Virus record (IMG/VR): IMGVR_UViG_3300008117_000029
Span: 62,001-126,000 of that record
Length of the DNA: 64,000 nucleotides
Origin: a virus
Strand: one strand, 5' to 3'
Shown: positions 1 through 64,000 of the stretch, piece by piece
Layout of the letters: every line of letters starts with the position of its first letter
Numbering within the stretch: the stretch's first letter is position 1
Notes under the pieces: model-generated
Told to the model about the DNA's origin: nothing
Database searches by the model: none
Seen by the model: the letters and a program-made list of their open reading frames with translations, nothing else
Made by a program: the position numbers and the translations under genes

Positions 1-1548
1 ATGATTGCAAATGTTAGTTTGAATTTCAAGTTCGTTGGGGGTAGCGGTCTAAAAGAATCTGTTGATAGATTACAAAACGCTTTGACATTCAATTATTATG
101 CGAATACTGAGATATATGATGACAGAGCCGATGTTACAGCACAAGAGGATTTCTTGAAAGTCTTAGATGACGAGTTTCTGGCAATGGCGGTTCCACCAAA
201 ACCACCTGCAGCTAATCAAGCGGCACCAAATAATGGACAAAATAATAACCAAACAATCGGTAGTATTCTAAACAGAACGAATCAACCTTTTGGTGAAAAC
301 GGAACTATTTCATATTCTGATTTCATGGTAAATTTTGTCAATCAAACTCAAACTTATTTTCAAAATGTTGTTAACAAACAAATTACAATCACATCTCAGT
401 ATAATAACGCGGTAAGGCAACAATGGATGGCTGAGAGAAATTATACATACGGAGGAACATCTGTGGATACCGCACCAGTATCAATATACATTTTTGGAAA
501 ACCAAATAATGTTGAGAACAGATTCAATCAGATATTTGCTAATTTGGAGGAAGACATTACAAATGATGATGACCAATTTATCAACTTCATTTCAGATACC
601 ACAAAAAATCTGACTCCAAGAGTAATAAATGCAATTAAGACAAACTATTCAAATGTTATTAAAAACAAGAGGGGTGTTTTCCAAAATGCCGTAACCCAAA
701 TAACACAAGAGTTGGTTACACTGGAGACACAATATATTCAAAGTTGGTCAAGAGCCAACATAATTACTTATGATTATACGACTGGTTTTGCTTTCGATGG
801 ATTCCAATCAGCGAAAGGTGATGTGACGGTTTATGAAATATCAGGATTATCTGAAGTAGATGTTTCATCCACTTCTGCAACTGATACCTTGGATGAGTTG
901 GTGATTGATTTACAAAAAGTGAGAGATAATATTTCAGAATTTAATGATATTATTTGGGCGACAAATTCTTTTGTTTATTCTCAAGACAATTTAACTTATG
1001 ATGGTGTTATGGTTTATAAAACTGAGAATGGAATTGCAGACGGAGCACCTTCAACCGACGTAGTGTTTGAACCTTTTTCAAAAAAGGATGAGTTCACAAA
1101 CGGTAATTTCAAAAGACAATATATGATATTCTCTGATGACATTTTGGATGACAAGAAATATCAAACATTCAAACAATCAATTATCGGAGACGTTATTAAT
1201 AACACTGCACTCATAGGAGATTCAACAGCCGACGTTAGTAAGATTTTTGACGACTTTTGGATTGTAAAATCCAAACCTTTATATATTGAGGAAAATAACA
1301 TAACTAAAGGATTCTTGGATAGTGTGGCTAAGAATGAGTTGAAAGATTTCTTAATCTATACACCATTCCCCAAAAAGAATAGAATCCTTGGATTTTCAAC
1401 GGAAAACGTGTTTCCTGACCCAAGTTTGTTCGACCTTGAAAAATCTTGGATTAAAAGTTTGGCTGCACAAACAAACAGCTCGAACGACCAAGCCACTTGG
1501 AATGATGACATTTCAGGGGCATTAATATCTAAAGCAAAACTTAACTAA
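1..1548 (+). CDS. tail/baseplate structural protein, probably 5'-truncated by window edge
   Basis: The reading frame is open from the first base and begins with ATG, but there is no upstream sequence, so this may be only the C-terminal part of a longer protein. The 515 visible residues start with a beta-type segment (VSLNFKFVGGSGL) and contain a Pro/Ala/Asn/Gln-rich linker at about residues 65-95. There are no signal peptide, membrane segments or enzymatic motifs. The stop codon overlaps the start of the gp53-like gene (TAATG), so the two are translationally linked. Position next to a gp53-like gene and a hub-like gene points to a baseplate or tail part. I do not recognise the family; the structural role is inferred from context only. 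Confidence 0.6.
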   Translation: MIANVSLNFKFVGGSGLKESVDRLQNALTFNYYANTEIYDDRADVTAQEDFLKVLDDEFLAMAVPPKPPAANQAAPNNGQNNNQTIGSILNRTNQPFGENGTISYSDFMVNFVNQTQTYFQNVVNKQITITSQYNNAVRQQWMAERNYTYGGTSVDTAPVSIYIFGKPNNVENRFNQIFANLEEDITNDDDQFINFISDTTKNLTPRVINAIKTNYSNVIKNKRGVFQNAVTQITQELVTLETQYIQSWSRANIITYDYTTGFAFDGFQSAKGDVTVYEISGLSEVDVSSTSATDTLDELVIDLQKVRDNISEFNDIIWATNSFVYSQDNLTYDGVMVYKTENGIADGAPSTDVVFEPFSKKDEFTNGNFKRQYMIFSDDILDDKKYQTFKQSIIGDVINNTALIGDSTADVSKIFDDFWIVKSKPLYIEENNITKGFLDSVAKNELKDFLIYTPFPKKNRILGFSTENVFPDPSLFDLEKSWIKSLAAQTNSSNDQATWNDDISGALISKAKLN

Positions 1549-1871
1549 TGGCGTATCCATATTGGAATAGATATAGTCAATTTATCATTAATGGAGAACA
1601 AACAGTTGTCCCTTATGTTCAATTGCCTTCAAAACCAACCGATAAGGCTTACATTTATAAAGTTGGTAGAAGTAGGTTAGATAGAGTCTCACAAGAATAT
1701 TACAACTCACCATTTTTTGGTTGGTTGATATTACAAGCCAACCCTCAGTTTGGGGGTTTAGAAAATAATATTTTCGATGGTGCAATTTTGAGTATTCCAT
1801 TTCCATTGATACCATCATTACAAGATTATAAAGCGGCAATAGACAACCAATTCTTTTATTATGGCAGGTAA
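1548..1871 (+). CDS. 53: gp53-like baseplate wedge protein
   Basis: This is a 107-residue protein. A tyrosine-rich N-terminus is followed by a core reading QEYYNSPFFGWLILQANPQ and then an IFDGAILSIPFP segment. This YYxxPxxxWLIxxAN plus GxxLxIP pattern is typical of the LysM-like domain of T4 gp53 and related small baseplate or tail proteins. In T4, gp53 clamps adjacent wedges together during baseplate assembly. Its start overlaps the stop of the upstream gene by one base, and its end overlaps the hub-like gene by 11 bases. T4 gp53 is longer (about 196 residues), so this is a minimal version. The family call is by motif memory and is fairly secure; the exact role is inferred. Confidence 0.7.
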   Translation: MAYPYWNRYSQFIINGEQTVVPYVQLPSKPTDKAYIYKVGRSRLDRVSQEYYNSPFFGWLILQANPQFGGLENNIFDGAILSIPFPLIPSLQDYKAAIDNQFFYYGR

Positions 1872-4800
1872 TGTACAAGCGGACAACAGTGGGAATATCC
1901 TTGTCGAGTTTGATTATAACAACATTATCGTAGTCGACCCAAACAAAACAATTGATGCTTTCGGAAAGATAAGAGAAAGATTAGTCGACCACGAAAATTT
2001 AGTTATGTATGCTAACTTGGAAGCCGAAGTGTTACCAAGAACAAAACTTGCTGTGGGGGCATCACCCGAAGATAGAGTAAGAATTGTTTCAATAGCGAAA
2101 ATGAATTTTTTAAAACCGACAAAAGATTCATTCTTAGGAACAGGTTATTATGATGAGATTACTGGAGACAACACAACAAAGTTTAAAGGGGTCAATCAAA
2201 TGTATACGGGAACTGTTGTTCCTAAAGATGGGACTAAGGCTTATATAGTCGATAGACCAAATGATTTATCTGATGTGTTGGATAACGGTTTGTTGGGGAT
2301 TACACAAATCACTATCGACACAAACATGTCCTTCATACCAAGTGTGAGAATTTCTTTGGAGGATATTCAAGGAAGAGCCTTATTTCAGTTGGGTAATAAC
2401 TCACCCTATGCGGCTTTCTTTAACTTACCATATCCACCATTTTATCTAACACTCAAAGGTTTTTATGGTCAAGCAATAAGATATCAATTGAATTTGGAAA
2501 CCTTTAATGCCAGGTTCAACACGTTTAGTGGGAATTATCAAATTGATTTAGATTTCAAAGGATATAAGTTTAATATATTAAATGAGATTGCGGTAGGACA
2601 TCTTATTGCGACACCGCACATGTATTCTCAACAATTCAATGTAACAACAAACCCTGTTGGTCCACAATCTAATCTGAAATCACAGGAAACAAATGCTGCA
2701 ACCCAAACTAAACTTCTTACCGCCACAGACGGAAGACAAAATGAGAATACTGTCCAAATAACTGCAGAGAGAGGGTATCAAAAAATACGAGAAGTTTATA
2801 GTGAATATAAATCCAAGGGTTTGATACCTCCTGACTTCCCTGAGTATTCATTCCCACAATTTGTAAACGCTCTTGAGTTATTTGAACAAAACGTTGCTAG
2901 TCAGTTTAACCCTGTTGAAGTTGCGCCTTTGACTAACATTCGAAACTATAAAACTTCACTCAGAAACTATTTTGAAGGTGTAAGGGGAGGTCAAACGTCA
3001 TGGTTCAATAGATACTTGAACCCTAACCCAGTTATTCTAAAAACAGGTGAGAGAGCGTATTTCTTCAAAGAAATTGATTTGAAAGCTAAGTTAGAGGCCG
3101 AATCACAGTTACAGAAAATTATTACAGAATATAATTTACAACTTTCAAAAAATCCAACTTTAGGGGATGACGGACCATCTAAAATTACTAACCCGATTGT
3201 ATATTCTACAATTAGTATCAAACCAGCACCTACAGAAAGTCAGATTAATTGGGAGGAAACAACAAAAATCCAAACGGGTATTTTGAAACCGAATCCTACG
3301 CAGATTAATCAATTGAAAGACCAGCTAAAAAACTTAACAACACCAATATATGAAACAAAAAATGTAAACGGTCAAACAACATTAGAAGATGTAAGACCTC
3401 CTTTTTTTGTTTTTGAGGGTAAAAACAGATTTGACAAAATAATTGCACTTCTTGAAACCCAAGCAAATAAAAAACTTTCAGAGTTTGAAGACTCAATTAC
3501 GAAGAAACTCTTAGAAAAAATTGAGAGTGGAACAAACGGTATTGGCTTCAAACCAACAGTTAGAAATATTATCGCAGTTCTTATGGCATCAGCAGAGGCA
3601 TTCATAAGACTTTTAGACGATGTTCACACTTCGGCTTGGGCTTTAAAATATGATGATGTCAGAAAAAAGGCGATTCTAGAAAATCCATCGTCAGCACCTG
3701 GTTCAGATACCGTTGATGAAATTAAAATAACAAGACAAGCGATTGAAAGTTCAACAGGTTTAAAATACGCTGAAATACCTGTTTACCCATGGCCACAGTT
3801 TTTTGTTGAAACACCGGAGGATAAAAAAGGTAGATTCCAACTCAAATATATTGCAGACCCGACTGTTGTTGAGTTAACGGGAGGTTGGGACTATTCTAAA
3901 TGGCCAGAGGTGCAATTTGTGGAAGAATATATGAGAGGTCTCACCATGAAATTTAATCCCCCATTAGCGCCGCCACCTTTAGACAACCAAATAGAAACAA
4001 ATCTTATTAACATTAACGCAATTGAATTTCCAACAGTTGGGGTTGCATACACTAATAAAGAAGAGATTAAGTTCTTCTATGAAATCTATGAAAGACAATT
4101 GGTAACATCGAGATACTCTAATTACATTAGGGCTAATCAAAATCAAATAGATGAGTTAATTAAGTTAAATACAGAAACAGAAGTTAACAATATTGTTAAA
4201 AGTTTAGGATTAAATTCTCCATACATAACAATGAAGTTGAAGAATTACGCAATTAACTCAAGTAATTATTTGTCATTTTTGGAGAACATATCAAACCAAG
4301 GGACTGGAAGAGCATGGCAAGATTTTATTAGGGATTTTTATGTAACACCATACTTGAGAAATTTGACTGAAAATTCATTTGCAATTCTGAATTTAGATGA
4401 ACAGGGTAAGCTACCTCAATCCACAGCACAGTCTTTAGCATTGGAAAGTTTGGTAACAAATTCAACGAACATACCAAATGTGACAGATACTATCCCTTTC
4501 ACGGACCCTCAGTGGAATATAAAAAATTTATCGAACGGAGATGGGTCAACTTTGGATGAAGTATATAACACCAACCGAGTTCTTACAATTTTTGACGCTA
4601 GAAAAATAATATCAAATTTCAACAACATTTATAACGTCAATGAAAAAAGACCAGTTACAAATTTTTCATATCTAAAAAATGACAACCCTAATTCAACAGT
4701 TACTGATTTGGCTGACAATGATGTTAGTTTGAGTTCTTTTTATCAAACGAGAACCCCGATTGACTTCATGGCGACCGAGGGTTACTATATTCACACCCCA

Positions 4801-7800
4801 CCAACTTTTTCTGAAGATGTCCCGTTAGAAAACGAGTTTCCGAGATTGACAACTACGTCAATGTTGAACACACCATATTTTGTTAATGCAATACAGAATG
4901 GGGTTCAGAACCAAAGAGCGAGCTTAGCGTATCCATACGTTCAAGCAGGTTATCTTTTTATAAATTCTTTACCTTTAGCTTCCTTGAGAGAAAAATATAA
5001 AACACAAGCCAATGGTGCCCAAACTGATTTAGATTATATTGCATCATGTTTCAAAAAATTTGGTGCAATTCACAAACTACCCTATGCTTGGATTTTGAAA
5101 TTTGGTTCGATATGGCATAGATACAAAGTCTACAAGCAATCGAATACAGATATATTACAAACAGCGTGGACAAATTTTAATCAAGTTCAAAACTTTTCGC
5201 CAATACAGAACTCTCCAAGTCAAACTTATTCATTCAAATATGGAACTGCTGATAGAGAAATTGCTTTGGAAAAAACAGATACAACTAATGTGAATCTACA
5301 GGTTGGATTTTACCCTAAAGTGATAAATGATTTTTATAAGTTTTGTATAGGTTATGATGTATATAAAGACTATACAAATGCCGAAATTCAGAACACCATT
5401 AAAGGTGGTATGAAAGTCTACAACTACGTTCAATCGAATATACAAACCCAACAGGAAGATAAAGTTCTGAGACTTACAACTTGGTCCGTTCTAATCCCTG
5501 GTGGGATTTCATCTACTGAGGAAAATTGTGGAACTGATAGTGTGACGAAACAAACAATTTATTTTGTTGTTCCATCCTTCGGTTCTTCCGTTAACCAAAC
5601 ATCAGACGAGTGTATTGTAAATACAAATAATCAATCAAGTACAGTTGTTAATTTAAATAATAATAGTGCGGTTTACAACGGTTCTGTAAGAACAATGTGG
5701 TCGGCTCCTAACTATGGGTATTTTGACGGTTCAGCGGTTGTCAAACCAACTCCAGAACAATACGTTAATAGAATTTTACCTAACACTGACGAACAATCAC
5801 CATTCATATTATTAGATTCTAATGAGTATTCGAACATTGAAGAGATTTTTTCGGTTTTCGATAAAAAAATATTAGATAGTTTTGAACAAGAGTTTTTAAA
5901 CTTCTGTAAGCCAATTACTGATGCAGATACAGCACCAACAAATCTTGGTATTGGTGAAACCTCAGTATCAGGTGATATTAATTTTAGAAACTTCCAATCC
6001 TTATTCAAAAGTTTGATTACCGTGATTCCACAACTTCCGGCAACAAATGAAACAGAGTATTTCAACGAAGTTATAAATTTACAATATTCAAATTCTCAGA
6101 ACACACTCAGAGCCTTCATGGAATATGATGTTCTTTTTAAATATGGAAATCCTTCAAATTACAAGAGAAGAACTTTGGATTCCTACCTTTCACATGGTGG
6201 ACAACCTGAGGTTACTGACCCTATACAATTTCAACCATATGTTCAAGGTTCTTTACCGAGTATAGGCGGGTCAACAACATTGACTCTTTCAAAGACACAA
6301 AATGTTGATGCTTGGTTAGCTTTGGAACTTGAAGTTGGATTCTCATCCATACCGAGTGTTGAGTATTCTTCGAATGGTTCTTACATAACTGATTTCTTCA
6401 TAGATAACAACATCGAATTTACCTTACCCAACGTTACAATACTGAGTCCTATAATAAAGATGTATGCAACTTATAAGTTGAGTAATCCAAATTCTACCGT
6501 CGCTCAGTTCAAGAACGCTCTACAGGATTTACTAAATTCTGAGGAATTATTACAAAGTAATTTCTTGAATGACCTATTGGCTAAGCTTAACAAGGCATTA
6601 CCAAATCAAAGTCAAATACCTCAAGGAACGATAAATAGTGTTTTTACGGGACAACAAAGTAAAGTCGAGAACTGGGAAGTGTTCAAAGCCTTAAATGATA
6701 AATGGATTGCTGGTGGTGATTACAAAACAAAAACTCTATTCGAAGACATTTTATTCTTGGATAGGGCTTCAAGAAACATTGGACAGACCGTTCTCTTAGA
6801 TATCTTCGAGTTGAAAAATATGATTGGAAGAAACTCTCTGAATAATGCCATGAGTATCTTCACTTTGATAAGTGGTATTCTAATTAAGAATAACTTTACA
6901 GTAATGAACCTTCCGGCTTATGTAAACTTCTATAATATTCAAGATGTGGACGGAACAACAATACCTCAACCTGAGGGTTCTTTGGAATTTGCAAATAACA
7001 TGTGGGGAACTTTCTTGAATGTTGATTATAGAAATTCATCACCTAAAATGGTTTGCACATATGTTGGAAAACCATCACAATATTTGGATTTACCAAAAGG
7101 AAATTTCAGATTTCGTGATGATGGATTTGAAATGAGAAGGGCGTCTGAAAATCCTTTGATTGAGAATCAGGAGGGAAAAAAAGACTGGGCGACATCAAAT
7201 AAGTGCGTTGGTTTTAATGTCGATATCGGAAATAGAAATCAAAACATATTCTATTCATTCCAAGTCGAGCAAGCGTCAGGAGTGGCAACCTCGGAATCAA
7301 TTAACACTCAATTGAATATTGTAAACCAATCCACAGGTAGAAATGTCGCAACACAAAACGTGTCACTCTATAATCTTTATAAACAAAGAAGTTATAAATG
7401 TTCTGTGGTTTGTTTAGGAAATGCTATTATTCAACCAACAATGTATTTCAATTTGAGACATGTCCCAATGTTTAACGGACCTTATCTGATTGATAGTATC
7501 AACCACTCTATACAGCCTGGAAATTTCCAAACAACCTTTACTGGTATCAGACAAGGAATTTATGATTTACCTGCAATTGATTCTTTCCTACAAAGTATTA
7601 ATCAAAACTTATTAACAAGATTGGAGGCAATTTTGAAAATTAAGAAAGACGTTCCTAAACCTATTGCTAATACACAACAACAGAAAACAGACGAAGTAGT
7701 TCAGGTTTCAAATAATACATTGGATGCTCAAAATAGTTGCACATCAAAAGTTGACGTGATAACATATCAAGGATATGAGGTTCAATCTGGAACCGTAACA

Positions 7801-9549
7801 GAACTCACACCTCAGAAGTTCAAGGAGGCATTGGAAAGAGAAATTCCTGGTTCAGACAACACATTATTGAGATTCTACATATATGCGATTTCATATGTGA
7901 ATAGTTTTGTCAAAAGCTCGAACACAGATGCGGGAAAGTTTGTTGGATATAATCACAACTTTTCATTATTATCACTCGATAAAAATTTCCAACCAATTCA
8001 AACAACAAATTTATATTTCAATAAAAAATATTGTTGTGTTAACGTGACATCCTCAGGTTCGTCAAATTCATTACCAATTGCTGCATTCAATAGTCTCAAG
8101 GAATATATTGGTTTTATGAGGTCTAGATTGGAAAACAATTTGGAAAGAATTAGACAATTGAAATTAACAAAATATTACGTGTGTTATTGGCCGAAAGAGA
8201 GTGTTGCTGAGAACTACTACGAGTTGAATGCCGAGTCAGAATTTTCAACGGTGATTGGAACAATGCAAGAAGCCTATGTTTCTGCGGTTCAACTTGGAAT
8301 AATACCAAAAGAATTAGCAGAAAAGAATGATAAGGAAGCAAAAGAGATTCAAAAAGATACAACAGTCCCTACACCTCCACCACCTAATCCTGGACAAACA
8401 TGCCCACCTCCAATCATAACAACATTTGCGCCAACGATTGGTAACTCAGGAACAATAGTTCAAATCAAAGGTAACTGCTTGGATTCAACAATAGCCGTAT
8501 TCATAAACGGTGTTCAAGTTGAACCGAGAAATATAACCATAGTCAATCCTCAAACTATTAGAGTAGTTGTCCCCGAAGTGGGAACTACAGTATCAACAGG
8601 AAACATTAAAGTCGATACTTTCTATGGAACATTTACAACAGTTTCTACTTTCAATTTTGACCCATCAATTTCACCATCAGCGGCTTCATCTCCAGGTTCA
8701 TATGTAAACAACGCAAGTAATGTTACTGCGGCTGCATCAGGTGTTATTACTAATCCACAACAGACTGGACCAAATCCTCTTGAGATTATAACTCAAACCA
8801 AAAACACAATTGGTGGTGATGAGTTGTTAGTTGTTAAAATATCTCCTAATAGTGGAACGTGGGAGATGGATGACCAACCCGTAATGTCCTACACATTATA
8901 TACAATAAAGAAGGGTCCAAATAATTCAATCACAAGAACTGTTGAAAGTAGACAAAACACTAGACTTGTTGGTTTCGTTTCTCAAGATAAACAAACATTC
9001 ACCTGTTCGAGAGCGGCATTAATAAGTGCTGAGTTTCAGGGTGAACTTGAGGACTATGAGGGCGACGAAATAGAAATAACAACACAAATTAAGATATTAG
9101 CTAATAATACGTCAACACAGGAAACAGTCCGACAAAATTACAATTTTTTAATTTATGTTCCACCTGCAACCCCATCGACCCAAACACCGCCAGGCTCATT
9201 AGTTATAGTGAGTAATACTAACAGTGGTGAACTACCTAATTTTTCGGGACCCGACATCTACAATATTAAAAAACCTACGGGAGGTTATGTTACTTTACAA
9301 TTCAGTTGTCCGAACTTGATTCAGAAAGGTGAATTTGAGTTAGTTTTAATACCTGAGATAGAAATTCAGTCCATTGTAATAACAAATAATCCTGGCACAA
9401 AATATACTAATTTGGTTGAGACAAGTGCAAAAGGTAGATTCCAAGCTTCCGTAAGATATAAATCGAGCAGTTATACACACATCTTCCCGAACACATCAGA
9501 CCCTGTTCCTATAAATGCCGGAGCAACAAGTCCTCCTTTCACTTTATAA
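1861..9549 (+). CDS. giant baseplate hub-like structural protein with TIG-type domains
   Basis: This 2562-residue protein is one of the largest in the window. Residues 130-260 hold a beta-rich baseplate-like region (LFQLGNNSPYAAFFNLPYPP). Around 1855-1920 a segment with MYFNLRHVPMFNGPYLIDSI and a GNFQTTFTGIRQ stretch recalls the last domain of gpD/gp27-type tail hubs, where a ring domain is followed by VxxxxHxI...F.T. After a Pro-rich linker near 2170, residues about 2180-2260 form a TIG/IPT immunoglobulin-like domain (ITTFAPTIGNSGTIVQIKG). The C-terminal 300 residues are further beta-sandwich-like sequence. There are no membrane segments. Context among tail genes makes a hub or baseplate role likely. 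The hub analogy is inference, since the overall protein is far longer than known hubs. Confidence 0.6.
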   Translation: MAGNVQADNSGNILVEFDYNNIIVVDPNKTIDAFGKIRERLVDHENLVMYANLEAEVLPRTKLAVGASPEDRVRIVSIAKMNFLKPTKDSFLGTGYYDEITGDNTTKFKGVNQMYTGTVVPKDGTKAYIVDRPNDLSDVLDNGLLGITQITIDTNMSFIPSVRISLEDIQGRALFQLGNNSPYAAFFNLPYPPFYLTLKGFYGQAIRYQLNLETFNARFNTFSGNYQIDLDFKGYKFNILNEIAVGHLIATPHMYSQQFNVTTNPVGPQSNLKSQETNAATQTKLLTATDGRQNENTVQITAERGYQKIREVYSEYKSKGLIPPDFPEYSFPQFVNALELFEQNVASQFNPVEVAPLTNIRNYKTSLRNYFEGVRGGQTSWFNRYLNPNPVILKTGERAYFFKEIDLKAKLEAESQLQKIITEYNLQLSKNPTLGDDGPSKITNPIVYSTISIKPAPTESQINWEETTKIQTGILKPNPTQINQLKDQLKNLTTPIYETKNVNGQTTLEDVRPPFFVFEGKNRFDKIIALLETQANKKLSEFEDSITKKLLEKIESGTNGIGFKPTVRNIIAVLMASAEAFIRLLDDVHTSAWALKYDDVRKKAILENPSSAPGSDTVDEIKITRQAIESSTGLKYAEIPVYPWPQFFVETPEDKKGRFQLKYIADPTVVELTGGWDYSKWPEVQFVEEYMRGLTMKFNPPLAPPPLDNQIETNLININAIEFPTVGVAYTNKEEIKFFYEIYERQLVTSRYSNYIRANQNQIDELIKLNTETEVNNIVKSLGLNSPYITMKLKNYAINSSNYLSFLENISNQGTGRAWQDFIRDFYVTPYLRNLTENSFAILNLDEQGKLPQSTAQSLALESLVTNSTNIPNVTDTIPFTDPQWNIKNLSNGDGSTLDEVYNTNRVLTIFDARKIISNFNNIYNVNEKRPVTNFSYLKNDNPNSTVTDLADNDVSLSSFYQTRTPIDFMATEGYYIHTPPTFSEDVPLENEFPRLTTTSMLNTPYFVNAIQNGVQNQRASLAYPYVQAGYLFINSLPLASLREKYKTQANGAQTDLDYIASCFKKFGAIHKLPYAWILKFGSIWHRYKVYKQSNTDILQTAWTNFNQVQNFSPIQNSPSQTYSFKYGTADREIALEKTDTTNVNLQVGFYPKVINDFYKFCIGYDVYKDYTNAEIQNTIKGGMKVYNYVQSNIQTQQEDKVLRLTTWSVLIPGGISSTEENCGTDSVTKQTIYFVVPSFGSSVNQTSDECIVNTNNQSSTVVNLNNNSAVYNGSVRTMWSAPNYGYFDGSAVVKPTPEQYVNRILPNTDEQSPFILLDSNEYSNIEEIFSVFDKKILDSFEQEFLNFCKPITDADTAPTNLGIGETSVSGDINFRNFQSLFKSLITVIPQLPATNETEYFNEVINLQYSNSQNTLRAFMEYDVLFKYGNPSNYKRRTLDSYLSHGGQPEVTDPIQFQPYVQGSLPSIGGSTTLTLSKTQNVDAWLALELEVGFSSIPSVEYSSNGSYITDFFIDNNIEFTLPNVTILSPIIKMYATYKLSNPNSTVAQFKNALQDLLNSEELLQSNFLNDLLAKLNKALPNQSQIPQGTINSVFTGQQSKVENWEVFKALNDKWIAGGDYKTKTLFEDILFLDRASRNIGQTVLLDIFELKNMIGRNSLNNAMSIFTLISGILIKNNFTVMNLPAYVNFYNIQDVDGTTIPQPEGSLEFANNMWGTFLNVDYRNSSPKMVCTYVGKPSQYLDLPKGNFRFRDDGFEMRRASENPLIENQEGKKDWATSNKCVGFNVDIGNRNQNIFYSFQVEQASGVATSESINTQLNIVNQSTGRNVATQNVSLYNLYKQRSYKCSVVCLGNAIIQPTMYFNLRHVPMFNGPYLIDSINHSIQPGNFQTTFTGIRQGIYDLPAIDSFLQSINQNLLTRLEAILKIKKDVPKPIANTQQQKTDEVVQVSNNTLDAQNSCTSKVDVITYQGYEVQSGTVTELTPQKFKEALEREIPGSDNTLLRFYIYAISYVNSFVKSSNTDAGKFVGYNHNFSLLSLDKNFQPIQTTNLYFNKKYCCVNVTSSGSSNSLPIAAFNSLKEYIGFMRSRLENNLERIRQLKLTKYYVCYWPKESVAENYYELNAESEFSTVIGTMQEAYVSAVQLGIIPKELAEKNDKEAKEIQKDTTVPTPPPPNPGQTCPPPIITTFAPTIGNSGTIVQIKGNCLDSTIAVFINGVQVEPRNITIVNPQTIRVVVPEVGTTVSTGNIKVDTFYGTFTTVSTFNFDPSISPSAASSPGSYVNNASNVTAAASGVITNPQQTGPNPLEIITQTKNTIGGDELLVVKISPNSGTWEMDDQPVMSYTLYTIKKGPNNSITRTVESRQNTRLVGFVSQDKQTFTCSRAALISAEFQGELEDYEGDEIEITTQIKILANNTSTQETVRQNYNFLIYVPPATPSTQTPPGSLVIVSNTNSGELPNFSGPDIYNIKKPTGGYVTLQFSCPNLIQKGEFELVLIPEIEIQSIVITNNPGTKYTNLVETSAKGRFQASVRYKSSSYTHIFPNTSDPVPINAGATSPPFTL

Positions 9550-9559
9550 CATAACAATA

Positions 9560-9567
9560 TATTTATA
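9560..9567 (+). promoter_or_regulatory. TATTTATA motif, putative late promoter element
   Basis: The octamer TATTTATA lies 12 bases before the ATG of the next gene, in the only gap (30 bases) between the hub-like gene and that gene. The same octamer precedes most other structural transcription units in the window. It is the reverse complement of the T4 late -10 box TATAAATA, so the promoter role is inferred from recurrence, not from identity with T4. Confidence 0.5.
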
Positions 9568-9579
9568 ATAAAGAATTTT

Positions 9580-9804
9580 ATGAGTTTAAAATCAACATTG
9601 GACAATTATTTAGGAAAATCGGTTAAATTTTCTGAAGAAGATTTGGGTGATGGAACTAAACAAGTTTGCGACTTAGAAACAGGAGACTGTTACGTAGTTA
9701 GAGAAAGAGATGGTCTAATCGAAAGAGCCGGACACATGCAAACTGCAAACAGAAAAGTAAGGGTTGAAACTTCAAGAGGTATAAAGCAATTACTAAATGG
9801 TTAA
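9580..9804 (+). CDS. small hypothetical protein
   Basis: This is a 74-residue soluble, charged protein. It contains a CDLETGDCYVVRERDGLIER stretch that looks like two short beta strands with two cysteines seven residues apart. It has no membrane segment or signal. It follows the TATTTATA element and overlaps the next gene by eight bases, so the two form a short transcription unit closed by the terminator at 10484. Its family is not recognised. Position after the baseplate genes and a late-type element suggests a virion or assembly factor, but nothing in the sequence proves it. Confidence 0.6.
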   Translation: MSLKSTLDNYLGKSVKFSEEDLGDGTKQVCDLETGDCYVVRERDGLIERAGHMQTANRKVRVETSRGIKQLLNG

Positions 9805-10480
9805 AACTATGAGTTTAGATAGAAAAATTATTAGCGAGATTGAACGCTACAGACAAATTAACAAATACATTGTAGAACAAGCAGAACTACCATTACCTGA
9901 AGACCCAGGTGCAATTCCTCCTCCGCCAGCAGCACCCGAAGCCGGAGCGGTTCCCCCACCACCAGCTGGTGAGGAACCAGCTACAGACACAGCACCTCAA
10001 CCTATTGATGTAGAGAATGACCCTGACGTAGAGAAAATTGACGATGAGGGAAAATCAGAAGAGGGTGAAGGTGATGGAACTGAAGAGGTAGAAGTTACTG
10101 ATTTAGTGGATAGTCAAAAAAACATCGAAAAGAAACAAGATGAGTATTTTAATAATTTATTTGGTCAATTAAATAACCTCGAATCCAAGCTCAAGGAAAT
10201 GGATGGACTTATGTCTAAACTTAACTCTTTGGAGATGAAGATTGAAAAGTATAGAGAGAAAACTCCACAAGAAAAGTTAGAACTAAGAACATATGATTCA
10301 TATCCATTCAATCAAAAACTTACAGACTTTTTTGAGGATAAAAAAGAAGAGATGGAAAAAACAGGTAAACATGATTATGTGTTAACAACGGATGATGTTA
10401 AAAACATCAACGTGAATGATATCAAAAACTCATTCCAACCTGGTGATGTAGATAGTTACGAAAACGAATTTAACAGATAA
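9797..10480 (+). CDS. acidic, proline-rich, coiled-coil protein of unknown function
   Basis: This is a 227-residue protein. The N-terminus (about 1-35) is a charged helix. Residues 35-75 are a low-complexity Pro/Ala linker (PPPPAAPEAG, PPPPAGEEP). Residues 75-110 are strongly acidic (Glu/Asp). Residues 110-155 form a predicted coiled coil (NLESKLKEMDGLMSKLNSLE), followed by a charged C-terminus. The first ATG overlaps the upstream stop; a second in-frame ATG at 9809 (MSLDRK) is an equally good start. The layout of helix, flexible acidic linker and coiled coil is seen in phage scaffold or core proteins, but I do not recognise a family and make no functional call. Confidence 0.6.
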   Translation: MVKTMSLDRKIISEIERYRQINKYIVEQAELPLPEDPGAIPPPPAAPEAGAVPPPPAGEEPATDTAPQPIDVENDPDVEKIDDEGKSEEGEGDGTEEVEVTDLVDSQKNIEKKQDEYFNNLFGQLNNLESKLKEMDGLMSKLNSLEMKIEKYREKTPQEKLELRTYDSYPFNQKLTDFFEDKKEEMEKTGKHDYVLTTDDVKNINVNDIKNSFQPGDVDSYENEFNR

Positions 10481-10483
10481 AAT

Positions 10484-10507
10484 AAAGGGACTGAAAGGTC
10501 CCTTTTT
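10484..10507 (+). terminator. rho-independent terminator
   Basis: An 8-bp stem AAAGGGAC/GTCCCTTT with a six-base loop is followed by a short T run. It lies four bases after the stop of the acidic coiled-coil gene and just before the gp32 promoter candidate, so it insulates the SSB gene from the upstream unit. Confidence 0.85.
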
Positions 10508-10510
10508 AAT

Positions 10511-10539
10511 TTGACATATAGGGATTTCCCAATTATAAT
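10511..10539 (+). promoter_or_regulatory. sigma70-like promoter for the gp32-like gene
   Basis: TTGACA (10511-10516) and TATAAT (10534-10539) are perfect matches to the two sigma70 hexamers with the optimal 17-base spacing. They sit between the upstream terminator and the gp32 start at 10565. Bacteroidetes primary sigma factors prefer a different consensus, so which polymerase form reads this is open. Confidence 0.6.
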
Positions 10540-10564
10540 TAATAAACAATAAAAACAATTCAAA

Positions 10565-11422
10565 ATGACAAATGTATTAGATGCCGTATTGGCGCAGTAT
10601 GAAAAAAATCAAATCGGGGGCGGGGCCCAATCCAAAATGTCGCAAGACGAAAGAATGAAAAAGTATTTCGCTTTAATCCTTGGTGATAAAGAGAAATCAG
10701 GTCAGAGAAGAATTAGAATTCTCCCTACACAAGATGGTTCCTCACCATTCAAAGAGGCTTGGTATCACGAAATCCAAGTAGGAGGTCAATGGCAAAAGTT
10801 CTATGACCCAGGAAAAAACGACAATGAGCGTTCTCCACTTAACGAAGTTTATGAAGAATTGATGAGCACAGGTAAGGAATCTGACAAGGAACTTGCTAAG
10901 CAATACAAATCTCGTAAGTTTTACATCGTAAAAGTTATCGACAGAGATAACGAAGCTGATGGACCAAAGTTTTGGAGATTCAAACACAACTACAAGAACG
11001 AAGGTATCTTAGATAAAATCATTCCAATTTGGAGAAACAAAGGTGATGTTACTGACCCTGAGAATGGTCGTGACCTTATCATCGAACTTGCTAAATCCAA
11101 AACACCTAAGGGTAAAGAATACACAACCGTATCTGCGATTATGTATGATGACCCGGCTCCTGTTCATACAGACAAGGACCAAGCTAAAGAGTGGATTAAC
11201 GATGAGTTAAGTTGGACTGATGTATACAGTAAGAAACCTGTTGAGTACCTTGAGGCAATCGCAAGAGGTGAAACTCCAAAGTGGGATACTGAAAAAGGTG
11301 GATATGTTTATGGTGACAGCACAGTTTCTGAGGAAACACTCGGTGGTTCATCAAAACCAACTACCAAAAAGGTTCAAGACCCACAAGCAGATTCTGAAGT
11401 AGACGAAGATTTACCATTCTAA
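10565..11422 (+). CDS. 32: gp32-like single-stranded DNA-binding protein
   Basis: This 285-residue protein coats single-stranded DNA during replication and recombination. The N-terminal 25 residues resemble the basic cooperativity arm; the core includes RRIRILPTQDG, EAWYHEIQVG and KFWRFKHNYKNEG. The C-terminal tail is low-complexity and acidic, ending SEVDEDLPF, the kind of tail T4 gp32 uses to recruit partners such as the helicase loader, polymerase and UvsX. T4 gp32 binds zinc through one His and three Cys; this protein has no cysteine at all, so the zinc site is absent. It has its own promoter candidate and a terminator on each side, fitting a separately and strongly expressed gene, and is followed by uvsX. 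It ends very close to the usual gp32 length (301 in T4). Confidence 0.88.
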   Translation: MTNVLDAVLAQYEKNQIGGGAQSKMSQDERMKKYFALILGDKEKSGQRRIRILPTQDGSSPFKEAWYHEIQVGGQWQKFYDPGKNDNERSPLNEVYEELMSTGKESDKELAKQYKSRKFYIVKVIDRDNEADGPKFWRFKHNYKNEGILDKIIPIWRNKGDVTDPENGRDLIIELAKSKTPKGKEYTTVSAIMYDDPAPVHTDKDQAKEWINDELSWTDVYSKKPVEYLEAIARGETPKWDTEKGGYVYGDSTVSEETLGGSSKPTTKKVQDPQADSEVDEDLPF

Positions 11423-11431
11423 TTTTATAAC

Positions 11432-11460
11432 AAGGGCGGTGTTGAGCCGCCCTTATTTTT
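11432..11460 (+). terminator. rho-independent terminator after the gp32-like gene
   Basis: An 8-bp GC-rich stem AAGGGCGG/CCGCCCTT with a seven-base loop is followed by ATTTTT. It starts ten bases after the gp32 stop, and uvsX starts only 12 bases after it. uvsX must therefore depend on partial read-through or on RNA processing, giving more gp32 than UvsX message. Confidence 0.85.
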
Positions 11461-11472
11461 ATGTAACACAAT

Positions 11473-12474
11473 ATGGCTATTAAGAAAAACGATTTCGGTA
11501 ATTTAAAAAAGAAGTTCTCAACTTCAGCAAGATATAAACCACAAAGATTTTTGGACTTAGGTTCTGACTTTTTGGATGCAGTTGGACTTCCAGGTCCCGC
11601 AGTTGGACATATCAACATGTTCCTCGGGCACTCAGATACAGGTAAAACAACTGCAGCCATCAAAGCTGCGGTAGATGCTCAGAAGAAAGAAATACTTCCT
11701 GTATTCATAATCACAGAACAGAAATGGAGTTTTGACCACGCCAAACTTATGGGTTTCCAATGCGAAGAAGTTGTTGATAAAGAAACAGGCGAACTTGATT
11801 GGGATGGATTTTTCTTATTCAATAACAATTTCAGTTACATTGAACAAATCACAGACTACATCAATCAACTCCTTGATGCACAAGAAAAAGGGGAATTGAA
11901 TTACAGTTTATGTTTTATATGGGATTCAGTTGGTTCTGTTCCTTGTAAAATGACATACGAAGGTAAAGGTGGTAAACAACACAACGCATCTGTGTTATCA
12001 GATAAAATTGGTATGGGTATCAACCAAAGAATCTCAGGCTCTAGAAAGGCAGACACCGAATACGAAAATACACTTATTATTATCAACCAACCATGGGTAG
12101 AACTACCCGACAATCCTTTTGGTCAACCAAAGATTAAGGCTAAAGGTGGAGAATCAGTTTGGTTAAACTCATCATTAGTTTTCCTTTTCGGAAATCAAAA
12201 AGGTGCTGGAACTACCAAGATTACTGCTACCAAAGACAAACGCTCAGTGAAATTTGCAGTAAGAAGTAAAATCTCAGTTATGAAAAATCACATCAACGGA
12301 TTGGGTTTTGATGACGGAAAGATTATTGTTACTCCTCACGGGTTCTTGGCTGGTAAAGATTCAACCGAAGAAAAAGCGTCTATCGAGGCCTACAAAAAAG
12401 AATACGCCGACTATTGGAAAGATATTATCGGTGCTGAAGGGGATTTTACACTCACAGAAGAAAAAGAAGATTGA
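11473..12474 (+). CDS. uvsX: UvsX-like RecA-family recombinase
   Basis: This 333-residue RecA/RAD51-family ATPase pairs homologous DNA in recombination-dependent replication and repair. The Walker A motif is GHSDTGKT at residues 52-59. Walker B is LCFIWDS with Asp151. The L2-like region follows ENTLIIINQPW, and a KGG motif occurs in IKAKGGESVW. The form GHSDTGKTT is characteristic of T4-type UvsX rather than bacterial RecA. The C-terminus is acidic (TLTEEKED). It lies downstream of gp32, with which T4 UvsX acts, and ahead of the exonuclease gene, forming a recombination/replication run. T4 UvsX is about 390 residues, so this version is somewhat short but complete in its core. Confidence 0.9.
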   Translation: MAIKKNDFGNLKKKFSTSARYKPQRFLDLGSDFLDAVGLPGPAVGHINMFLGHSDTGKTTAAIKAAVDAQKKEILPVFIITEQKWSFDHAKLMGFQCEEVVDKETGELDWDGFFLFNNNFSYIEQITDYINQLLDAQEKGELNYSLCFIWDSVGSVPCKMTYEGKGGKQHNASVLSDKIGMGINQRISGSRKADTEYENTLIIINQPWVELPDNPFGQPKIKAKGGESVWLNSSLVFLFGNQKGAGTTKITATKDKRSVKFAVRSKISVMKNHINGLGFDDGKIIVTPHGFLAGKDSTEEKASIEAYKKEYADYWKDIIGAEGDFTLTEEKED

Positions 12475-12497
12475 TTGTTCACCATTAAATTGAATAT

Positions 12498-13490
12498 GTG
12501 ACGAAGACATTGTTGGTGGATGGGGACAACCTATTCAAAATTGGATTTCACGGGGTCAGAGACCTTTATAGTGACGGTTCTCATATAGGTGGAGTATATC
12601 ACTTCATCAACACAATCAGGAGATTTTTAGAGATGCATAATCACGATAAAGTGATTGTATTTTGGGACGGTGATTCTAACTCATCAATCAGAAAATCTTT
12701 ATACCCACAATACAAGGGTAATCGTCGTCAAGACATGAATGAATACAAATACGAATCTTACTTGCAACAAAAGGCAAGAGTAAAGATGTATTTGGAGGAG
12801 GTCTATGTGCGACAAGTCGAAATGATTAACAATGAAGCTGACGACCTAATATCCTATTATACTCAAATAGCGACCGATGAAGAGATTATCATATTCTCGG
12901 CAGACAAAGACTTAACACAGTTAATTAACCCAAGGGTGACCATCTATTCACCCGTAGGTAAAGGTTATCTAAAGAACGGGGATAAGGTAACAATCAATAA
13001 AGTGGATATTCCACATTACAACGTTACTTTGACAAAAATCATGACAGGTGATAAGTCAGATAATATAGATGGTATCGAAGGCCTGGGTGAAAAAACTTTA
13101 GTAAAACTTTTTCCGATTATGCTTGAAAAACAATGCACTATCGAAGAAATATTGGATTATGCACGAAATATCCCGCAAAAAAAACCTATTAAAAGTTTAT
13201 CTAATATTTTGACAGGAAAGACAAAAAGCGGTATACTTGGAGAACAGTTCTACAGAATAAATAAACAAATTGTTGATTTGAATACACCCCTAATAACCGA
13301 CGAAGGTAAAACCTTAGTAGAACAAATCTACACAGACACCATAGACCCAACAGATAGGGGATATAAAAACTTAATGAGATTGATGATGGAGGACGGACTC
13401 TTCAAATATCTCCCCACAAATGATGAGGCATGGGTTAATTTCCTCAAACCTTTTTTAAAATTAATAAGAAAAGAAAAACGAAAGAAATGA
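12498..13490 (+). CDS. 5'-3' exonuclease / flap nuclease (PIN-FEN family, T4 RNase H-like)
   Basis: This 330-residue FEN-family nuclease is likely to remove RNA primers and 5' flaps. Metal-binding acidic motifs appear in order: VDGDN (7-11), FWDGDS (55-60), EADD (113-116) and SADKD (134-138). The helix-three-turn-helix DNA-binding signature is GDKSDNIDGIEGLGEKT (184-200). YKGNR at 72-76 is the conserved arch-side motif. The start is GTG at 12498; an ATG two bases earlier runs directly into a stop, so GTG is needed. It ends with an ATGA overlap into the oxygenase gene. T4 RNase H (rnh) has 305 residues and the same fold, and is the best analogue. Confidence 0.88.
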   Translation: MTKTLLVDGDNLFKIGFHGVRDLYSDGSHIGGVYHFINTIRRFLEMHNHDKVIVFWDGDSNSSIRKSLYPQYKGNRRQDMNEYKYESYLQQKARVKMYLEEVYVRQVEMINNEADDLISYYTQIATDEEIIIFSADKDLTQLINPRVTIYSPVGKGYLKNGDKVTINKVDIPHYNVTLTKIMTGDKSDNIDGIEGLGEKTLVKLFPIMLEKQCTIEEILDYARNIPQKKPIKSLSNILTGKTKSGILGEQFYRINKQIVDLNTPLITDEGKTLVEQIYTDTIDPTDRGYKNLMRLMMEDGLFKYLPTNDEAWVNFLKPFLKLIRKEKRKK

Positions 13491-14227
13491 TAGACTACAC
13501 TTTATCAGATAAACTGAAAATTCAGTATCAAACTGCGAAACCTTTTCCATACATTGTGATTGATAATTTTTTACCAGACTTCTTACTAAAAAGTTGTTTA
13601 GAAGAAATTAAAAAACACAAGAAATGGTTTTCTAATGAAGAAGAATGGGTTGAAGAGTTTGAGAAAAACAAATTATATTACCCAACACATTCTACCGATA
13701 TGGAAGAGTTTAAAAACTACCTTCCTATTACCAATATGATTACAGAGTATATGAATTCAGAACCATTTATTAAATTTTTAGAAAATTTAACAGGGTTTGA
13801 GAAATTATATAGAGACCCTATAATGTTGGGAGGGGGAATACATAAAATAAATAAAGGGGGTAAGTTATCTATTCACATTGATTATAACCAACACCCTGGT
13901 AAAAAATGGAAACGTAACTTAAATCTATTACTTTATTTAAATGAAACTTGGTTGAAAGAATGGGGAGGTAATTTAGAGTTATGGGGTGGAGACCCTTGGA
14001 AAAAAGAAATAGAGATAGAACCAATATTCAATAGAGCGGTTATTTTTTCTATTGAAGATGCACCTCATGGGCATCCACTACCATTAAAAACACCTGATGA
14101 TGTGTCAAGATATTCATTAGCACTTTATTACTTCACCGATGAAGAAGTAAAAAACAAACACACAGTTATCTTCTACAAAGAAGAAGAATTGGGTATAAAT
14201 GAAACAGATAACTTATTTAAATTTTAA
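13487..14227 (+). CDS. 2-oxoglutarate/Fe(II)-dependent oxygenase (prolyl 4-hydroxylase-like)
   Basis: This is a 246-residue protein with the double-stranded beta-helix oxygenase signature. The HxD motif is His130-Ile-Asp132 (IHIDYN), the distal His is His194 or His196 in DAPHGHP, and the 2-oxoglutarate-binding Arg is Arg208 in SRYSLALYYF. The N-terminal PYIVIDNFLP is the usual opening of P4H-type family members. Such enzymes hydroxylate protein side chains, nucleobases or small molecules; the substrate cannot be read from sequence. The ATGA overlap with the exonuclease gene places it in the replication unit. T4-like marine phages often carry such oxygenases. A link to the proline-rich virion proteins is possible but purely speculative. 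Confidence 0.85.
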   Translation: MIDYTLSDKLKIQYQTAKPFPYIVIDNFLPDFLLKSCLEEIKKHKKWFSNEEEWVEEFEKNKLYYPTHSTDMEEFKNYLPITNMITEYMNSEPFIKFLENLTGFEKLYRDPIMLGGGIHKINKGGKLSIHIDYNQHPGKKWKRNLNLLLYLNETWLKEWGGNLELWGGDPWKKEIEIEPIFNRAVIFSIEDAPHGHPLPLKTPDDVSRYSLALYYFTDEEVKNKHTVIFYKEEELGINETDNLFKF

Positions 14228-14254
14228 GCAAATACAAACAAAAATTAAACAAAC

Positions 14255-14704
14255 ATGAAAGAGCAAGACAGCACAAAAATGGAATTTCTATTGACCCTCA
14301 ATGAAAACATTGTTGTTCAGAGGTTTTTTAATGTTCGTGGTTACAACCCGAAAGCTAAGAACTCTATGGAACTTTATGGATTCATGAAGGCATTCAGTGA
14401 GGAACTCCATTATTATCTAAAAATGAAGACTGTGATTTACATGATGGATAACAAGGACGCCATCAATGATAATCCAGCAATTATGGAAACATCGTTCACA
14501 GAAGGTCCTGAATTTTTCAACCTTTATGTCAAGTTGGGCGACACGACAATTTGTCATAGAAGAATTGATGGAAAACTTTATCCACCAAAAGTTCGTTATA
14601 CAGTTGACGTAAGACCATTCTTGAAAGAATTACTTAGAGAATTAACTGACATTTTTTCAGCAAAAAAATTAACTCACGAGTATTTGGAATTTGACCTTAT
14701 CTAA
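14255..14704 (+). CDS. hypothetical protein between oxygenase and helicase genes
   Basis: This is a 149-residue soluble protein with mixed alpha/beta character: a FSEELHYYLKMKTVIYMMD helix near residues 48-66, a strand-rich middle (FFNLYVKLGDTTICHRRIDG) and a helical C-terminus (FLKELLRELTDIFSAKKL). There are no cysteine clusters, nucleotide-binding motifs or membrane segments. It lies 27 bases after the oxygenase stop and 39 bases before the helicase start, within a run of replication genes. The place resembles that of the helicase-loader or small accessory genes in T4-like genomes, but the sequence gives no support for that, and I do not recognise the family. Confidence 0.65.
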   Translation: MKEQDSTKMEFLLTLNENIVVQRFFNVRGYNPKAKNSMELYGFMKAFSEELHYYLKMKTVIYMMDNKDAINDNPAIMETSFTEGPEFFNLYVKLGDTTICHRRIDGKLYPPKVRYTVDVRPFLKELLRELTDIFSAKKLTHEYLEFDLI

Positions 14705-14743
14705 GGACTATTTAAATTATAAGGGGGGAATCACAGAGAGTTT

Positions 14744-16123
14744 ATGAATAAGAATTTTGACTACTTAGGTAATACATTTCAGATACAATTAATAAATCAA
14801 ATAATCCTTGATAAGGACTTTTCAAGTTCAATCTTGGATGTTATTGAGAGTTCATATTTCGATAACAAATACTTTAAAATCATTATTCAAATGATTAAAG
14901 AGTATTATGTAAAATATGAATCAACACCAAACTTCGAAACTTTAGAACAAATTATAAAGTCCGAGGTTAGTCAAGAACTTGTAGCTAAAATTGTTTTAGA
15001 TACTCTCAATCAAGTAAAAGATGCACCATTAGAAGGAACTCAGTTCGTTCAAGAGAAGGCATTGAAATTCTGTAAACAACAAGAGTTACAGAAAGCAATG
15101 GACAAGGCACAAAAGATAATCACTGAGGGTGATTTCGAATCCTACGATAAAGTCGAAGGTCTTGTTAGAGAGGCTCTTCAAGTTGGTGAAATCGAGAAAG
15201 GACAATCAGACGTATTCAACGATTTGGAAAATGTTCTTGTTGAAGATTATAGACACCCAATTCCAATGGGTATTGCAGGAATTGACAAACTACTCAAAGG
15301 TGGTTTAGCGAAAGGTGAGATTGGTGTTATCTTGGCACCAACAGGTGTTGGTAAGACAACCGTCCTCACAAAAATTTCTAATACAGCTTTCAATATGGGA
15401 TATAACGTTCTTCAAATATTTTTTGAGGACAACCCAAAAATTATCCAAAGAAAACATTTTACCATTTGGACTGGCATAGAACCCGATAACTTGGTTTTCC
15501 ATAAAGAAAAAGTTATGGAAAAAATTACTGAGATTAAGGAAACGATGCAAAACAAATTAGTTCTTAAGAAATTAGCTTCAGATACAATGACCATGAATCA
15601 AATAAAGAATCAGGTCAGAAAAATGATAGCGGATGGAACAAGGATTGATATGATAGTAATGGACTATATTGATTGTGTTCTACCAGAATCAAGTGCTAAA
15701 GACGAATGGAAAGCCGAAGGTTCAATTATGAGAGCATTCGAAGCCATGTGTCATGAACTTGACATAGCTGGTTGGACAGCAACCCAAGGTAATAGAAGTT
15801 CAATCTCATCTGAGGTTGTTACTACTGACCAAATGGGAGGTTCAATTAAGAAAGCCCAAGTCGGTCACGTCATCATAACCGTGGCAAAAACACTACAACA
15901 AAAAGAAATGAACTTAGCAACTATTGCAATTACTAAGTCTCGTTTAGGTAAAGATGGTGTTGTATTCGAAAACTGTAAATTCAACAACGAATTACTTGAA
16001 ATAGATACGGAATCATCTGTAACCTTCTTAGGTTTTGAAGAACAACAAGAAGAAAGAAAAAGAGATAGAGTTAAGGAGCTTCTCGAGAAAAGAAAAGAAA
16101 GAGAGCAACAAAAAAATCCATAA
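14744..16123 (+). CDS. 41: replicative DNA helicase (DnaB / gp41-like)
   Basis: This 459-residue hexameric 5'-3' helicase of the RecA-like DnaB family unwinds the fork ahead of the polymerase. Residues 1-140 are the alpha-helical N-terminal domain that contacts primase. The C-terminal motor has Walker A LAPTGVGKTT (198-207), Walker B RIDMIVMDYID (300-310) and the DNA-contacting TQGNR segment (347-351). The C-terminal tail is highly charged (QEERKRDRVKELLEKRK). T4 gp41 is 475 residues, so the length agrees. The upstream gap contains a G-rich string (AAGGGGGGAA) about 17 bases before ATG, one of few G-rich leader stretches in the window. Its partner primase is encoded far away at 61044. Confidence 0.9.
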   Translation: MNKNFDYLGNTFQIQLINQIILDKDFSSSILDVIESSYFDNKYFKIIIQMIKEYYVKYESTPNFETLEQIIKSEVSQELVAKIVLDTLNQVKDAPLEGTQFVQEKALKFCKQQELQKAMDKAQKIITEGDFESYDKVEGLVREALQVGEIEKGQSDVFNDLENVLVEDYRHPIPMGIAGIDKLLKGGLAKGEIGVILAPTGVGKTTVLTKISNTAFNMGYNVLQIFFEDNPKIIQRKHFTIWTGIEPDNLVFHKEKVMEKITEIKETMQNKLVLKKLASDTMTMNQIKNQVRKMIADGTRIDMIVMDYIDCVLPESSAKDEWKAEGSIMRAFEAMCHELDIAGWTATQGNRSSISSEVVTTDQMGGSIKKAQVGHVIITVAKTLQQKEMNLATIAITKSRLGKDGVVFENCKFNNELLEIDTESSVTFLGFEEQQEERKRDRVKELLEKRKEREQQKNP

Positions 16124-16166
16124 TTAAATATCTACTTTATAACAAAAAAACTTATTTTTTTTTAAT

Positions 16167-16230
16167 TAATTTTGTGGTCGGAAAGTGTTCGACCGCATAT
16201 TTATCATAAAAATCGACGATTTTTTGATAA
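16167..16230 (+). promoter_or_regulatory. leader hairpins upstream of the ribonucleotide reductase gene
   Basis: The 134-base gap before the reductase gene holds two hairpins. The first is GTGGTCG/CGACCGC (16174-16196, one G-T pair, nine-base loop). The second is a 13-bp AT-rich stem TTATCATAAAAATC/GATTTTTTGATAA with one bulged T and a GAC loop (16201-16230). TAATTTTG at 16167-16174 matches the Bacteroidetes -7 form TAnnTTTG, but I found no TTTG at the right distance upstream. The hairpins could be regulatory or end the helicase message. They do not resemble a B12 riboswitch in size. Confidence 0.4.
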
Positions 16231-16257
16231 AAACTTACACAACAAAAACTACAAAAA

Positions 16258-18120
16258 ATGGACATTTCGAACAGGATTTTATCGGAGATTACAGTATACA
16301 TGAAGTATGCTAAGTATATTCCCGAACTTAAGAGAAGAGAAACGTGGCAAGAATTAGTCACAAGAAACATGGAGATGCATATCAAAAAGTATCCCAAACT
16401 AGAAGAAGAAATCAGAGAGAACTATAAATACGTTTATAGAAAACAAGTTCTTCCTTCAATGAGGTCAATGCAATTTGCAGGTAAACCCATTGAAATTTCT
16501 CCAAACAGAATTTACAACTGTGCATTTGCACCGATTGATGATTGGAGAGTATTTTCTGAAATCATGTTCTTACTCTTAGGTGGAACAGGTGTTGGATACT
16601 CAGTTCAAAAACACCATGTTGAGTTGTTACCTGAGGTTAGAAAACCAAATAAAGAGAGAGGTAGAAGATGGTTAGTTGCAGACTCTATCGAGGGATGGGC
16701 TGATGCTGTTAAAGTATTAGTCAAGTCATACTTCTTTGGTGGTTCTCATATCGAGTTTGATTATAGTGATATCAGACCAAAAGGTGCTAGACTTGTAACA
16801 TCGGGTGGTAAGGCTCCTGGTCCTCAACCACTGAAAGAATGTCTAATCAAATTAGAAGGTATTTTAGAAGCGAAAGAAGATGGAGAAAAATTAACTCCAA
16901 TCGAAGTTCATGACATGGTATGTCACATTGCGGACGCAGTGTTAGCTGGTGGTATCAGAAGAGCGGCTTTGATTTGTTTATTCTCAGCAACTGATGAAGA
17001 TATGATTGGTTGTAAAAGTGGTGCTTGGTGGGAACAAAATCCACAAAGAGGAAGAGCTAATAACTCAGCAGTATTGATGAGACACAAAATTACAAAGGAC
17101 TATTTTATGGACCTTTGGAAAAGAATCGAAGCAAGTGGTGCTGGCGAACCTGGTATCTACTTAAGTAATGACAAAGATTGGGGAACTAACCCATGTTGTG
17201 AAATTGCACTTCGTCCTTTCCAATTCTGTAACTTGACTGAAGTGAACGTTTCAAATGTCGTATCTCAAGAAGATTACGAAGATAGAGTTAAGGCTGCTTC
17301 TTTCATTGGCACTCTTCAGGCAGGATATACTGATTTCCATTATCTAAGACCAATTTGGCAAAGAACTACAGAAAAAGATGCCCTTATTGGTATCTCAATG
17401 ACAGGAATTGGCTCAGGAGCGGTTATGGGTCTCAACATGAAATCAGCGGCTAAAGTGGTAAAAGAAGAAAATGAAAGAGTAACATCCCTAATTGGTATTA
17501 ATAAGTCGGCTAGAACCACAACAGTAAAACCGGCAGGAACTACCTCACTAACACTTGGAACTTCATCAGGTATTCACGCATGGCATAACGATTACTATAT
17601 CAGAAGAGTTAGAGTTGGTAAAAACGAAGCAATATACACACACCTAAAGAATAATCATCCTGAACTTGTTGAAGATGAATATTTCAGACCACATGACACT
17701 GCAGTTATTAGTATACCACAAAAGGCACCTGAAGGGTCTATCTTAAGAAATGAATCACCCATTCAACTCTTAGAAAGAGTTAAAAAGGTTCAACAAGAAT
17801 GGATTAAACCAGGTCATAGAAATGGTTCAAATGCACATAACGTATCTGCAACAGTTTCTATTCGTGAACATGAATGGCCGGCAGTTGGTGAATGGATGTG
17901 GGAAAATAAGGAACATTATAATGGACTTTCAGTTTTACCTTACAATGGTGGAACATATATTCAAGCACCTTTTGAAGATTGCACAAAAGAAAAATACGAA
18001 GAGCTATTACAAACGCTAAAAGATGTTGATTTGTCAAAAATTGTTGAAAATGATGATGATACTGATTTAAGTGGAGAACTAGCATGTGCTGGAGGAGCTT
18101 GTGAGATTACATTGGTATAA
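16258..18120 (+). CDS. nrdJ: adenosylcobalamin-dependent (class II) ribonucleotide reductase, monomeric type
   Basis: This is a 620-residue enzyme that reduces ribonucleotides to deoxyribonucleotides with a B12-generated thiyl radical, supplying DNA precursors without oxygen dependence. Key residues align with the Lactobacillus RTPR pattern: Cys88 in YNCAF, the NPCCEI motif with Asn311, Cys313 (radical) and Glu315, then Cys324 (FQFCNLTEVNV) eleven residues after Cys313. The C-terminal redox pair Cys610/Cys615 (CAGGAC) is five residues apart as in RTPR. The LLLGGTGVGYS and PAGTTSLTLGTSSGIHAWH segments are family hallmarks. It is shorter than the Lactobacillus enzyme (about 739). Placed after the helicase gene, it belongs to the replication supply module. 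A Cys-rich small gene follows three bases later. Confidence 0.92.
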   Translation: MDISNRILSEITVYMKYAKYIPELKRRETWQELVTRNMEMHIKKYPKLEEEIRENYKYVYRKQVLPSMRSMQFAGKPIEISPNRIYNCAFAPIDDWRVFSEIMFLLLGGTGVGYSVQKHHVELLPEVRKPNKERGRRWLVADSIEGWADAVKVLVKSYFFGGSHIEFDYSDIRPKGARLVTSGGKAPGPQPLKECLIKLEGILEAKEDGEKLTPIEVHDMVCHIADAVLAGGIRRAALICLFSATDEDMIGCKSGAWWEQNPQRGRANNSAVLMRHKITKDYFMDLWKRIEASGAGEPGIYLSNDKDWGTNPCCEIALRPFQFCNLTEVNVSNVVSQEDYEDRVKAASFIGTLQAGYTDFHYLRPIWQRTTEKDALIGISMTGIGSGAVMGLNMKSAAKVVKEENERVTSLIGINKSARTTTVKPAGTTSLTLGTSSGIHAWHNDYYIRRVRVGKNEAIYTHLKNNHPELVEDEYFRPHDTAVISIPQKAPEGSILRNESPIQLLERVKKVQQEWIKPGHRNGSNAHNVSATVSIREHEWPAVGEWMWENKEHYNGLSVLPYNGGTYIQAPFEDCTKEKYEELLQTLKDVDLSKIVENDDDTDLSGELACAGGACEITLV

Positions 18121-18123
18121 CCT

Positions 18124-18312
18124 ATGAAAAATAATGAAGATAAAAGGGTCGAGCCTAAAAAACTTGACCCTTCTTATTTCTACGAAGAGAACGGTAGAAT
18201 AGTGTTCACAGAGAATTATCACACTAACAGAGGATATTGTTGTGGAAATAATTGTAGACATTGTCCATTCGAACCGAGAGCTGAAAGAGGAAATACTATA
18301 TTAAAAAAATAA
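18124..18312 (+). CDS. small Cys-rich protein (DUF5522-like)
   Basis: This 62-residue protein has a charged N-terminus (DKRVEPKKLDPSYFYEENG) followed by YHTNRGYCCGNNCRHCPF. The cysteine arrangement CCxxxCxxC and the phrase RGYCCGxxCRHCP match the bacterial DUF5522 family as I remember it, common in Bacteroidetes and proteobacteria and of unknown function; a metal-binding role is likely from the cysteines. It starts three bases after the reductase stop and must be co-transcribed with it. A role in reductase redox or metal chemistry is only an inference from this linkage. Confidence 0.75.
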   Translation: MKNNEDKRVEPKKLDPSYFYEENGRIVFTENYHTNRGYCCGNNCRHCPFEPRAERGNTILKK

Positions 18313-18320
18313 TCCAACTA

Positions 18321-18328
18321 TATTTATA
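18321..18328 (+). promoter_or_regulatory. TATTTATA motif before the gp25-like gene
   Basis: A perfect TATTTATA lies four bases before the ATG of the gp25-like gene, in the 20-base gap marking the switch from replication to structural genes. Initiation from it would give an almost leaderless message. Confidence 0.55.
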
Positions 18329-18332
18329 CAAT

Positions 18333-18803
18333 ATGGCAGATGGAATTACATATGGTATAAATTTCCCCTTTAGGGATTCGAGGAAAGGAGACTACTTAGC
18401 ACTTACTGAATTTGAGGCTCAGGAAATCAAAGCTGACCTTCTACATTTAATTCTTACAAGAAAGGGTTCGAGATATTTTCTACCAGAATTCGGAACGAGA
18501 CTTTATGAATTTATATTTGAACCTTTCGATGGGTTGACATTTGCAGCAATCGAATCAGATATCAGAGATGCGGTTTCCCAATTTATGCCAGAGTTACTTT
18601 TGAATAATATAACAATAGAACCTGCTGATATCCAAGAGGAAATCGATTCAGCCAATACTCCAAACATCGCAGGTCCTGGTGATATATCAATATATCGTTT
18701 CCCGGGTAAAGGGACTTCTGAATATACCGCAAAATTAAGAATTGACTATTCAACCGAAAGGAATGCGTTTGGTCAAAGTGATTTTATAATTGTCAATATT
18801 TAA
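18333..18803 (+). CDS. 25: gp25-like baseplate wedge protein (GPW/gp25 family)
   Basis: This is a 156-residue protein. The family core is clear: a first helix (EFEAQEIKADLLHLILTRKG), the RYFLPEFGTRLYEFIFEPFD motif at about residues 48-67, and a second helix leading to a beta segment. The EFGT(R/K)L pattern defines the gp25/GPW family, the sheath-initiating part of contractile-tail baseplates in phages and type VI secretion. T4 gp25 has 132 residues; the extra residues here form a short C-terminal strand region. It is followed after five bases by the gp6-like gene, the same order as in T4-like baseplate wedges. Confidence 0.88.
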   Translation: MADGITYGINFPFRDSRKGDYLALTEFEAQEIKADLLHLILTRKGSRYFLPEFGTRLYEFIFEPFDGLTFAAIESDIRDAVSQFMPELLLNNITIEPADIQEEIDSANTPNIAGPGDISIYRFPGKGTSEYTAKLRIDYSTERNAFGQSDFIIVNI

Positions 18804-18808
18804 AATAG

Positions 18809-20647
18809 ATGGCGAACAGAAAAATATCATATACTACAAGAGATTATCAAGCAATAAGAACCGAGCTTCTTAATTACGTCAGAACATTCTACCCTGAATT
18901 AATTCAGGACTTTAATGATGCATCTGTTTTTTCAGTGTTCTTAGACATGAATGCCGCGATTGCCGACAATTTACATTACAATATCGATAGAAGTATTCAA
19001 GAAACAGTATTACAATACGCACAACAAAGGTCATCTGTTTATAACATAGCAAGAACTTATGGATTAAAGGTTCCTGGTCAAAGACCTTCAGTTGCACTTG
19101 TTGACTTTTCAATTACCGTTCCAGCCTTTGGAGACAAAGAAGATGAAAGATACCTCGGAGTTTTAACGAGAGGTTCACAGTTTACCGGTGGTGGGATTGT
19201 TTTTGAAAATATTAATGATATTGATTTTGCATCACCATACAACTCTCAAGGTTTTCCAAACAGATTGAAGATACCAAATTTCAACGCAAACAATGTCTTG
19301 ATAAATTATACAATTACCAAGAGAGAACTTGTCGTAAATGGTATTACAAAGGTTTTCAAAAGGGTTATTACCCCGAATGATGTAAGACCATTCTTAGAGT
19401 TATTCCTACCTGAAAAAAATGTTCTAGGTATCACAAGTGTATTGTTGAAAAATGGAACTGAATATACTAACATCCCTTCAGTTGCTGAATTCTTGGGGGC
19501 ACAGAATAGGTGGTATGAAGTTGACTCATTGGCCGAAGACAGAATCTTTGTTGAAGACCCGACCAAAGTTTCAGACCAGCCTGGTATAAAAGTAGGAAGA
19601 TATATTCAAACTCAGAATAGGTTTATTTCAGAATACACAGCCGAAGGATTCAAAAAATTAACTTTCGGAGGCGGAACAAATACCGCACAAGATGCATTAG
19701 ATGAATTTACAACTTTAGGTTTGACTGCTGAAATACAAAGATACTCTAATAATATGTCTTTGGGTGCGGCTTTAGTCCCTAATTCGACACTGTTTATTCA
19801 ATATAGAATCGGTGGTGGATTGGCAACAAACTTGGGAACAAATGTAATCAATCAAATCGGAACGGTTTCGTTTTATGTTAACGGACCATCAGAATCGACT
19901 AATTCGTCAGTGGTTAACTCATTGAGATGTAATAACGTAACAGCAGCTGTTGGAGGTGCTGGAGTTCCAACAGTAGAAGAGGTTAGAAACTATGTTTCAT
20001 TCAACTTTTCGGCACAAAAAAGAGCTGTTACGGTTCAAGATTATGAATCATTGATAAGAACAATGCCATCACAATATGGTGCACCTGCCAAAGTTTCAAT
20101 TACCGAAAATGATAATAAGATTCTCATCCAATTATTATCATATGACACCTCAGGAAAACTAACAAGTATTGTCTCAAACACGTTGAGACAAAATGTTGCA
20201 ACTTATCTTTCTAATTACAGAATGATGAACGACTATATTTCGATTTTGACTGCAGAAGTAATTGACCTTTCTTTTGAAATTTCAATTGTTCTCGACTCCG
20301 CACAAAATTCAGGACAAGTTATTACCGCTGTAGTGGATAGAATCTCTGCATACATGGACCCACTCGGAAGAGAAATGGGTCAGAATGTAAATTTATCTGA
20401 ACTCGAAAGTATTGTTCAAAACCAAAACGGAGTTCTGACAGTTGCTGACGTAAAAGTTTTTAATAAAGTAGGTGGTCAATATTCTTCAGCCGAAACGTCA
20501 ATGGAATATTCAGACCCAGAAACAAAACAGATACAACCTGTAGACAATACAATCTTTGCACAACCCTCACAGGTTTACCAAGTTAGATACCCAACAAAAG
20601 ATATCAAAATCTTAGTTAAGAATTTCCAATCTGTAACCTTTTCTTAA
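18809..20647 (+). CDS. 6: gp6/J-like baseplate wedge protein
   Basis: This 612-residue protein forms the ring of the baseplate wedge in contractile tails. The N-terminus (DYQAIRTELLNYVRTFYPE, then FSVFLDMNAAIADNLHYNID) is the typical gp6/gpJ opening; an ILAR-like helix (SSVYNIARTYGLKVPGQRPS) follows at about 73-92. The C-terminal third has the family's EEVRNYVSFNFSAQKRAVTVQDYE segment near residue 390-415 and a beta-rich end. T4 gp6 has 660 residues. The gp25-gp6 pairing is one of the most conserved in contractile tails and supports the call. Confidence 0.85.
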   Translation: MANRKISYTTRDYQAIRTELLNYVRTFYPELIQDFNDASVFSVFLDMNAAIADNLHYNIDRSIQETVLQYAQQRSSVYNIARTYGLKVPGQRPSVALVDFSITVPAFGDKEDERYLGVLTRGSQFTGGGIVFENINDIDFASPYNSQGFPNRLKIPNFNANNVLINYTITKRELVVNGITKVFKRVITPNDVRPFLELFLPEKNVLGITSVLLKNGTEYTNIPSVAEFLGAQNRWYEVDSLAEDRIFVEDPTKVSDQPGIKVGRYIQTQNRFISEYTAEGFKKLTFGGGTNTAQDALDEFTTLGLTAEIQRYSNNMSLGAALVPNSTLFIQYRIGGGLATNLGTNVINQIGTVSFYVNGPSESTNSSVVNSLRCNNVTAAVGGAGVPTVEEVRNYVSFNFSAQKRAVTVQDYESLIRTMPSQYGAPAKVSITENDNKILIQLLSYDTSGKLTSIVSNTLRQNVATYLSNYRMMNDYISILTAEVIDLSFEISIVLDSAQNSGQVITAVVDRISAYMDPLGREMGQNVNLSELESIVQNQNGVLTVADVKVFNKVGGQYSSAETSMEYSDPETKQIQPVDNTIFAQPSQVYQVRYPTKDIKILVKNFQSVTFS

Positions 20648-20720
20648 TTAGTTTATTTCGTAATCAATTCACTTATTTTTAAGTGGTGTGTGATTTCGTC
20701 TTTGAAAATTACAGTTAAAC

Positions 20721-20728
20721 TATTTATT
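20721..20728 (+). promoter_or_regulatory. TATTTATT motif before a giant tail gene
   Basis: TATTTATT lies 13 bases before the ATG at 20742. The 94-base gap also carries a small hairpin CACTT/AAGTG at 20670-20685. Apart from these I see nothing in the gap. Confidence 0.45.
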
Positions 20729-20741
20729 GAAAAACTAGTTG

Positions 20742-23700
20742 ATGGGTCAATCCTATAGAATAAGAACCGAATTAGGTGTAAACAAAACAATTAATGTTCA
20801 ACTCGACCAAGACTTTGAATTTTTAGAAATTCTGTCTTTGACAATACAACAAACGGATGTTTATATAAGAGCTTGTGCTGATTACGGTGTGGTTGTAGGA
20901 AGAGTTACTGCTAATAACGGATTTGGATTACCCAACGCAAGGGTCTCGGTTTTTGTTCCTATCACTGAGGTAGACCAATCGAACCCTATCATTTCAAGTA
21001 TATATCCTTATAAGTCTCCTGAAGACAAAAATGAAGATGGATATCGATACAATCTCCTACCTTACGAAAGGTCACATAGCGGACACAATCCTACAGGAAC
21101 TTTACCAAGTAGGCTTGATGCATTGACCGCGTCTACGGTTGTTGAGTTATACGATAGGTATTACAAATTTACCGCAAAAACAAACGAAAGTGGGGACTAC
21201 ATGATAATGGGAGTTCCGGTTGGTAATCAACAATTTGTGATGGACGTTGATTTGTCGGACATGGGTGAATTCTCATTGACACCACAAGATTTAATTAGAA
21301 TTGGAAGGGCAACGGAATCACAAGTGGCGGGAAATAGATTTAGAAGCTCAACTGATTTGAATTCTCTTCCTCAAATTGTAAATTTGAATAGAACAATTGA
21401 AGTTAGTCCTTTATGGGGTGACCCTGATGTTTGTCAAATAGCAATCAACCGACTTGATTTTGATTTGAGGGATGATGCAAACATTGACATACAGCCTACT
21501 TCTGTTTTCATGGGTTCGGTTTATTCCACACCTGACAAGTTTAGGTTAAGACCCGATTTGAAATTAGGTTCTATAACAATAAGGGGTGGTAAACCGAGAG
21601 ATAATTTCGGTAACCTATGTTCACTTGTTGCAGGACCTGGTCAAATACTTGCAGTAAGACAAACAATTAATACTGACTTGAGCGGCAATCCAATTCTTGA
21701 AGAATACAGATTGGAACAAAGTGGAAATTTAATAGACGAAAATGGGGTATGGTTGGTAGAACTCCCAATGAATTTGGATTATTTAGTCACAAACGAGTTT
21801 GGTGAAAAAATTCTATCAAACGACCCAACGATTGGAATTCCCACTAAGGGAAAATATAGATTTAAAATTAAATGGCAACAATCAAATAGTCTAAGTGAAT
21901 CTGTCAAAAGACCGTATTTTTTAGTTCCAAACGTTAGAGAGTATGGTTGGAGTAGCACTGCGGTTGACCCAAACAATCCTAATGTTAACCCTCCTTTACA
22001 ACAAAGAAATCAACTAAAAAGTTCTTATTATTTTGGGCTAGATTGGTCAGGTTATACTAACGGGTTTTCTGTTCAGGACGCAACAACAAAACTTAATGAG
22101 ATGATAAACTGTGAAGACACATTTTATCAATTCGAATATAATAGAGTTTATACAGTTTCAGGTTTGATAGACCAATATAAAGATGGGGGTAGAGGAAGGT
22201 TTATAGGAATCAAAGAAATTGATGATGATTCATGTTCTGACACAGTGAATAAATTTCCGGTAAACGAAGGGTTCAAAAACTTTGACTTTTTATTTTTTAT
22301 TGTCTCACTTTTACTTCAACTCCTTCAGATTGTTTCAATCCCACTTTTAATTGCACTCCATTTTATAGTCTTCTTTTTAAATCTTTTGTTGGGTTTGAAA
22401 AATATCCTTATTGGTTTATTTGCGGCTTTAGTTGGATATCATTTATACCTTTTCGGAAAAGGTGTTATTAAAGGTATTAAACTTTATATTGAAGCTGGTA
22501 AGTTAACTGCGGCTGGTGCAAACTTGGTTGGAACTGGAGTTGCATCTATTGCTGGTGCTGCTTTAAAATTTTTGGCAGGTCAAAAAACTACAGAAGCAAA
22601 AGATACTTTAGCAATTGCAGGGAAAAACTTAGCAATTTCAATAAAATATGGATTATCTATTTTTGCTATAAATAAAATATACCAAATTTTCCGAGGTCAG
22701 AAAATAAAAGTTATATCCCTACCGGTATTAACATATCCAGACTGCCAAGGTTGCGAGTGTAAACCAAAAGATATATCTCAAGACCAATCATTAACATCAA
22801 GTCAAAGTGGATTACTCTCAAGATTCTCAGATTCAATTCAATATTATGAAAAATTATTAGCAAGCCCTTATGTTCAGTCGTTCGATGAGGATAGTAGAGA
22901 TGCGGTGGCACTTGCATTCGCAAGTGCTGCGGGTGGAAATGACGGTGACCCATTCAGTAGAAACTCATACAAGGTTATGGATTCAGGGGATGATGGTAGT
23001 ATTTTTATAGATGGTTGTCCTGTTGATTTTTTCGCTTACTCAAATTATCTCCCCTTAGGTGAAAGAGTTAATATTTTTAACACGAGAAAAAAATATTTTG
23101 ATGGTGTTAATCGTATCAAAGTTACATTTAATTCACCAAATAATTTGGTTAATCACTTGGATAATACACTTACAATCTTTTTGTCAGACAAACTTGAAAC
23201 TGGCACATTGTTAAGTTTTGTTAACCCCTTAGATACAACCGACGTTAACTTTAATTTCACAGGAAATACACCACAAACAAGTGGTATTTATGGACAGGCT
23301 CTTAATCCTGGTCCATCAACATATAATGTGGGATATTGTGACCCTAACAACCCTTATAGTAACCTCACAACAACCTACCAATTAAATAGAGGTTCCGAGA
23401 TAACGGGGTATACATATCCGGCGGATATCGAATATTATCAAGTAATTACTGCACTAACAATAAATCAAGCGATAAACTTATTTGGTGGAGCTCCAGATGA
23501 ATCTTTACCGCAAATTGTAAATTCAGGGACGGTTATTATTGGAAATAATCAGAAACACATTAAAATTCTTGGTATTTGTATCAACACTGGTTGGCTCAAC
23601 GGATATTACACCAACGAAATTCCTTATTCACAAATTTTCCAAGATTATGGAAATCAGTATATCACAATCTTACAAAGAGGTGTTGACCCGTATTCACCAA

Positions 23701-25796
23701 CCTACGTGAACAAATACGGTTTAGGAGTTCTTTTTGGTTTCAATGACCCTGATGCATTAACCTTGACCGCAGAAACAAGACTTAATATTCCAATCCAGAA
23801 ACTTAATTCCAATATAATGAGCGTTCAACCATTCACACAAAATGGTCAATCTGAAATATTTTACCCATCTCATTTCTTCAGGGGTGGTATAAATAACACG
23901 ACTGAAATAGGAAAACAGTGGTCAGCATTCACAACTTTCAACGTGGGATATTATAGTAGTTTGGATAGAACAACTAATCCATCTGGTTCATTAGATTTTT
24001 CAAACGGAGTCGTTTCTAGCCCATATAATGGTGCATACTCATCTATTGTAACAACACCTTCACAACGTGTTGGAAAATATAATACAGCTGAAGATATTTC
24101 TGGTGCAGCTTTCTTTTATGTTCAAGAATCTGGAAGGAGACCCAAAGATGTAGAAATAACCTATTACACAAATGTGTTCTTACCATCATTTACAGGTAAT
24201 CCAATGAATATTTCCACTAACACTCTAAATGTGATGAGAACCGACAGATTACCCTCTTCAGATAACTTGGATGGTGGAACTTGGACATTGAATCCCGCTT
24301 TGTTACAACAAAACATTGGTTTTGCAATTTATCAAATCTCTGCGTATGGTGAAGGTGCAATTTCAGTGGATGCTTACAGCACAGGTGCGGACATAACAAC
24401 CGCAGATATTGTAGGACAATACAGTTACACCAACGTTATAGATACATTAAATCTTTGTTCACAAATAGTTTCACTCAAATGTTACGAGGGAAATGGAACG
24501 ACATTTAAAGTGAATACAGGATGCACTGAAACTGATGCAGTAGTAAGCGGATGTTACCAGTTCTTACGAAGACCACTTTTGGATATTGGAAAAGATATTA
24601 GAAATTTTAATGAGTGGGCATATAGATTCCGATTTAACTATGGTTTGTGTAGAGGGGTTTTGTCTCAATCATTTACGAATAATTGGATAAACGGTTCTTT
24701 ATTTATGTTCCCAATCCAAATAGATGTATTTTTTGATTTGAACAATAAACCTTTGGCACCAAAGTATCCTTCAAGGTTAACTTATTTTGATAGTGATACA
24801 AACAATTTTTATTTTAGAAGTAGTCCATTTTTAAGTGGTTCAACATCTTCGAGATTTATAGGTTCCCCCGCAAATACATTAGGGCCACAATATTCAATTA
24901 ATTCGAGAAATCTTTTATTTCCAACAACAATCATAAATTTGGGTATGAAGGATTCGTTTTACCAAGAAATTATAATGGAGGCATCCGCAAAGGCTTATGT
25001 GATGTCAAATCTGAATCCTACAAGTTACTCCGACACATCAGATATTGTAAACCTATTTGTTCTTTCTAGAATCACGAGTGCGACTTTCTTACAACAAATG
25101 TTGGGATTGAGAGATAACTCAATCAATAGTTTATTCACGAGGTCATCGACAGTTGGAATTATTCAACCTAAGAATAGGGTGGATGCCGACTTGGTTCAAA
25201 TGATGTCAATTAATAGTGAAATTGGAATAGTTCCTTTCAGCACAGAATTTTATCCTTTTGATGCAAATGACCCGAACAATGCTGTTGTAGTTTTACAAAC
25301 CGCAGGTAATAATGTTATGGGAATATTCTTCTCATCCTCAACTGCAGATTTACAGATAAAAGACTATATTTCACCAGGGGTTATTAACTTCAGACCAGCA
25401 TCTAACGCAAATGCACTGACATATCCTTTCGGTATTAAATCACAAAGAGTTCCTTTTTATCAGTGGGGTTTAGAAGGCGGTAATTCAATTTTTGGAACTG
25501 AAAAAAATAATTGGAAAACGAACATATCAGATGGTATTATCTCTTACGAATATCAATCTTTGAGTAGAAGATTTACGAATGCACCATCTTATTTCAGTGG
25601 TTCATACAACAACGTAAGTGACATATATCAAAGAGGTTATATTTTTGCTGTTAACCAAAACCAACAATATTCTGCAACGGCTGGAACTTGGACAAACAAT
25701 TTTATGATTGGTGCTCCAAACCAGTTTTACTTTGGATTAGTTGCAGGTGCGTCTGCTTTGGATAAATTTAAGACAAAATATAGTGCAGATGAATAA
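20742..25796 (+). CDS. giant tail structural protein with internal hydrophobic segment
   Basis: This protein has 1684 residues from the ATG at 20742; a TTG three bases earlier is a less likely start. The N-terminal region contains a carboxypeptidase-regulatory/CNA-B-like beta domain (GRVTANNGFGLPNARVSVFV and TNESGDYMIMGVPVGNQQFV, about residues 55-170). Residues about 513-575 are strikingly hydrophobic (FDFLFFIVSLLLQLLQIVSI, then further Leu/Ile-rich helices), enough for two or three membrane passes, followed by an Ala/Gly-rich amphipathic region to about 650 and a Cys cluster (DCQGCECKP). The remaining 1000 residues are beta-rich, Asn/Ser/Tyr-rich, like other tail proteins here. Placed right after gp25 and gp6, it occupies the position of large wedge proteins such as T4 gp7. 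The family is not recognised. Confidence 0.7.
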   Translation: MGQSYRIRTELGVNKTINVQLDQDFEFLEILSLTIQQTDVYIRACADYGVVVGRVTANNGFGLPNARVSVFVPITEVDQSNPIISSIYPYKSPEDKNEDGYRYNLLPYERSHSGHNPTGTLPSRLDALTASTVVELYDRYYKFTAKTNESGDYMIMGVPVGNQQFVMDVDLSDMGEFSLTPQDLIRIGRATESQVAGNRFRSSTDLNSLPQIVNLNRTIEVSPLWGDPDVCQIAINRLDFDLRDDANIDIQPTSVFMGSVYSTPDKFRLRPDLKLGSITIRGGKPRDNFGNLCSLVAGPGQILAVRQTINTDLSGNPILEEYRLEQSGNLIDENGVWLVELPMNLDYLVTNEFGEKILSNDPTIGIPTKGKYRFKIKWQQSNSLSESVKRPYFLVPNVREYGWSSTAVDPNNPNVNPPLQQRNQLKSSYYFGLDWSGYTNGFSVQDATTKLNEMINCEDTFYQFEYNRVYTVSGLIDQYKDGGRGRFIGIKEIDDDSCSDTVNKFPVNEGFKNFDFLFFIVSLLLQLLQIVSIPLLIALHFIVFFLNLLLGLKNILIGLFAALVGYHLYLFGKGVIKGIKLYIEAGKLTAAGANLVGTGVASIAGAALKFLAGQKTTEAKDTLAIAGKNLAISIKYGLSIFAINKIYQIFRGQKIKVISLPVLTYPDCQGCECKPKDISQDQSLTSSQSGLLSRFSDSIQYYEKLLASPYVQSFDEDSRDAVALAFASAAGGNDGDPFSRNSYKVMDSGDDGSIFIDGCPVDFFAYSNYLPLGERVNIFNTRKKYFDGVNRIKVTFNSPNNLVNHLDNTLTIFLSDKLETGTLLSFVNPLDTTDVNFNFTGNTPQTSGIYGQALNPGPSTYNVGYCDPNNPYSNLTTTYQLNRGSEITGYTYPADIEYYQVITALTINQAINLFGGAPDESLPQIVNSGTVIIGNNQKHIKILGICINTGWLNGYYTNEIPYSQIFQDYGNQYITILQRGVDPYSPTYVNKYGLGVLFGFNDPDALTLTAETRLNIPIQKLNSNIMSVQPFTQNGQSEIFYPSHFFRGGINNTTEIGKQWSAFTTFNVGYYSSLDRTTNPSGSLDFSNGVVSSPYNGAYSSIVTTPSQRVGKYNTAEDISGAAFFYVQESGRRPKDVEITYYTNVFLPSFTGNPMNISTNTLNVMRTDRLPSSDNLDGGTWTLNPALLQQNIGFAIYQISAYGEGAISVDAYSTGADITTADIVGQYSYTNVIDTLNLCSQIVSLKCYEGNGTTFKVNTGCTETDAVVSGCYQFLRRPLLDIGKDIRNFNEWAYRFRFNYGLCRGVLSQSFTNNWINGSLFMFPIQIDVFFDLNNKPLAPKYPSRLTYFDSDTNNFYFRSSPFLSGSTSSRFIGSPANTLGPQYSINSRNLLFPTTIINLGMKDSFYQEIIMEASAKAYVMSNLNPTSYSDTSDIVNLFVLSRITSATFLQQMLGLRDNSINSLFTRSSTVGIIQPKNRVDADLVQMMSINSEIGIVPFSTEFYPFDANDPNNAVVVLQTAGNNVMGIFFSSSTADLQIKDYISPGVINFRPASNANALTYPFGIKSQRVPFYQWGLEGGNSIFGTEKNNWKTNISDGIISYEYQSLSRRFTNAPSYFSGSYNNVSDIYQRGYIFAVNQNQQYSATAGTWTNNFMIGAPNQFYFGLVAGASALDKFKTKYSADE

Positions 25797-27483
25797 CTAT
25801 AAAATTATACCGAGTAGTCTGACTTTCCAAAGTGCTCCTTTTGTTGACCAGGAAATCACCTTGACCTTACAAGAAAAACAACAAGAAATTACTGAATATG
25901 ATAGAAGTCAAACAATAAGTTTAGCTCAGGTTTATGACGATGAGAGACAGGAATCTACAGTCTTCAGACCGACATTCAAACTTAGTTATTTGTATTCCAA
26001 CACTTATACAGGAACAACTGAATACATTCCATTTAGAAATAATCTGTTTTATGTAAACCCTGAGGTTTCAACGGTCAGCACAATTTGGAAAGGATTCCCT
26101 CAGTTTTATGAGTTTGATTTCTACAGACCCGATGTTAAAGACCAACATTTTCCATATAAATCTAAAAGTGCTTATACCTACAATTGGACATATTATCTAA
26201 CATATCCTTACGAAAACCAATATAATAAACAATTAACATATTATTCTAATAACACACCAATCAATTGGGTTGCAGGAGACGGAATTCCATTTGAAATATT
26301 TAACTCACAACAAAATGGTGACAACATAATAAGTTTTAGATGTATTGCTCCTCATGGAGTTTTACCTAATGAATATGTCGAACTATCACTCACATATAGG
26401 AATGAAAAGATTTTCCAAGTATATTCTTTAGGTAACGGATTAGTTGAATCTGACCCTTATATCTTCAATGTTTTAAATGTTGGATACACTGGCTCTACTT
26501 TCAACAACGGAACTAGAGGAACTTTTAAAAGAGTTATCAATCCAGATAATCTTAATGAGACTAAATCGAAATACTACATCAAAAAACTAAAGGTTGTGAC
26601 AAATTTGGACGATATCATTGTAACAAAAGCTGGTTTTGAAAAAAATGTTTTTGGTGAAGAAAGAAAATTTGAATACAGTTCGATTACTCCCAATAAAGTC
26701 ACGAGGGTTTCTCAGAAGACAAGTAGTAACGCTTATTCGTTCACGTCCGCATACGATTTGGATTTCGCTTCCCTAAAAGATAACAACGGTAGACCGTTAA
26801 ACGAGATTAATCTAACTGTGATAAATAAAGGTTATTCAGGTTATTTCAATCAGCCTAATAATGGTGTCGGAATAAAACAGGGATGGGAATTCAATCTTTC
26901 AAAAAATATTAATCCGTGGTGGGATTTGAATAACACACAGTCAAACTCATCTATTCAAACATCAGCATATACTTTGACAAGTGGTGTAACAAAGACATTC
27001 ACTTATAATTTAGACTTGAAAAGAGCAGATGTTATTGATGGTGATTTTTGTGAGTGGAATGATTATGAACAAATCGAAAGGGTCATATCAAAATACTATC
27101 AAAAAATAAAATACAATCAAAGTGTGTTTCAAACAACAAATAACAGTAATACGAACTCACCTGGTTTTTACTATGAGCCACATATCCCTATGACCATAAG
27201 AATATTTTCAGATTACATCGAAACAGGAAATGTCGACGCGATTGAGAATATACCAAGCTGGGCTTTTTATTCTACCCAAGACAGAGAATTCAGATGGAGA
27301 GACCTATACACATATGGATTCAAAGATAGTTCAAACAGGGGTGTGGATTATCCTTTCTTTAACACGGCGCATTACCCTTTTGTATCTGCCGTATTTAGAT
27401 TAATACCTGAGGGAATAGATTACAATGAATCTATTTTAGGTGTAGATGAACCAATTAAACCTTTGATAGATGGATGTGAATAA
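25789..27483 (+). CDS. virion structural protein, unknown family
   Basis: The protein has 564 residues from the ATG at 25789, which overlaps the upstream stop (ATGAATAA); an upstream in-frame TTG would overlap the giant gene by 56 bases and is less likely. Composition is typical of beta-rich tail proteins: many Tyr, Asn, Thr and Ser, no cysteine cluster, no membrane segment. The N-terminus (MNNYKIIPSSLTFQSAPFVD) and middle give no motif I recognise. The tight overlaps on both sides place it in a single unit with the neighbouring tail genes from 20742 to 29505. A baseplate or tail-fibre-attachment role is inferred only from that. Confidence 0.65.
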   Translation: MNNYKIIPSSLTFQSAPFVDQEITLTLQEKQQEITEYDRSQTISLAQVYDDERQESTVFRPTFKLSYLYSNTYTGTTEYIPFRNNLFYVNPEVSTVSTIWKGFPQFYEFDFYRPDVKDQHFPYKSKSAYTYNWTYYLTYPYENQYNKQLTYYSNNTPINWVAGDGIPFEIFNSQQNGDNIISFRCIAPHGVLPNEYVELSLTYRNEKIFQVYSLGNGLVESDPYIFNVLNVGYTGSTFNNGTRGTFKRVINPDNLNETKSKYYIKKLKVVTNLDDIIVTKAGFEKNVFGEERKFEYSSITPNKVTRVSQKTSSNAYSFTSAYDLDFASLKDNNGRPLNEINLTVINKGYSGYFNQPNNGVGIKQGWEFNLSKNINPWWDLNNTQSNSSIQTSAYTLTSGVTKTFTYNLDLKRADVIDGDFCEWNDYEQIERVISKYYQKIKYNQSVFQTTNNSNTNSPGFYYEPHIPMTIRIFSDYIETGNVDAIENIPSWAFYSTQDREFRWRDLYTYGFKDSSNRGVDYPFFNTAHYPFVSAVFRLIPEGIDYNESILGVDEPIKPLIDGCE

Positions 27484-28402
27484 ATTTCAAATTTTAAGAG
27501 AGGGGGGAATATCCAAACAAATTAATATTCCGATTCAGATGACTTGGGATTATTTGGGTTTGGATGACTCTATTGATGAATATGAAACTCAAATAGTTAA
27601 AGAGGTTATTGGTGATGGTAGAGACTTTGAGGTAACAAGATTTAGTCACGCCCCACATAACAGCCCCTCAATCTTTATCAATCCAACGACGGGCCAAGTA
27701 ACTCAATCAAATATAGTTGGAGGTTCAGACTCTACTGTATGTAATTATGAATTTTATTTTTATTCAGGTGGTTCGATTAATGATTTGAATAATTGGCAGA
27801 TTAACTACTTAGGAGAAGGATTTACACCTCAAGACTTATACTACTATAATAACTCATTTACGAACTCGTTTTTTAAGTTGGACCTTTATGACACTCCTGA
27901 TGAAAAAAGACAAACAAACTACCTAACAATCATCATACCAACCCAACAAGGTCTGAAGATGGACACTCGAATGCAAAGAGCCACAGTCTCAGTAAAGAAA
28001 CCAAAGTTTATTTTGGATTTCATCGGAGACAAAGAGGGTTTCTTTATCTACTGGTTAAAGAAAAGAGAATTTTTGAACATATCAACATTCTATATGTCAG
28101 CCAAGTTTTATAACGCAGGAACTGGTCAATTTACCAAAATGATGACAGGTAGAGGATGGGACCCTCAAAGTTCGACTCCTCCTTGTCAACAACAATGGCC
28201 AACTCCATTTAATGTTGATAGAACCTTGGGACCACAGTCATGTATGTCGGTAGGAGAAAGAAATACATTCGACAACACACAATATTTTTATTACACAGTT
28301 CAAATAGATTATCCAACACAAACATATCAGGTGTATAATACTGCTGGACAAAGATTGGGAACAAGTATACCCATAAAATGGTTTGAATATATAAATCCAT
28401 GA
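27470..28402 (+). CDS. virion structural protein, unknown family
   Basis: This is a 310-residue protein, beta-rich with no membrane segment. The N-terminal stretch (KFQILREGGISKQINIPIQM) resembles the start of the neighbouring giant tail protein (IRTELGVNKTINVQL) in layout, that is, a short strand, a turn and a pair of strands, which may mark a common docking element. It overlaps the gene before it by 14 bases and the one after it by four (ATGA), so it is translationally coupled. Length is near that of T4 gp8 (334 residues) but I see no sequence basis for that identity. Confidence 0.65.
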   Translation: MDVNKFQILREGGISKQINIPIQMTWDYLGLDDSIDEYETQIVKEVIGDGRDFEVTRFSHAPHNSPSIFINPTTGQVTQSNIVGGSDSTVCNYEFYFYSGGSINDLNNWQINYLGEGFTPQDLYYYNNSFTNSFFKLDLYDTPDEKRQTNYLTIIIPTQQGLKMDTRMQRATVSVKKPKFILDFIGDKEGFFIYWLKKREFLNISTFYMSAKFYNAGTGQFTKMMTGRGWDPQSSTPPCQQQWPTPFNVDRTLGPQSCMSVGERNTFDNTQYFYYTVQIDYPTQTYQVYNTAGQRLGTSIPIKWFEYINP

Positions 28403-29505
28403 GTCAAGATTACTATAAGGTTATTATTTCACCTGAGACCGTAAAAGGGGATATTGCTGTTGTAAATTACAATAATACTTCAGTCGGTGTATATTCTGCA
28501 ATGACCAAGGTTGTGAGTTCAGGACCTGGTGGGTCCTCGTTATTGAAGGAGGTGTCGGTTCCGATATTACTTAGACAAAGTGCGGTTGATTGTGGCTATT
28601 ATAGTCCTTTTGACGGAGCGGTATTACAGAAAGATGTTGTGGCGAATTTTTTGTTCTCAGCAACTACTGGAAGTCCAATGACATATTATGTTTATAATAC
28701 TTCGGACCAATTCCAAAATTTCTTGCAGCTCTCTGCCTACAGAGTCGATTGGGGTGATAATTCACCAAAACAATCAATTACAAATTATGCACCCAATTCA
28801 ATAAACCATACATATCCCACTCCGCCAGTTGGAACTACAAAAGATTACAAAATCACGTTGGAACAAATCAACCCTTGGGGTGTAACAACTGTCACTAAAA
28901 CAATTTCAGTTCCTTACAGTAAAGTAACAATATTCAATCCACAAGGTGAATGTTTCTTTGCACCATCATTTGGTAATTGGATTGGAACCCCTGTTTCATA
29001 TGATTATATATTTTCAGGTGATGCAGAAAACAATGTTCAAGACCAAGTGAGTTCGAAATATATAACAATTCCGTTTACGGTGTCAGGGGTAAGTAGGTCT
29101 AGAATCACAGAATTGAAACCTTACGGTAATTTAACAATTAATCAAAGAATCAATTTACCAATCATAAATAATGGGGTGCTGTGGGGTTCAATTACTAATG
29201 TTGGAAATGGTTTTACTGCTTACACTATCCAAGACACCAACTATATTGACTATGGAGATGGAACTACAATTTTCTATCAACCATCATCTGGTTTAACCGA
29301 ATATAACATAACCGCGGTGCCGATAACAAAAAATGAAACTTTGCTTAAAGTAATGGACCAACCTCAGATTCAAACAAACGTATTTGTTGAGAGAGGGAAG
29401 AACAGTGCTTACGAAAGGGTCCAAAGACTTGGTGAGGTGGACAACTTGGGTGACATGATAAACTATGGTTATGGTTTTTTTAATGTCATTAAAAAAGATA
29501 CATAA
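28399..29505 (+). CDS. virion protein with PKD-like domain
   Basis: This is a 368-residue protein. Residues about 80-175 fit a PKD-type immunoglobulin-like fold: AYRVDWGDNSPKQSI, then INHTYPTPPVGTTKDYKITL, where the WGD and HTY phrases are the family signature. A second WGD-like site (YIDYGDGTTIFYQ) near 285 suggests another such domain. PKD domains are binding or spacer modules in bacterial surface proteins. The start overlaps the upstream gene by ATGA, and the gene ends its transcription unit; a TATTTATA motif begins three bases later. A role as a tail decoration or adhesin part is inferred. Confidence 0.65.
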   Translation: MSQDYYKVIISPETVKGDIAVVNYNNTSVGVYSAMTKVVSSGPGGSSLLKEVSVPILLRQSAVDCGYYSPFDGAVLQKDVVANFLFSATTGSPMTYYVYNTSDQFQNFLQLSAYRVDWGDNSPKQSITNYAPNSINHTYPTPPVGTTKDYKITLEQINPWGVTTVTKTISVPYSKVTIFNPQGECFFAPSFGNWIGTPVSYDYIFSGDAENNVQDQVSSKYITIPFTVSGVSRSRITELKPYGNLTINQRINLPIINNGVLWGSITNVGNGFTAYTIQDTNYIDYGDGTTIFYQPSSGLTEYNITAVPITKNETLLKVMDQPQIQTNVFVERGKNSAYERVQRLGEVDNLGDMINYGYGFFNVIKKDT

Positions 29506-29507
29506 AC

Positions 29508-29515
29508 TATTTATA
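29508..29515 (+). promoter_or_regulatory. TATTTATA motif between tail units
   Basis: A perfect TATTTATA begins three bases after the stop of the PKD-like gene, 15 bases before the next ATG, in the only gap between two otherwise overlapping gene runs. Confidence 0.5.
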
Positions 29516-29530
29516 GAAAAATAATTTTAT

Positions 29531-30439
29531 ATGGCAATTGGCTCATATGGCACGATAAGACCTTCAGATGTTTCACCAGAAGATGTTGAAATCATAATGA
29601 ATTATACCCCGACAAGAGACGCCACAGATAACTTCGTTTTAAGTAAACTCGATGCTCAAACAATATTGAGACCATATTTCGAAAACACTGAAACAGGAGG
29701 AAACTCAGGGGTTGAAGTAATAGGAGGATTATATAATCTAACTCTTCCTGCAAATCAGTTCAATGCTTTGGGAATCTATACTCTATATTTGAGACCAGCT
29801 CAGATAAGAACAATAATCACAGATTGTGGTGTTTTAAGTGCATTACCTAATGTCAAAGGACTTGTGATTGACTTAAACAACGTTGACCCACAATTCCTTA
29901 ACAAATTTGTTCCACAAGGGTTGGTGGGATTCAGAATCGAATATCTTAATCCTGATGGTTCGAAGATTCCAAACTTCTTCAGAGTTGTAACTTCTTGTTT
30001 CTACTGTGAGGCGGTGGTTGCAAATGAGGTTAATACATCTCAAAAGTCAATCAGATATAGATACGTTGATAACAATTCTAACTTGTTATTCCTGACGGTA
30101 TCACCATCTTCATCACCAACAAACAGACCAAATGCAACACCGTATATTGGACAACCTGACCAAGGAATAATAATAACAAACACCTTTTTCAATCCTGTAA
30201 CTGTTGAAATTGAAATGGTCGAATACGATATATCATCTCTTGCAATTGCACTTTATGGTAATCAAACCAAATCTATCGACGATGGAATCTACACCATCTA
30301 TGATAGTCAAAATAACATTTACAGACAGTATAACTTGTATGAAATTAGAGACCAATTCAATGCATTATTATATGAGGTTAGACAGAACAGAGGTGATAAT
30401 ATTGATTTCAGTAAGAATTTTACATCAATTACTAGTTAA
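29531..30439 (+). CDS. virion structural protein, unknown family
   Basis: This is a 302-residue soluble protein. The N-terminus (SYGTIRPSDVSPEDVEIIMN) is polar and helical; residues 65-175 are beta-rich with GVEVIGGLYNLTLPANQFNALGIYTLYLRP and a CFYC pair near 157-160; the C-terminal 60 residues are helical and charged (YEIRDQFNALLYEVRQNRGDN). Its stop overlaps the start of the next gene by one base (TAATG). It opens a new transcription unit after a TATTTATA motif and precedes the gpI-like protein, so a wedge or tail-fibre-connector role fits. I do not recognise the family. Confidence 0.65.
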   Translation: MAIGSYGTIRPSDVSPEDVEIIMNYTPTRDATDNFVLSKLDAQTILRPYFENTETGGNSGVEVIGGLYNLTLPANQFNALGIYTLYLRPAQIRTIITDCGVLSALPNVKGLVIDLNNVDPQFLNKFVPQGLVGFRIEYLNPDGSKIPNFFRVVTSCFYCEAVVANEVNTSQKSIRYRYVDNNSNLLFLTVSPSSSPTNRPNATPYIGQPDQGIIITNTFFNPVTVEIEMVEYDISSLAIALYGNQTKSIDDGIYTIYDSQNNIYRQYNLYEIRDQFNALLYEVRQNRGDNIDFSKNFTSITS

Positions 30440-33417
30440 TGGCGACATCAAGAAGAACAACTAAATTTTTCTATCCGCCAAGACCAGGAAGTGGGGCGGC
30501 TACCTTCTCTGACAATATTGTAGGATTGCAGACAGTTGAAGGGGGCGGTCTCACGCAAGGTAACTTCGAATTCACAACTTCTATTGTGGAGAAAGTGAAT
30601 CGTAGATTTAATGTTGGTGCTTTTTCGGAGCCTATAGATTTGGATTATCTTGATGTTGATACACTTGCTGAGAGTAGAAGAATTCAAGCGACTCAATTCA
30701 GGGTTTACCCGAACTATGATTTGTCTCAGGTTACAAATTTCACATTATATGGTTCACTATCAAAAAGATTTCAAGTATCAATTACTCATATTATAAGTGT
30801 ATTTCCTGCTTCTTTAGATATTCAATTTTTGAACGATGATTTCCTAACTGGATTTACAGCACAGAATGTCGCGTATGACCCGATTTATGATGAAACAAGT
30901 TTTGAAGTAAGTGTTAATAGAATCAAAAACCCATTTGACGTTGATTATTCTGTAAGTGCGGCCACAAACCTAAACATGAGAGAAATTGGTGTGTCACCTT
31001 ATAGGAATCTCTACAATACTTACTTAGATTACTGCGTATCAATCAATGATGATATTTTCAAAGTTATTTCATTTACACCCTCTCAAACATTATCAAGTGG
31101 TATAATCAAATTCACTGTTTCCGGTGCACCTTTTGGACAAACCGCAACAACAAGTATTCAAGAGTATCAAATAAGACCGAATGATTTCATAGTTGACAGA
31201 ATTTTTGCTGAGAGTTTGGATGAGGTTGAAAAGTTTCTGATGAATAGATTGGTTAGACCTGAATACACAGCTGTGTTCCAAATACCACAGCAAACGGAAG
31301 GGGGTCAGTTTTATACAAACAACCAATCTGTAACATGGCCTAAGGACGGTCCATGGAATTTAGATATTCGTTCTTTCTTATTCGAAGAGTATTTGACACA
31401 ATTGGAAACAATTGCGGTAAATCTTGATTCATATAAAACAAATTTAATTTCAAGATTTTTTGTTTCAGATTCATTGAAAGAATTTGATACATTAGGAAGG
31501 AAAGCCGAAAAGATTTTTCAAATTTACGGAAGAAGTTTTGACCAAGTCAAAAACTTCATCGACGCTTTAGCGTTTATGAACTCTGTAAATTATAATGTTG
31601 GTAATGACATCCCATCTCAATTGTTAGTTAACCTATCTCAAACCTTGGGATGGAGTTCAAATTTTTCACCTATTACTGATACGGACTTTTTAGATTCGAT
31701 TTTTGGAAATACACAAACACCTTCATATCCAGGTTATGCGAGAGCCCTTACACCAACTGAAATCAACTACGCATTTTATAGGAATTTGATTCTCAACTCA
31801 GCATACCTTTTCAAATCAAAAGGAACGAGACGAAGTGTTGAGTTTATGATGAGATTGATTGGTGCACCCGAGTCGTTAATAGAATTCAACGAGCACATCT
31901 ATTTGGCTGACCAAAAAATCAACATGGAACAGTTCGACACACAATATGCGGCCATAACAGGTGGAACTTATGTTCAAAACACACCGGCTTATCTACCAGG
32001 TTCTACATATAAAATAAAAGGAAAAACCTTTACAGCCTTCACAACTGTTGACACCTATCAAGATGTTCAGATAAATCTAGATGATTATCCAATAGACGCT
32101 CAAGGATTTCCTAAGGCTCCCGTAAATACGGAATCTTATTTCTTCCAATTGGGTGCTGGTTGGTATGAAAGCACACCACAACATAGAAGTCCAGATGAGG
32201 TTCAAATTACAGGACAAATCTATACAGGTCAGAACTACGATATTCAAACTCAACTACAACCATTTACATATGGTCAAAAATATCTCGATAGGTTCAGAGA
32301 TTTTCCTTATATGACCGAGGGATTCAAACTTAAAAAAGTTGTTGACAATAATAAGTCGTGGCTTGAAGAGGATGACAAGATAAGAGTTTCAAGGGATGCT
32401 AATTTCAACGCTTATTATTATGCGGACAATGAAAAACTCGTATTGAATGTTAAAAACATAGATTTGTTTTTGAATGCTTCACAAGGACTTGTTTACGACG
32501 TTTGGGTTTCTTCAAGAAAATACGACTACCCGATTCCTGAATCAGGTCTGACAATTGGATATCCAGTTCCAGGTGGAGTCGACTCAACTTTTATCAAACC
32601 CGAACCAAAAAAGAAAACATTCTTCGAATTCTACCAAACTTTTTGGGAGAATATGATTAATACTAGAAACAGACAATATATCACTGATGGTAAAACAGGA
32701 GGATATCCAACTCTTCAATCGGTTTGGTGGAAGTATATCCAATCAGAACAAACAGTGGGTATACCAAACAACAAATATACGTATCAAAAACTAATCGACT
32801 ACATCAACGGATTGGGTCCGTGGTGGATGAAGTTAGTAGAGCAAATGATACCTGCAACCACAATATGGAATACAGGTTCAAGACTCGAAAACTCAATACT
32901 ACACAGACAAAAATACGTTTATAGAAGACAAAGAGGTTGTGAAATAATTCCTGTGCCAGTTGAGCCTTGTTTTATAATAACAAACATTTTTGATTACACA
33001 TGTCAAACAGAATATGTTGACTTCAACATATATCCTTGGTTAAATGGTGATACAAATGTATCAAACTTCCAATCGATTTTAGCAAATAGACTAAACATAA
33101 TGCTCGAAGCACAAGTATTAACCTTAAACGATTGTGTTCAAAGTTCAGTTGAAACAAATTGGTATGTTGATTTGGAAATTGCGGGACAAAAAATTATACA
33201 ACAACCTTTCTACACAGGGTATGGATTCACGGATGTTCCAACAAATTCAAATTGGAGAAATGCTTTGATTCAATATCTACCAGCAGTCTACGATTATGGG
33301 TTTACATATTTCCTAAATGGAAATAATTTATCAATAACTAATTCGACATGCACACCAAGAAACATGAATGAAACAGTCAAACTAAACGTATGTATTAACA
33401 TAAGCATAAATTGTTAA
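30439..33417 (+). CDS. large baseplate protein with P2 gpI-like region
   Basis: This is a 992-residue protein. Residues about 330-490 resemble the tail protein I family of contractile phages: an initial helix set (FDQVKNFIDALAFMNSVNYN, LLVNLSQTLGWSSNF), then AFYRNLILNSAYLFKSKGTR and RSVEFMMRLIGAP. The helix followed by K-x-K-G-T and a helix ending in LIGAP is the usual gpI signature. Residues 770-830 carry a Trp-rich segment (GPWWMKLVEQMIPATTIWNT) followed by a basic stretch. The C-terminal 130 residues are Cys-containing beta sequence. T4 gp7, which contains a similar region, has 1032 residues, so this may be the gp7 equivalent. The domain-level call is moderate; the gp7 equivalence is inference. 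Confidence 0.6.
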   Translation: MATSRRTTKFFYPPRPGSGAATFSDNIVGLQTVEGGGLTQGNFEFTTSIVEKVNRRFNVGAFSEPIDLDYLDVDTLAESRRIQATQFRVYPNYDLSQVTNFTLYGSLSKRFQVSITHIISVFPASLDIQFLNDDFLTGFTAQNVAYDPIYDETSFEVSVNRIKNPFDVDYSVSAATNLNMREIGVSPYRNLYNTYLDYCVSINDDIFKVISFTPSQTLSSGIIKFTVSGAPFGQTATTSIQEYQIRPNDFIVDRIFAESLDEVEKFLMNRLVRPEYTAVFQIPQQTEGGQFYTNNQSVTWPKDGPWNLDIRSFLFEEYLTQLETIAVNLDSYKTNLISRFFVSDSLKEFDTLGRKAEKIFQIYGRSFDQVKNFIDALAFMNSVNYNVGNDIPSQLLVNLSQTLGWSSNFSPITDTDFLDSIFGNTQTPSYPGYARALTPTEINYAFYRNLILNSAYLFKSKGTRRSVEFMMRLIGAPESLIEFNEHIYLADQKINMEQFDTQYAAITGGTYVQNTPAYLPGSTYKIKGKTFTAFTTVDTYQDVQINLDDYPIDAQGFPKAPVNTESYFFQLGAGWYESTPQHRSPDEVQITGQIYTGQNYDIQTQLQPFTYGQKYLDRFRDFPYMTEGFKLKKVVDNNKSWLEEDDKIRVSRDANFNAYYYADNEKLVLNVKNIDLFLNASQGLVYDVWVSSRKYDYPIPESGLTIGYPVPGGVDSTFIKPEPKKKTFFEFYQTFWENMINTRNRQYITDGKTGGYPTLQSVWWKYIQSEQTVGIPNNKYTYQKLIDYINGLGPWWMKLVEQMIPATTIWNTGSRLENSILHRQKYVYRRQRGCEIIPVPVEPCFIITNIFDYTCQTEYVDFNIYPWLNGDTNVSNFQSILANRLNIMLEAQVLTLNDCVQSSVETNWYVDLEIAGQKIIQQPFYTGYGFTDVPTNSNWRNALIQYLPAVYDYGFTYFLNGNNLSITNSTCTPRNMNETVKLNVCINISINC

Positions 33418-33422
33418 ATTGA

Positions 33423-35561
33423 ATGGCATTATTTGATTATACATTATTAGTAACAGGGGATTGTCAAAATAACGGAAGCGGTGCATTCCAAATCTCTTTC
33501 TCAGGTGGTATAGAACCATATACCGTCCAATTTGTTGACCCTTATTATCCGACGGTTACATTAGCTGAAAATGCGCCAGTAACCAAATCAGGATTATTTA
33601 GTTCAGTCGTCCTAATGACTGTGAATGATAGCACTTTACCAACAAATCAAGAAATTAATGTTAACATACCTATTTCGAGTGGAGTGTGTTGTAGTGTTCT
33701 CGGTGTTCAGAACACCACTTGTGCTGAAAACAATGGTTCTGTTACTGGTTCCTCTAATACGATTTATTCTTCTGCAAATTATTCTGTCTTCTCAGGTGAC
33801 GGAACACTTGTTCAAACTTTCCTTTCAAGCAACCCAACCGTAATTTTTGAAAATCTTTCGGCCGGAACATATTACTTGGCCGTTAGTGATTTAGGTGGAT
33901 GCTCAGGTTTTAGCCAAAGTTTTATCGTTGAACAATCTCTTCTCACCAACTACGGTTTATATTCCATACCTAATTCGAGTTGTGGAGGAACCCCGATTGG
34001 TAAGATAATGGTCACGGGACTAACGGGACAAGGACCTTTTACTTATTTGTGGTCTAATGGTCAGACAGGTGCAACTGCAACAGGATTGACTGAAGGATTA
34101 TATTCGGTTGAAGTTAAAGATGGTTTTGGTTGTGTAAACATAAAAGATGCTGCTGTCGTCAACGTCGACCAAATGGGTGCGTTTTTCACAACAGAAACCA
34201 ATCCAAGTTGTTTCCAAAGCGATGGCTCAATTACTCTCACAATAACAGGTGGAAGTCAACCATATTATTACTCCGCGTCAACAGGCCAAGTTCTCATATC
34301 ATATGCTCAAGATTTTACGATATCAGGATTATCTGCTGGTGATTACAATTTCTCAGTCACAGATGCTGGACTGTGTCAAATATTCACGGGGACTACTTTA
34401 CTAACACCAAACGGGATGAGTTCTGTAAGTGTTGTTGGAACTAATTCTTATTGTTCAAGTAATGATGGATTGATAACTGTCACAGTTATAGGAGGACAAG
34501 GTCCCTTTACCTACACCTTGGTTGGCGACGGAGGAAACCAAAAAATTATTGTAGGACAACAACAAATTCAAACCTTTGAGAATTTATCTGCGGACACTTA
34601 CTCAGTATTTGTTGAGGATTCTACAGGATGCCAATTTAGTCAAGAAGTGATAATATTGGCAATTAATAAATTCACACTTTCAACAGAAATCACAGGAACA
34701 ACGTGTAATCAAAACAACGGAAGTGTAAGAATTACTACATCACCAGGATATACTCTACCATTGGATTATTCAGTTGATGGAATATTGAATGTTGTTGATA
34801 CAAATTTAACAGCGGTAACATTTAATAACTTAACTTTTGGAAACCATGTTGTTACTGTTACTGACTCAACGGGATGTCAACAAACTCAAACAATTTTCAT
34901 CCCAAAAGGAGACAACTTAGATTTTAGTTTATATAGTATTAATTGTGGCTCAGGAAACGATGGTCAAATTACCGCATTCATCACTTCGGGCACACCACCA
35001 TTCCAATTCAATTGGTCAAATAACGTCCCATCTAACCCTCAACAAATTGAAGTTTACAATTTGACAGGAGGAACATACAGTCTTTCTATTGTTGATGCAA
35101 ATGGATGTTCACTTTCACGCTCAACAACAATTACCTGTGACACCAACTATACATCTTATCAGTGTTATGTTATGGGAGAAGAAATCTTTAACATAGATTC
35201 CCCAACTAAACTCGGTTTACTACAAATGTTAAACGAGGGTTACGCTGATTTGACGCAAGACAATACAAACTGTGATTTGATTTCTGCAATATTCACAGCT
35301 AAAGTCAATGTCAACCCAGCGGGGTTGAGTGCATCAAGCACTTTCTTCACAGCAACGACTCTGAACAATCCGCCGGGTGATAATTTATGGTATGATACTA
35401 TAAAGAGTCTACTACTTTCCATACCAGGAATTTTGACTGTAACAATAGACCAAATAAACAACCAAATAACAATTGCAACTAACCCGGCAAACAATTCATT
35501 GAATGGTCAAGAAATTGTTGTGGAGTTGTCGATTGTTTATGATATAATTTGTTTAACATAA
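33423..35561 (+). CDS. SprB-repeat surface/fibre protein
   Basis: This 712-residue protein has seven tandem immunoglobulin-like repeats of about 75-85 residues over residues 10-570. Each has an opening Cys and Asn/Asp-Gly-ser pattern (for example CFQSDGSITLTITGGSQPYY), a middle with WSNG or similar, and a closing LSAGDYNFSVTDAGLC-type phrase. The closing DxxGC is conserved in nearly all. This is the SprB repeat known from the gliding adhesin SprB of Flavobacterium johnsoniae and related Bacteroidetes surface proteins. Residues 575-712 form a different C-terminal domain. No signal peptide is present, as expected for a virion protein. Host-derived repeats in a tail gene suggest an adhesin or receptor-binding role; the host-link is strong, the function inferred. 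Confidence 0.82.
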   Translation: MALFDYTLLVTGDCQNNGSGAFQISFSGGIEPYTVQFVDPYYPTVTLAENAPVTKSGLFSSVVLMTVNDSTLPTNQEINVNIPISSGVCCSVLGVQNTTCAENNGSVTGSSNTIYSSANYSVFSGDGTLVQTFLSSNPTVIFENLSAGTYYLAVSDLGGCSGFSQSFIVEQSLLTNYGLYSIPNSSCGGTPIGKIMVTGLTGQGPFTYLWSNGQTGATATGLTEGLYSVEVKDGFGCVNIKDAAVVNVDQMGAFFTTETNPSCFQSDGSITLTITGGSQPYYYSASTGQVLISYAQDFTISGLSAGDYNFSVTDAGLCQIFTGTTLLTPNGMSSVSVVGTNSYCSSNDGLITVTVIGGQGPFTYTLVGDGGNQKIIVGQQQIQTFENLSADTYSVFVEDSTGCQFSQEVIILAINKFTLSTEITGTTCNQNNGSVRITTSPGYTLPLDYSVDGILNVVDTNLTAVTFNNLTFGNHVVTVTDSTGCQQTQTIFIPKGDNLDFSLYSINCGSGNDGQITAFITSGTPPFQFNWSNNVPSNPQQIEVYNLTGGTYSLSIVDANGCSLSRSTTITCDTNYTSYQCYVMGEEIFNIDSPTKLGLLQMLNEGYADLTQDNTNCDLISAIFTAKVNVNPAGLSASSTFFTATTLNNPPGDNLWYDTIKSLLLSIPGILTVTIDQINNQITIATNPANNSLNGQEIVVELSIVYDIICLT

Positions 35562-35887
35562 TGGTTCAGGTAAGAATAACAGAAATCACAGGGGGCACTT
35601 TTCCAATACAAGCTTTTATATCCGACATATACGGAAATAATCAGTTTTTACTTGGTACAATTAGTGGAGTTCCACCAACTGTTTATTACAATACAACTAT
35701 TCCTACAATATTTCAGACCGCACCTGAAATCATGTTACGTTTGGTTGATGCAAATGGATGTGAGTCAGTAAAAATACTAGATTGTACATTTGGTTGTACT
35801 TTCAATATTACAGTTGAGCTCGAGAGTTGTGTTGTAAATATAGACATTCAAAATGCTGTATGTGGATTCAATATTATTTGTACATGA
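35561..35887 (+). CDS. small beta-module protein (DIYY-type module family)
   Basis: This is a 108-residue protein from the ATG at 35561, which overlaps the upstream stop as TAATG; an in-frame TTG 12 bases earlier is less likely. It comprises one beta-sandwich-like module (VRITEITGGTFPIQAFISDI, then MLRLVDANGCESV) and a short Cys-rich tail (CTFGCTFNITVELESC). The module resembles stand-alone and N-terminal modules in the genes at 53178 and 53393 (strand, short G-x-x-P-F/I strand, closing VxDxxGC). It is probably a tail decoration or fibre-attached domain; no function can be assigned. Confidence 0.6.
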   Translation: MVQVRITEITGGTFPIQAFISDIYGNNQFLLGTISGVPPTVYYNTTIPTIFQTAPEIMLRLVDANGCESVKILDCTFGCTFNITVELESCVVNIDIQNAVCGFNIICT

Positions 35888-35938
35888 TAAAGTATTTAAT
35901 AATTTTTCGTTTCGAGATATTCAAATAGATAATCGTGG

Positions 35939-35946
35939 TATTTATT
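35939..35946 (+). promoter_or_regulatory. TATTTATT motif before the first Thr-Pro-rich gene
   Basis: TATTTATT lies 13 bases before the ATG at 35960 in a 72-base gap. The rest of the gap is AT-rich with no clear hairpin. Confidence 0.45.
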
Positions 35947-35959
35947 AAAAAAACCGCGG

Positions 35960-37447
35960 ATGTCCCTTTATAATATTTTTTGTGTCAATACTGCTGAAGG
36001 TTGTAATACAGTAGTTACGCAACAGGTCTCGGTTACGGGATGTGTCACTTACATTGTAAGATTATCTCAGAATTCTAATGCCTTAGGTCCATTCGATATC
36101 TATTATGGGACTTCGACCTACCTTTCAGCCGCAACTCTTTATGCCTCTGCACAGACAAGAACCGAAATGTTCAACGGAGTTGTTATTACATTTGAATGCG
36201 TTACCCCTACACCTACACCTACTCCTACTGTAACACCTACGTTTACACCTACACCAACAAATACAGGAACCCCTAATTCTACACCTACAGAAACACCAAC
36301 AACAACACAGACTCCAACAACTTCAGAGACTCCAACACAAACTCCAACTGAAACTCAGACACAAACACCAACTCCAAGTATAACTGCAAGCCCTGGTCAA
36401 ACACCAACTGCAACAGAATCGCCGACCCCAACACAAACGGAGACACCAACAACAACTCCTACACCGACCCCTTCTACTTCTGAAACTCCTACACCAACAC
36501 AGACGGGAACTCCAACCGAAACCCCATCACAAACACCTACAGAATCACCTACCGCAACACCTGGTGAGACACCAACTCAAACTCCAACTGAAACTAACAC
36601 ACCAACACCATCTGTAACACCAAGCGAGACGCCTACAGAGACTCCAACCCCAACAAATACTGAGACTCCAACACAAACACCTACGCAAACTGAAACTCCA
36701 ACCGCAACACCGACAACAACACCTACAGCTTCAAGAGCATATTGGGAATATTCATTAGGTTATGATTTATCTAGCTCATTAACATCGTGTGGTAATTTTT
36801 ACTCATCACCAACTAACTTCTACAGTGGACCTGGAGATGGACCTGGACCTAACATTGGGGAAACTTTATATACTGATTCGGCTCTTACAACACCAGCACC
36901 TGACGGATACTATTCCAACGGTGTTGCTTGGTATAGAGTTACAGGCGGAGCAGGTCTAATCACAAGTTCGGACCCTAACGGATGTTTGATATCTCCGACT
37001 CCTACTCCAACAGAAACTAACACACCAACTCCAACAGAAACTAACACACCAACTCCAACAGAAACTAATACACCAACCCCTTCGTTTACTCCTTCACCAA
37101 CAGCAACTCCATCCGTATTTGAGATTTTAATTATAACTCAAGATGGTCAAGAATTAATTGCTCAAAATGGTGACCCAATTGGTGCTCAACAAGAAATTAC
37201 ATCATTCTTAGTTTCATCAGGGGAAACAACACAACCAATATGTATAGACCCACAAACGTTGGGTCAAACAATTTACAGTCCATCGAATGATTGGTATAGT
37301 GCAACGAGATTCTTTGCAGACAGTTCATTCAATACGCCTTTCAACGGGAATAATTATTGGTATACCAACAGCACCGACTCTCTCACAGGATATTGGCAAA
37401 TAGATAGTGATGGATTTGTTGTCGGAGGACTATGGCAACCATGTTAA
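35960..37447 (+). CDS. Thr-Pro-rich modular surface protein
   Basis: This is a 495-residue protein. Residues 1-80 form an N-terminal beta module ([20 protein letters not shown]). Residues about 80-255 are a mucin-like linker of Thr, Pro, Ser, Glu and Gln ([20 protein letters not shown] and so on). Residues 256-345 are a compact module with [20 protein letters not shown] and a closing NGC. A second Thr-Pro linker follows with three identical 8-residue units, then a C-terminal Trp/Tyr-rich module ending WQPC. There is no signal peptide. It stands alone between two late-type motifs and is followed by the collagen-like fibre gene. The dense Thr/Ser content makes it a candidate acceptor for the nearby glycosyltransferases, which is an inference. 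Confidence 0.75.
37004..37075 (+). repeat. three 24-bp tandem repeats coding a Thr-Pro linker
   Basis: The 24-base unit beginning ACTCCAACAGAAACTAACAC is present three times head to tail with only one base change in the last copy. Each copy codes eight residues (TPTETNTP in one register). The near-identity at DNA level points to recent slippage expansion, unlike the rest of the linker where codons are mixed. Confidence 0.85.
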
Positions 37448-37473
37448 ACCAAATAAAAAAGATTAATAGAAAA

Positions 37474-37481
37474 TATTTATA
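37474..37481 (+). promoter_or_regulatory. TATTTATA motif before the collagen-like fibre gene
   Basis: A perfect TATTTATA lies four bases before the ATG at 37486, the same close spacing as for the gp25-like gene and the structural gene at 57645. Confidence 0.55.
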
Positions 37482-37485
37482 AGCT

Positions 37486-40400
37486 ATGGCAACAACAAGA
37501 ATAACGGATTTACCTATAGTCCTATCGGCAGCCCCAGACGATAGGTTATATATAGTTACAGACTATACTGGAGGCACATCAGGAACTTCGGGGCAAATTA
37601 CGTTTTCAGCCTTGACGGAAAGTATAACAGGAGGAACATCAGGGACTAGTGGAACATCTGGTTCAAGTGGTTCATCAGGAATCGACGGGACTTCTGGCTC
37701 AAGTGGTATCAACGGAACTTCTGGTTCGAGTGGAACATCTGGGGTAGATGGCACTTCAGGAACAAGTGGTTTAGACGGAACATCAGGCTCTTCTGGAACT
37801 AGCGGAATAGACGGAACATCAGGAACTAGTGGAATTGATGGAACTTCAGGAACAAGCGGATTAGACGGAACATCCGGAACTTCTGGTTCGAGTGGAACAT
37901 CTGGAATAGATGGCACTTCAGGAACAAGTGGAGTAGACGGAACGTCTGGTTCAAGTGGCATAGATGGAACCTCAGGAACTAGTGGAATTGATGGAACCTC
38001 AGGAACTAGTGGAATTGATGGGACATCAGGAACAAGTGGATTAGATGGAACATCTGGTTCTTCTGGAACAAGCGGTTTAGACGGAACATCAGGGACTAGT
38101 GGAATTGATGGGACATCAGGAACAAGTGGAATTGATGGGACATCAGGTTCTTCAGGTTCATCTGGTTCTAGTGGAACAGATGGTTCTTCAGGAACTAGTG
38201 GAACATCAGGTTCATCTGGTTCCAGTGGAACAGATGGAACATCAGGAACTAGCGGAATAGACGGAACATCTGGGACTAGCGGAATAGACGGAACATCTGG
38301 GACTAGCGGAATAGACGGAACATCTGGAACTTCAGGAATTAGTGGAACTTCAGGCTCAAGTGGTTCGTCGGGAACAAGTGGAACATCAGGTTCATCAGGA
38401 ACAAGTGGTATCGATGGAACATCAGGTTCATCAGGAACAAGTGGTATCGATGGAACTTCAGGAACTAGTGGTATTGATGGAACTTCAGGAACAAGCGGAT
38501 TAGATGGAACTTCTGGAACAAGTGGTATCGATGGAACATCAGGTTCTTCAGGAACTAGTGGTATTGATGGAACTTCAGGAACTAGTGGTATTGATGGAAC
38601 TTCAGGAACTAGCGGAACATCAGGTTCAAGTGGTTCTTCAGGAACTAGCGGAATGGACGGAACTTCAGGAACTAGTGGAACATCGGGTTCATCTGGTAGC
38701 TCAGGTTCTTCAGGCACAAGTGGAACATCAGGTTCATCTGGTTCTAGTGGAACAGATGGTTCTTCAGGAACTAGTGGAACATCAGGTTCATCTGGTTCCA
38801 GTGGAACAGATGGTTCTTCAGGAACTAGTGGAACATCAGGTTCATCTGGTAGCTCAGGTTCTTCAGGCTCAAGTGGAACAGACGGTAGTTCAGGAACTAG
38901 CGGAATAGACGGCACTTCAGGAACAAGTGGGACATCAGGTTCAAGTGGTTCTTCAGGCACAAGTGGAACATCAGGTTCTTCTGGAACAAGTGGGACAGAC
39001 GGCACTTCGGGAACTAGTGGAACTTCAGGTTCATCTGGCTCAAGTGGGACAGACGGCACTTCGGGAACTAGCGGAACCTCAGGTTCAAGTGGTTCATCAG
39101 GAACTAGTGGAACATCAGGTTCATCTGGTAGCTCAGGTTCTTCAGGCTCAAGTGGAACAGATGGTAGTTCAGGAACAAGTGGAACATCAGGTTCATCTGG
39201 TAGCTCAGGTTCTTCAGGCACAAGTGGAACATCAGGTTCATCTGGTAGCTCAGGTTCTTCAGGCTCAAGTGGAACATCAGGTTCTTCTGGAACTAGTGGA
39301 ATAGACGGAACATCAGGTTCAAGTGGTTCTTCAGGGACTGATGGGACATCAGGCTCGAGTGGTTCTAGTGGATTAAGTGGAGTAAACGGAACATCAGGAA
39401 CAAGTGGCTCATCTGGAACTTCAGGTTCATCAGGAACATCTCCATTCAAAGGAGCTTATGTATCGGGAACAACTTATATGGATGGCGATATGGTTATAGA
39501 TGGTTTATTTTCATACCAATCAACTATAAATAATAATACAAATGAACCATCTTCACTTAGTGGTTGGATTTTATTAAATGGCCTTGATGGTTCATCAGGA
39601 AGTTCGGGAACAAGTGGTTCTTCAGGAATAAGTGGAACTGATGGAACATCAGGAACAAGCGGAACTTCAGGTTCGAGCGGTTCATCTGGTTCATCAGGGA
39701 CAAGTGGAACATCTGGTTCATCAGGAACATCTGGTTCTTCGGGTAGCTCAGGTTCATCAGGAACATCTGGAACAGATGGGACATCTGGAACAAGTGGAAC
39801 ATCAGGTTCTTCGGGAAGTTCAGGTTCATCTGGGACTAGCGGAACATCTGGCTCTTCAGGAACATCGGGTTCAAGCGGAAGTTCAGGCTCGAGTGGGACA
39901 TCTGGAACAAATGGAACATCAGGAACTAGTGGGACTTCAGGTTCAAGTGGTTCATCTGGTTCTTCAGGGACAAGTGGAACTTCAGGTTCTTCAGGTAGTT
40001 CAGGAACAAGTGGAACTTCAGGTTCATCAGGTTCGAGTGGTTCTTCAGGAACATCTGGAACAGATGGAACATCTGGGACGAGTGGAACTTCAGGTTCATC
40101 AGGAAGTTCAGGTTCATCTGGAACTAGCGGAACATCTGGTTCATCAGGAACTAGCGGAACATCGGGTTCATCTGGTTCGAGTGGCTCATCAGGAACATCT
40201 GGAACGAACGGAACATCTGGAACATCAGGAATTAGTGCACAATACAGTGGAACTTCAACAACATCAATTGATTTATCAACACTAACGTTAAGTGCTAATA
40301 CTTCTTTAACAACAAGCACTGGTTTATCATATACAATTGCACAACATCTTATTGTTTCTAATTCATTAGCAAATCACTTCCATGGAGATGTTGTAAGTTA

Positions 40401-43186
40401 TGATTCTTCGACAGGAGCATTGACATTATATGTGTTGGAAATAAACGGAACAGGAACATTCAATAGTTGGACAACCAATTTGGATGGTGCAACAGGTGGA
40501 AACGGTTCATCTGGAACTTCAGGTTCATCTGGAACTTCAGGTTCTTCTGGAACATCAGGTTCTTCCGGAACTTCAGGCTCGAGTGGTTCTTCAGGTTCTT
40601 CCGGAACAAGTGGAACATCTGGCTCTTCAGGGACATCAGGTTCAAGCGGTTCTTCAGGTTCTTCTGGAACAAGTGGAACATCAGGTTCTTCTGGAACAAG
40701 TGGAACATCAGGCTCATCTGGTTCAAGCGGTTCATCAGGGACCTCAGGAACAAACGGAACATCGGGAACAAGTGGAACATCAGGTTCGTCAGGTTCAAGT
40801 GGTTCATCAGGAACAAGCGGAACATCTGGCTCTTCAGGGACATCAGGTTCAAGTGGTAGCTCAGGTTCATCAGGAACCTCTGGAACAAATGGAACTTCTG
40901 GGACATCAGGAACAAGTGGAACTTCAGGTTCTTCGGGTAGCTCAGGTTCATCAGGCACAAGTGGAACATCTGGTTCATCTGGAACATCAGGAACATCTGG
41001 TTCGAGTGGAAGTTCAGGTTCTTCAGGAACATCTGGAACAAATGGAACTTCTGGAACTAGCGGAACTTCAGGTTCTTCAGGTTCAAGTGGTTCATCTGGA
41101 ACTAGCGGAACATCAGGTTCTTCAGGTTCTTCGGGAACGAGCGGAACTTCAGGTTCTTCAGGTTCAAGTGGTTCATCTGGGACTTCTGGAACAAACGGAA
41201 CATCGGGAACAAGCGGAACATCTGGCTCTAGTGGCTCATCTGGTTCATCGGGAACAAGTGGAACTTCAGGTTCTTCAGGGACATCAGGTTCTTCGGGTAG
41301 CTCAGGTTCGAGCGGAACATCTGGCACAAATGGTACATCTGGAACTAGCGGAACATCAGGTTCTTCTGGTAGTTCAGGTTCATCGGGCACAAGTGGAACA
41401 TCAGGCTCCTCTGGTACTAGTGGAACATCTGGTTCAAGCGGTTCAAGTGGTTCATCAGGAACATCTGGAACGAACGGAACATCTGGAACAAGTGGAACAT
41501 CTGGTTCAAGTGGTTCATCTGGCTCTTCTGGAACAAGCGGAACATCAGGTTCATCTGGAACCTCAGGCTCAAGTGGTTCCTCAGGCTCTTCTGGAACAAG
41601 TGGAACAAACGGAACATCTGGAACTAGCGGAACTTCAGGTTCTTCAGGAAGCTCAGGTTCTTCTGGAACGTCTGGAACATCGGGTTCATCGGGAACAAGT
41701 GGAACATCTGGTTCAAGTGGAAGTTCAGGTTCAAGCGGAACATCTGGAACAAACGGAACATCTGGAACTAGCGGAACTTCAGGTTCTTCGGGAAGTTCAG
41801 GTTCGAGTGGAACTAGCGGAACTTCAGGTTCTTCAGGTAGTTCAGGGACAAGCGGAACTTCGGGTTCTTCAGGTAGTTCAGGTTCAAGTGGAACTGACGG
41901 AACATCAGGAACAAGCGGAACATCAGGTTCTTCAGGTTCGAGTGGTTCATCAGGAACAAGTGGAACATCGGGCTCTTCTGGAACAAGCGGAACATCAGGT
42001 TCTTCGGGAAGTTCAGGCTCAAGCGGAACATCTGGAACAAATGGAACATCTGGAACATCAGGTTCATCAGGTTCAAGTGGTTCATCAGGAACAAGTGGAA
42101 CATCAGGTTCATCAGGGACAAGTGGAACATCTGGCTCATCTGGTTCAAGTGGTTCGTCAGGAACTTCTGGAACTAATGGAACATCTGGAACAAGCGGAAC
42201 ATCAGGTTCATCTGGAAGTTCAGGTTCATCTTGGCTCATCTGGAACAAGTGGAACATCTGGCTCATCTGGTTCAAGTGGTTCGTCAGGAACTTCTGGAAC
42301 AAATGGAACATCTGGAACATCAGGTTCATCTGGAAGTTCAGGTTCATCTGGAACTAGCGGAACATCAGGTTCTTCTGGAACAAGTGGAACGTCAGGTTCG
42401 AGCGGAACATCAGGTTCATCTGGAACAAGTGGAACATCAGGCTCATCAGGTTCTTCGGGAACTAGTGGAACATCAGGTTCTTCGGGAACTAGCGGAACAT
42501 CAGGTTCTTCGGGAACTAGTGGAACATCAGGTTCTTCGGGAACTAGCGGAACATCAGGTTCTTCGGGAACTAGTGGAACATCAGGTTCCTCGGGAACTAG
42601 TGGAACATCAGGTTCTTCGGGAACTAGCGGAACATCAGGTTCTTCGGGAACTAGTGGAACATCAGGTTCCTCTGGCACAAGTGGAACATCAGGTTCTTCT
42701 GGACTCGGGACAATCAACAACAACGTTAATGACTATGTCCTTACTGCGACAGGAACCGCAGGAACAATCAATGGTGAACAAAACCTTCAGTTTGATGGTT
42801 CAACACTCAAAGTGACTGGTGACACTAATATAACAGGAGCATTAACAGCGGCTTCTAAATCATTCGATATTCCTCACCCTACAAAAGAAGGTTGGAGATT
42901 AAGATATGGTGTGTTGGAGGGTCCTGAACATGGTGTTTATTTCAGAGGTAGAGTTCAAGGAAACGTAATAGAATTACCTCATTATTGGATAGGATTAGTA
43001 AAAGAGGAATCGATTTCGGTATCATTAACACCAATTGGTGTTTCTAATACACACTTTGTTGTCAAAATTGAAGATAATAAAGTCTTCATAGACTCTCAAA
43101 GTTCTCATATCGACGCGTTCTTTATGATAAATGCTGAGAGAAAAGACGTAGAAAAAGTATTACTCGAGTATCGTCCAATAGTATAA
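37486..43186 (+). CDS. collagen-like Gly-X-Y tail fibre, frameshifted near the 3' end
   Basis: If one extra T near 42231 is discounted, this is a 1899-residue fibre. Residues 1-45 are an attachment head (RITDLPIVLSAAPDDRLYIV). Three long Gly-X-Y tracts follow (about 46-652, 700-912, 1005-1740) using almost only GTS, GSS, GID, GLD, GTD and GTN triplets, with no proline. Two globular modules interrupt them: a CBM5/12-like domain (YVSGTTYMDGDMVIDGLFSY, about 652-700) and a beta domain ending FNSWTTNLDG (about 913-1005). The C-terminal tip (FDIPHPTKEGWRLRY, LEGPEHGVYFRGR) is a domain conserved in marine phage fibres. As written, translation leaves frame at 42231 and stops at 42357, losing the tip; the in-frame tip continues to 43186. 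It is probably the receptor-binding fibre. Long open frames on the opposite strand are by-products of the repeat. Confidence 0.8.
37630..39440 (+). repeat. first collagen-like coding repeat tract
   Basis: A 9-base periodic tract codes Gly-Thr-Ser and Gly-Ser-Ser triplets with regular Gly-(Ile/Leu/Val/Thr)-Asp insertions. Many units are identical at DNA level (GGAACTAGTGGA, GGTTCTTCAGGA types), so recombination and length change are likely. This tract is richer in GID/GLD triplets than the later two. Confidence 0.9.
39590..40225 (+). repeat. second collagen-like coding repeat tract
   Basis: The same Gly-X-Y coding repeat continues after the CBM-like module, now mainly GTS and GSS with single GTD or GTN triplets about every 16 triplets. 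Confidence 0.9.
40500..42705 (+). repeat. third collagen-like coding repeat tract
   Basis: This is the longest late tract, with a higher-order period built from GTS/GSS blocks closed by GTNGTSGTS. Its last 300 bases are an almost perfect repeat of GGAACTAG(T/C)GGAACATCAGG-type units. It contains the one-base frameshift near 42231. Confidence 0.9.
42229..42234 (+). other. single-base frameshift in the collagen-like fibre gene
   Basis: The expected TCATCTGGC pattern reads TCATCTTGGC, one extra T. Upstream the Gly-X-Y frame is that of the ATG at 37486; downstream it continues in the +1 frame to the conserved tip and stop at 43186. No classic slippery heptamer is present. Confidence 0.85.
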
Positions 43187-43204
43187 GGAATAAAAAAATA
43201 CAAA

Positions 43205-43236
43205 AACGCACTCAATAAAATGGGTGCGTTTTTTTT
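43205..43236. terminator. bidirectional rho-independent terminator between convergent genes
   Basis: A stem AACGCACTC/GGGTGCGTT (one G-T pair) has an A run on its left and a T run on its right, so it can end both the fibre message (+) and the glycosylation operon (-). The stop codon of the minus-strand gene lies within the T run. Confidence 0.88.
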
Positions 43237-43909
43237 ATTTACTATTGTCAATATAAATCATTACTTCGTTATAATAAGGGATAAAATTATCATTCCATAT
43301 TTGCCAAGTTATATCAATTCCATCAAAAGAAATTACTTTAAAGTTAGGAAAAACCCTCAAATACACATCTCTAAAAATTCTGAATTTTTCTTTCATCCAA
43401 GGCTGGCCAAGGTGCCACTCACCAACAATTTTTCTGACATTATTTTTTATCCAAAACAAATTTTCAATTGTGAATATATCATATTCGCCTGATTCACAAT
43501 CAGTTTTAAGAAAGTCAATTTTTTTAATATTATAATCCTCAATTACCTTTGAGAATGTTGTTGAATATAGTTTATAACCACCAGTCAAATCAAAAACATC
43601 AGTGAAATTAAATTCACCTATTGAACTCGAAATACCTTTATTTATTGCGGTTACATTTCCGTGTCTTGTATTTAATAACAAAGTTTTGAATTCTTCAAAA
43701 CTAGGCTCAAAAGCAAATACGTGAGAAGGATTCTTTGATAATATTGAATATGTGAAAGGACCTAAACTAGCCCCAATATCGAAAACAATATCGCCCTCTT
43801 CAACCTCAAAAAATCTTTCGTAAATCCTGTCAACAAATATTTCTTGTTCCACAGTTTCTCTAAAACCATCGTAACATTTAGGTTCCCATATAAAATTTTC
43901 TATACTCAT
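43235..43909 (-). CDS. FkbM-family methyltransferase
   Basis: The protein has 224 residues from the ATG at 43909, chosen because it overlaps the stop of the upstream gene as ATGA, like the other junction in this operon; an in-frame ATG at 43966 would add 19 residues. The SAM-binding motif I is VFDIGASLGPFTYS (about 42-54), followed by VFAFEPS (64-70) as motif II and later IDFLKTDCESGEYDIF, the FkbM-type catalytic-side segment. FkbM enzymes O-methylate sugars or polyketides. It is the last gene of the minus-strand glycosylation operon, so the likely substrate is a sugar hydroxyl on a glycan or a nucleotide sugar. A second FkbM-type domain sits at the start of the adjacent long protein. Confidence 0.85.
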   Translation of the reverse strand: MSIENFIWEPKCYDGFRETVEQEIFVDRIYERFFEVEEGDIVFDIGASLGPFTYSILSKNPSHVFAFEPSFEEFKTLLLNTRHGNVTAINKGISSSIGEFNFTDVFDLTGGYKLYSTTFSKVIEDYNIKKIDFLKTDCESGEYDIFTIENLFWIKNNVRKIVGEWHLGQPWMKEKFRIFRDVYLRVFPNFKVISFDGIDITWQIWNDNFIPYYNEVMIYIDNSK

Positions 43910-46900
43910 TTCAATAAATTTTGAATTTGATTTATTACCATACTTGGTGTTATTGAAGTGTGACACTCAAATTGTCTTGGTGTTCCTTTGTGAATTGGAC
44001 ACCAATCCCAATCACCTTTATCGAACTTGAAGTTGGGGTTATTCCAACATCCATTACAGACTGATTTGTTTATAATTCGGGTGCAGTTTGTGGTAAATTC
44101 GTGGTCGGGTTCAGTAAAATTACTAATCATCACAACGTGTTTACCCATTGCCCAAGACAACCAAGAAAGTCCACTTGATAAACCTATGAAAAATTCACTA
44201 TGATGTATTACATTCATGGTATTACCAATTGAACTATCTGAAATTTGTGTAACATTTCTGAACTCATTTTTTTCTTTTGATACGTTTATTACTTTGAAAC
44301 CTAAATCTACTAAGTAATCAATTAGTTCTTGCCAATATTCTTTTTTCCAAAATTTTAAACCTGAGGTGGAATTGGTTGCGATACTTATATATTTTTCATC
44401 AAAAGGTCTTCGATAAACGTTAAAATTAATTCGTGGTTTTATTTCTTCAAATTCCAAACCTAAGATGTTTGTTGCTGCTTTTTGGAGAGGAATTGTATTC
44501 GGGATTACTGGTTCCATATTTTCATTATAAAACCAACCAATGGAGTATTGTGCATGAATGTCTTTTACAACATTCCCTGGTTCTATGAATTCTATCTCAG
44601 GGTAAACTTCTTTGAATAACTTATTCCAAAATGTGGAAAGAATAATTTTACAATTATGTTTCTTTTGAAACTCCAAAACATAAGGCACCCAAGCAATGTT
44701 GTCACCTAAAGATTTACTATCAAAATTTATAAACACTCTTTTGTCTTTCAAATCTAATTTCGAGTCATATATTAGTGTTTCTTCTTCGTAAACCTTAGTT
44801 CTCCAATTTGTAAAATATTGTCTGTTAAGTTTTACCCAACAGTTGGAATCTATTTTATTTTCATAATGAATTACCCCTTTATCATCAATGAATTGAACCA
44901 AAAACTTAGAACTTGAATCCCCTTTAATTTCTAAAAAAGGTTGTCTTATAAAATATTGAGTAATTTGTATATTATTCTTTGATGATTTTTGAATCTTTAT
45001 ATCCATAGTTTTTAACTTCTCATAAAACTTTTTATGAGATAAAGCAAAGTTCTGAGATTGGTCATGACTAACTTCATAGTCTCTTGAGATTCCATTGTAT
45101 TTTAACTCACGAATTATGTTTGACGTTTTCTCACAATCATCATCAATTGGTGTGATGTATGGTGTAAACATATCATAATATTGTGTAAGATTTCTAGAAA
45201 GAATTTTTAAACCATAAGAAGCGGCTTCCCTAAGAACAAGGGGATTACATTCAATTGTGGAGTTAAATAAAAATATGTCTGATGCTTTCATAAACAAATC
45301 CACATCACTCCTTTCACCCCAAATTTTTACATTTGATGGTAAATTCATCATCAGAGGTTTCCAATAACTTTCGAAATTTGATGCTTGATTTCCTATGAAA
45401 TGAAACTCTATATCTTCACCTTGTAGATATCTTGCGATTTCGATGCCCTCTCCTTGATTTTTTCCTTGAGTCCAAAGTCCAACGTTTATCACATGGGTTT
45501 TATTAAGGTCTAAACCAAGTTTTAACCTTGCGTGTTCTTTTTGTTCTTCGGTAACAAATTTTCGGTCAATAGGGTATTCAAAAAATTCATAATAAGAATT
45601 TTCATTTTTGAATTGAACCTTCGGATGATGGGGAGAACAGAAGGCGTAAGCGTCGGGATGAAAATGTCTATTCTCAGGATTAAAATGAATATTATGACAG
45701 GTCTCGACAATTTTCCAAGTTCTGTTGTTATCAAAAAGTGCATTTAAGACATTTATTGATACTCGATTGAAACTATCAAACCCCTCAAGTATTTCGTCAA
45801 CATGAACAATATCAATTGAATTATCTTTTATAATTTGAATTAACTTCAGAGAATTTTCATCATTATGATTTCCCAAAGTGTTTAATGTCCAATATCTGTT
45901 ATCGGGTATAATTTGTTTTATTTTTTCTTTTTGAACCACATACCAAGTTGAGTAAAGACAATACTCAACAACATATAATTCTACCTCAGGGTAATATTCT
46001 TGTAGGGTTTCGATTCTTTTCAATAAGTAAGCTGGCATACCACCAGTTGAAAGGTGAGGTGCTAAGTATAAAATTCTAAGTTTTTCCTTGTTATATTTTT
46101 TGATTTCATCTACCATCTCTCTCATCATGTTTGGATTTTTTTCACCATGAAAAAACAGGAGATGATTTTTTTCTTCAGGAACTCTTAACCATTCACCGAT
46201 GTGGTTTCTGATACCCTTTCCTTTATATTCTACTTGGGTATACATTTTCTCAACCGTTTCTAATCTCCCATTGACATAGACATAGGGAAGACCCTTATCT
46301 ATATTGTATTTCCATAATAGAACGTTACAAATAGTCTCCTCATTATACGGAGCATAATGACTAACATTTTTCAGGACTTTTGGGTGTGAGCACATCCAAT
46401 ACCATTCCTCCAAAAACTCGATGGTATTTTGACCTGAAACGAAATATCCTGTTTGTCTATAGTTTTTTCTGACCGATTGGTCAACACCAAACAAGACACA
46501 GGTATCGTGTTCCAAAGTTGTTTCCATTCCACCTCCGAATCCTCCTCCTCCACCTCTACCATCGTATTTCAAAAAATCGTATATCCCTTCAACAAAATAT
46601 GGGTGAGATGAATTTTCATCATAATATGAAAATATAGTATCAACGTTAGGGGTTGCGATTGAATCGCTGTCAACATAACAAACAATATTTGAATATTTTT
46701 CTAAAGCATCTTTGATAATCAGAGGTCTTTGAGATAAAATTTTATAAATTATTGGATTTTTTCTATCTATGTAAAAGTTGTCCCTTTCCTTAATATACAT
46801 GTTATTTGAAGTAGGTTCGATATCTATAGACCAATTTAAAGTCTTGGTATTTTCTACTTCAACAGTTCTGTTTGAATTTATTAAATAAACCAATATTGGT

Positions 46901-47595
46901 AGTTTACTAAATTGTCTTATTGATTTTGCACATTCAGTTACAATATCAAAGTAATTTTCGGTTGAATATAAGACATAAGATTTGTCAAATTCAGACTCTG
47001 TTTTGATGTTCAATATAACGTCTTCCTCCAAATAAGTTACATTATAATTTGATAATTGATTTATAATTTTATCTAATTCAATTTTATTTGATGTTTCATT
47101 GTATTCGAATTCAATTTTAGATGCGAAAAGATTATGATTCAGTCTACATTGTTCGAGATACCCTTTTAAAATTATATGTTCATGACCTTCAGTGTCAATT
47201 TTTAAATAATCAATTGAACCTATATTGTATTTTTCTATTAAAGTTTTCCAAGATATAGTTGGGACTTTATCAATTTTTACCAACTTGTTATATGTTTCAT
47301 CACCAATTTTTTTCTTTGTAAATTCATGAGGACCATTAACAGAGTTACATCCTCTAATCCAATAGGGAAGATTGTATTTTTCTAAATCTTTAGATTCTAT
47401 ATGATATATTTCAATAGTATCGTCTGTATCAGAAAGAGCCGCATTGACTTTTTGAACTTTGGGTTTATTAGGTAATCTATCGAGATATTCTGAAATGGGT
47501 TCGATACTGAGTCCGACAGTTTGGTCATCAGCAGATTGAATTAGAGTCATGAAGTCTGATGTTCCGACCTCTATAAAGTTGTATCTTATACTCAT
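43906..47595 (-). CDS. four-domain glycosylation enzyme: FkbM methyltransferase, GT-A, GT-B and autotransporter-type O-heptosyltransferase
   Basis: This is a 1229-residue protein. Domain 1 (1-200) is FkbM-like: IDYLKIDTEGHEHIIL at 128-143 and FIEVGTSDF at the N-terminus. Domain 2 (about 205-500) looks GT-A-like, with the DxD motif Asp309-Ser-Asp311 in VCYVDSDS and a Gly-rich loop at 346-356. Domain 3 (about 505-865) is GT-B/GT4-like: LAPHLSTGGMPAYLLKR, VGLWTQGKNQG and the nucleotide-sugar segment STIECNPLVLREAASYG. Domain 4 (about 870-1229) matches bacterial autotransporter heptosyltransferases (Aah/TibC): SLGDNIAWVPYVLEFQKKH, TNSTSGLKFWKKEYW, IGLSSGLSWLSWAMGKHVV, and four cysteines (1180, 1183, 1199, 1211) where TibC binds iron. 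Aah/TibC attach heptose to Ser of autotransporter adhesins. It overlaps both neighbours by ATGA. Self-glycosylation of virion fibres is inferred. Confidence 0.85.
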   Translation of the reverse strand: MSIRYNFIEVGTSDFMTLIQSADDQTVGLSIEPISEYLDRLPNKPKVQKVNAALSDTDDTIEIYHIESKDLEKYNLPYWIRGCNSVNGPHEFTKKKIGDETYNKLVKIDKVPTISWKTLIEKYNIGSIDYLKIDTEGHEHIILKGYLEQCRLNHNLFASKIEFEYNETSNKIELDKIINQLSNYNVTYLEEDVILNIKTESEFDKSYVLYSTENYFDIVTECAKSIRQFSKLPILVYLINSNRTVEVENTKTLNWSIDIEPTSNNMYIKERDNFYIDRKNPIIYKILSQRPLIIKDALEKYSNIVCYVDSDSIATPNVDTIFSYYDENSSHPYFVEGIYDFLKYDGRGGGGGFGGGMETTLEHDTCVLFGVDQSVRKNYRQTGYFVSGQNTIEFLEEWYWMCSHPKVLKNVSHYAPYNEETICNVLLWKYNIDKGLPYVYVNGRLETVEKMYTQVEYKGKGIRNHIGEWLRVPEEKNHLLFFHGEKNPNMMREMVDEIKKYNKEKLRILYLAPHLSTGGMPAYLLKRIETLQEYYPEVELYVVEYCLYSTWYVVQKEKIKQIIPDNRYWTLNTLGNHNDENSLKLIQIIKDNSIDIVHVDEILEGFDSFNRVSINVLNALFDNNRTWKIVETCHNIHFNPENRHFHPDAYAFCSPHHPKVQFKNENSYYEFFEYPIDRKFVTEEQKEHARLKLGLDLNKTHVINVGLWTQGKNQGEGIEIARYLQGEDIEFHFIGNQASNFESYWKPLMMNLPSNVKIWGERSDVDLFMKASDIFLFNSTIECNPLVLREAASYGLKILSRNLTQYYDMFTPYITPIDDDCEKTSNIIRELKYNGISRDYEVSHDQSQNFALSHKKFYEKLKTMDIKIQKSSKNNIQITQYFIRQPFLEIKGDSSSKFLVQFIDDKGVIHYENKIDSNCWVKLNRQYFTNWRTKVYEEETLIYDSKLDLKDKRVFINFDSKSLGDNIAWVPYVLEFQKKHNCKIILSTFWNKLFKEVYPEIEFIEPGNVVKDIHAQYSIGWFYNENMEPVIPNTIPLQKAATNILGLEFEEIKPRINFNVYRRPFDEKYISIATNSTSGLKFWKKEYWQELIDYLVDLGFKVINVSKEKNEFRNVTQISDSSIGNTMNVIHHSEFFIGLSSGLSWLSWAMGKHVVMISNFTEPDHEFTTNCTRIINKSVCNGCWNNPNFKFDKGDWDWCPIHKGTPRQFECHTSITPSMVINQIQNLLK

Positions 47596-48530
47596 AATAG
47601 GGTTAATATTTTATTGAAAATTTGTAGAACGCTAGGATGACAAACAAATTCGGATTTTCCTTCTAAACATCCAACTAAAGGTGGGATTCCTCTTATTGAA
47701 CCCCATTCTTTGACACCATATCTCATGTCAGATGCACATGCTATCTTACAATCCCCATCAATATAATGAAATTTATATTCTTGAGAACCGTTTCGAAAAG
47801 GGGCTCTTAACTTCCAATGAACAGAACTACCTAATTGAATGATGTTTGCATCTGTGGTTCCTGCTAAGTGTAACATACCTGAGTCCATGGTGACCGTGCA
47901 AATACTTTTTTGCATTAACCACCAAGTTTGGGGGACATTTGCTTTATTCATTAAATTCAAACCAAGTTTGATAGGGAAATCGAAAACAGGTTTGTCTACC
48001 ATGTGAAAACCTACCTCACTCGATGCCTTCCCCATCGAAACAACAGGAATACCGTAATCGTTTAACATTCGTGTTAATAACTGCCATTTCTCTGCGGGCC
48101 AAGTTCTCGAAGCCCAAGAGGTTACGGGATGTATCAAAACAAACTTTTCAGGTAAACCATCAATTGGCTCCCACTCATCAGGAACGTAATCCATATCACA
48201 TTCCTCGGGTAATAATTGGAAACCCAACCCCGCCGCATGGAATTGTCTTATGTCCATAACATTATGACGTAATCCTAAACCGTATCGGTTTTCTAAATTT
48301 GGTGCAAAACTTACGAGTAATTCGTATTGAGATTCTAAATCATCTCTATTTGTGTTCTTGGTATCAAAGATTTTATCAACATATTTGTTATGTTTGAATA
48401 TTAGTGGATGGTCAGTTAATACTGATATTTTTTTTCCATAAGCAAAATATAGTTTCCTTAAAGAAGGTGTTGCACAAATAGTGTCACCTAATCCATGACT
48501 CAGATGTAAGTCTAATAGAGGTTCTTTCAT
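47592..48530 (-). CDS. GT9-family heptosyltransferase-like glycosyltransferase
   Basis: This is a 312-residue GT-B enzyme. The N-terminal SHGLGDTICATPSLRKLY (11-28) is the GT9 opening also seen in LPS heptosyltransferases; IHPVTSWASRTWPAEKWQLL (133-152) is the donor-domain start, and TMDSGMLHLAGTTDANIIQL (214-233) the donor-binding loop. A C-terminal set of four cysteines (261, 265, 288, 297) recalls the iron-binding cysteines of autotransporter heptosyltransferases, so it may be a degenerate or minimal relative. The start codon is followed downstream by an ATGA overlap with the four-domain gene, so the two are translationally coupled. A heptose or related ADP-sugar donor is inferred from family. 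Confidence 0.82.
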   Translation of the reverse strand: MKEPLLDLHLSHGLGDTICATPSLRKLYFAYGKKISVLTDHPLIFKHNKYVDKIFDTKNTNRDDLESQYELLVSFAPNLENRYGLGLRHNVMDIRQFHAAGLGFQLLPEECDMDYVPDEWEPIDGLPEKFVLIHPVTSWASRTWPAEKWQLLTRMLNDYGIPVVSMGKASSEVGFHMVDKPVFDFPIKLGLNLMNKANVPQTWWLMQKSICTVTMDSGMLHLAGTTDANIIQLGSSVHWKLRAPFRNGSQEYKFHYIDGDCKIACASDMRYGVKEWGSIRGIPPLVGCLEGKSEFVCHPSVLQIFNKILTLL

Positions 48531-48582
48531 GTGATGAAATATAAGAAAGAACTTTAAGAAAATCTATTGACTTAAGATGTAA

Positions 48583-48765
48583 TTATTTTTTCTTGGATTT
48601 TAGTTTTTCCTGTTTGGAATTGTATAAGCGTAACAATTTCAGAGAGTCTTGATAGTGTTTTTCGAGTCTATCTAATTCTTCAAGTGGTGTGTTAGTCTCA
48701 CTTGCAGTATTATACTGTTCTTCAGCCTCTTGAATAATCTTCTTTATCGTTTTAAGAAGTTTCAT
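48583..48765 (-). CDS. small coiled-coil hypothetical protein
   Basis: The protein has 60 residues from the ATG at 48765; extension to a TTG at 48813 is possible but unlikely because the promoter-like motif would then lie inside the gene. It is wholly helical and highly charged (KTIKKIIQEAEEQYNTASET, then LDRLEKHYQDSLKLL), ending in a Lys-rich tail. It is the first gene of the minus-strand unit, 52 bases upstream of the GT9-like gene. A small coiled-coil helper for the glycosylation enzymes is conceivable; the sequence does not show it. Confidence 0.55.
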   Translation of the reverse strand: MKLLKTIKKIIQEAEEQYNTASETNTPLEELDRLEKHYQDSLKLLRLYNSKQEKLKSKKK

Positions 48766-48770
48766 ATAAT

Positions 48771-48778
48771 CATAAATA
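48771..48778 (-). promoter_or_regulatory. TATTTATG motif, putative late promoter of the glycosylation unit
   Basis: On the minus strand TATTTATG lies five bases before the ATG of the coiled-coil gene, the same spacing as on the plus strand elsewhere. It differs from the common octamer only in the last base. Confidence 0.4.
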
Positions 48779-48849
48779 TAGGCTGAGCGTGCCTTTATAT
48801 TGTTTTTAGTCAAACTATATTTTGAATGTGAAAAAAATAAAGTTCAAGT

Positions 48850-48857
48850 TATTTATA
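48850..48857 (+). promoter_or_regulatory. TATTTATA motif before the 1433-residue gene
   Basis: A perfect TATTTATA lies 17 bases before the ATG at 48875 and about 70 bases from the minus-strand motif, making a divergent pair. Confidence 0.5.
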
Positions 48858-48874
48858 AGGTAAGTAAGTAATTC

Positions 48875-51800
48875 ATGTCTAACATATTTGTTTATAATCA
48901 GTCACCACCCACAATTACTATAAGTCAAATTGACTTTAACGGTGTTACAGCAACTTGTGATGTGGGATGTCCTTGTACGCCAAGTTCGAGTACTTGTGCA
49001 TTCACCACTACACAAGTTGGTGAGTACACTCTTACTGTATATTGGAGTAATGGGTTGTTGAATGGTTGTATCGAGGTTACAGATAGTACTGGTAGAAAAC
49101 AAAATTTTGATGCGGGTGCTGGCGGCTCGGCAACTCAATCTTTTCCCAACGTAATTTACGACGGGATTACTGAAATAGGAATATCAATATACGACAATTT
49201 TTGTGGTCCATTAGGTGCAAACACCTTTTTGGTTTCATACTCAGTCATAAGTGGTCCGTCTGCTTGTTCTGATTTTGCATCTACAGGTGGTACAGGTTAT
49301 TACACCTCATCAGTAGAAGGACTTTGGAGTGGTAGTACTTTATATTCTGACTCAGGTCTTACAACATTTGCGCCTGACGGATATTATTCTAACGGAATCT
49401 ATTCTTGGGAAATAAGTGGAAGTAATGGGATTCTAAACAATCAAGAACTTTGTTCAGTAGGGCCTGTAGTTTCTTCAACTCCAACAGAAACTCCGACCGA
49501 AACTCCTACCCCTACACCAACTCCAACTGTAACAGAAACGCCAACAGAAACTCCAACCCCTACTCCAACGGACCCAGACCCTCCAGCTCCAGCAATCTCG
49601 CAAACACAAACACAAACACCTACCCCAACACCACAGACAGGTTGTGTTCAATATTCATTATATTTAGGTTTTTCAGGGCCTATTTCAGAACCTTATTCTT
49701 ACACTGATTGTGATTCTGTACCCCAAAACGCCACAATAACCAACGGTAATACTGATGTTTTTTGTGCACTGGCTGGAACCGTTATAAGCGGTCCATCTGC
49801 AATTTTGACCGTTGTTGGTCCTTGTTTTGTAAGCCCATCACAAACACCGACACCAACTCTTACTGAGACGCCAACTACAACACCTACCCCAACACCTACC
49901 CTAACACCACCTGGTGATTGCGAATGTTGGGAAATCACTAACAATGATATTGTAGATATTTCAATCAGATACTACGCGTGTAATGGAAATGAGGAATGTG
50001 TTCAAGTTGATGTGACATCAAGTAGATATATTTGTATATCGGGTGGAACACAAGGATTAAAACTTGTTTCATCGGGAACTACCTGTGCAGGAGGACCTGA
50101 GCCTTTATATACTTGGACATCTTTGGGAGGAACTTGTGTGGTTGATGGAGATTGTGGTGTAGTCCCTTCTCCTACGCCAACTCAAACACAAACTCCAACC
50201 CCTTCAACTCCTTGTAATTGTACATATTTTGATGTTACAATTGCACAACCTGACTTGGATGATGCCACGGGTAATACACCTTCGTCACTAAACAACACTA
50301 TATTCGTAGACTATTACAATTGTTATAATATACTGACCACGGCAAGTTTTGCTGACGCAGGAACTTTCGACGATTCATTTTGTGCAAATTACGTTCAGTC
50401 GACTTATTATTATAAAAACAATGTCGCTTACTTTCCAGTATCGTCTTATGCTACGGATACATTTGTAGATTGTTGTGGTACTCCAACACCTACACCGACA
50501 ACAACTGAAACTCCAACTGAAACTCCAACCGAAACGCCTACACCAACAACAACCGCAACTATAGGTTCGTCACCTACAGCAACAGAAACACCTACACAAA
50601 CACCATCTGAAACCCCTACTCAAACACCTTCTGAAACCCCAACTCAGACTCCTACAATAACCGAAACTCCCACACAAACACCAACTGAGACTATTACTCA
50701 AACGCCTTCAGAAACTCCTACACAAACACCATCCGAAACCCCAACTCAGACCCCTACATCAACTATTGGTTCATCCCCTACAGCAACTGAGACTCCTACA
50801 CAAACACCTTCAGAAACTCCAACTCAGACGCCTTCACAGACTCTATCACCAACCCCTGATGTAACACCAACCCAAACTCAAACCGAAACTCCGACACAGA
50901 CACCTTCTGTAACTCCAGACCCAACTCAAACGCCATCTAATACCCCAACTAACACTCAAACACCGACACAAAACCTAATAGGGTTCCGTGATTGTGTTTC
51001 AGGGACTTTATTCAGATTTGAGGATTTACCAGTTGCAGTTGTGGTTGACGATGTCTATCTTATCACAGGTTCTACAGAATATGAAGGATGTGCGACAGTT
51101 GTTGATTCGGGAAGTGGTCCAATATATGATGGAACATCGGTTACATTTACAAATGTAACAGGTTGCGGTTCTACACTTTGTCCAAGAGTTGCGAGTGTTG
51201 CTGCATTATTGATTGACTGTTCCACTGAAGAAATATTTTATGCCAATGTTGATGAAGATACCGCTTATCAAGGAGCGGTTTATGAATATAACAATAGATG
51301 TTATAGATTCGAAGAGTTTTCAGGTCCTGGTGGACCTGATTTGGGTGCACCTGATTGGGGTAGTTGTAGAGCTTGTCTATTGAACACACCAACGCCAACC
51401 CCGTATTCAACACCAACAAACACTCCGACAGTATCTTCGACACCAGCGGCTTGTGATTCGGGTGAATTTTGCTTTACTACAACCCTACCTTCTTTGTTGA
51501 ATTACAATGGACTTTACGTTTCAGGTGCAACTTATAATGGTAGAATCTCCTATTCTGGTGGAAGCGTCAGCTTGGGTTACATTTATTATTTTACATCAGT
51601 TACTGAGAGTTATTGGTGTCTGAGCACCTCTCTCGGTGGGACTTGTTTATTGAAGGGCTCGTCTCCATGTTACTCTGCGTGTCCTGATATATCTTTCGGT
51701 TCTTTTGAACCAGGAGTTTGTCCAACTCCAACTCCAACGCCAATAAATTGTGACACCTTCGATTTCAATGCATACTTTGACTGTGATTGGGAACCAGTCC

Positions 51801-53176
51801 CAACACCAAGTCCGTCAGTTCCTTGTGACGATGTGAATTTCATTTTCACTTCCATAGGTGTAACGCCAACTCCATCACCAACAGGATTGATATGTCTTGG
51901 GAAAAGTGTCGACTTTGAGATTAATTATGTTCCTGATTCAACCCCAACCCCTTCAAACACACCAACGATAACACTGACAAGAACAGTTCCTGCGGATGGA
52001 CAAGTTACCTTCAATATATTTGAAGAAACATTCAGTTGTGTTTCGGTTAAGGTATTGAATCAATGTGGAACTGAAAATTATTTCTACACTTCTGACCCAC
52101 TTGTGTTTGAGGAAATTCCAATCCAAACTGAGATGGTATTCTCGGCGGTTATTAATGAAACAATTCTTTGCTTGAAGTATTTGAGGGATGATTCAAACTT
52201 ATCATCTAACACGAACGTAGACTCGATAATTGATATTTTTGGAAACGATTGTTCGAAATGTTCAACAGTCCCTTCACCATCACCTTCAACGACGATAACA
52301 TCAACACCTACATCAACACCAACGATGACAATTACGCCGACACAAACTTCGTCCTCGACTCCTACATTCACGCCAACTCCAACACAGACAACAACTCCTG
52401 GTCTTACACCAACAGCAACACCAAGGCCAAGTTATTCATCAACGCCAACCCAAACTCAGACTCCATCACAAACACCGTCTTATAGTCCTACTTCAACGAT
52501 GACCCCAACGCCAAGTGAAACCCCTTGTTTGGTATATGTTTATTCAAGTTGTATTCCAATTAGTCCAAATACAGTCAGAACATATATGATTCAAACACAA
52601 CAATCACCAATACAGACTACAGTTGGAAGACAATTTAAAGATGCTGATGGAAATTGTTGGACCTATGAGGGTGAATTTGATTGTAATTATTTTGCACCTA
52701 TCAAAATTGCAACCTCACAAAGATTCGATGGAGATTACTTTGCTTCAGCACCTGATAAAACCTATTTGAGTTGTGATACGTGTTTGAGTAGTGTTGATGA
52801 AGTTGAGGTTTATTTGAATGTAAGTTTGGAAAATAATGGAGACGGAACTTATAATATGAACTTCGTCTTATCTAGCACACCTGATGAAATTAACCTAACC
52901 ACCCTTCCGTTTGATATTGGTAATGAATTCGGACAATACATTCGTTACGGTGCACAATGTGGGTTTGTTGATGTCAGTGGAACTTGGTATCTCCTTTCAG
53001 GTAACTCACAAACAACAAAAGTTGTTGAATGTAACAAGTATGGCGGTTTCGTGTTGAATTCAGTTCAACTTACAAATCCACCATTCAATTACAAACCTCT
53101 TGTAGGATGTTACACAATTGTTTTCCCATCAGTGACAGGAACTTTGTATAAAATTTTTATAAAACGAACAACATAA
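48875..53176 (+). CDS. long Thr-Pro-rich modular surface protein
   Basis: This 1433-residue protein is built of compact Cys-bearing modules joined by mucin-like Thr-Pro-Glu-Gln linkers. The N-terminal module (1-115) has a CPCTPSSSTC cluster. Residues about 145-195 repeat the module of the gene at 35960 ([20 protein letters not shown]). Linkers lie near 198-250, 325-345, 428-445 and, longest, 532-705, where [20 protein letters not shown] occurs twice. Later modules (705-830, 850-920, 960-1130) are each rich in Cys, Tyr and Asn; another linker near 1130-1215 leads to a C-terminal domain of about 220 residues. No signal peptide or membrane segment is present. It is probably an extended virion surface fibre, with Thr-rich linkers as possible O-glycan sites. 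Confidence 0.75.
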   Translation: MSNIFVYNQSPPTITISQIDFNGVTATCDVGCPCTPSSSTCAFTTTQVGEYTLTVYWSNGLLNGCIEVTDSTGRKQNFDAGAGGSATQSFPNVIYDGITEIGISIYDNFCGPLGANTFLVSYSVISGPSACSDFASTGGTGYYTSSVEGLWSGSTLYSDSGLTTFAPDGYYSNGIYSWEISGSNGILNNQELCSVGPVVSSTPTETPTETPTPTPTPTVTETPTETPTPTPTDPDPPAPAISQTQTQTPTPTPQTGCVQYSLYLGFSGPISEPYSYTDCDSVPQNATITNGNTDVFCALAGTVISGPSAILTVVGPCFVSPSQTPTPTLTETPTTTPTPTPTLTPPGDCECWEITNNDIVDISIRYYACNGNEECVQVDVTSSRYICISGGTQGLKLVSSGTTCAGGPEPLYTWTSLGGTCVVDGDCGVVPSPTPTQTQTPTPSTPCNCTYFDVTIAQPDLDDATGNTPSSLNNTIFVDYYNCYNILTTASFADAGTFDDSFCANYVQSTYYYKNNVAYFPVSSYATDTFVDCCGTPTPTPTTTETPTETPTETPTPTTTATIGSSPTATETPTQTPSETPTQTPSETPTQTPTITETPTQTPTETITQTPSETPTQTPSETPTQTPTSTIGSSPTATETPTQTPSETPTQTPSQTLSPTPDVTPTQTQTETPTQTPSVTPDPTQTPSNTPTNTQTPTQNLIGFRDCVSGTLFRFEDLPVAVVVDDVYLITGSTEYEGCATVVDSGSGPIYDGTSVTFTNVTGCGSTLCPRVASVAALLIDCSTEEIFYANVDEDTAYQGAVYEYNNRCYRFEEFSGPGGPDLGAPDWGSCRACLLNTPTPTPYSTPTNTPTVSSTPAACDSGEFCFTTTLPSLLNYNGLYVSGATYNGRISYSGGSVSLGYIYYFTSVTESYWCLSTSLGGTCLLKGSSPCYSACPDISFGSFEPGVCPTPTPTPINCDTFDFNAYFDCDWEPVPTPSPSVPCDDVNFIFTSIGVTPTPSPTGLICLGKSVDFEINYVPDSTPTPSNTPTITLTRTVPADGQVTFNIFEETFSCVSVKVLNQCGTENYFYTSDPLVFEEIPIQTEMVFSAVINETILCLKYLRDDSNLSSNTNVDSIIDIFGNDCSKCSTVPSPSPSTTITSTPTSTPTMTITPTQTSSSTPTFTPTPTQTTTPGLTPTATPRPSYSSTPTQTQTPSQTPSYSPTSTMTPTPSETPCLVYVYSSCIPISPNTVRTYMIQTQQSPIQTTVGRQFKDADGNCWTYEGEFDCNYFAPIKIATSQRFDGDYFASAPDKTYLSCDTCLSSVDEVEVYLNVSLENNGDGTYNMNFVLSSTPDEINLTTLPFDIGNEFGQYIRYGAQCGFVDVSGTWYLLSGNSQTTKVVECNKYGGFVLNSVQLTNPPFNYKPLVGCYTIVFPSVTGTLYKIFIKRTT
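50470..50990 (+). repeat. Thr-Pro linker coding tract with internal duplication
   Basis: This low-complexity tract codes TPTxTP units. A block coding [20 protein letters not shown] occurs near 50567 and again near 50770 with many synonymous changes, an older internal duplication. Confidence 0.75.
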
Positions 53177-53177
53177 G

Positions 53178-53396
53178 ATGGCAGTTCAAGTTACAATAAA
53201 TGGTATAACAGGACAATCACCATTTGACATTTATATCTGTCAACCAAACGGTAGTGGTTGCTTTTATATTAATACTATAACAACTCTTCCATATGATTTT
53301 GATATACCACAACCATATGATACTGGACTGGCTTACATGTTGAAAGTAATTGATTCGCAGAATTGCATAATCTCAGGAGTAACTTATGTAGCATGA
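53178..53396 (+). CDS. stand-alone DIYY-type module protein
   Basis: This is a 72-residue protein consisting of one module: a strand (VQVTINGITGQSPFDIYICQ), a central Cys pair, a PYDFDIPQPYD turn, and a closing strand with VIDSQNCIISG. The next gene begins with a clearly similar module (TANTPVDIYYCNSGGGDCQF, FPFSFYVPSPY, IEDTQGCID). It starts two bases after the long upstream gene and overlaps the next by ATGA. Duplication of the module, one copy gaining Thr-Pro linkers, explains the pair. The role is probably virion decoration; no further function can be read. Confidence 0.7.
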   Translation: MAVQVTINGITGQSPFDIYICQPNGSGCFYINTITTLPYDFDIPQPYDTGLAYMLKVIDSQNCIISGVTYVA

Positions 53397-54733
53397 GTCA
53401 ATTTGTAACTATCCAATCTGTAACTGCAAATACACCAGTTGACATATATTATTGTAACTCGGGTGGTGGCGACTGTCAATTTGTTGCGTCGGTTGCAACA
53501 TTTCCATTCTCATTCTATGTCCCATCACCATATAGTGAATCAACAATTGTTATTAAAATTGAAGATACCCAAGGTTGTATTGATGAGATTCCTATAGATA
53601 TAACTCCCACACCAACACCAAATGTCACTAAAACCCCAACCATGACACCAACCCCGTCGTATTCACCTACCTTGTCACCAACCCAAACGCCATCCATGAC
53701 ACCAACAAATTCACCCACTACCTCGAATACAGCAACTATATCATCAACACCAACCGCAACACCTCTTGTTGTTTTTCACCCGACAGCTGATAGTTGTTCA
53801 TCACCACTCAATCTAACAGGTTATTATACATACATTTCAGAGGCAAATTTAGTCCCTGTTGTAGGTGCCACAATTTACCAAACACTTCTAAACGGGGTAT
53901 TATATAACCCTTTGAATGGGGGTGGGAACACATATATCATTTCTTTCGGAGGAACATTATATCAAGTGGTAATTGATTCCCAAGGTAAAATAGTATCTTT
54001 TTCACTTTGTGTTCCATCGACACCAACACAAACTCAAACTCCATCCCAAACCCAAACTCCTACCCAATCTGAAACACCTCCTCAAACTCCTACCCAAACA
54101 GAAACCCCTTCACAAACGCCAACGGTTACACCTTCATTTGTTGAGTTTCTTTTATCATATGGGGCAACTATATGTGGGTCAGAAATAAATTGGACATCAA
54201 AAACAAAAGAAGAAGTGAAATGTGATTTTATAGAAGCTTTCGACCCATTAGTTGAGGTAGATGGAAACGCAGGGTATTATTACAATTCTTCAACTACTTT
54301 AGGACCTGGCAGTCAATTATATTATAATCTTTTTGGAATATTTTTTGTAAACACAACTCTTACAGGAAAATATGTATACGGACCATCTACGTATCCAGCA
54401 AATCCTGATATATCGTCACCACCACTTTATGTTATGGAAATCTTAAATGGTGTTGTAGTGGCAATAACTAATTTCGATGATATAAGCTCTTGTGGAACTT
54501 ATGTTTGTCCATGTTTGTGTTATTACTTTGAAAATCAAGATGTTGTGGGTTCAACAATACAATATACTTTATGTGATGGTTCAGTAGTTGGTGAACCACT
54601 TTCTGCAGGTTCAAAAGTCGAAAGGTGCATCCGAGCTGGGTCGGGTGATTTTTCAGGTGGGGTTACATCAATTCAACCTTGTAGTAGTGTAACTATTTGC
54701 ACTGATAGCGTAGATTGTGGTGGATGTTCATAA
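53393..54733 (+). CDS. Thr-Pro-rich modular surface protein
   Basis: The protein has 446 residues from the ATG at 53393, which overlaps the upstream stop as ATGA; an in-frame ATG 30 bases earlier lies inside the previous gene and is less likely. Residues 1-70 are a DIYY-type module, then a Thr-Pro linker (71-125), a module with LNGVLYNPLNGGGNTYIISF (125-208), a second linker (209-245) and a 200-residue C-terminal domain with a CPCLCYYF cluster and a CGGCS end. The linker-module style is the same as in its neighbours, which suggests a set of related fibres or decorations made by module shuffling. Confidence 0.72.
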   Translation: MSQFVTIQSVTANTPVDIYYCNSGGGDCQFVASVATFPFSFYVPSPYSESTIVIKIEDTQGCIDEIPIDITPTPTPNVTKTPTMTPTPSYSPTLSPTQTPSMTPTNSPTTSNTATISSTPTATPLVVFHPTADSCSSPLNLTGYYTYISEANLVPVVGATIYQTLLNGVLYNPLNGGGNTYIISFGGTLYQVVIDSQGKIVSFSLCVPSTPTQTQTPSQTQTPTQSETPPQTPTQTETPSQTPTVTPSFVEFLLSYGATICGSEINWTSKTKEEVKCDFIEAFDPLVEVDGNAGYYYNSSTTLGPGSQLYYNLFGIFFVNTTLTGKYVYGPSTYPANPDISSPPLYVMEILNGVVVAITNFDDISSCGTYVCPCLCYYFENQDVVGSTIQYTLCDGSVVGEPLSAGSKVERCIRAGSGDFSGGVTSIQPCSSVTICTDSVDCGGCS

Positions 54734-54764
54734 ATAAAAAAATGGAAAAGATAATTATAAATTA

Positions 54765-57614
54765 ATGGCTTGTATTAACTATCAAATAACAAATGGGTCC
54801 GCAATTTTACCTGCAACTCCTATAGGGTTTGACTGTGAATTGAATCCTATTCCTACAATTCCACCGAGCGGCACAATAACTGTTTGTTCCTATACTGTGC
54901 CAGGTCAAGCTCCAGGTGAGTTCATAATACTCACAGTTCTCGGTGCTTGTCCCACGCCCCCTATTCCTTCTTCGAGCCAAACCCCTACACAAACACCGAC
55001 TCAAACCCCCCCGCCAACCCAATCTCAAACCCCACCACCAACACCAACACAAACTATTACGCAAACTAAAACTCCAACCCAAACACCGACCCCTACCAAA
55101 ACTCCCACTAATACCCCTACACCAACGCAGACCCCATCATCCACCCCAATAGTGTGTGGAAGTGCTTATACAACTGGAATATTTTGGTATACAGATTGTT
55201 GTGGTAATTTCCAAAAAGGTGAAAGTTTTGAAGTCCTTGTTTCGTTAGATTATACTCAAGTTTATAGTGGTGTAGTTTTATTGAACGAGCCTGCAACCAC
55301 AGCGTGCCTGACCCCAACACCAACACAAACAGCCTCACCAACAACTACTCTCACAACTACACCGACCCCTACTCAAACGCCAAGTCTGACACCAAATGTA
55401 ACACCAAGTCAAACACCAACACCTAACCCAACACCAGTTTATCGTCCGAAAAACAATTGTGAACCGTTTACCCTTTTCGATTTGGGTGTGAATTGTAATC
55501 TTCTCAAAATGCCTTCAAACTCAGAATCATATGATGGGATTCTCACTTTGAACATCACAGGAGGAACAAGTCCGTATTCAATTTATTGGGCAAATGGTCA
55601 AAGAACAAGAACTTTAACTAACATAGGACCTGGTTATTATCCTGTTACCGTTGTTGATTATTACGGTGACTATACTGCAAACACAGTTTGCTCCATACTT
55701 TTACCGACAGCAAGTCCAACTCCATCCCCAACTGTAACGCCATCCACAACACCTCCACCAGTTTACGCCAACATTTGTTTCTTGGCATACAACAATTCTA
55801 ACGTTGTAGGACCAACAACGTTCAGTCAAAATGGAACGTCTAATGGTAAACCAAGATGGACAAGTAGTAATTCACAGAACATTGTGTGGAAAGGAACAAG
55901 ATGGGAACTTGTTGGTTCAGATTTGATAACACCAATAAACCCTGTGGGGGGAGGTATTTTTGCGTCCTCAACCACTTCATTACCACCTTTAGGTGGTTGG
56001 AGTTTACTTGGTGGAACACAAACTTATACTATAAATGTAACTTTAGGTTCTTGTCCTACAATAATACCACTTCAAGTGACAACAACAAAACAAGATGCGT
56101 CTTGCAACAACCAAACGAACTGTGATGGTTCAATAACGGTTAGTGCGAGATTTGGATTAGCACCATATCAATATTCGATTAATAACGGGGTATCATATCA
56201 AACCTCAAATATTTTTACAAATCTTTGCCCGAACACATACAATATTAGAGTTATAGATGCCGCGAATAATATAGTTAATCAATCGGTTCAAATAAGTTCA
56301 GTGGGAAGTCCACAAACATATCAAATTAATATTATAACACAACCACAATTAAACACTGAGGTATCTTCAAATAATATTTCAACGAAAACAACATATTTTT
56401 ATGTTACTTCGGTTCCGCCTATACCTAATGGAGTTGTGGTTAATTTCAATTTGACAACATCATCTATCAAGACATTCAATGGACCAGGAACAGGAACTTG
56501 TGTAGACAACTTTACTATTCTACAAAATGGTTCAACAAAGACACCTTTCTCCACAGACATAGATACTGTTATTGGAAGTAGACCAAACTGTAATCCCGAG
56601 ACACAAAGAATTGATACTGAGACTGACCAATATTCGTTGGAACTCTCAAATTTTAGCACTGTTTCAGGTTCTACTACTTCGATATTAACAATAACCGATG
56701 GTCAAGTTGGAGCTCAGTCCAACTGCACAACTAATCTACAACAGACAATTTCTTTTCAAGTTTCTGATGTAGTCATCAAAGGATGCACTTGTTGTTCAGC
56801 GGTAGGTGATACAGAAAAAACACAGGTGAATAACAACTCAATCACCTATCAAGGTCAGGTTGATACACCTGAATGTGTAACATGTCAAGGTGTTATTCAA
56901 AGTGGTAACATTTATCTCAACATGAATCAATTAGTTGGAGGATTAATTTGTTCAGGACCAAATAAGGTGGGTTGTTTCCAAAATTTCAGATATAGCCCTA
57001 CTGGTGGTGTTCTTACAATTGATTCAGGACTATCCACATATCCGTGTGGTATATCCCCAAATAATAATGTTCAATACATGCAGGCAAACTTCCAAACACC
57101 AACAAGCGACAATTATTATGTTGAGGTTAAAGCAATGCTGAATGACGTTGAAGTTGGCTCGGGTATTTTCAACGGATTCTGTTCTGCGGGAATAAATGAA
57201 AGTGTTAGTGTTGTTATGTATAACCCGATTAATCTTGTTGCAGGTGATGTGTTCAAGATGGTTTATAATAGTGATGGTGGAAGTATTGTTTGTAATCCTG
57301 TGACAAGTTTGATTGTGACACCAACTACTAATTTGGGTGAACCCGCAGTGGACATAGTAATTACTACGCAAAACATTGTGACAATTGATACTAGTTTTTC
57401 GATTCAGATTGAGACGAGTAACTATGGGGTATTTTATAAAACCGTAACAATAACAAGTGGAAATTCTTCGGGTAATATGATAGACAACGTTTCAGGAAGT
57501 CCAGGACCTGACCCAACAATAGTTGCTTATTGTATTGACAGCGTAGATAATTCTCTTATCTCTTGTTCATCAAAACAATGTTCAAACGCGAGCTGTAAAT
57601 GTGCACAGGATTAA
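54765..57614 (+). CDS. Thr-Pro-rich protein with SprB-like repeats
   Basis: This is a 949-residue protein. An N-terminal module (1-70) is followed by Thr-Pro-Gln linkers (about 72-125 and 183-225). Residues 230-315 are an SprB-like repeat (DGILTLNITGGTSPYSIYWA, then GPGYYPVTVVDYYG), and a second lies near 440-510 (CDGSITVSARFGLAPYQYSI, LCPNTYNIRVIDAAN). The C-terminal 430 residues are a different beta-rich, Cys-containing region, ending with CSNASCKCAQD. A weak variant of the late motif (TAATTATA, 54752-54759) precedes the start. SprB repeats together with Thr-Pro linkers tie the two surface-protein styles of this genome into one gene. Adhesion to the host surface is inferred. Confidence 0.75.
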   Translation: MACINYQITNGSAILPATPIGFDCELNPIPTIPPSGTITVCSYTVPGQAPGEFIILTVLGACPTPPIPSSSQTPTQTPTQTPPPTQSQTPPPTPTQTITQTKTPTQTPTPTKTPTNTPTPTQTPSSTPIVCGSAYTTGIFWYTDCCGNFQKGESFEVLVSLDYTQVYSGVVLLNEPATTACLTPTPTQTASPTTTLTTTPTPTQTPSLTPNVTPSQTPTPNPTPVYRPKNNCEPFTLFDLGVNCNLLKMPSNSESYDGILTLNITGGTSPYSIYWANGQRTRTLTNIGPGYYPVTVVDYYGDYTANTVCSILLPTASPTPSPTVTPSTTPPPVYANICFLAYNNSNVVGPTTFSQNGTSNGKPRWTSSNSQNIVWKGTRWELVGSDLITPINPVGGGIFASSTTSLPPLGGWSLLGGTQTYTINVTLGSCPTIIPLQVTTTKQDASCNNQTNCDGSITVSARFGLAPYQYSINNGVSYQTSNIFTNLCPNTYNIRVIDAANNIVNQSVQISSVGSPQTYQINIITQPQLNTEVSSNNISTKTTYFYVTSVPPIPNGVVVNFNLTTSSIKTFNGPGTGTCVDNFTILQNGSTKTPFSTDIDTVIGSRPNCNPETQRIDTETDQYSLELSNFSTVSGSTTSILTITDGQVGAQSNCTTNLQQTISFQVSDVVIKGCTCCSAVGDTEKTQVNNNSITYQGQVDTPECVTCQGVIQSGNIYLNMNQLVGGLICSGPNKVGCFQNFRYSPTGGVLTIDSGLSTYPCGISPNNNVQYMQANFQTPTSDNYYVEVKAMLNDVEVGSGIFNGFCSAGINESVSVVMYNPINLVAGDVFKMVYNSDGGSIVCNPVTSLIVTPTTNLGEPAVDIVITTQNIVTIDTSFSIQIETSNYGVFYKTVTITSGNSSGNMIDNVSGSPGPDPTIVAYCIDSVDNSLISCSSKQCSNASCKCAQD

Positions 57615-57632
57615 TAAAAAAAGGATGACAAA

Positions 57633-57640
57633 TATTTATT
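57633..57640 (+). promoter_or_regulatory. TATTTATT motif before a virion gene
   Basis: TATTTATT lies four bases before the ATG at 57645 in a 30-base gap. Confidence 0.45.
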
Positions 57641-57644
57641 CGTA

Positions 57645-59888
57645 ATGGCTTATATAATTAAAAATACTTCGGGTCTAATTAACACAAGATTAACTGACGT
57701 TGGTCGTAGAAAGATATCACAAGGGAATTTCAACATTTCTTATTTCCAAATAGGGGATAGTGAAGTTAATTATCAGGCCGTTCCTAACTATAATCAAACT
57801 AATAATAACATTTTGATGCCTGATTTCAATGCTCAAAATGACACAGGTTCCCCTCAGTCCAACAAAGAAAATGTGAAATATCCTTACTATGTTCAGGGTG
57901 GTATCGGTAACACATACGGAATACCTTACATGGATTCTACATTTCAAGAAGTTTATAATTCTGCTGGTGAAAAAGGATTTTTCATGACGGGAGGAACTCA
58001 AGGTAGTTGGACGGCACAAACTTCATCTGCATATACAATAACTTCTAACTATTGGGTTGCACAAGATACGCTCACAGGTCAAACAACGATAGACATCGAA
58101 TTAGATACAAACCCACTTACACTCGAGCCATCATCAGGAACACCCTCAATAGGTGATTTTGTTACATTAATACTCGGAGTAGGACTTACAGGTTTTGTAG
58201 GTAACTATCCTGTTTTCACATATAAAATTCAAAACATAAGCCCTTCAACAGGAACCTCTGGAACAACTCCATGGACACTTACCTTAGATAGAAGTGTTCC
58301 AGATTTAAGTTCTTTTTCATTATCAGGAGAATATGCAAGAGTTCTGATATATCCTTCAGGTATGACTGTTCTTTATGATTTCATAACACCAGCACCTTAT
58401 TGGCAGACTGACACTATTAATTTTGAATCACCATGTGATGTTTCAAACCGTGAAAATACTTTAATTTGGAACATGAATATTCCTTGGTCAGAAAGTCCTG
58501 CTGGTCTTTTCAGTAACGCTTATGAAGATTATACAAAATACGGTTCAGTAACTTACATCGGGACTAAAGAATATTTGGGATATCAAGAGCCTTCAGGTCA
58601 AACCGATACAAGTCAAGTTTTTTATTACAATTCGTTTGATGAGAAAGTAGTTGTTAGACCCCAAGACCAAAAAGCAATTGCAATCATACACTACACTAAT
58701 CAAGATATTGACCATGTTTATGGCGAGAAGTTTTCAACTATTCCTTATGACCCACAGAACCCTTCGAATCAAACAGGTTTAGCGAGACACCTTAAGGTTA
58801 CAATACCTACTTTGATGTGGCATAAGTCGACAGGAAACACAATTGGTCAAACATTCTTTATCGACCCACCAGGTTATGATTTATGTAAACCATACTATAT
58901 CAAATCAACCAAAAACATTGATATGAACGACCCTGGTATTCGTTATTATCATCTTTGGGATACAAATCCTGATAGTAATGGTAATTTGAATAGAATTGGC
59001 AAGGTTTTCCCTGATTCACAGACCATTGTAATTGACGATGAGGAGGTAATAGCGGCTATGTCTTATAAGGCTAATAGAAACTGGACTCTATCAGCACCTA
59101 AACTTTCTTATTTGGCACCTAATACTTGTTTCACGAACAACTCAACCGCCACAGGTTTACTTACTGCTGATACACAAACACTTTGGGTAACCTATAGATT
59201 CAACAATACAGGATTTACTGATTCATTACACTGTAATTATTATTCGAAAATTGTTGGACCTTCAACAGGTTGCACAGACACAAGTCAAAATGTTGCTGTC
59301 AGATTCGGACCAGAGTTTCAATTTTTGAATCAACCTTCACCTTCTTCTACGGCTATTAATCTGACAGGATATTGTGCAAACTCATTGATGATTCTTTGTC
59401 AAATGGTTTCAGGTGACACTAGACCAAGTCCAACTGATTGGAAATACATTGATGTTACAGACCAAATATCTGGTTCATCGGTTAATGGATATATTACAAT
59501 GTCAGGATTGACAGGCACAACATTCCAAATAGATTTGGCAACGTATCAAAGTGCAGTTACAAACAGTGATATATATAACCTCGCCTCTTACATAGACATT
59601 CCAACAAACAATCAAACAGATTATTTGAATTTTGGTGATGAGTATTACTTCTATGGTAATTTCACAACAGATATTTCGGCAACAATATATGAGATGAGAT
59701 ACTTGATAAATTTGGGAAGAAATCAATTCACTAACACTTCTAACCCAACATGGACAAGTGGAACTACTTCATATGTTACCGAAATTGGTCTTTACGATTC
59801 CAATAAAGACCTTATTGTTATATCTAAGCTACAGTCTCCCGAATTGAGACAAGGTATTCAACAATACGTAGTGAAATTAGATTTTTAA
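57645..59888 (+). CDS. virion structural protein, unknown family
   Basis: This is a 747-residue protein. The N-terminus (AYIIKNTSGLINTRLTDVGR, RKISQGNFNISYFQIGDSEV) is a distinctive helical-then-strand segment typical of tail-associated proteins. The rest is beta-rich and Asn/Thr/Ser/Tyr-rich without Cys clusters or linkers; the C-terminus (YVTEIGLYDSNKDLIVISKL) reads like a fibre or collar domain in which an EIGLYD phrase is common in phage tail-fibre N-terminal or collar modules. It is the last structural gene before the replication genes resume. I cannot assign it to a T4 gene. Confidence 0.68.
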   Translation: MAYIIKNTSGLINTRLTDVGRRKISQGNFNISYFQIGDSEVNYQAVPNYNQTNNNILMPDFNAQNDTGSPQSNKENVKYPYYVQGGIGNTYGIPYMDSTFQEVYNSAGEKGFFMTGGTQGSWTAQTSSAYTITSNYWVAQDTLTGQTTIDIELDTNPLTLEPSSGTPSIGDFVTLILGVGLTGFVGNYPVFTYKIQNISPSTGTSGTTPWTLTLDRSVPDLSSFSLSGEYARVLIYPSGMTVLYDFITPAPYWQTDTINFESPCDVSNRENTLIWNMNIPWSESPAGLFSNAYEDYTKYGSVTYIGTKEYLGYQEPSGQTDTSQVFYYNSFDEKVVVRPQDQKAIAIIHYTNQDIDHVYGEKFSTIPYDPQNPSNQTGLARHLKVTIPTLMWHKSTGNTIGQTFFIDPPGYDLCKPYYIKSTKNIDMNDPGIRYYHLWDTNPDSNGNLNRIGKVFPDSQTIVIDDEEVIAAMSYKANRNWTLSAPKLSYLAPNTCFTNNSTATGLLTADTQTLWVTYRFNNTGFTDSLHCNYYSKIVGPSTGCTDTSQNVAVRFGPEFQFLNQPSPSSTAINLTGYCANSLMILCQMVSGDTRPSPTDWKYIDVTDQISGSSVNGYITMSGLTGTTFQIDLATYQSAVTNSDIYNLASYIDIPTNNQTDYLNFGDEYYFYGNFTTDISATIYEMRYLINLGRNQFTNTSNPTWTSGTTSYVTEIGLYDSNKDLIVISKLQSPELRQGIQQYVVKLDF

Positions 59889-59889
59889 T

Positions 59890-60492
59890 ATGGCTAAAAA
59901 TATTGTTAAAGACTCCCCTAAGATTTTAGGATTGGATGTGTCCACCAAAACTATTGGATGGGCTTTGTTTGATATTGAATCAAAAAATTTATTAGAACTT
60001 ACACATATTTCACCGGTCCCAAAACCAAAAAGTGAAAATAAAATCGAGGAACTCATTCTCAAATCGGGCATTTTTAGGAACAAACTTTCTGAATATGTAG
60101 GATTAGGAATCCAAAATGTCATTATCGAGGAACCACTACTTAATTCAAACAACGTGTATACGGTTGGAACTCTTATGAGGTTCAACACTTTGATTTGTAA
60201 AGAAGTGTATGATATCTTAGGAGTAGTTCCTGAATTTATGTCTACTTACAACTCAAGAAAATTTGCATTCCCACACTTAGTTCAGAAAAATGATAAAGGT
60301 AAATTTGTATTGTTCGGGGGTTTTCCTAAAGACATAGATAAAAAAGTTATCATATGGGAGTTGATTGCGAAAAGAGAACCACAAATTACTTGGTTATACA
60401 CAAAAAACAACACCCTTAAAAAAGAAAACTTCGACCAAACAGACGCTTACTGTGCAGCACTAGGTTACATGAAGATGAAAGAAATTTGGTGA
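59890..60492 (+). CDS. RuvC-like Holliday junction resolvase / RNase H-fold nuclease
   Basis: This is a 200-residue protein. The RNase H-like fold is shown by Asp16 in ILGLDVSTKTIGWALFD, an acidic pair Glu80/Glu81 in NVIIEEPLL, and Asp182/Asp185 in FDQTDAYCAALGY near the C-terminus, the DxxDA arrangement of RuvC. Such enzymes cut branched DNA before packaging; T4 uses the unrelated endonuclease VII for this. The start is one base after the upstream stop (TAATATG), so it is co-transcribed with the structural gene despite a DNA-processing role, fitting a late-expressed resolvase. Related RNase H-fold nucleases with other substrates cannot be excluded. Confidence 0.8.
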   Translation: MAKNIVKDSPKILGLDVSTKTIGWALFDIESKNLLELTHISPVPKPKSENKIEELILKSGIFRNKLSEYVGLGIQNVIIEEPLLNSNNVYTVGTLMRFNTLICKEVYDILGVVPEFMSTYNSRKFAFPHLVQKNDKGKFVLFGGFPKDIDKKVIIWELIAKREPQITWLYTKNNTLKKENFDQTDAYCAALGYMKMKEIW

Positions 60493-60516
60493 TTTAAAGA
60501 ACAAAGCATATCTTTG
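60485..60516 (+). promoter_or_regulatory. Bacteroidetes-type promoter candidate
   Basis: TTTG (60485-60488), a 20-base spacer, then TATCTTTG (60509-60516) fit the Bacteroidetes form TTTG-N19..21-TAnnTTTG exactly. The next ATG is four bases later, so the message would have little or no leader. The same bases form a small hairpin ACAAAG/CTTTGT at 60501-60517. Confidence 0.55.
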
Positions 60517-60520
60517 TGGT

Positions 60521-60889
60521 ATGCACATGTTGAGAACACCACACACAAAGTCAATTTCCAAAGTTGTAAAAAAATTTGGTAACAAGATACCCATATCCAA
60601 CTCACAACTCAAAGGAACTTTTACAATCAAAAACTACCGTTCATACTCTCACCTCGAAGAAGTAGATATAATATTCGAAGGGCAAATTTTCGTTCACTAT
60701 AATAGGAAAAAAGATTGGTATAGTTCTTCAGTCATGACTGACGTTTTTCCAAATGGGGGAAGAGTTTCAAAAATTAAAGTCAATCGATTCATAAGACGAA
60801 ACATTTTTTTTGATGTTAAAACTTACTTAAAGTATTTCGATATTGAAATACCCTATTATGATTTGATTAAGAAAATTATTTGGAAATGA
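60521..60889 (+). CDS. hypothetical basic protein
   Basis: This is a 122-residue basic protein; a second in-frame ATG lies two codons in at 60527 and may be the true start if transcription begins near the first. It has strand-rich sequence in the middle (GTFTIKNYRSYSHLEEVDII, FVHYNRKKDWYSS) and a Lys/Arg-rich C-terminal half (RVSKIKVNRFIRRNIFFDVK). There are no Cys clusters or membrane segments. A basic surface near replication genes hints at nucleic acid contact, but there is no recognisable fold. It ends with an ATGA overlap into a small membrane protein gene. Confidence 0.6.
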   Translation: MHMLRTPHTKSISKVVKKFGNKIPISNSQLKGTFTIKNYRSYSHLEEVDIIFEGQIFVHYNRKKDWYSSSVMTDVFPNGGRVSKIKVNRFIRRNIFFDVKTYLKYFDIEIPYYDLIKKIIWK

Positions 60890-61047
60890 TAATATTTTTT
60901 TACATTTGGGTCACGCTTCTTATTATAACGGTCGTTTTCTTCATTTTTGCTGGTTTCATAGAAAAAAATTTTGATGAAAATCATCCGGTAAAAAAATGGT
61001 GGAGAAAACACGTTGTGGCAGAAGCACCTAAAGATATCGACATATGA
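60886..61047 (+). CDS. 53-residue single-pass membrane protein
   Basis: This short frame overlaps the genes on both sides by ATGA, which strongly supports translation. Residues 2-24 are one hydrophobic helix (IIFFYIWVTLLIITVVFFIF), followed by a charged cytoplasmic-type tail with Trp-Trp-Arg-Lys and an acidic end. It could be an inner-membrane protein with a short N-terminus outside. Small single-pass proteins in phage early units often modulate host membrane functions or lysis timing, but nothing here specifies which. No family is recognised. Confidence 0.72.
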   Translation: MIIFFYIWVTLLIITVVFFIFAGFIEKNFDENHPVKKWWRKHVVAEAPKDIDI

Positions 61048-61961
61048 GTGATGAAATAGAGGTTTTAGTTGAACTCCTTAGTGATTTTTTAGGTGAACCT
61101 AATCAGCACTATGAATCAAAGGGGCAAATATCTTTTGACTGCCCTGTCTGTGCGGATGAAAAAGGTTTGGATAAAGGAGACGGTAAAGGAAACCTTGAGA
61201 TTAACTATATCCGACACGTTTACAAATGTTGGGCTTGTGGTGAAACTCACGGAACACACGGACCCTTGGGTAAACTTTTCGATGGACATGCAACAAAACA
61301 ACAAAAGAAAGTTTACAATCTTATCAAACCCGAAGAGTTCAAACAGGAGGATAAAAAAAGACTCAGATTAAGACTACCTGAAGGGTTCACTTTATTTAAA
61401 GATTCAAATCCTAGATTCATTCCTCATATTGAAGCTTACAAATACCTTCAATCTCGTGGTATATCAGATGAAATGATTGAAAAATATAAGATTGGATATA
61501 CGGTTCAAGGAGATTTTGCATATAGAGTAATTATACCGTCTTTTGACAAAGAAGGTGTCTTGAATTATTTTGTTGGTAGAGCATGGGTTAATAAAAAGAT
61601 GAAATACAAAAATCCTGCTTCAGTCCCTAAAGACGAAATCATATTCAATGAAAAACTAATTGATTGGGATAAGGAAATATACCTCGTAGAAGGTGCCTTT
61701 GACTCATTCTTTCTTCCAAACCCGTTAGTGATGCTTGGTAAAAAAATGAGTAAACTCATTTTCGAAACCCTTTATACAAGGGCAAATGGAAATATTACAA
61801 TATGTGTCGATGGTGATGCTTGGGATGACGGTCTCAAAATGTATCACGAACTGAATGGAGGTCGTTTGTATAATAAAATAAAAATTGTTAAATTACCTAA
61901 AGACAAAGACGTTTGTGATTTGAAAGGTAACATCGAAGAATTCTATTATGAAATTAAGTAA
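61044..61961 (+). CDS. 61: DNA primase (gp61/DnaG-type)
   Basis: This 305-residue enzyme synthesises RNA primers for lagging-strand replication with the gp41-like helicase. An N-terminal zinc-binding module has CPVC (Cys33, Cys36) and CWAC (Cys62, Cys65). A TOPRIM-type catalytic core follows, with EGAFD (Glu216, Asp220) and DGDAWDDG (Asp256, Asp258). RAYRV-like strands before it (FAYRVIIPSFDKEGVLNYFV) match the DnaG core. T4 gp61 has 342 residues. The gene overlaps the small membrane-protein gene by ATGA and the nuclease gene by 14 bases. It is unusual that the primase lies over 40 kb from the helicase gene. Confidence 0.87.
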   Translation: MSDEIEVLVELLSDFLGEPNQHYESKGQISFDCPVCADEKGLDKGDGKGNLEINYIRHVYKCWACGETHGTHGPLGKLFDGHATKQQKKVYNLIKPEEFKQEDKKRLRLRLPEGFTLFKDSNPRFIPHIEAYKYLQSRGISDEMIEKYKIGYTVQGDFAYRVIIPSFDKEGVLNYFVGRAWVNKKMKYKNPASVPKDEIIFNEKLIDWDKEIYLVEGAFDSFFLPNPLVMLGKKMSKLIFETLYTRANGNITICVDGDAWDDGLKMYHELNGGRLYNKIKIVKLPKDKDVCDLKGNIEEFYYEIK

Positions 61962-62790
61962 CGTAGCCAATGAATTAAGGGAAATAATTTCCCGAAGACA
62001 AGACGAATTAGGTCTTACTTTCCAAGAAGAAAAACATATATACACAATGGATGGTAAGACAAGTTGGCCATCAGTTTCGAAAGTCTTGAAACATTTTTAT
62101 AAGCCATTTCCCACCGAGGAAGCTGCGTATAATAAAGCTGGTGGTGACCCTGAAAAACAACAACAACTTATCGAGGAATGGGCGGCAGCTGGTTCTTATT
62201 CCACGAATTTGGGAAGTAGAGTGCACTTCGTTTTGGAAGAAGAAGCCATTAAGAGATATGGTTCCTATAAAGAGGTTAGAAAACCTGTTTTCGAATGCGA
62301 TTTAACCCAACTCATGAAAAGTGATAAAATGATAGTTGCGGGTAAAAGATATTTGGATTTATTGGAACAAAGAGAAGTTGTATTGTTAGATACCGAGATG
62401 GTTCTCGGAGACCCTGAACTTGGTTATACGGGTCAACCTGATAAAGTATGGTTAACCCATAATGTTAATAAAAATGACTTCGGATTGTTAATTACAGATT
62501 GGAAAACAAATAAACCAAAAAACTTCCTTGAAAATGATTACACAGAAAGAATGTATGAACCTTTCGAGGAATTACCGAATAATGCCTTGGGACATTATTT
62601 TGTTCAATTACCTCTTTATGGAAAACTCTTATTGAAAATGTTAAAGGGTTCCAAATATGAAAATATCAAAGTTTATGGTTGTATTATTGCACATCTCAGA
62701 GAAGATACACAATTTGAAGAGTTCAGAGTTCCAAAAAAAGTAATCGAAACTGTGATGGGTATGGACATCAAAAAATATTTGAATAAATAA
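61948..62790 (+). CDS. PD-(D/E)XK nuclease (RecB/Cas4-like)
   Basis: This 280-residue protein has the RecB-type nuclease layout: His93 in GSRVHFVLEE, Glu150 in LLDTEMVLG, Asp165 in YTGQPDKVWL and the Asp184-x-Lys186 pair in LITDWKTNK. This order H...E...D...DxK defines the family, which includes RecB nuclease domains, Cas4 and phage exonucleases. It probably processes DNA ends for recombination, in concert with UvsX and the gp47-like nuclease. It overlaps the primase gene by 14 bases. An N-terminal element (EEKHIYTMDGKTSWPSVSKV) is typical for phage versions that open with a V-S-x-V-L phrase. Confidence 0.85.
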   Translation: MKLSNVANELREIISRRQDELGLTFQEEKHIYTMDGKTSWPSVSKVLKHFYKPFPTEEAAYNKAGGDPEKQQQLIEEWAAAGSYSTNLGSRVHFVLEEEAIKRYGSYKEVRKPVFECDLTQLMKSDKMIVAGKRYLDLLEQREVVLLDTEMVLGDPELGYTGQPDKVWLTHNVNKNDFGLLITDWKTNKPKNFLENDYTERMYEPFEELPNNALGHYFVQLPLYGKLLLKMLKGSKYENIKVYGCIIAHLREDTQFEEFRVPKKVIETVMGMDIKKYLNK

Positions 62791-62808
62791 TAATTTTTAC
62801 TATATTTT
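62778..62808 (+). promoter_or_regulatory. Bacteroidetes-type promoter candidate
   Basis: TTTG (62778-62781), a 19-base spacer and TATATTTT (62801-62808, seven of eight bases of TAnnTTTG) precede the ATG at 62822 by 13 bases. Weaker than the one at 60485 but in a real gap. Confidence 0.4.
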
Positions 62809-62821
62809 AAATAAAAACTGT

Positions 62822-63058
62822 ATGCAAGATTTAACCCCAAAAATTGATTTGAGACAATGTGACAACGTCAAGTGTGAGAACTGTGGTGGGATTTTTTTCC
62901 GTGAAGTATTACTTCTAAAAAGAGTTCCTGCACTGATGACAGGTTCCCGAGAAGACACAAATGTTCCCTTCTCAGTAACAAAGTGTGATAGTTGTGGACA
63001 TGTTAATAAAGGATTTAATCCATTTGAAGAAGAAACAAAATCATTAATTAATGATTAA
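62822..63058 (+). CDS. small zinc-ribbon protein
   Basis: This is a 78-residue protein with two CxxC knuckles: KCENCGG (Cys18, Cys21) and KCDSCGH (Cys55, Cys58), a zinc ribbon. The middle has FFREVLLLKRVPALMTG, likely a beta hairpin between the knuckles. Such small ribbons occur in T4-like genomes next to gp46/gp47 or in late transcription factors, but no specific match is claimed. It overlaps the gp47-like gene by eight bases, which suggests coupled production. A DNA- or polymerase-binding role is a reasonable guess. Confidence 0.75.
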   Translation: MQDLTPKIDLRQCDNVKCENCGGIFFREVLLLKRVPALMTGSREDTNVPFSVTKCDSCGHVNKGFNPFEEETKSLIND

Positions 63059-63830
63059 AAAATTAGTCCATTTTTCTGACCTTCATATTAGGTTGTTCAA
63101 AGACCACGAACTTTATCGTGGGATTTTGATGCAAGCACTTAGCGAGTGGAAAGCTCTTGCGCCTGATAGAATTGTATTCACAGGTGACTTGGTTCACTCC
63201 AAAAATCAAATGACACCTGAATTGGTTGAATTTGTTGCTTGGGTTTTGGCTCAATGTGCTGAAATAACAAAAACAATTGTAATTATCGGTAATCATGATT
63301 TTTTGGAAAACAACAACACTCGTCTCGATGCATTGACACCGATAATAGACTCACTCAAAAACGAAAACATTTCTTATTTCAAAAACAGAGGTGTTTATGA
63401 GGATGATAATATTAATTGGTGTGTGTTCTCTCTCATGGAGCATAACATTCCACCTGAAATAAAAAAGTCAGAAAGAATTAATATAGGTTTATTTCATGGA
63501 CCCGTTCAAGGATTATACACTGATATTGGTTATAAGTTTGAGGATGGTTTCGATTCGAACAAATTCAAAGGGTGTGATTTAGTTCTATGTGGCGATATTC
63601 ACAAAAGGCAGATATTTGACATACCTGGTGGTAAGAAAGCTTATATGATTGGTTCCACTATACAACAAAACTTTGGTGAAACAGTAAGGAAACACGGATA
63701 CGGAGTATACGAAATCGAAAAAGACGAATACACTTTCATTGATTTACCTAACCCTAAACCTTTCCTTTCATTCTATATTAATTCAATTGATAATTTAGAG
63801 AAGGGAACTGAAAAGTTAGTTAATTATTAA
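63051..63830 (+). CDS. 47: gp47-like (SbcD/Mre11) recombination nuclease subunit
   Basis: This is a 259-residue metallophosphoesterase. The five phosphoesterase motifs are present in order: SDLH (Asp10, His12), GDLVH (45-49), GNHD (80-83), FHGP (His149) and GDIHKRQ (181-187). This is the Mre11/SbcD pattern. T4 gp47 pairs with the ATPase gp46 to resect ends and generate single strands for UvsX. T4 gp47 has 339 residues; this one lacks most of the C-terminal cap. A gp46-like gene would be expected close by, possibly beyond the window edge. The start overlaps the zinc-ribbon gene. Confidence 0.87.
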   Translation: MIKKLVHFSDLHIRLFKDHELYRGILMQALSEWKALAPDRIVFTGDLVHSKNQMTPELVEFVAWVLAQCAEITKTIVIIGNHDFLENNNTRLDALTPIIDSLKNENISYFKNRGVYEDDNINWCVFSLMEHNIPPEIKKSERINIGLFHGPVQGLYTDIGYKFEDGFDSNKFKGCDLVLCGDIHKRQIFDIPGGKKAYMIGSTIQQNFGETVRKHGYGVYEIEKDEYTFIDLPNPKPFLSFYINSIDNLEKGTEKLVNY

Positions 63831-63831
63831 G

Positions 63832-64000
63832 ATGGAAGTTAAACTTAATCTTTCCAAAGATGAACTTAAAGAATTGGTTTCTTATTGTAATCTCAACGAT
63901 TTACTTATAAGCTCAGTTGTCAAGGAATCCTTTACAACTGGATTCAACATTGAAAGATATGGTTTGTTAAATGCTGGACCAAAAGTGACCGAAAAAGAAG
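63832..64000 (+). CDS. partial gene, runs off the window end
   Basis: An ATG one base after the gp47-like stop opens a frame that stays open to the last base, giving 56 residues (MEVKLNLSKDELKELVSYCN and on). The visible part is a helical, polar segment with no recognisable motif. It does not look like the N-terminal Walker A region of gp46, so it may be a small gene between gp47 and gp46. Confidence 0.6.
   Translation, partial: MEVKLNLSKDELKELVSYCNLNDLLISSVVKESFTTGFNIERYGLLNAGPKVTEKE

What the first reader, a model, noticed from the sequence alone, without database searches (positions are those of the whole stretch)
43906..47595. Four-domain phage enzyme ending in an autotransporter-type O-heptosyltransferase
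Seen: one 1229-residue frame joins an FkbM-like methyltransferase, a GT-A domain with a DSD motif, a GT-B domain and a C-terminal Aah/TibC-like domain with SLGDNIAW, SSGLSWLSWAMGK and four cysteines at 1180, 1183, 1199 and 1211. Known: Aah/TibC enzymes attach heptose to Ser of autotransporter adhesins and TibC binds iron through cysteines. Inferred: a single polypeptide that starts, extends and methyl-caps an O-linked glycan. I know of no described phage protein of this make-up.
Basis: partly seen in the sequence, partly recalled or inferred. Interest (0 to 1): 0.92.

Follow-up and report, generated by a model that had tools for sequence, protein, structure and literature searches.

The report
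Phage sugar-coating enzyme for collagen-like fibres
A large freshwater phage carries one protein that joins several sugar-adding and methyl-adding enzymes; its last part resembles a bacterial enzyme that decorates surface adhesins, but here it usually sits beside genes with long glycine-serine-threonine repeats, so it probably coats the phage's collagen-like fibre with sugars, which we found nowhere described.

Summary
The 1229-aa frame is real. Its C-terminus (residues ~877-1229) is clearly TibC-like: TIGR04414 293.6 bits (cut-off 200), structural match to TibC, and all four iron-finger cysteines plus catalytic Asp, Thr, Lys and Trp kept. Residues 1-850 are an FkbM methyltransferase, a GT-A and a GT4-type GT-B.

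Two TibC features are missing: the beta-hairpin thumb that builds the dodecamer (20 residues, not 30) and adenine-reading Arg286. Ring, autotransporter acceptor and heptose donor cannot be assumed.

The likely acceptor is the convergent neighbouring gene, a ~1,900-aa collagen-like fibre (944 Ser+Thr in its tracts, no proline there). Viral TibC loci of >=12 kb carry such tracts in 35/51 and 42/59 cases, against 0/80 helicase control loci and 0/13 loci with the GT-A but no TibC. Among bacterial homologues, short-thumb enzymes sit beside Gly-Ser/Thr tract genes in 12/14 clusters, full-thumb ones in 0/59; six of six full-thumb neighbours tested were AIDA-type adhesins.

This appears to be a thumb-less sister family of TibC that O-glycosylates Gly-Ser/Thr tracts, fused in phages to variable glycan-building modules. 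Donor sugar and activity are untested.

The parts
43906..47595 (-). 1229-aa multi-domain enzyme (FkbM methyltransferase + GT-A + GT-B + TibC-like)
47047..47535 (-). FkbM-type methyltransferase domain, residues 21-183
   Evidence: PF05050 50.2 bits
46096..46989 (-). GT-A domain, residues ~203-500, DSD at 309-311 (46663-46671)
   Evidence: AF2 model pLDDT 86.9; Foldseek best to GT6 blood-group GTA/GTB, BoGT6a, UGGT, glycogenin, E ~1e-6; D309 and D311 invariant
45061..46083 (-). GT-B (GT4-type) domain, residues ~505-845
   Evidence: PF00534 34.2 bits; model matches BshA/PimB
43909..44967 (-). TibC-like domain, residues ~877-1229 (beta-barrel + catalytic GT-B + iron finger); Asp965 = TibC D110, Thr1077 = T226, Lys1081 = K230, Trp1145 = W305, Ser1140 = P300/AAH S294, Thr1126 replaces R286
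   Evidence: TIGR04414 293.6 bits; 4rap/4rb4; alignments
44218..44277 (-). site of the missing TibC beta-hairpin thumb (20 residues here, 30 in TibC)
   Evidence: HMMER alignment to TibC; counts over 172 clusters; no long hairpin in the model
43963..44058 (-). iron-finger cysteines 1180, 1183, 1199, 1211
   Evidence: same spacing as TibC Cys339/342/358/370; four Cys in 98/99 viral clusters
47592..48530 (-). upstream GT9-like (heptosyltransferase-like) gene, 312 aa, 4-nt overlap with the enzyme gene
   Evidence: PF01075 46.1 bits; ORF list
43235..43966 (-). downstream second FkbM methyltransferase, 243 aa, overlapping the enzyme gene by 61 nt
   Evidence: TIGR01444 50.4 bits, above cut-off; kept next to the enzyme in many relatives
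37486..43186 (+). collagen-like fibre gene, proposed acceptor: GXY tracts 37633-39441, 39580-40236, 40486-42231, 42233-42709; one frameshift near 42231 in this copy
   Evidence: PF01391; runs; tract composition 518 triplets, 944 Ser+Thr, 0 Pro; single open frame of 2058 or 1899 aa in L004 and L005
43202..43233 (.). terminator-like hairpin between the convergent fibre gene and glycosylation operon
   Evidence: 1 found against 0.1 expected in shuffles

Best explanation
A protein O-glycosylation enzyme of the phage. Its C-terminal TibC-like, iron-finger glycosyltransferase puts the first sugar on Ser/Thr of the Gly-(Thr/Ser)-Ser tracts of the collagen-like fibre encoded convergently next door. 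The fused GT-A and GT-B domains, the neighbouring GT9-like enzyme and the two FkbM methyltransferases would then lengthen and methyl-cap the glycan. The TibC thumb has been lost, so the enzyme probably does not form the dodecamer ring that grips beta-helical autotransporters; it would instead work along an extended or triple-helical repeat. Shown: homology, conserved catalytic and iron residues, loss of thumb and Arg286, and tight genomic linkage to the tract in phages and separately in bacteria. Inferred: the acceptor, the order of action, and the role (stabilising a proline-free collagen-like fibre and/or changing virion surface properties). Unknown: the donor sugar.
For: TIGR04414 293.6 bits; TibC structure match E ~1e-29, TM 0.82 over the TibC chain. 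Catalytic D, K and W kept in 99/99 viral clusters. Ser/Thr-rich GXY tracts in 35/51 and 42/59 viral TibC loci >=12 kb, against 0/80 DnaB-helicase loci from related phages, 26 of them >=12 kb, and 0/13 loci with the GT-A relative but no TibC. Tract is downstream and convergent, as here, in 44/63 viral clusters. Bacteria: short-thumb enzymes 12/14 beside tracts, full-thumb 0/59, Fisher p 5e-12, not corrected for relatedness; short-thumb bacteria fall in two separate groups on the tree. In four short-thumb genomes every listed (G[TS]x)5 hit of a 3.7-5.5 Mb genome is at the enzyme locus. Six of six full-thumb neighbours tested are AIDA/autotransporter. Held-out genomes: 3/3 short-thumb have a tract gene (one interrupted, seen only with a looser rule), 0/4 full-thumb loci. 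Reverse test: Ser/Thr-tract viral loci >=12 kb carry the TibC domain 7/34, Pro/Gln collagen loci 0/35. Isolated phage Mel-JY01 has the pair.
Against: No biochemistry. About a third of viral TibC loci show no tract in the fetched flank, some with >=8 kb on both sides (L029, L030, L045, L145, L072), and one bacterial short-thumb locus (L163) has none. Most tract loci lack TibC in the fetched stretch (27/34 of the long ones), so the tract can exist without this enzyme. Viral genes are near relatives, so counts are not independent. The bacterial tract proteins are short lipoproteins or secreted proteins, not proven collagens.
Confidence: 0.72

Rival explanations
1. Same acceptor idea, but it really is an ADP-heptose-dependent O-heptosyltransferase like Aah/TibC, using host ADP-heptose.
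For: TIGR04414 above cut-off; Thr226, Lys230, Trp305 and Asp110 equivalents kept; position 300 is Ser as in AAH, which accepts both ADP-heptose epimers; an adjacent GT9-like gene.
Against: Arg286, the adenine-contacting residue whose Ala mutant loses activity in TibC (PMC4358343), is Thr in 78/99 viral clusters; no GmhA-type gene in 16 viral records and only sub-cut-off rfaE-II hits in two.
Confidence: 0.35
2. The cassette remodels host lipopolysaccharide or capsule (superinfection exclusion); closeness to the fibre gene only reflects a host-recognition island.
For: Phage glycosyltransferases in host-recognition clusters with tail fibres have been read this way (PMC7029224); GT9 and FkbM enzymes also serve LPS or polysaccharide synthesis (general knowledge).
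Against: The characterised TibC family acts on protein Ser. Short-thumb TibC genes pair with tract proteins in bacterial chromosomes too, where there is no tail-fibre island. Loci with the same GT-A but no TibC lack tracts.
Confidence: 0.12
3. It glycosylates another virion protein (capsid, tail tube, or a nearby large structural protein) rather than the collagen-like fibre.
For: Mycobacteriophage capsid and tail-tube glycosylation is reported (Freeman et al. 2023, cited in PMC12619734); several large structural-type genes lie nearby.
Against: The only feature seen to recur beside short-thumb enzymes in both phages and bacteria is the G-[ST]-S tract.
Confidence: 0.1

Closest known systems
TibC / Aah bacterial autotransporter heptosyltransferases (BAHT, TIGR04414; PDB 4RAP, 4RB4)
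   Same: Beta-barrel + GT-B + iron-finger fold, catalytic Asp, phosphate-binding Thr/Lys, sugar-contacting Trp, four Cys with identical spacing
   Different: No beta-hairpin thumb (dodecamer not expected), Arg286 replaced by Thr, fused to MT/GT-A/GT-B modules, neighbour is a collagen-like tract gene and not an AIDA-type autotransporter
SgtA-BclA3 of Clostridioides difficile (PMC7157674)
   Same: Glycosyltransferase gene next to a collagen-like surface protein gene; O-linked sugar on Thr of the Gly-X-Y repeat
   Different: SgtA is a UDP-GlcNAc-using enzyme with its GT domain at the N-terminus, not described as TibC-like; acceptor is GPT-type with proline; spore exosporium, not a virion
Mimivirus collagen lysyl hydroxylase/glucosyltransferase (Luther et al. 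2011, cited in PMC8968730)
   Same: Virus-encoded enzyme that glycosylates its own collagen
   Different: Acts on hydroxylysine; giant virus of amoebae
Mycobacteriophage virion glycosylation (Freeman et al. 2023, as cited in PMC12619734)
   Same: Phage virion proteins carry glycans
   Different: Capsid and tail-tube C-termini; not a collagen-like fibre; TibC-family enzyme not mentioned there
Microcystis phage Mel-JY01 protein WWT39291.1
   Same: 1226-aa GT4 + further modules + TibC-type protein beside a G-[TS]-S tract ORF
   Different: Different module order, thumb stretch of intermediate length (26), no function assigned beyond 'methyltransferase FkbM'

Membership tests
Aah/TibC (BAHT, TIGR04414) | Score above the curated cut-off of TIGR04414 | tested here: met
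   293.6 against 200 bits
Aah/TibC (BAHT, TIGR04414) | Catalytic Asp110, Thr226, Lys230, Trp305 | tested here: met
   Asp965, Thr1077, Lys1081, Trp1145; D, K, W in 99/99 and T in 97/99 viral clusters
Aah/TibC (BAHT, TIGR04414) | Arg286 (adenine contact) | tested here: not met
   Thr1126; Arg in only 7/99 viral clusters
Aah/TibC (BAHT, TIGR04414) | Iron finger with four cysteines | tested here: met
   Spacing 3/16/12 as in TibC; iron binding itself not tested
Aah/TibC (BAHT, TIGR04414) | Beta-hairpin thumb that makes the dodecamer | tested here: not met
   20 residues between anchors against 30 in TibC; no long hairpin in the AF2 model
Aah/TibC (BAHT, TIGR04414) | Adjacent autotransporter acceptor | tested here: not met
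   Neighbour is a collagen-like fibre; no autotransporter Pfam hit in the window proteins scanned (not every window protein was scanned with Pfam); full-thumb bacterial homologues do have AIDA neighbours
Aah/TibC (BAHT, TIGR04414) | Transfers heptose from ADP-heptose | not testable with these tools
   No ADP-heptose pathway found in the phage records; host could supply it
FkbM methyltransferase (PF05050) | Score above Pfam gathering cut-off | tested here: met
   50.2 against 22.7 bits; narrower TIGR01444 just missed, 35.9 against 37.7
Collagen-like protein O-glycosylation systems (SgtA/BclA3-like, by function) | Glycosyltransferase gene next to a Gly-X-Y repeat gene rich in Ser/Thr | tested here: met
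Collagen-like protein O-glycosylation systems (SgtA/BclA3-like, by function) | Sugar found on Ser/Thr of the repeat | not testable with these tools
   needs mass spectrometry

The most novel reading that the evidence does not exclude
A widespread family of thumb-less, iron-finger glycosyltransferases, shared by phages and bacteria, is dedicated to Gly-Ser/Thr tracts, with a donor that may no longer be ADP-heptose. In phages it is the anchor of single-chain glycan assembly lines, with modules such as methyl, pyruvyl, deacetylase and extra GT domains swapped between phages, that sugar-coat and perhaps stabilise proline-free collagen-like fibres.
Probability: 0.4. Interest if true: 0.87.

Novelty: new variant of a known kind. 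Interest (0 to 1): 0.78.

Why it matters
If true, many environmental phages carry glycosylated fibres, which could affect adsorption, stability and recognition; proline-free tracts would gain a plausible stabilising modification (glycosylated Thr is a reported collagen-stabilising mechanism, PMC3368898 citing Bann et al. 2000); and thumb loss would mark an acceptor switch within an iron-containing glycosyltransferase family. It also gives a testable function to G-[ST]-S lipoproteins of methylotrophs and other Gammaproteobacteria.

Tried and rejected
Autotransporter acceptor: none seen in context; thumb missing. Chance adjacency: rejected by the helicase control, the GT-A-only control, the Pro/Gln collagen control and held-out bacterial genomes. 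'Hyper-variable island' explanation: weakened by the bacterial pairs. Phage-encoded ADP-heptose pathway: searched with PF13580 and TIGR02199 in 16 records, nothing above cut-off. Programmed frameshift or phase variation in the fibre: the window's break near 42231 is absent from two other copies with full-length frames, so an assembly or sequencing error is likelier. Isolated phages with the window's exact order: only Mel-JY01 and three unnamed huge-phage records had a TibC domain in the phage collection. Literature on TibC plus phage, and collagen-like plus phage glycosylation: nothing describing this pairing. PHROGs gave no useful family for the enzyme beyond a methyltransferase.

Full report
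OBSERVATION. The frame at 43906-47595 (-) is a real 1229-aa gene, matched over its full length at 100% in eight loci from other IMG/VR contigs of up to 321 kb. The window lies in a 137,794-base virus record. The enzyme is the middle gene of a three-gene minus-strand group: a GT9-like gene (47592-48530, 4-nt overlap), the enzyme, and a second FkbM methyltransferase (43235-43966, 61-nt overlap). The other large genes in the window read on the plus strand. The group runs towards a plus-strand collagen-like fibre gene (37486-43186), with a terminator-like hairpin between them at 43202-43233 (1 found, 0.1 expected).

DOMAINS. Residues 21-183 match FkbM (PF05050, 50.2 bits) and 687-810 match GT-B group 1 (PF00534). 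The TIGR04414 profile (Aah/TibC) matches 897-1226 with 293.6 bits, cut-off 200; the next heptosyltransferase profile scores 26 bits. AlphaFold models made from alignments of locus relatives: residues 1-505, mean pLDDT 86.9, best PDB matches to the retaining GT-A enzymes GT6, UGGT and glycogenin (E ~1e-6; low TM, so only the fold class is claimed); residues 500-1229, mean pLDDT 89.7, best match TibC 4RAP/4RB4 (E ~1e-29, TM 0.82 on the TibC length, 31% identity) and, for the middle domain, BshA/PimB-type GT4 enzymes.

RESIDUES. From the TibC structure paper (PMC4358343): catalytic base Asp110; Thr226 and Lys230 on the beta-phosphate; Trp305 on the sugar; Arg286 on adenine; Pro300 (Ser294 in AAH) setting heptose stereoselectivity; iron on Cys339/342/358/370; a thumb with Phe265-Val266 needed for the active dodecamer. 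In the window protein Asp965, Thr1077, Lys1081, Trp1145 and Cys1180/1183/1199/1211 (identical spacing) are kept; position 300 is Ser1140 (AAH-like); Arg286 is Thr1126; and the thumb stretch is 20 residues instead of TibC's 30 (alignment). Over 99 viral clusters, D, K and W are invariant, four cysteines are present in 98, Arg286 remains in 7 and is Thr in 78, and 86 have a stretch of 21 residues or fewer.

CONTEXT IN PHAGES. Long Gly-X-Y runs rich in Ser/Thr occur in 35/51 and 42/59 of loci of at least 12 kb, and in none of 80 loci around the same phage's DnaB helicase (26 of them at least 12 kb). Thirteen loci that hold a close GT-A relative without the TibC domain have none (128 kb). A pattern scan of 30 whole records found (G[TS]S)3 hits in 23, against 0 for the reversed pattern. 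Nearest tracts lie 0.2-8.9 kb away, downstream and convergent in 44 of 63 clusters, as in the window. In reverse, Ser/Thr-tract viral loci of at least 12 kb hold the TibC domain in 7/34 cases and Pro/Gln-type collagen loci in 0/35. The enzyme therefore predicts the tract much better than the tract predicts the enzyme.

CONTEXT IN BACTERIA. The 78 best bacterial homologues split in two. Those with the full thumb stretch (29-30 residues) and mostly Arg286 never have a tract (0/59 clusters), and six of six large neighbours tested are AIDA stalk and/or autotransporter proteins. Those with a short thumb stretch (21 or 26) have a tract gene next to them in 12/14 clusters (Fisher p 5e-12, not corrected for relatedness). 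These bacterial tract genes are mostly small lipoprotein-like or signal-peptide proteins with (GTS)n or (GSS)n. In four such genomes of 3.7-5.5 Mb every listed (G[TS]x)5 hit of the whole genome falls at the enzyme locus; of ten full-thumb genomes eight have no hit and two have hits, those that could be placed lying elsewhere. On a tree built without the thumb columns the short-thumb bacterial enzymes fall in two separate groups, one beside the full-thumb group and one among viral sequences. In genomes not used before, three short-thumb loci all have an adjacent tract gene (two by the strict rule, one with an interrupted tract on inspection), and four full-thumb loci have none. One short-thumb locus (L163) has no tract that could be found.

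ACCEPTOR. The window's fibre has 518 counted triplets, 944 Ser+Thr and no proline in its tracts; X is Thr/Ser in 93% and Y is Ser in 89%. Tracts linked to the enzyme elsewhere have the same make-up in phages and bacteria, while the Pro/Gln phage collagens (chosen by that pattern) have 53% Pro at X and 0.29 Ser+Thr per triplet. Glycosylated Thr is a reported way of stabilising collagen (PMC3368898 citing Bann et al. 2000), which would suit a proline-free fibre; this is inference.

MODULES. Across relatives the TibC-like domain is the constant part. The rest is shuffled: MT+GT-A+GT-B+TibC (11 of 77 loci), GT-A+GT-B+TibC with or without another N-terminal extension (36), GT-B+GT-A+TibC with or without MT (5), and split genes in the same order. 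Other fusions include pyruvyl transferase (L133, one chain of 1921 aa), PIG-L deacetylase (L068), DXD-sugar transferase and DUF6165. A constant first step with variable extension fits this pattern.

KNOWN OR NEW. Close functional precedents are SgtA/BclA3 in C. difficile (PMC7157674), mimivirus collagen glycosylation (cited in PMC8968730) and mycobacteriophage virion glycosylation (cited in PMC12619734). None is described as using a TibC-family enzyme. No paper found in the library links TibC-type enzymes with phages or with Gly-Ser/Thr tracts; subscription papers are mostly not held. The isolated Microcystis phage Mel-JY01 carries the pair: a 1226-aa TibC-type enzyme named only 'methyltransferase FkbM', and upstream a long G-[TS]-S ORF that the record does not call.

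LIMITS. No activity, sugar or glycopeptide has been shown. Donor identity is open: catalytic residues favour a TibC-like reaction, loss of Arg286 argues against assuming ADP-heptose, and no phage-borne heptose pathway was found. Viral counts contain related sequences. Whether the tract folds as a triple helix is unknown.

Noticed in passing
window 42223-42243 (+): The fibre gene's reading frame breaks near 42231 in this copy; two other copies (L004, L005) are single open frames of 2058 and 1899 aa, so it is probably an assembly or sequencing error in the repeat; repeat number also differs between copies.
   Followed up: partly
L076 (Microcystis phage Mel-JY01, PP395634.1) 2-2998 (+): A 999-aa or longer G-[TS]-S tract ORF is not annotated; mostly antisense CDSs are called over it. 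It sits upstream of the TibC-type enzyme.
   Followed up: partly
L154-L170, L570-L573 (bacterial genomes): Small lipoproteins and secreted proteins with (GTS)n/(GSS)n tracts are paired with short-thumb TibC homologues in Methylobacter, Methylomicrobium and other Gammaproteobacteria.
   Followed up: yes
L045 8771-12000, L061 8771-11952: Two TibC-type domains in tandem genes; the second, about 300 aa, lacks the N-terminal barrel part and has a longer thumb stretch.
   Followed up: no
L133 5288-11050; L068 8942-12685: TibC domain fused with pyruvyl transferase plus several methyltransferase/GT domains (1921 aa) or with a PIG-L-type deacetylase.
   Followed up: partly
G001:C1:146710-147249 (321-kb relative of the window): A weak second TIGR04414 match (35.6 bits, 217-aa frame, N-terminal half only) far from the fibre locus.
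   Followed up: no
window 54765-57614; 35960-37447, 48875-53176, 53363-54733: A protein with SprB repeats, and three large proteins matching the same unknown family phrog_15511, around the fibre region.
   Followed up: no
L312-L391 (viral Ser/Thr-tract loci): Most Ser/Thr-tract collagen-like loci have no TibC domain in the fetched stretch; whether another glycosyltransferase serves them was not resolved.
   Followed up: partly
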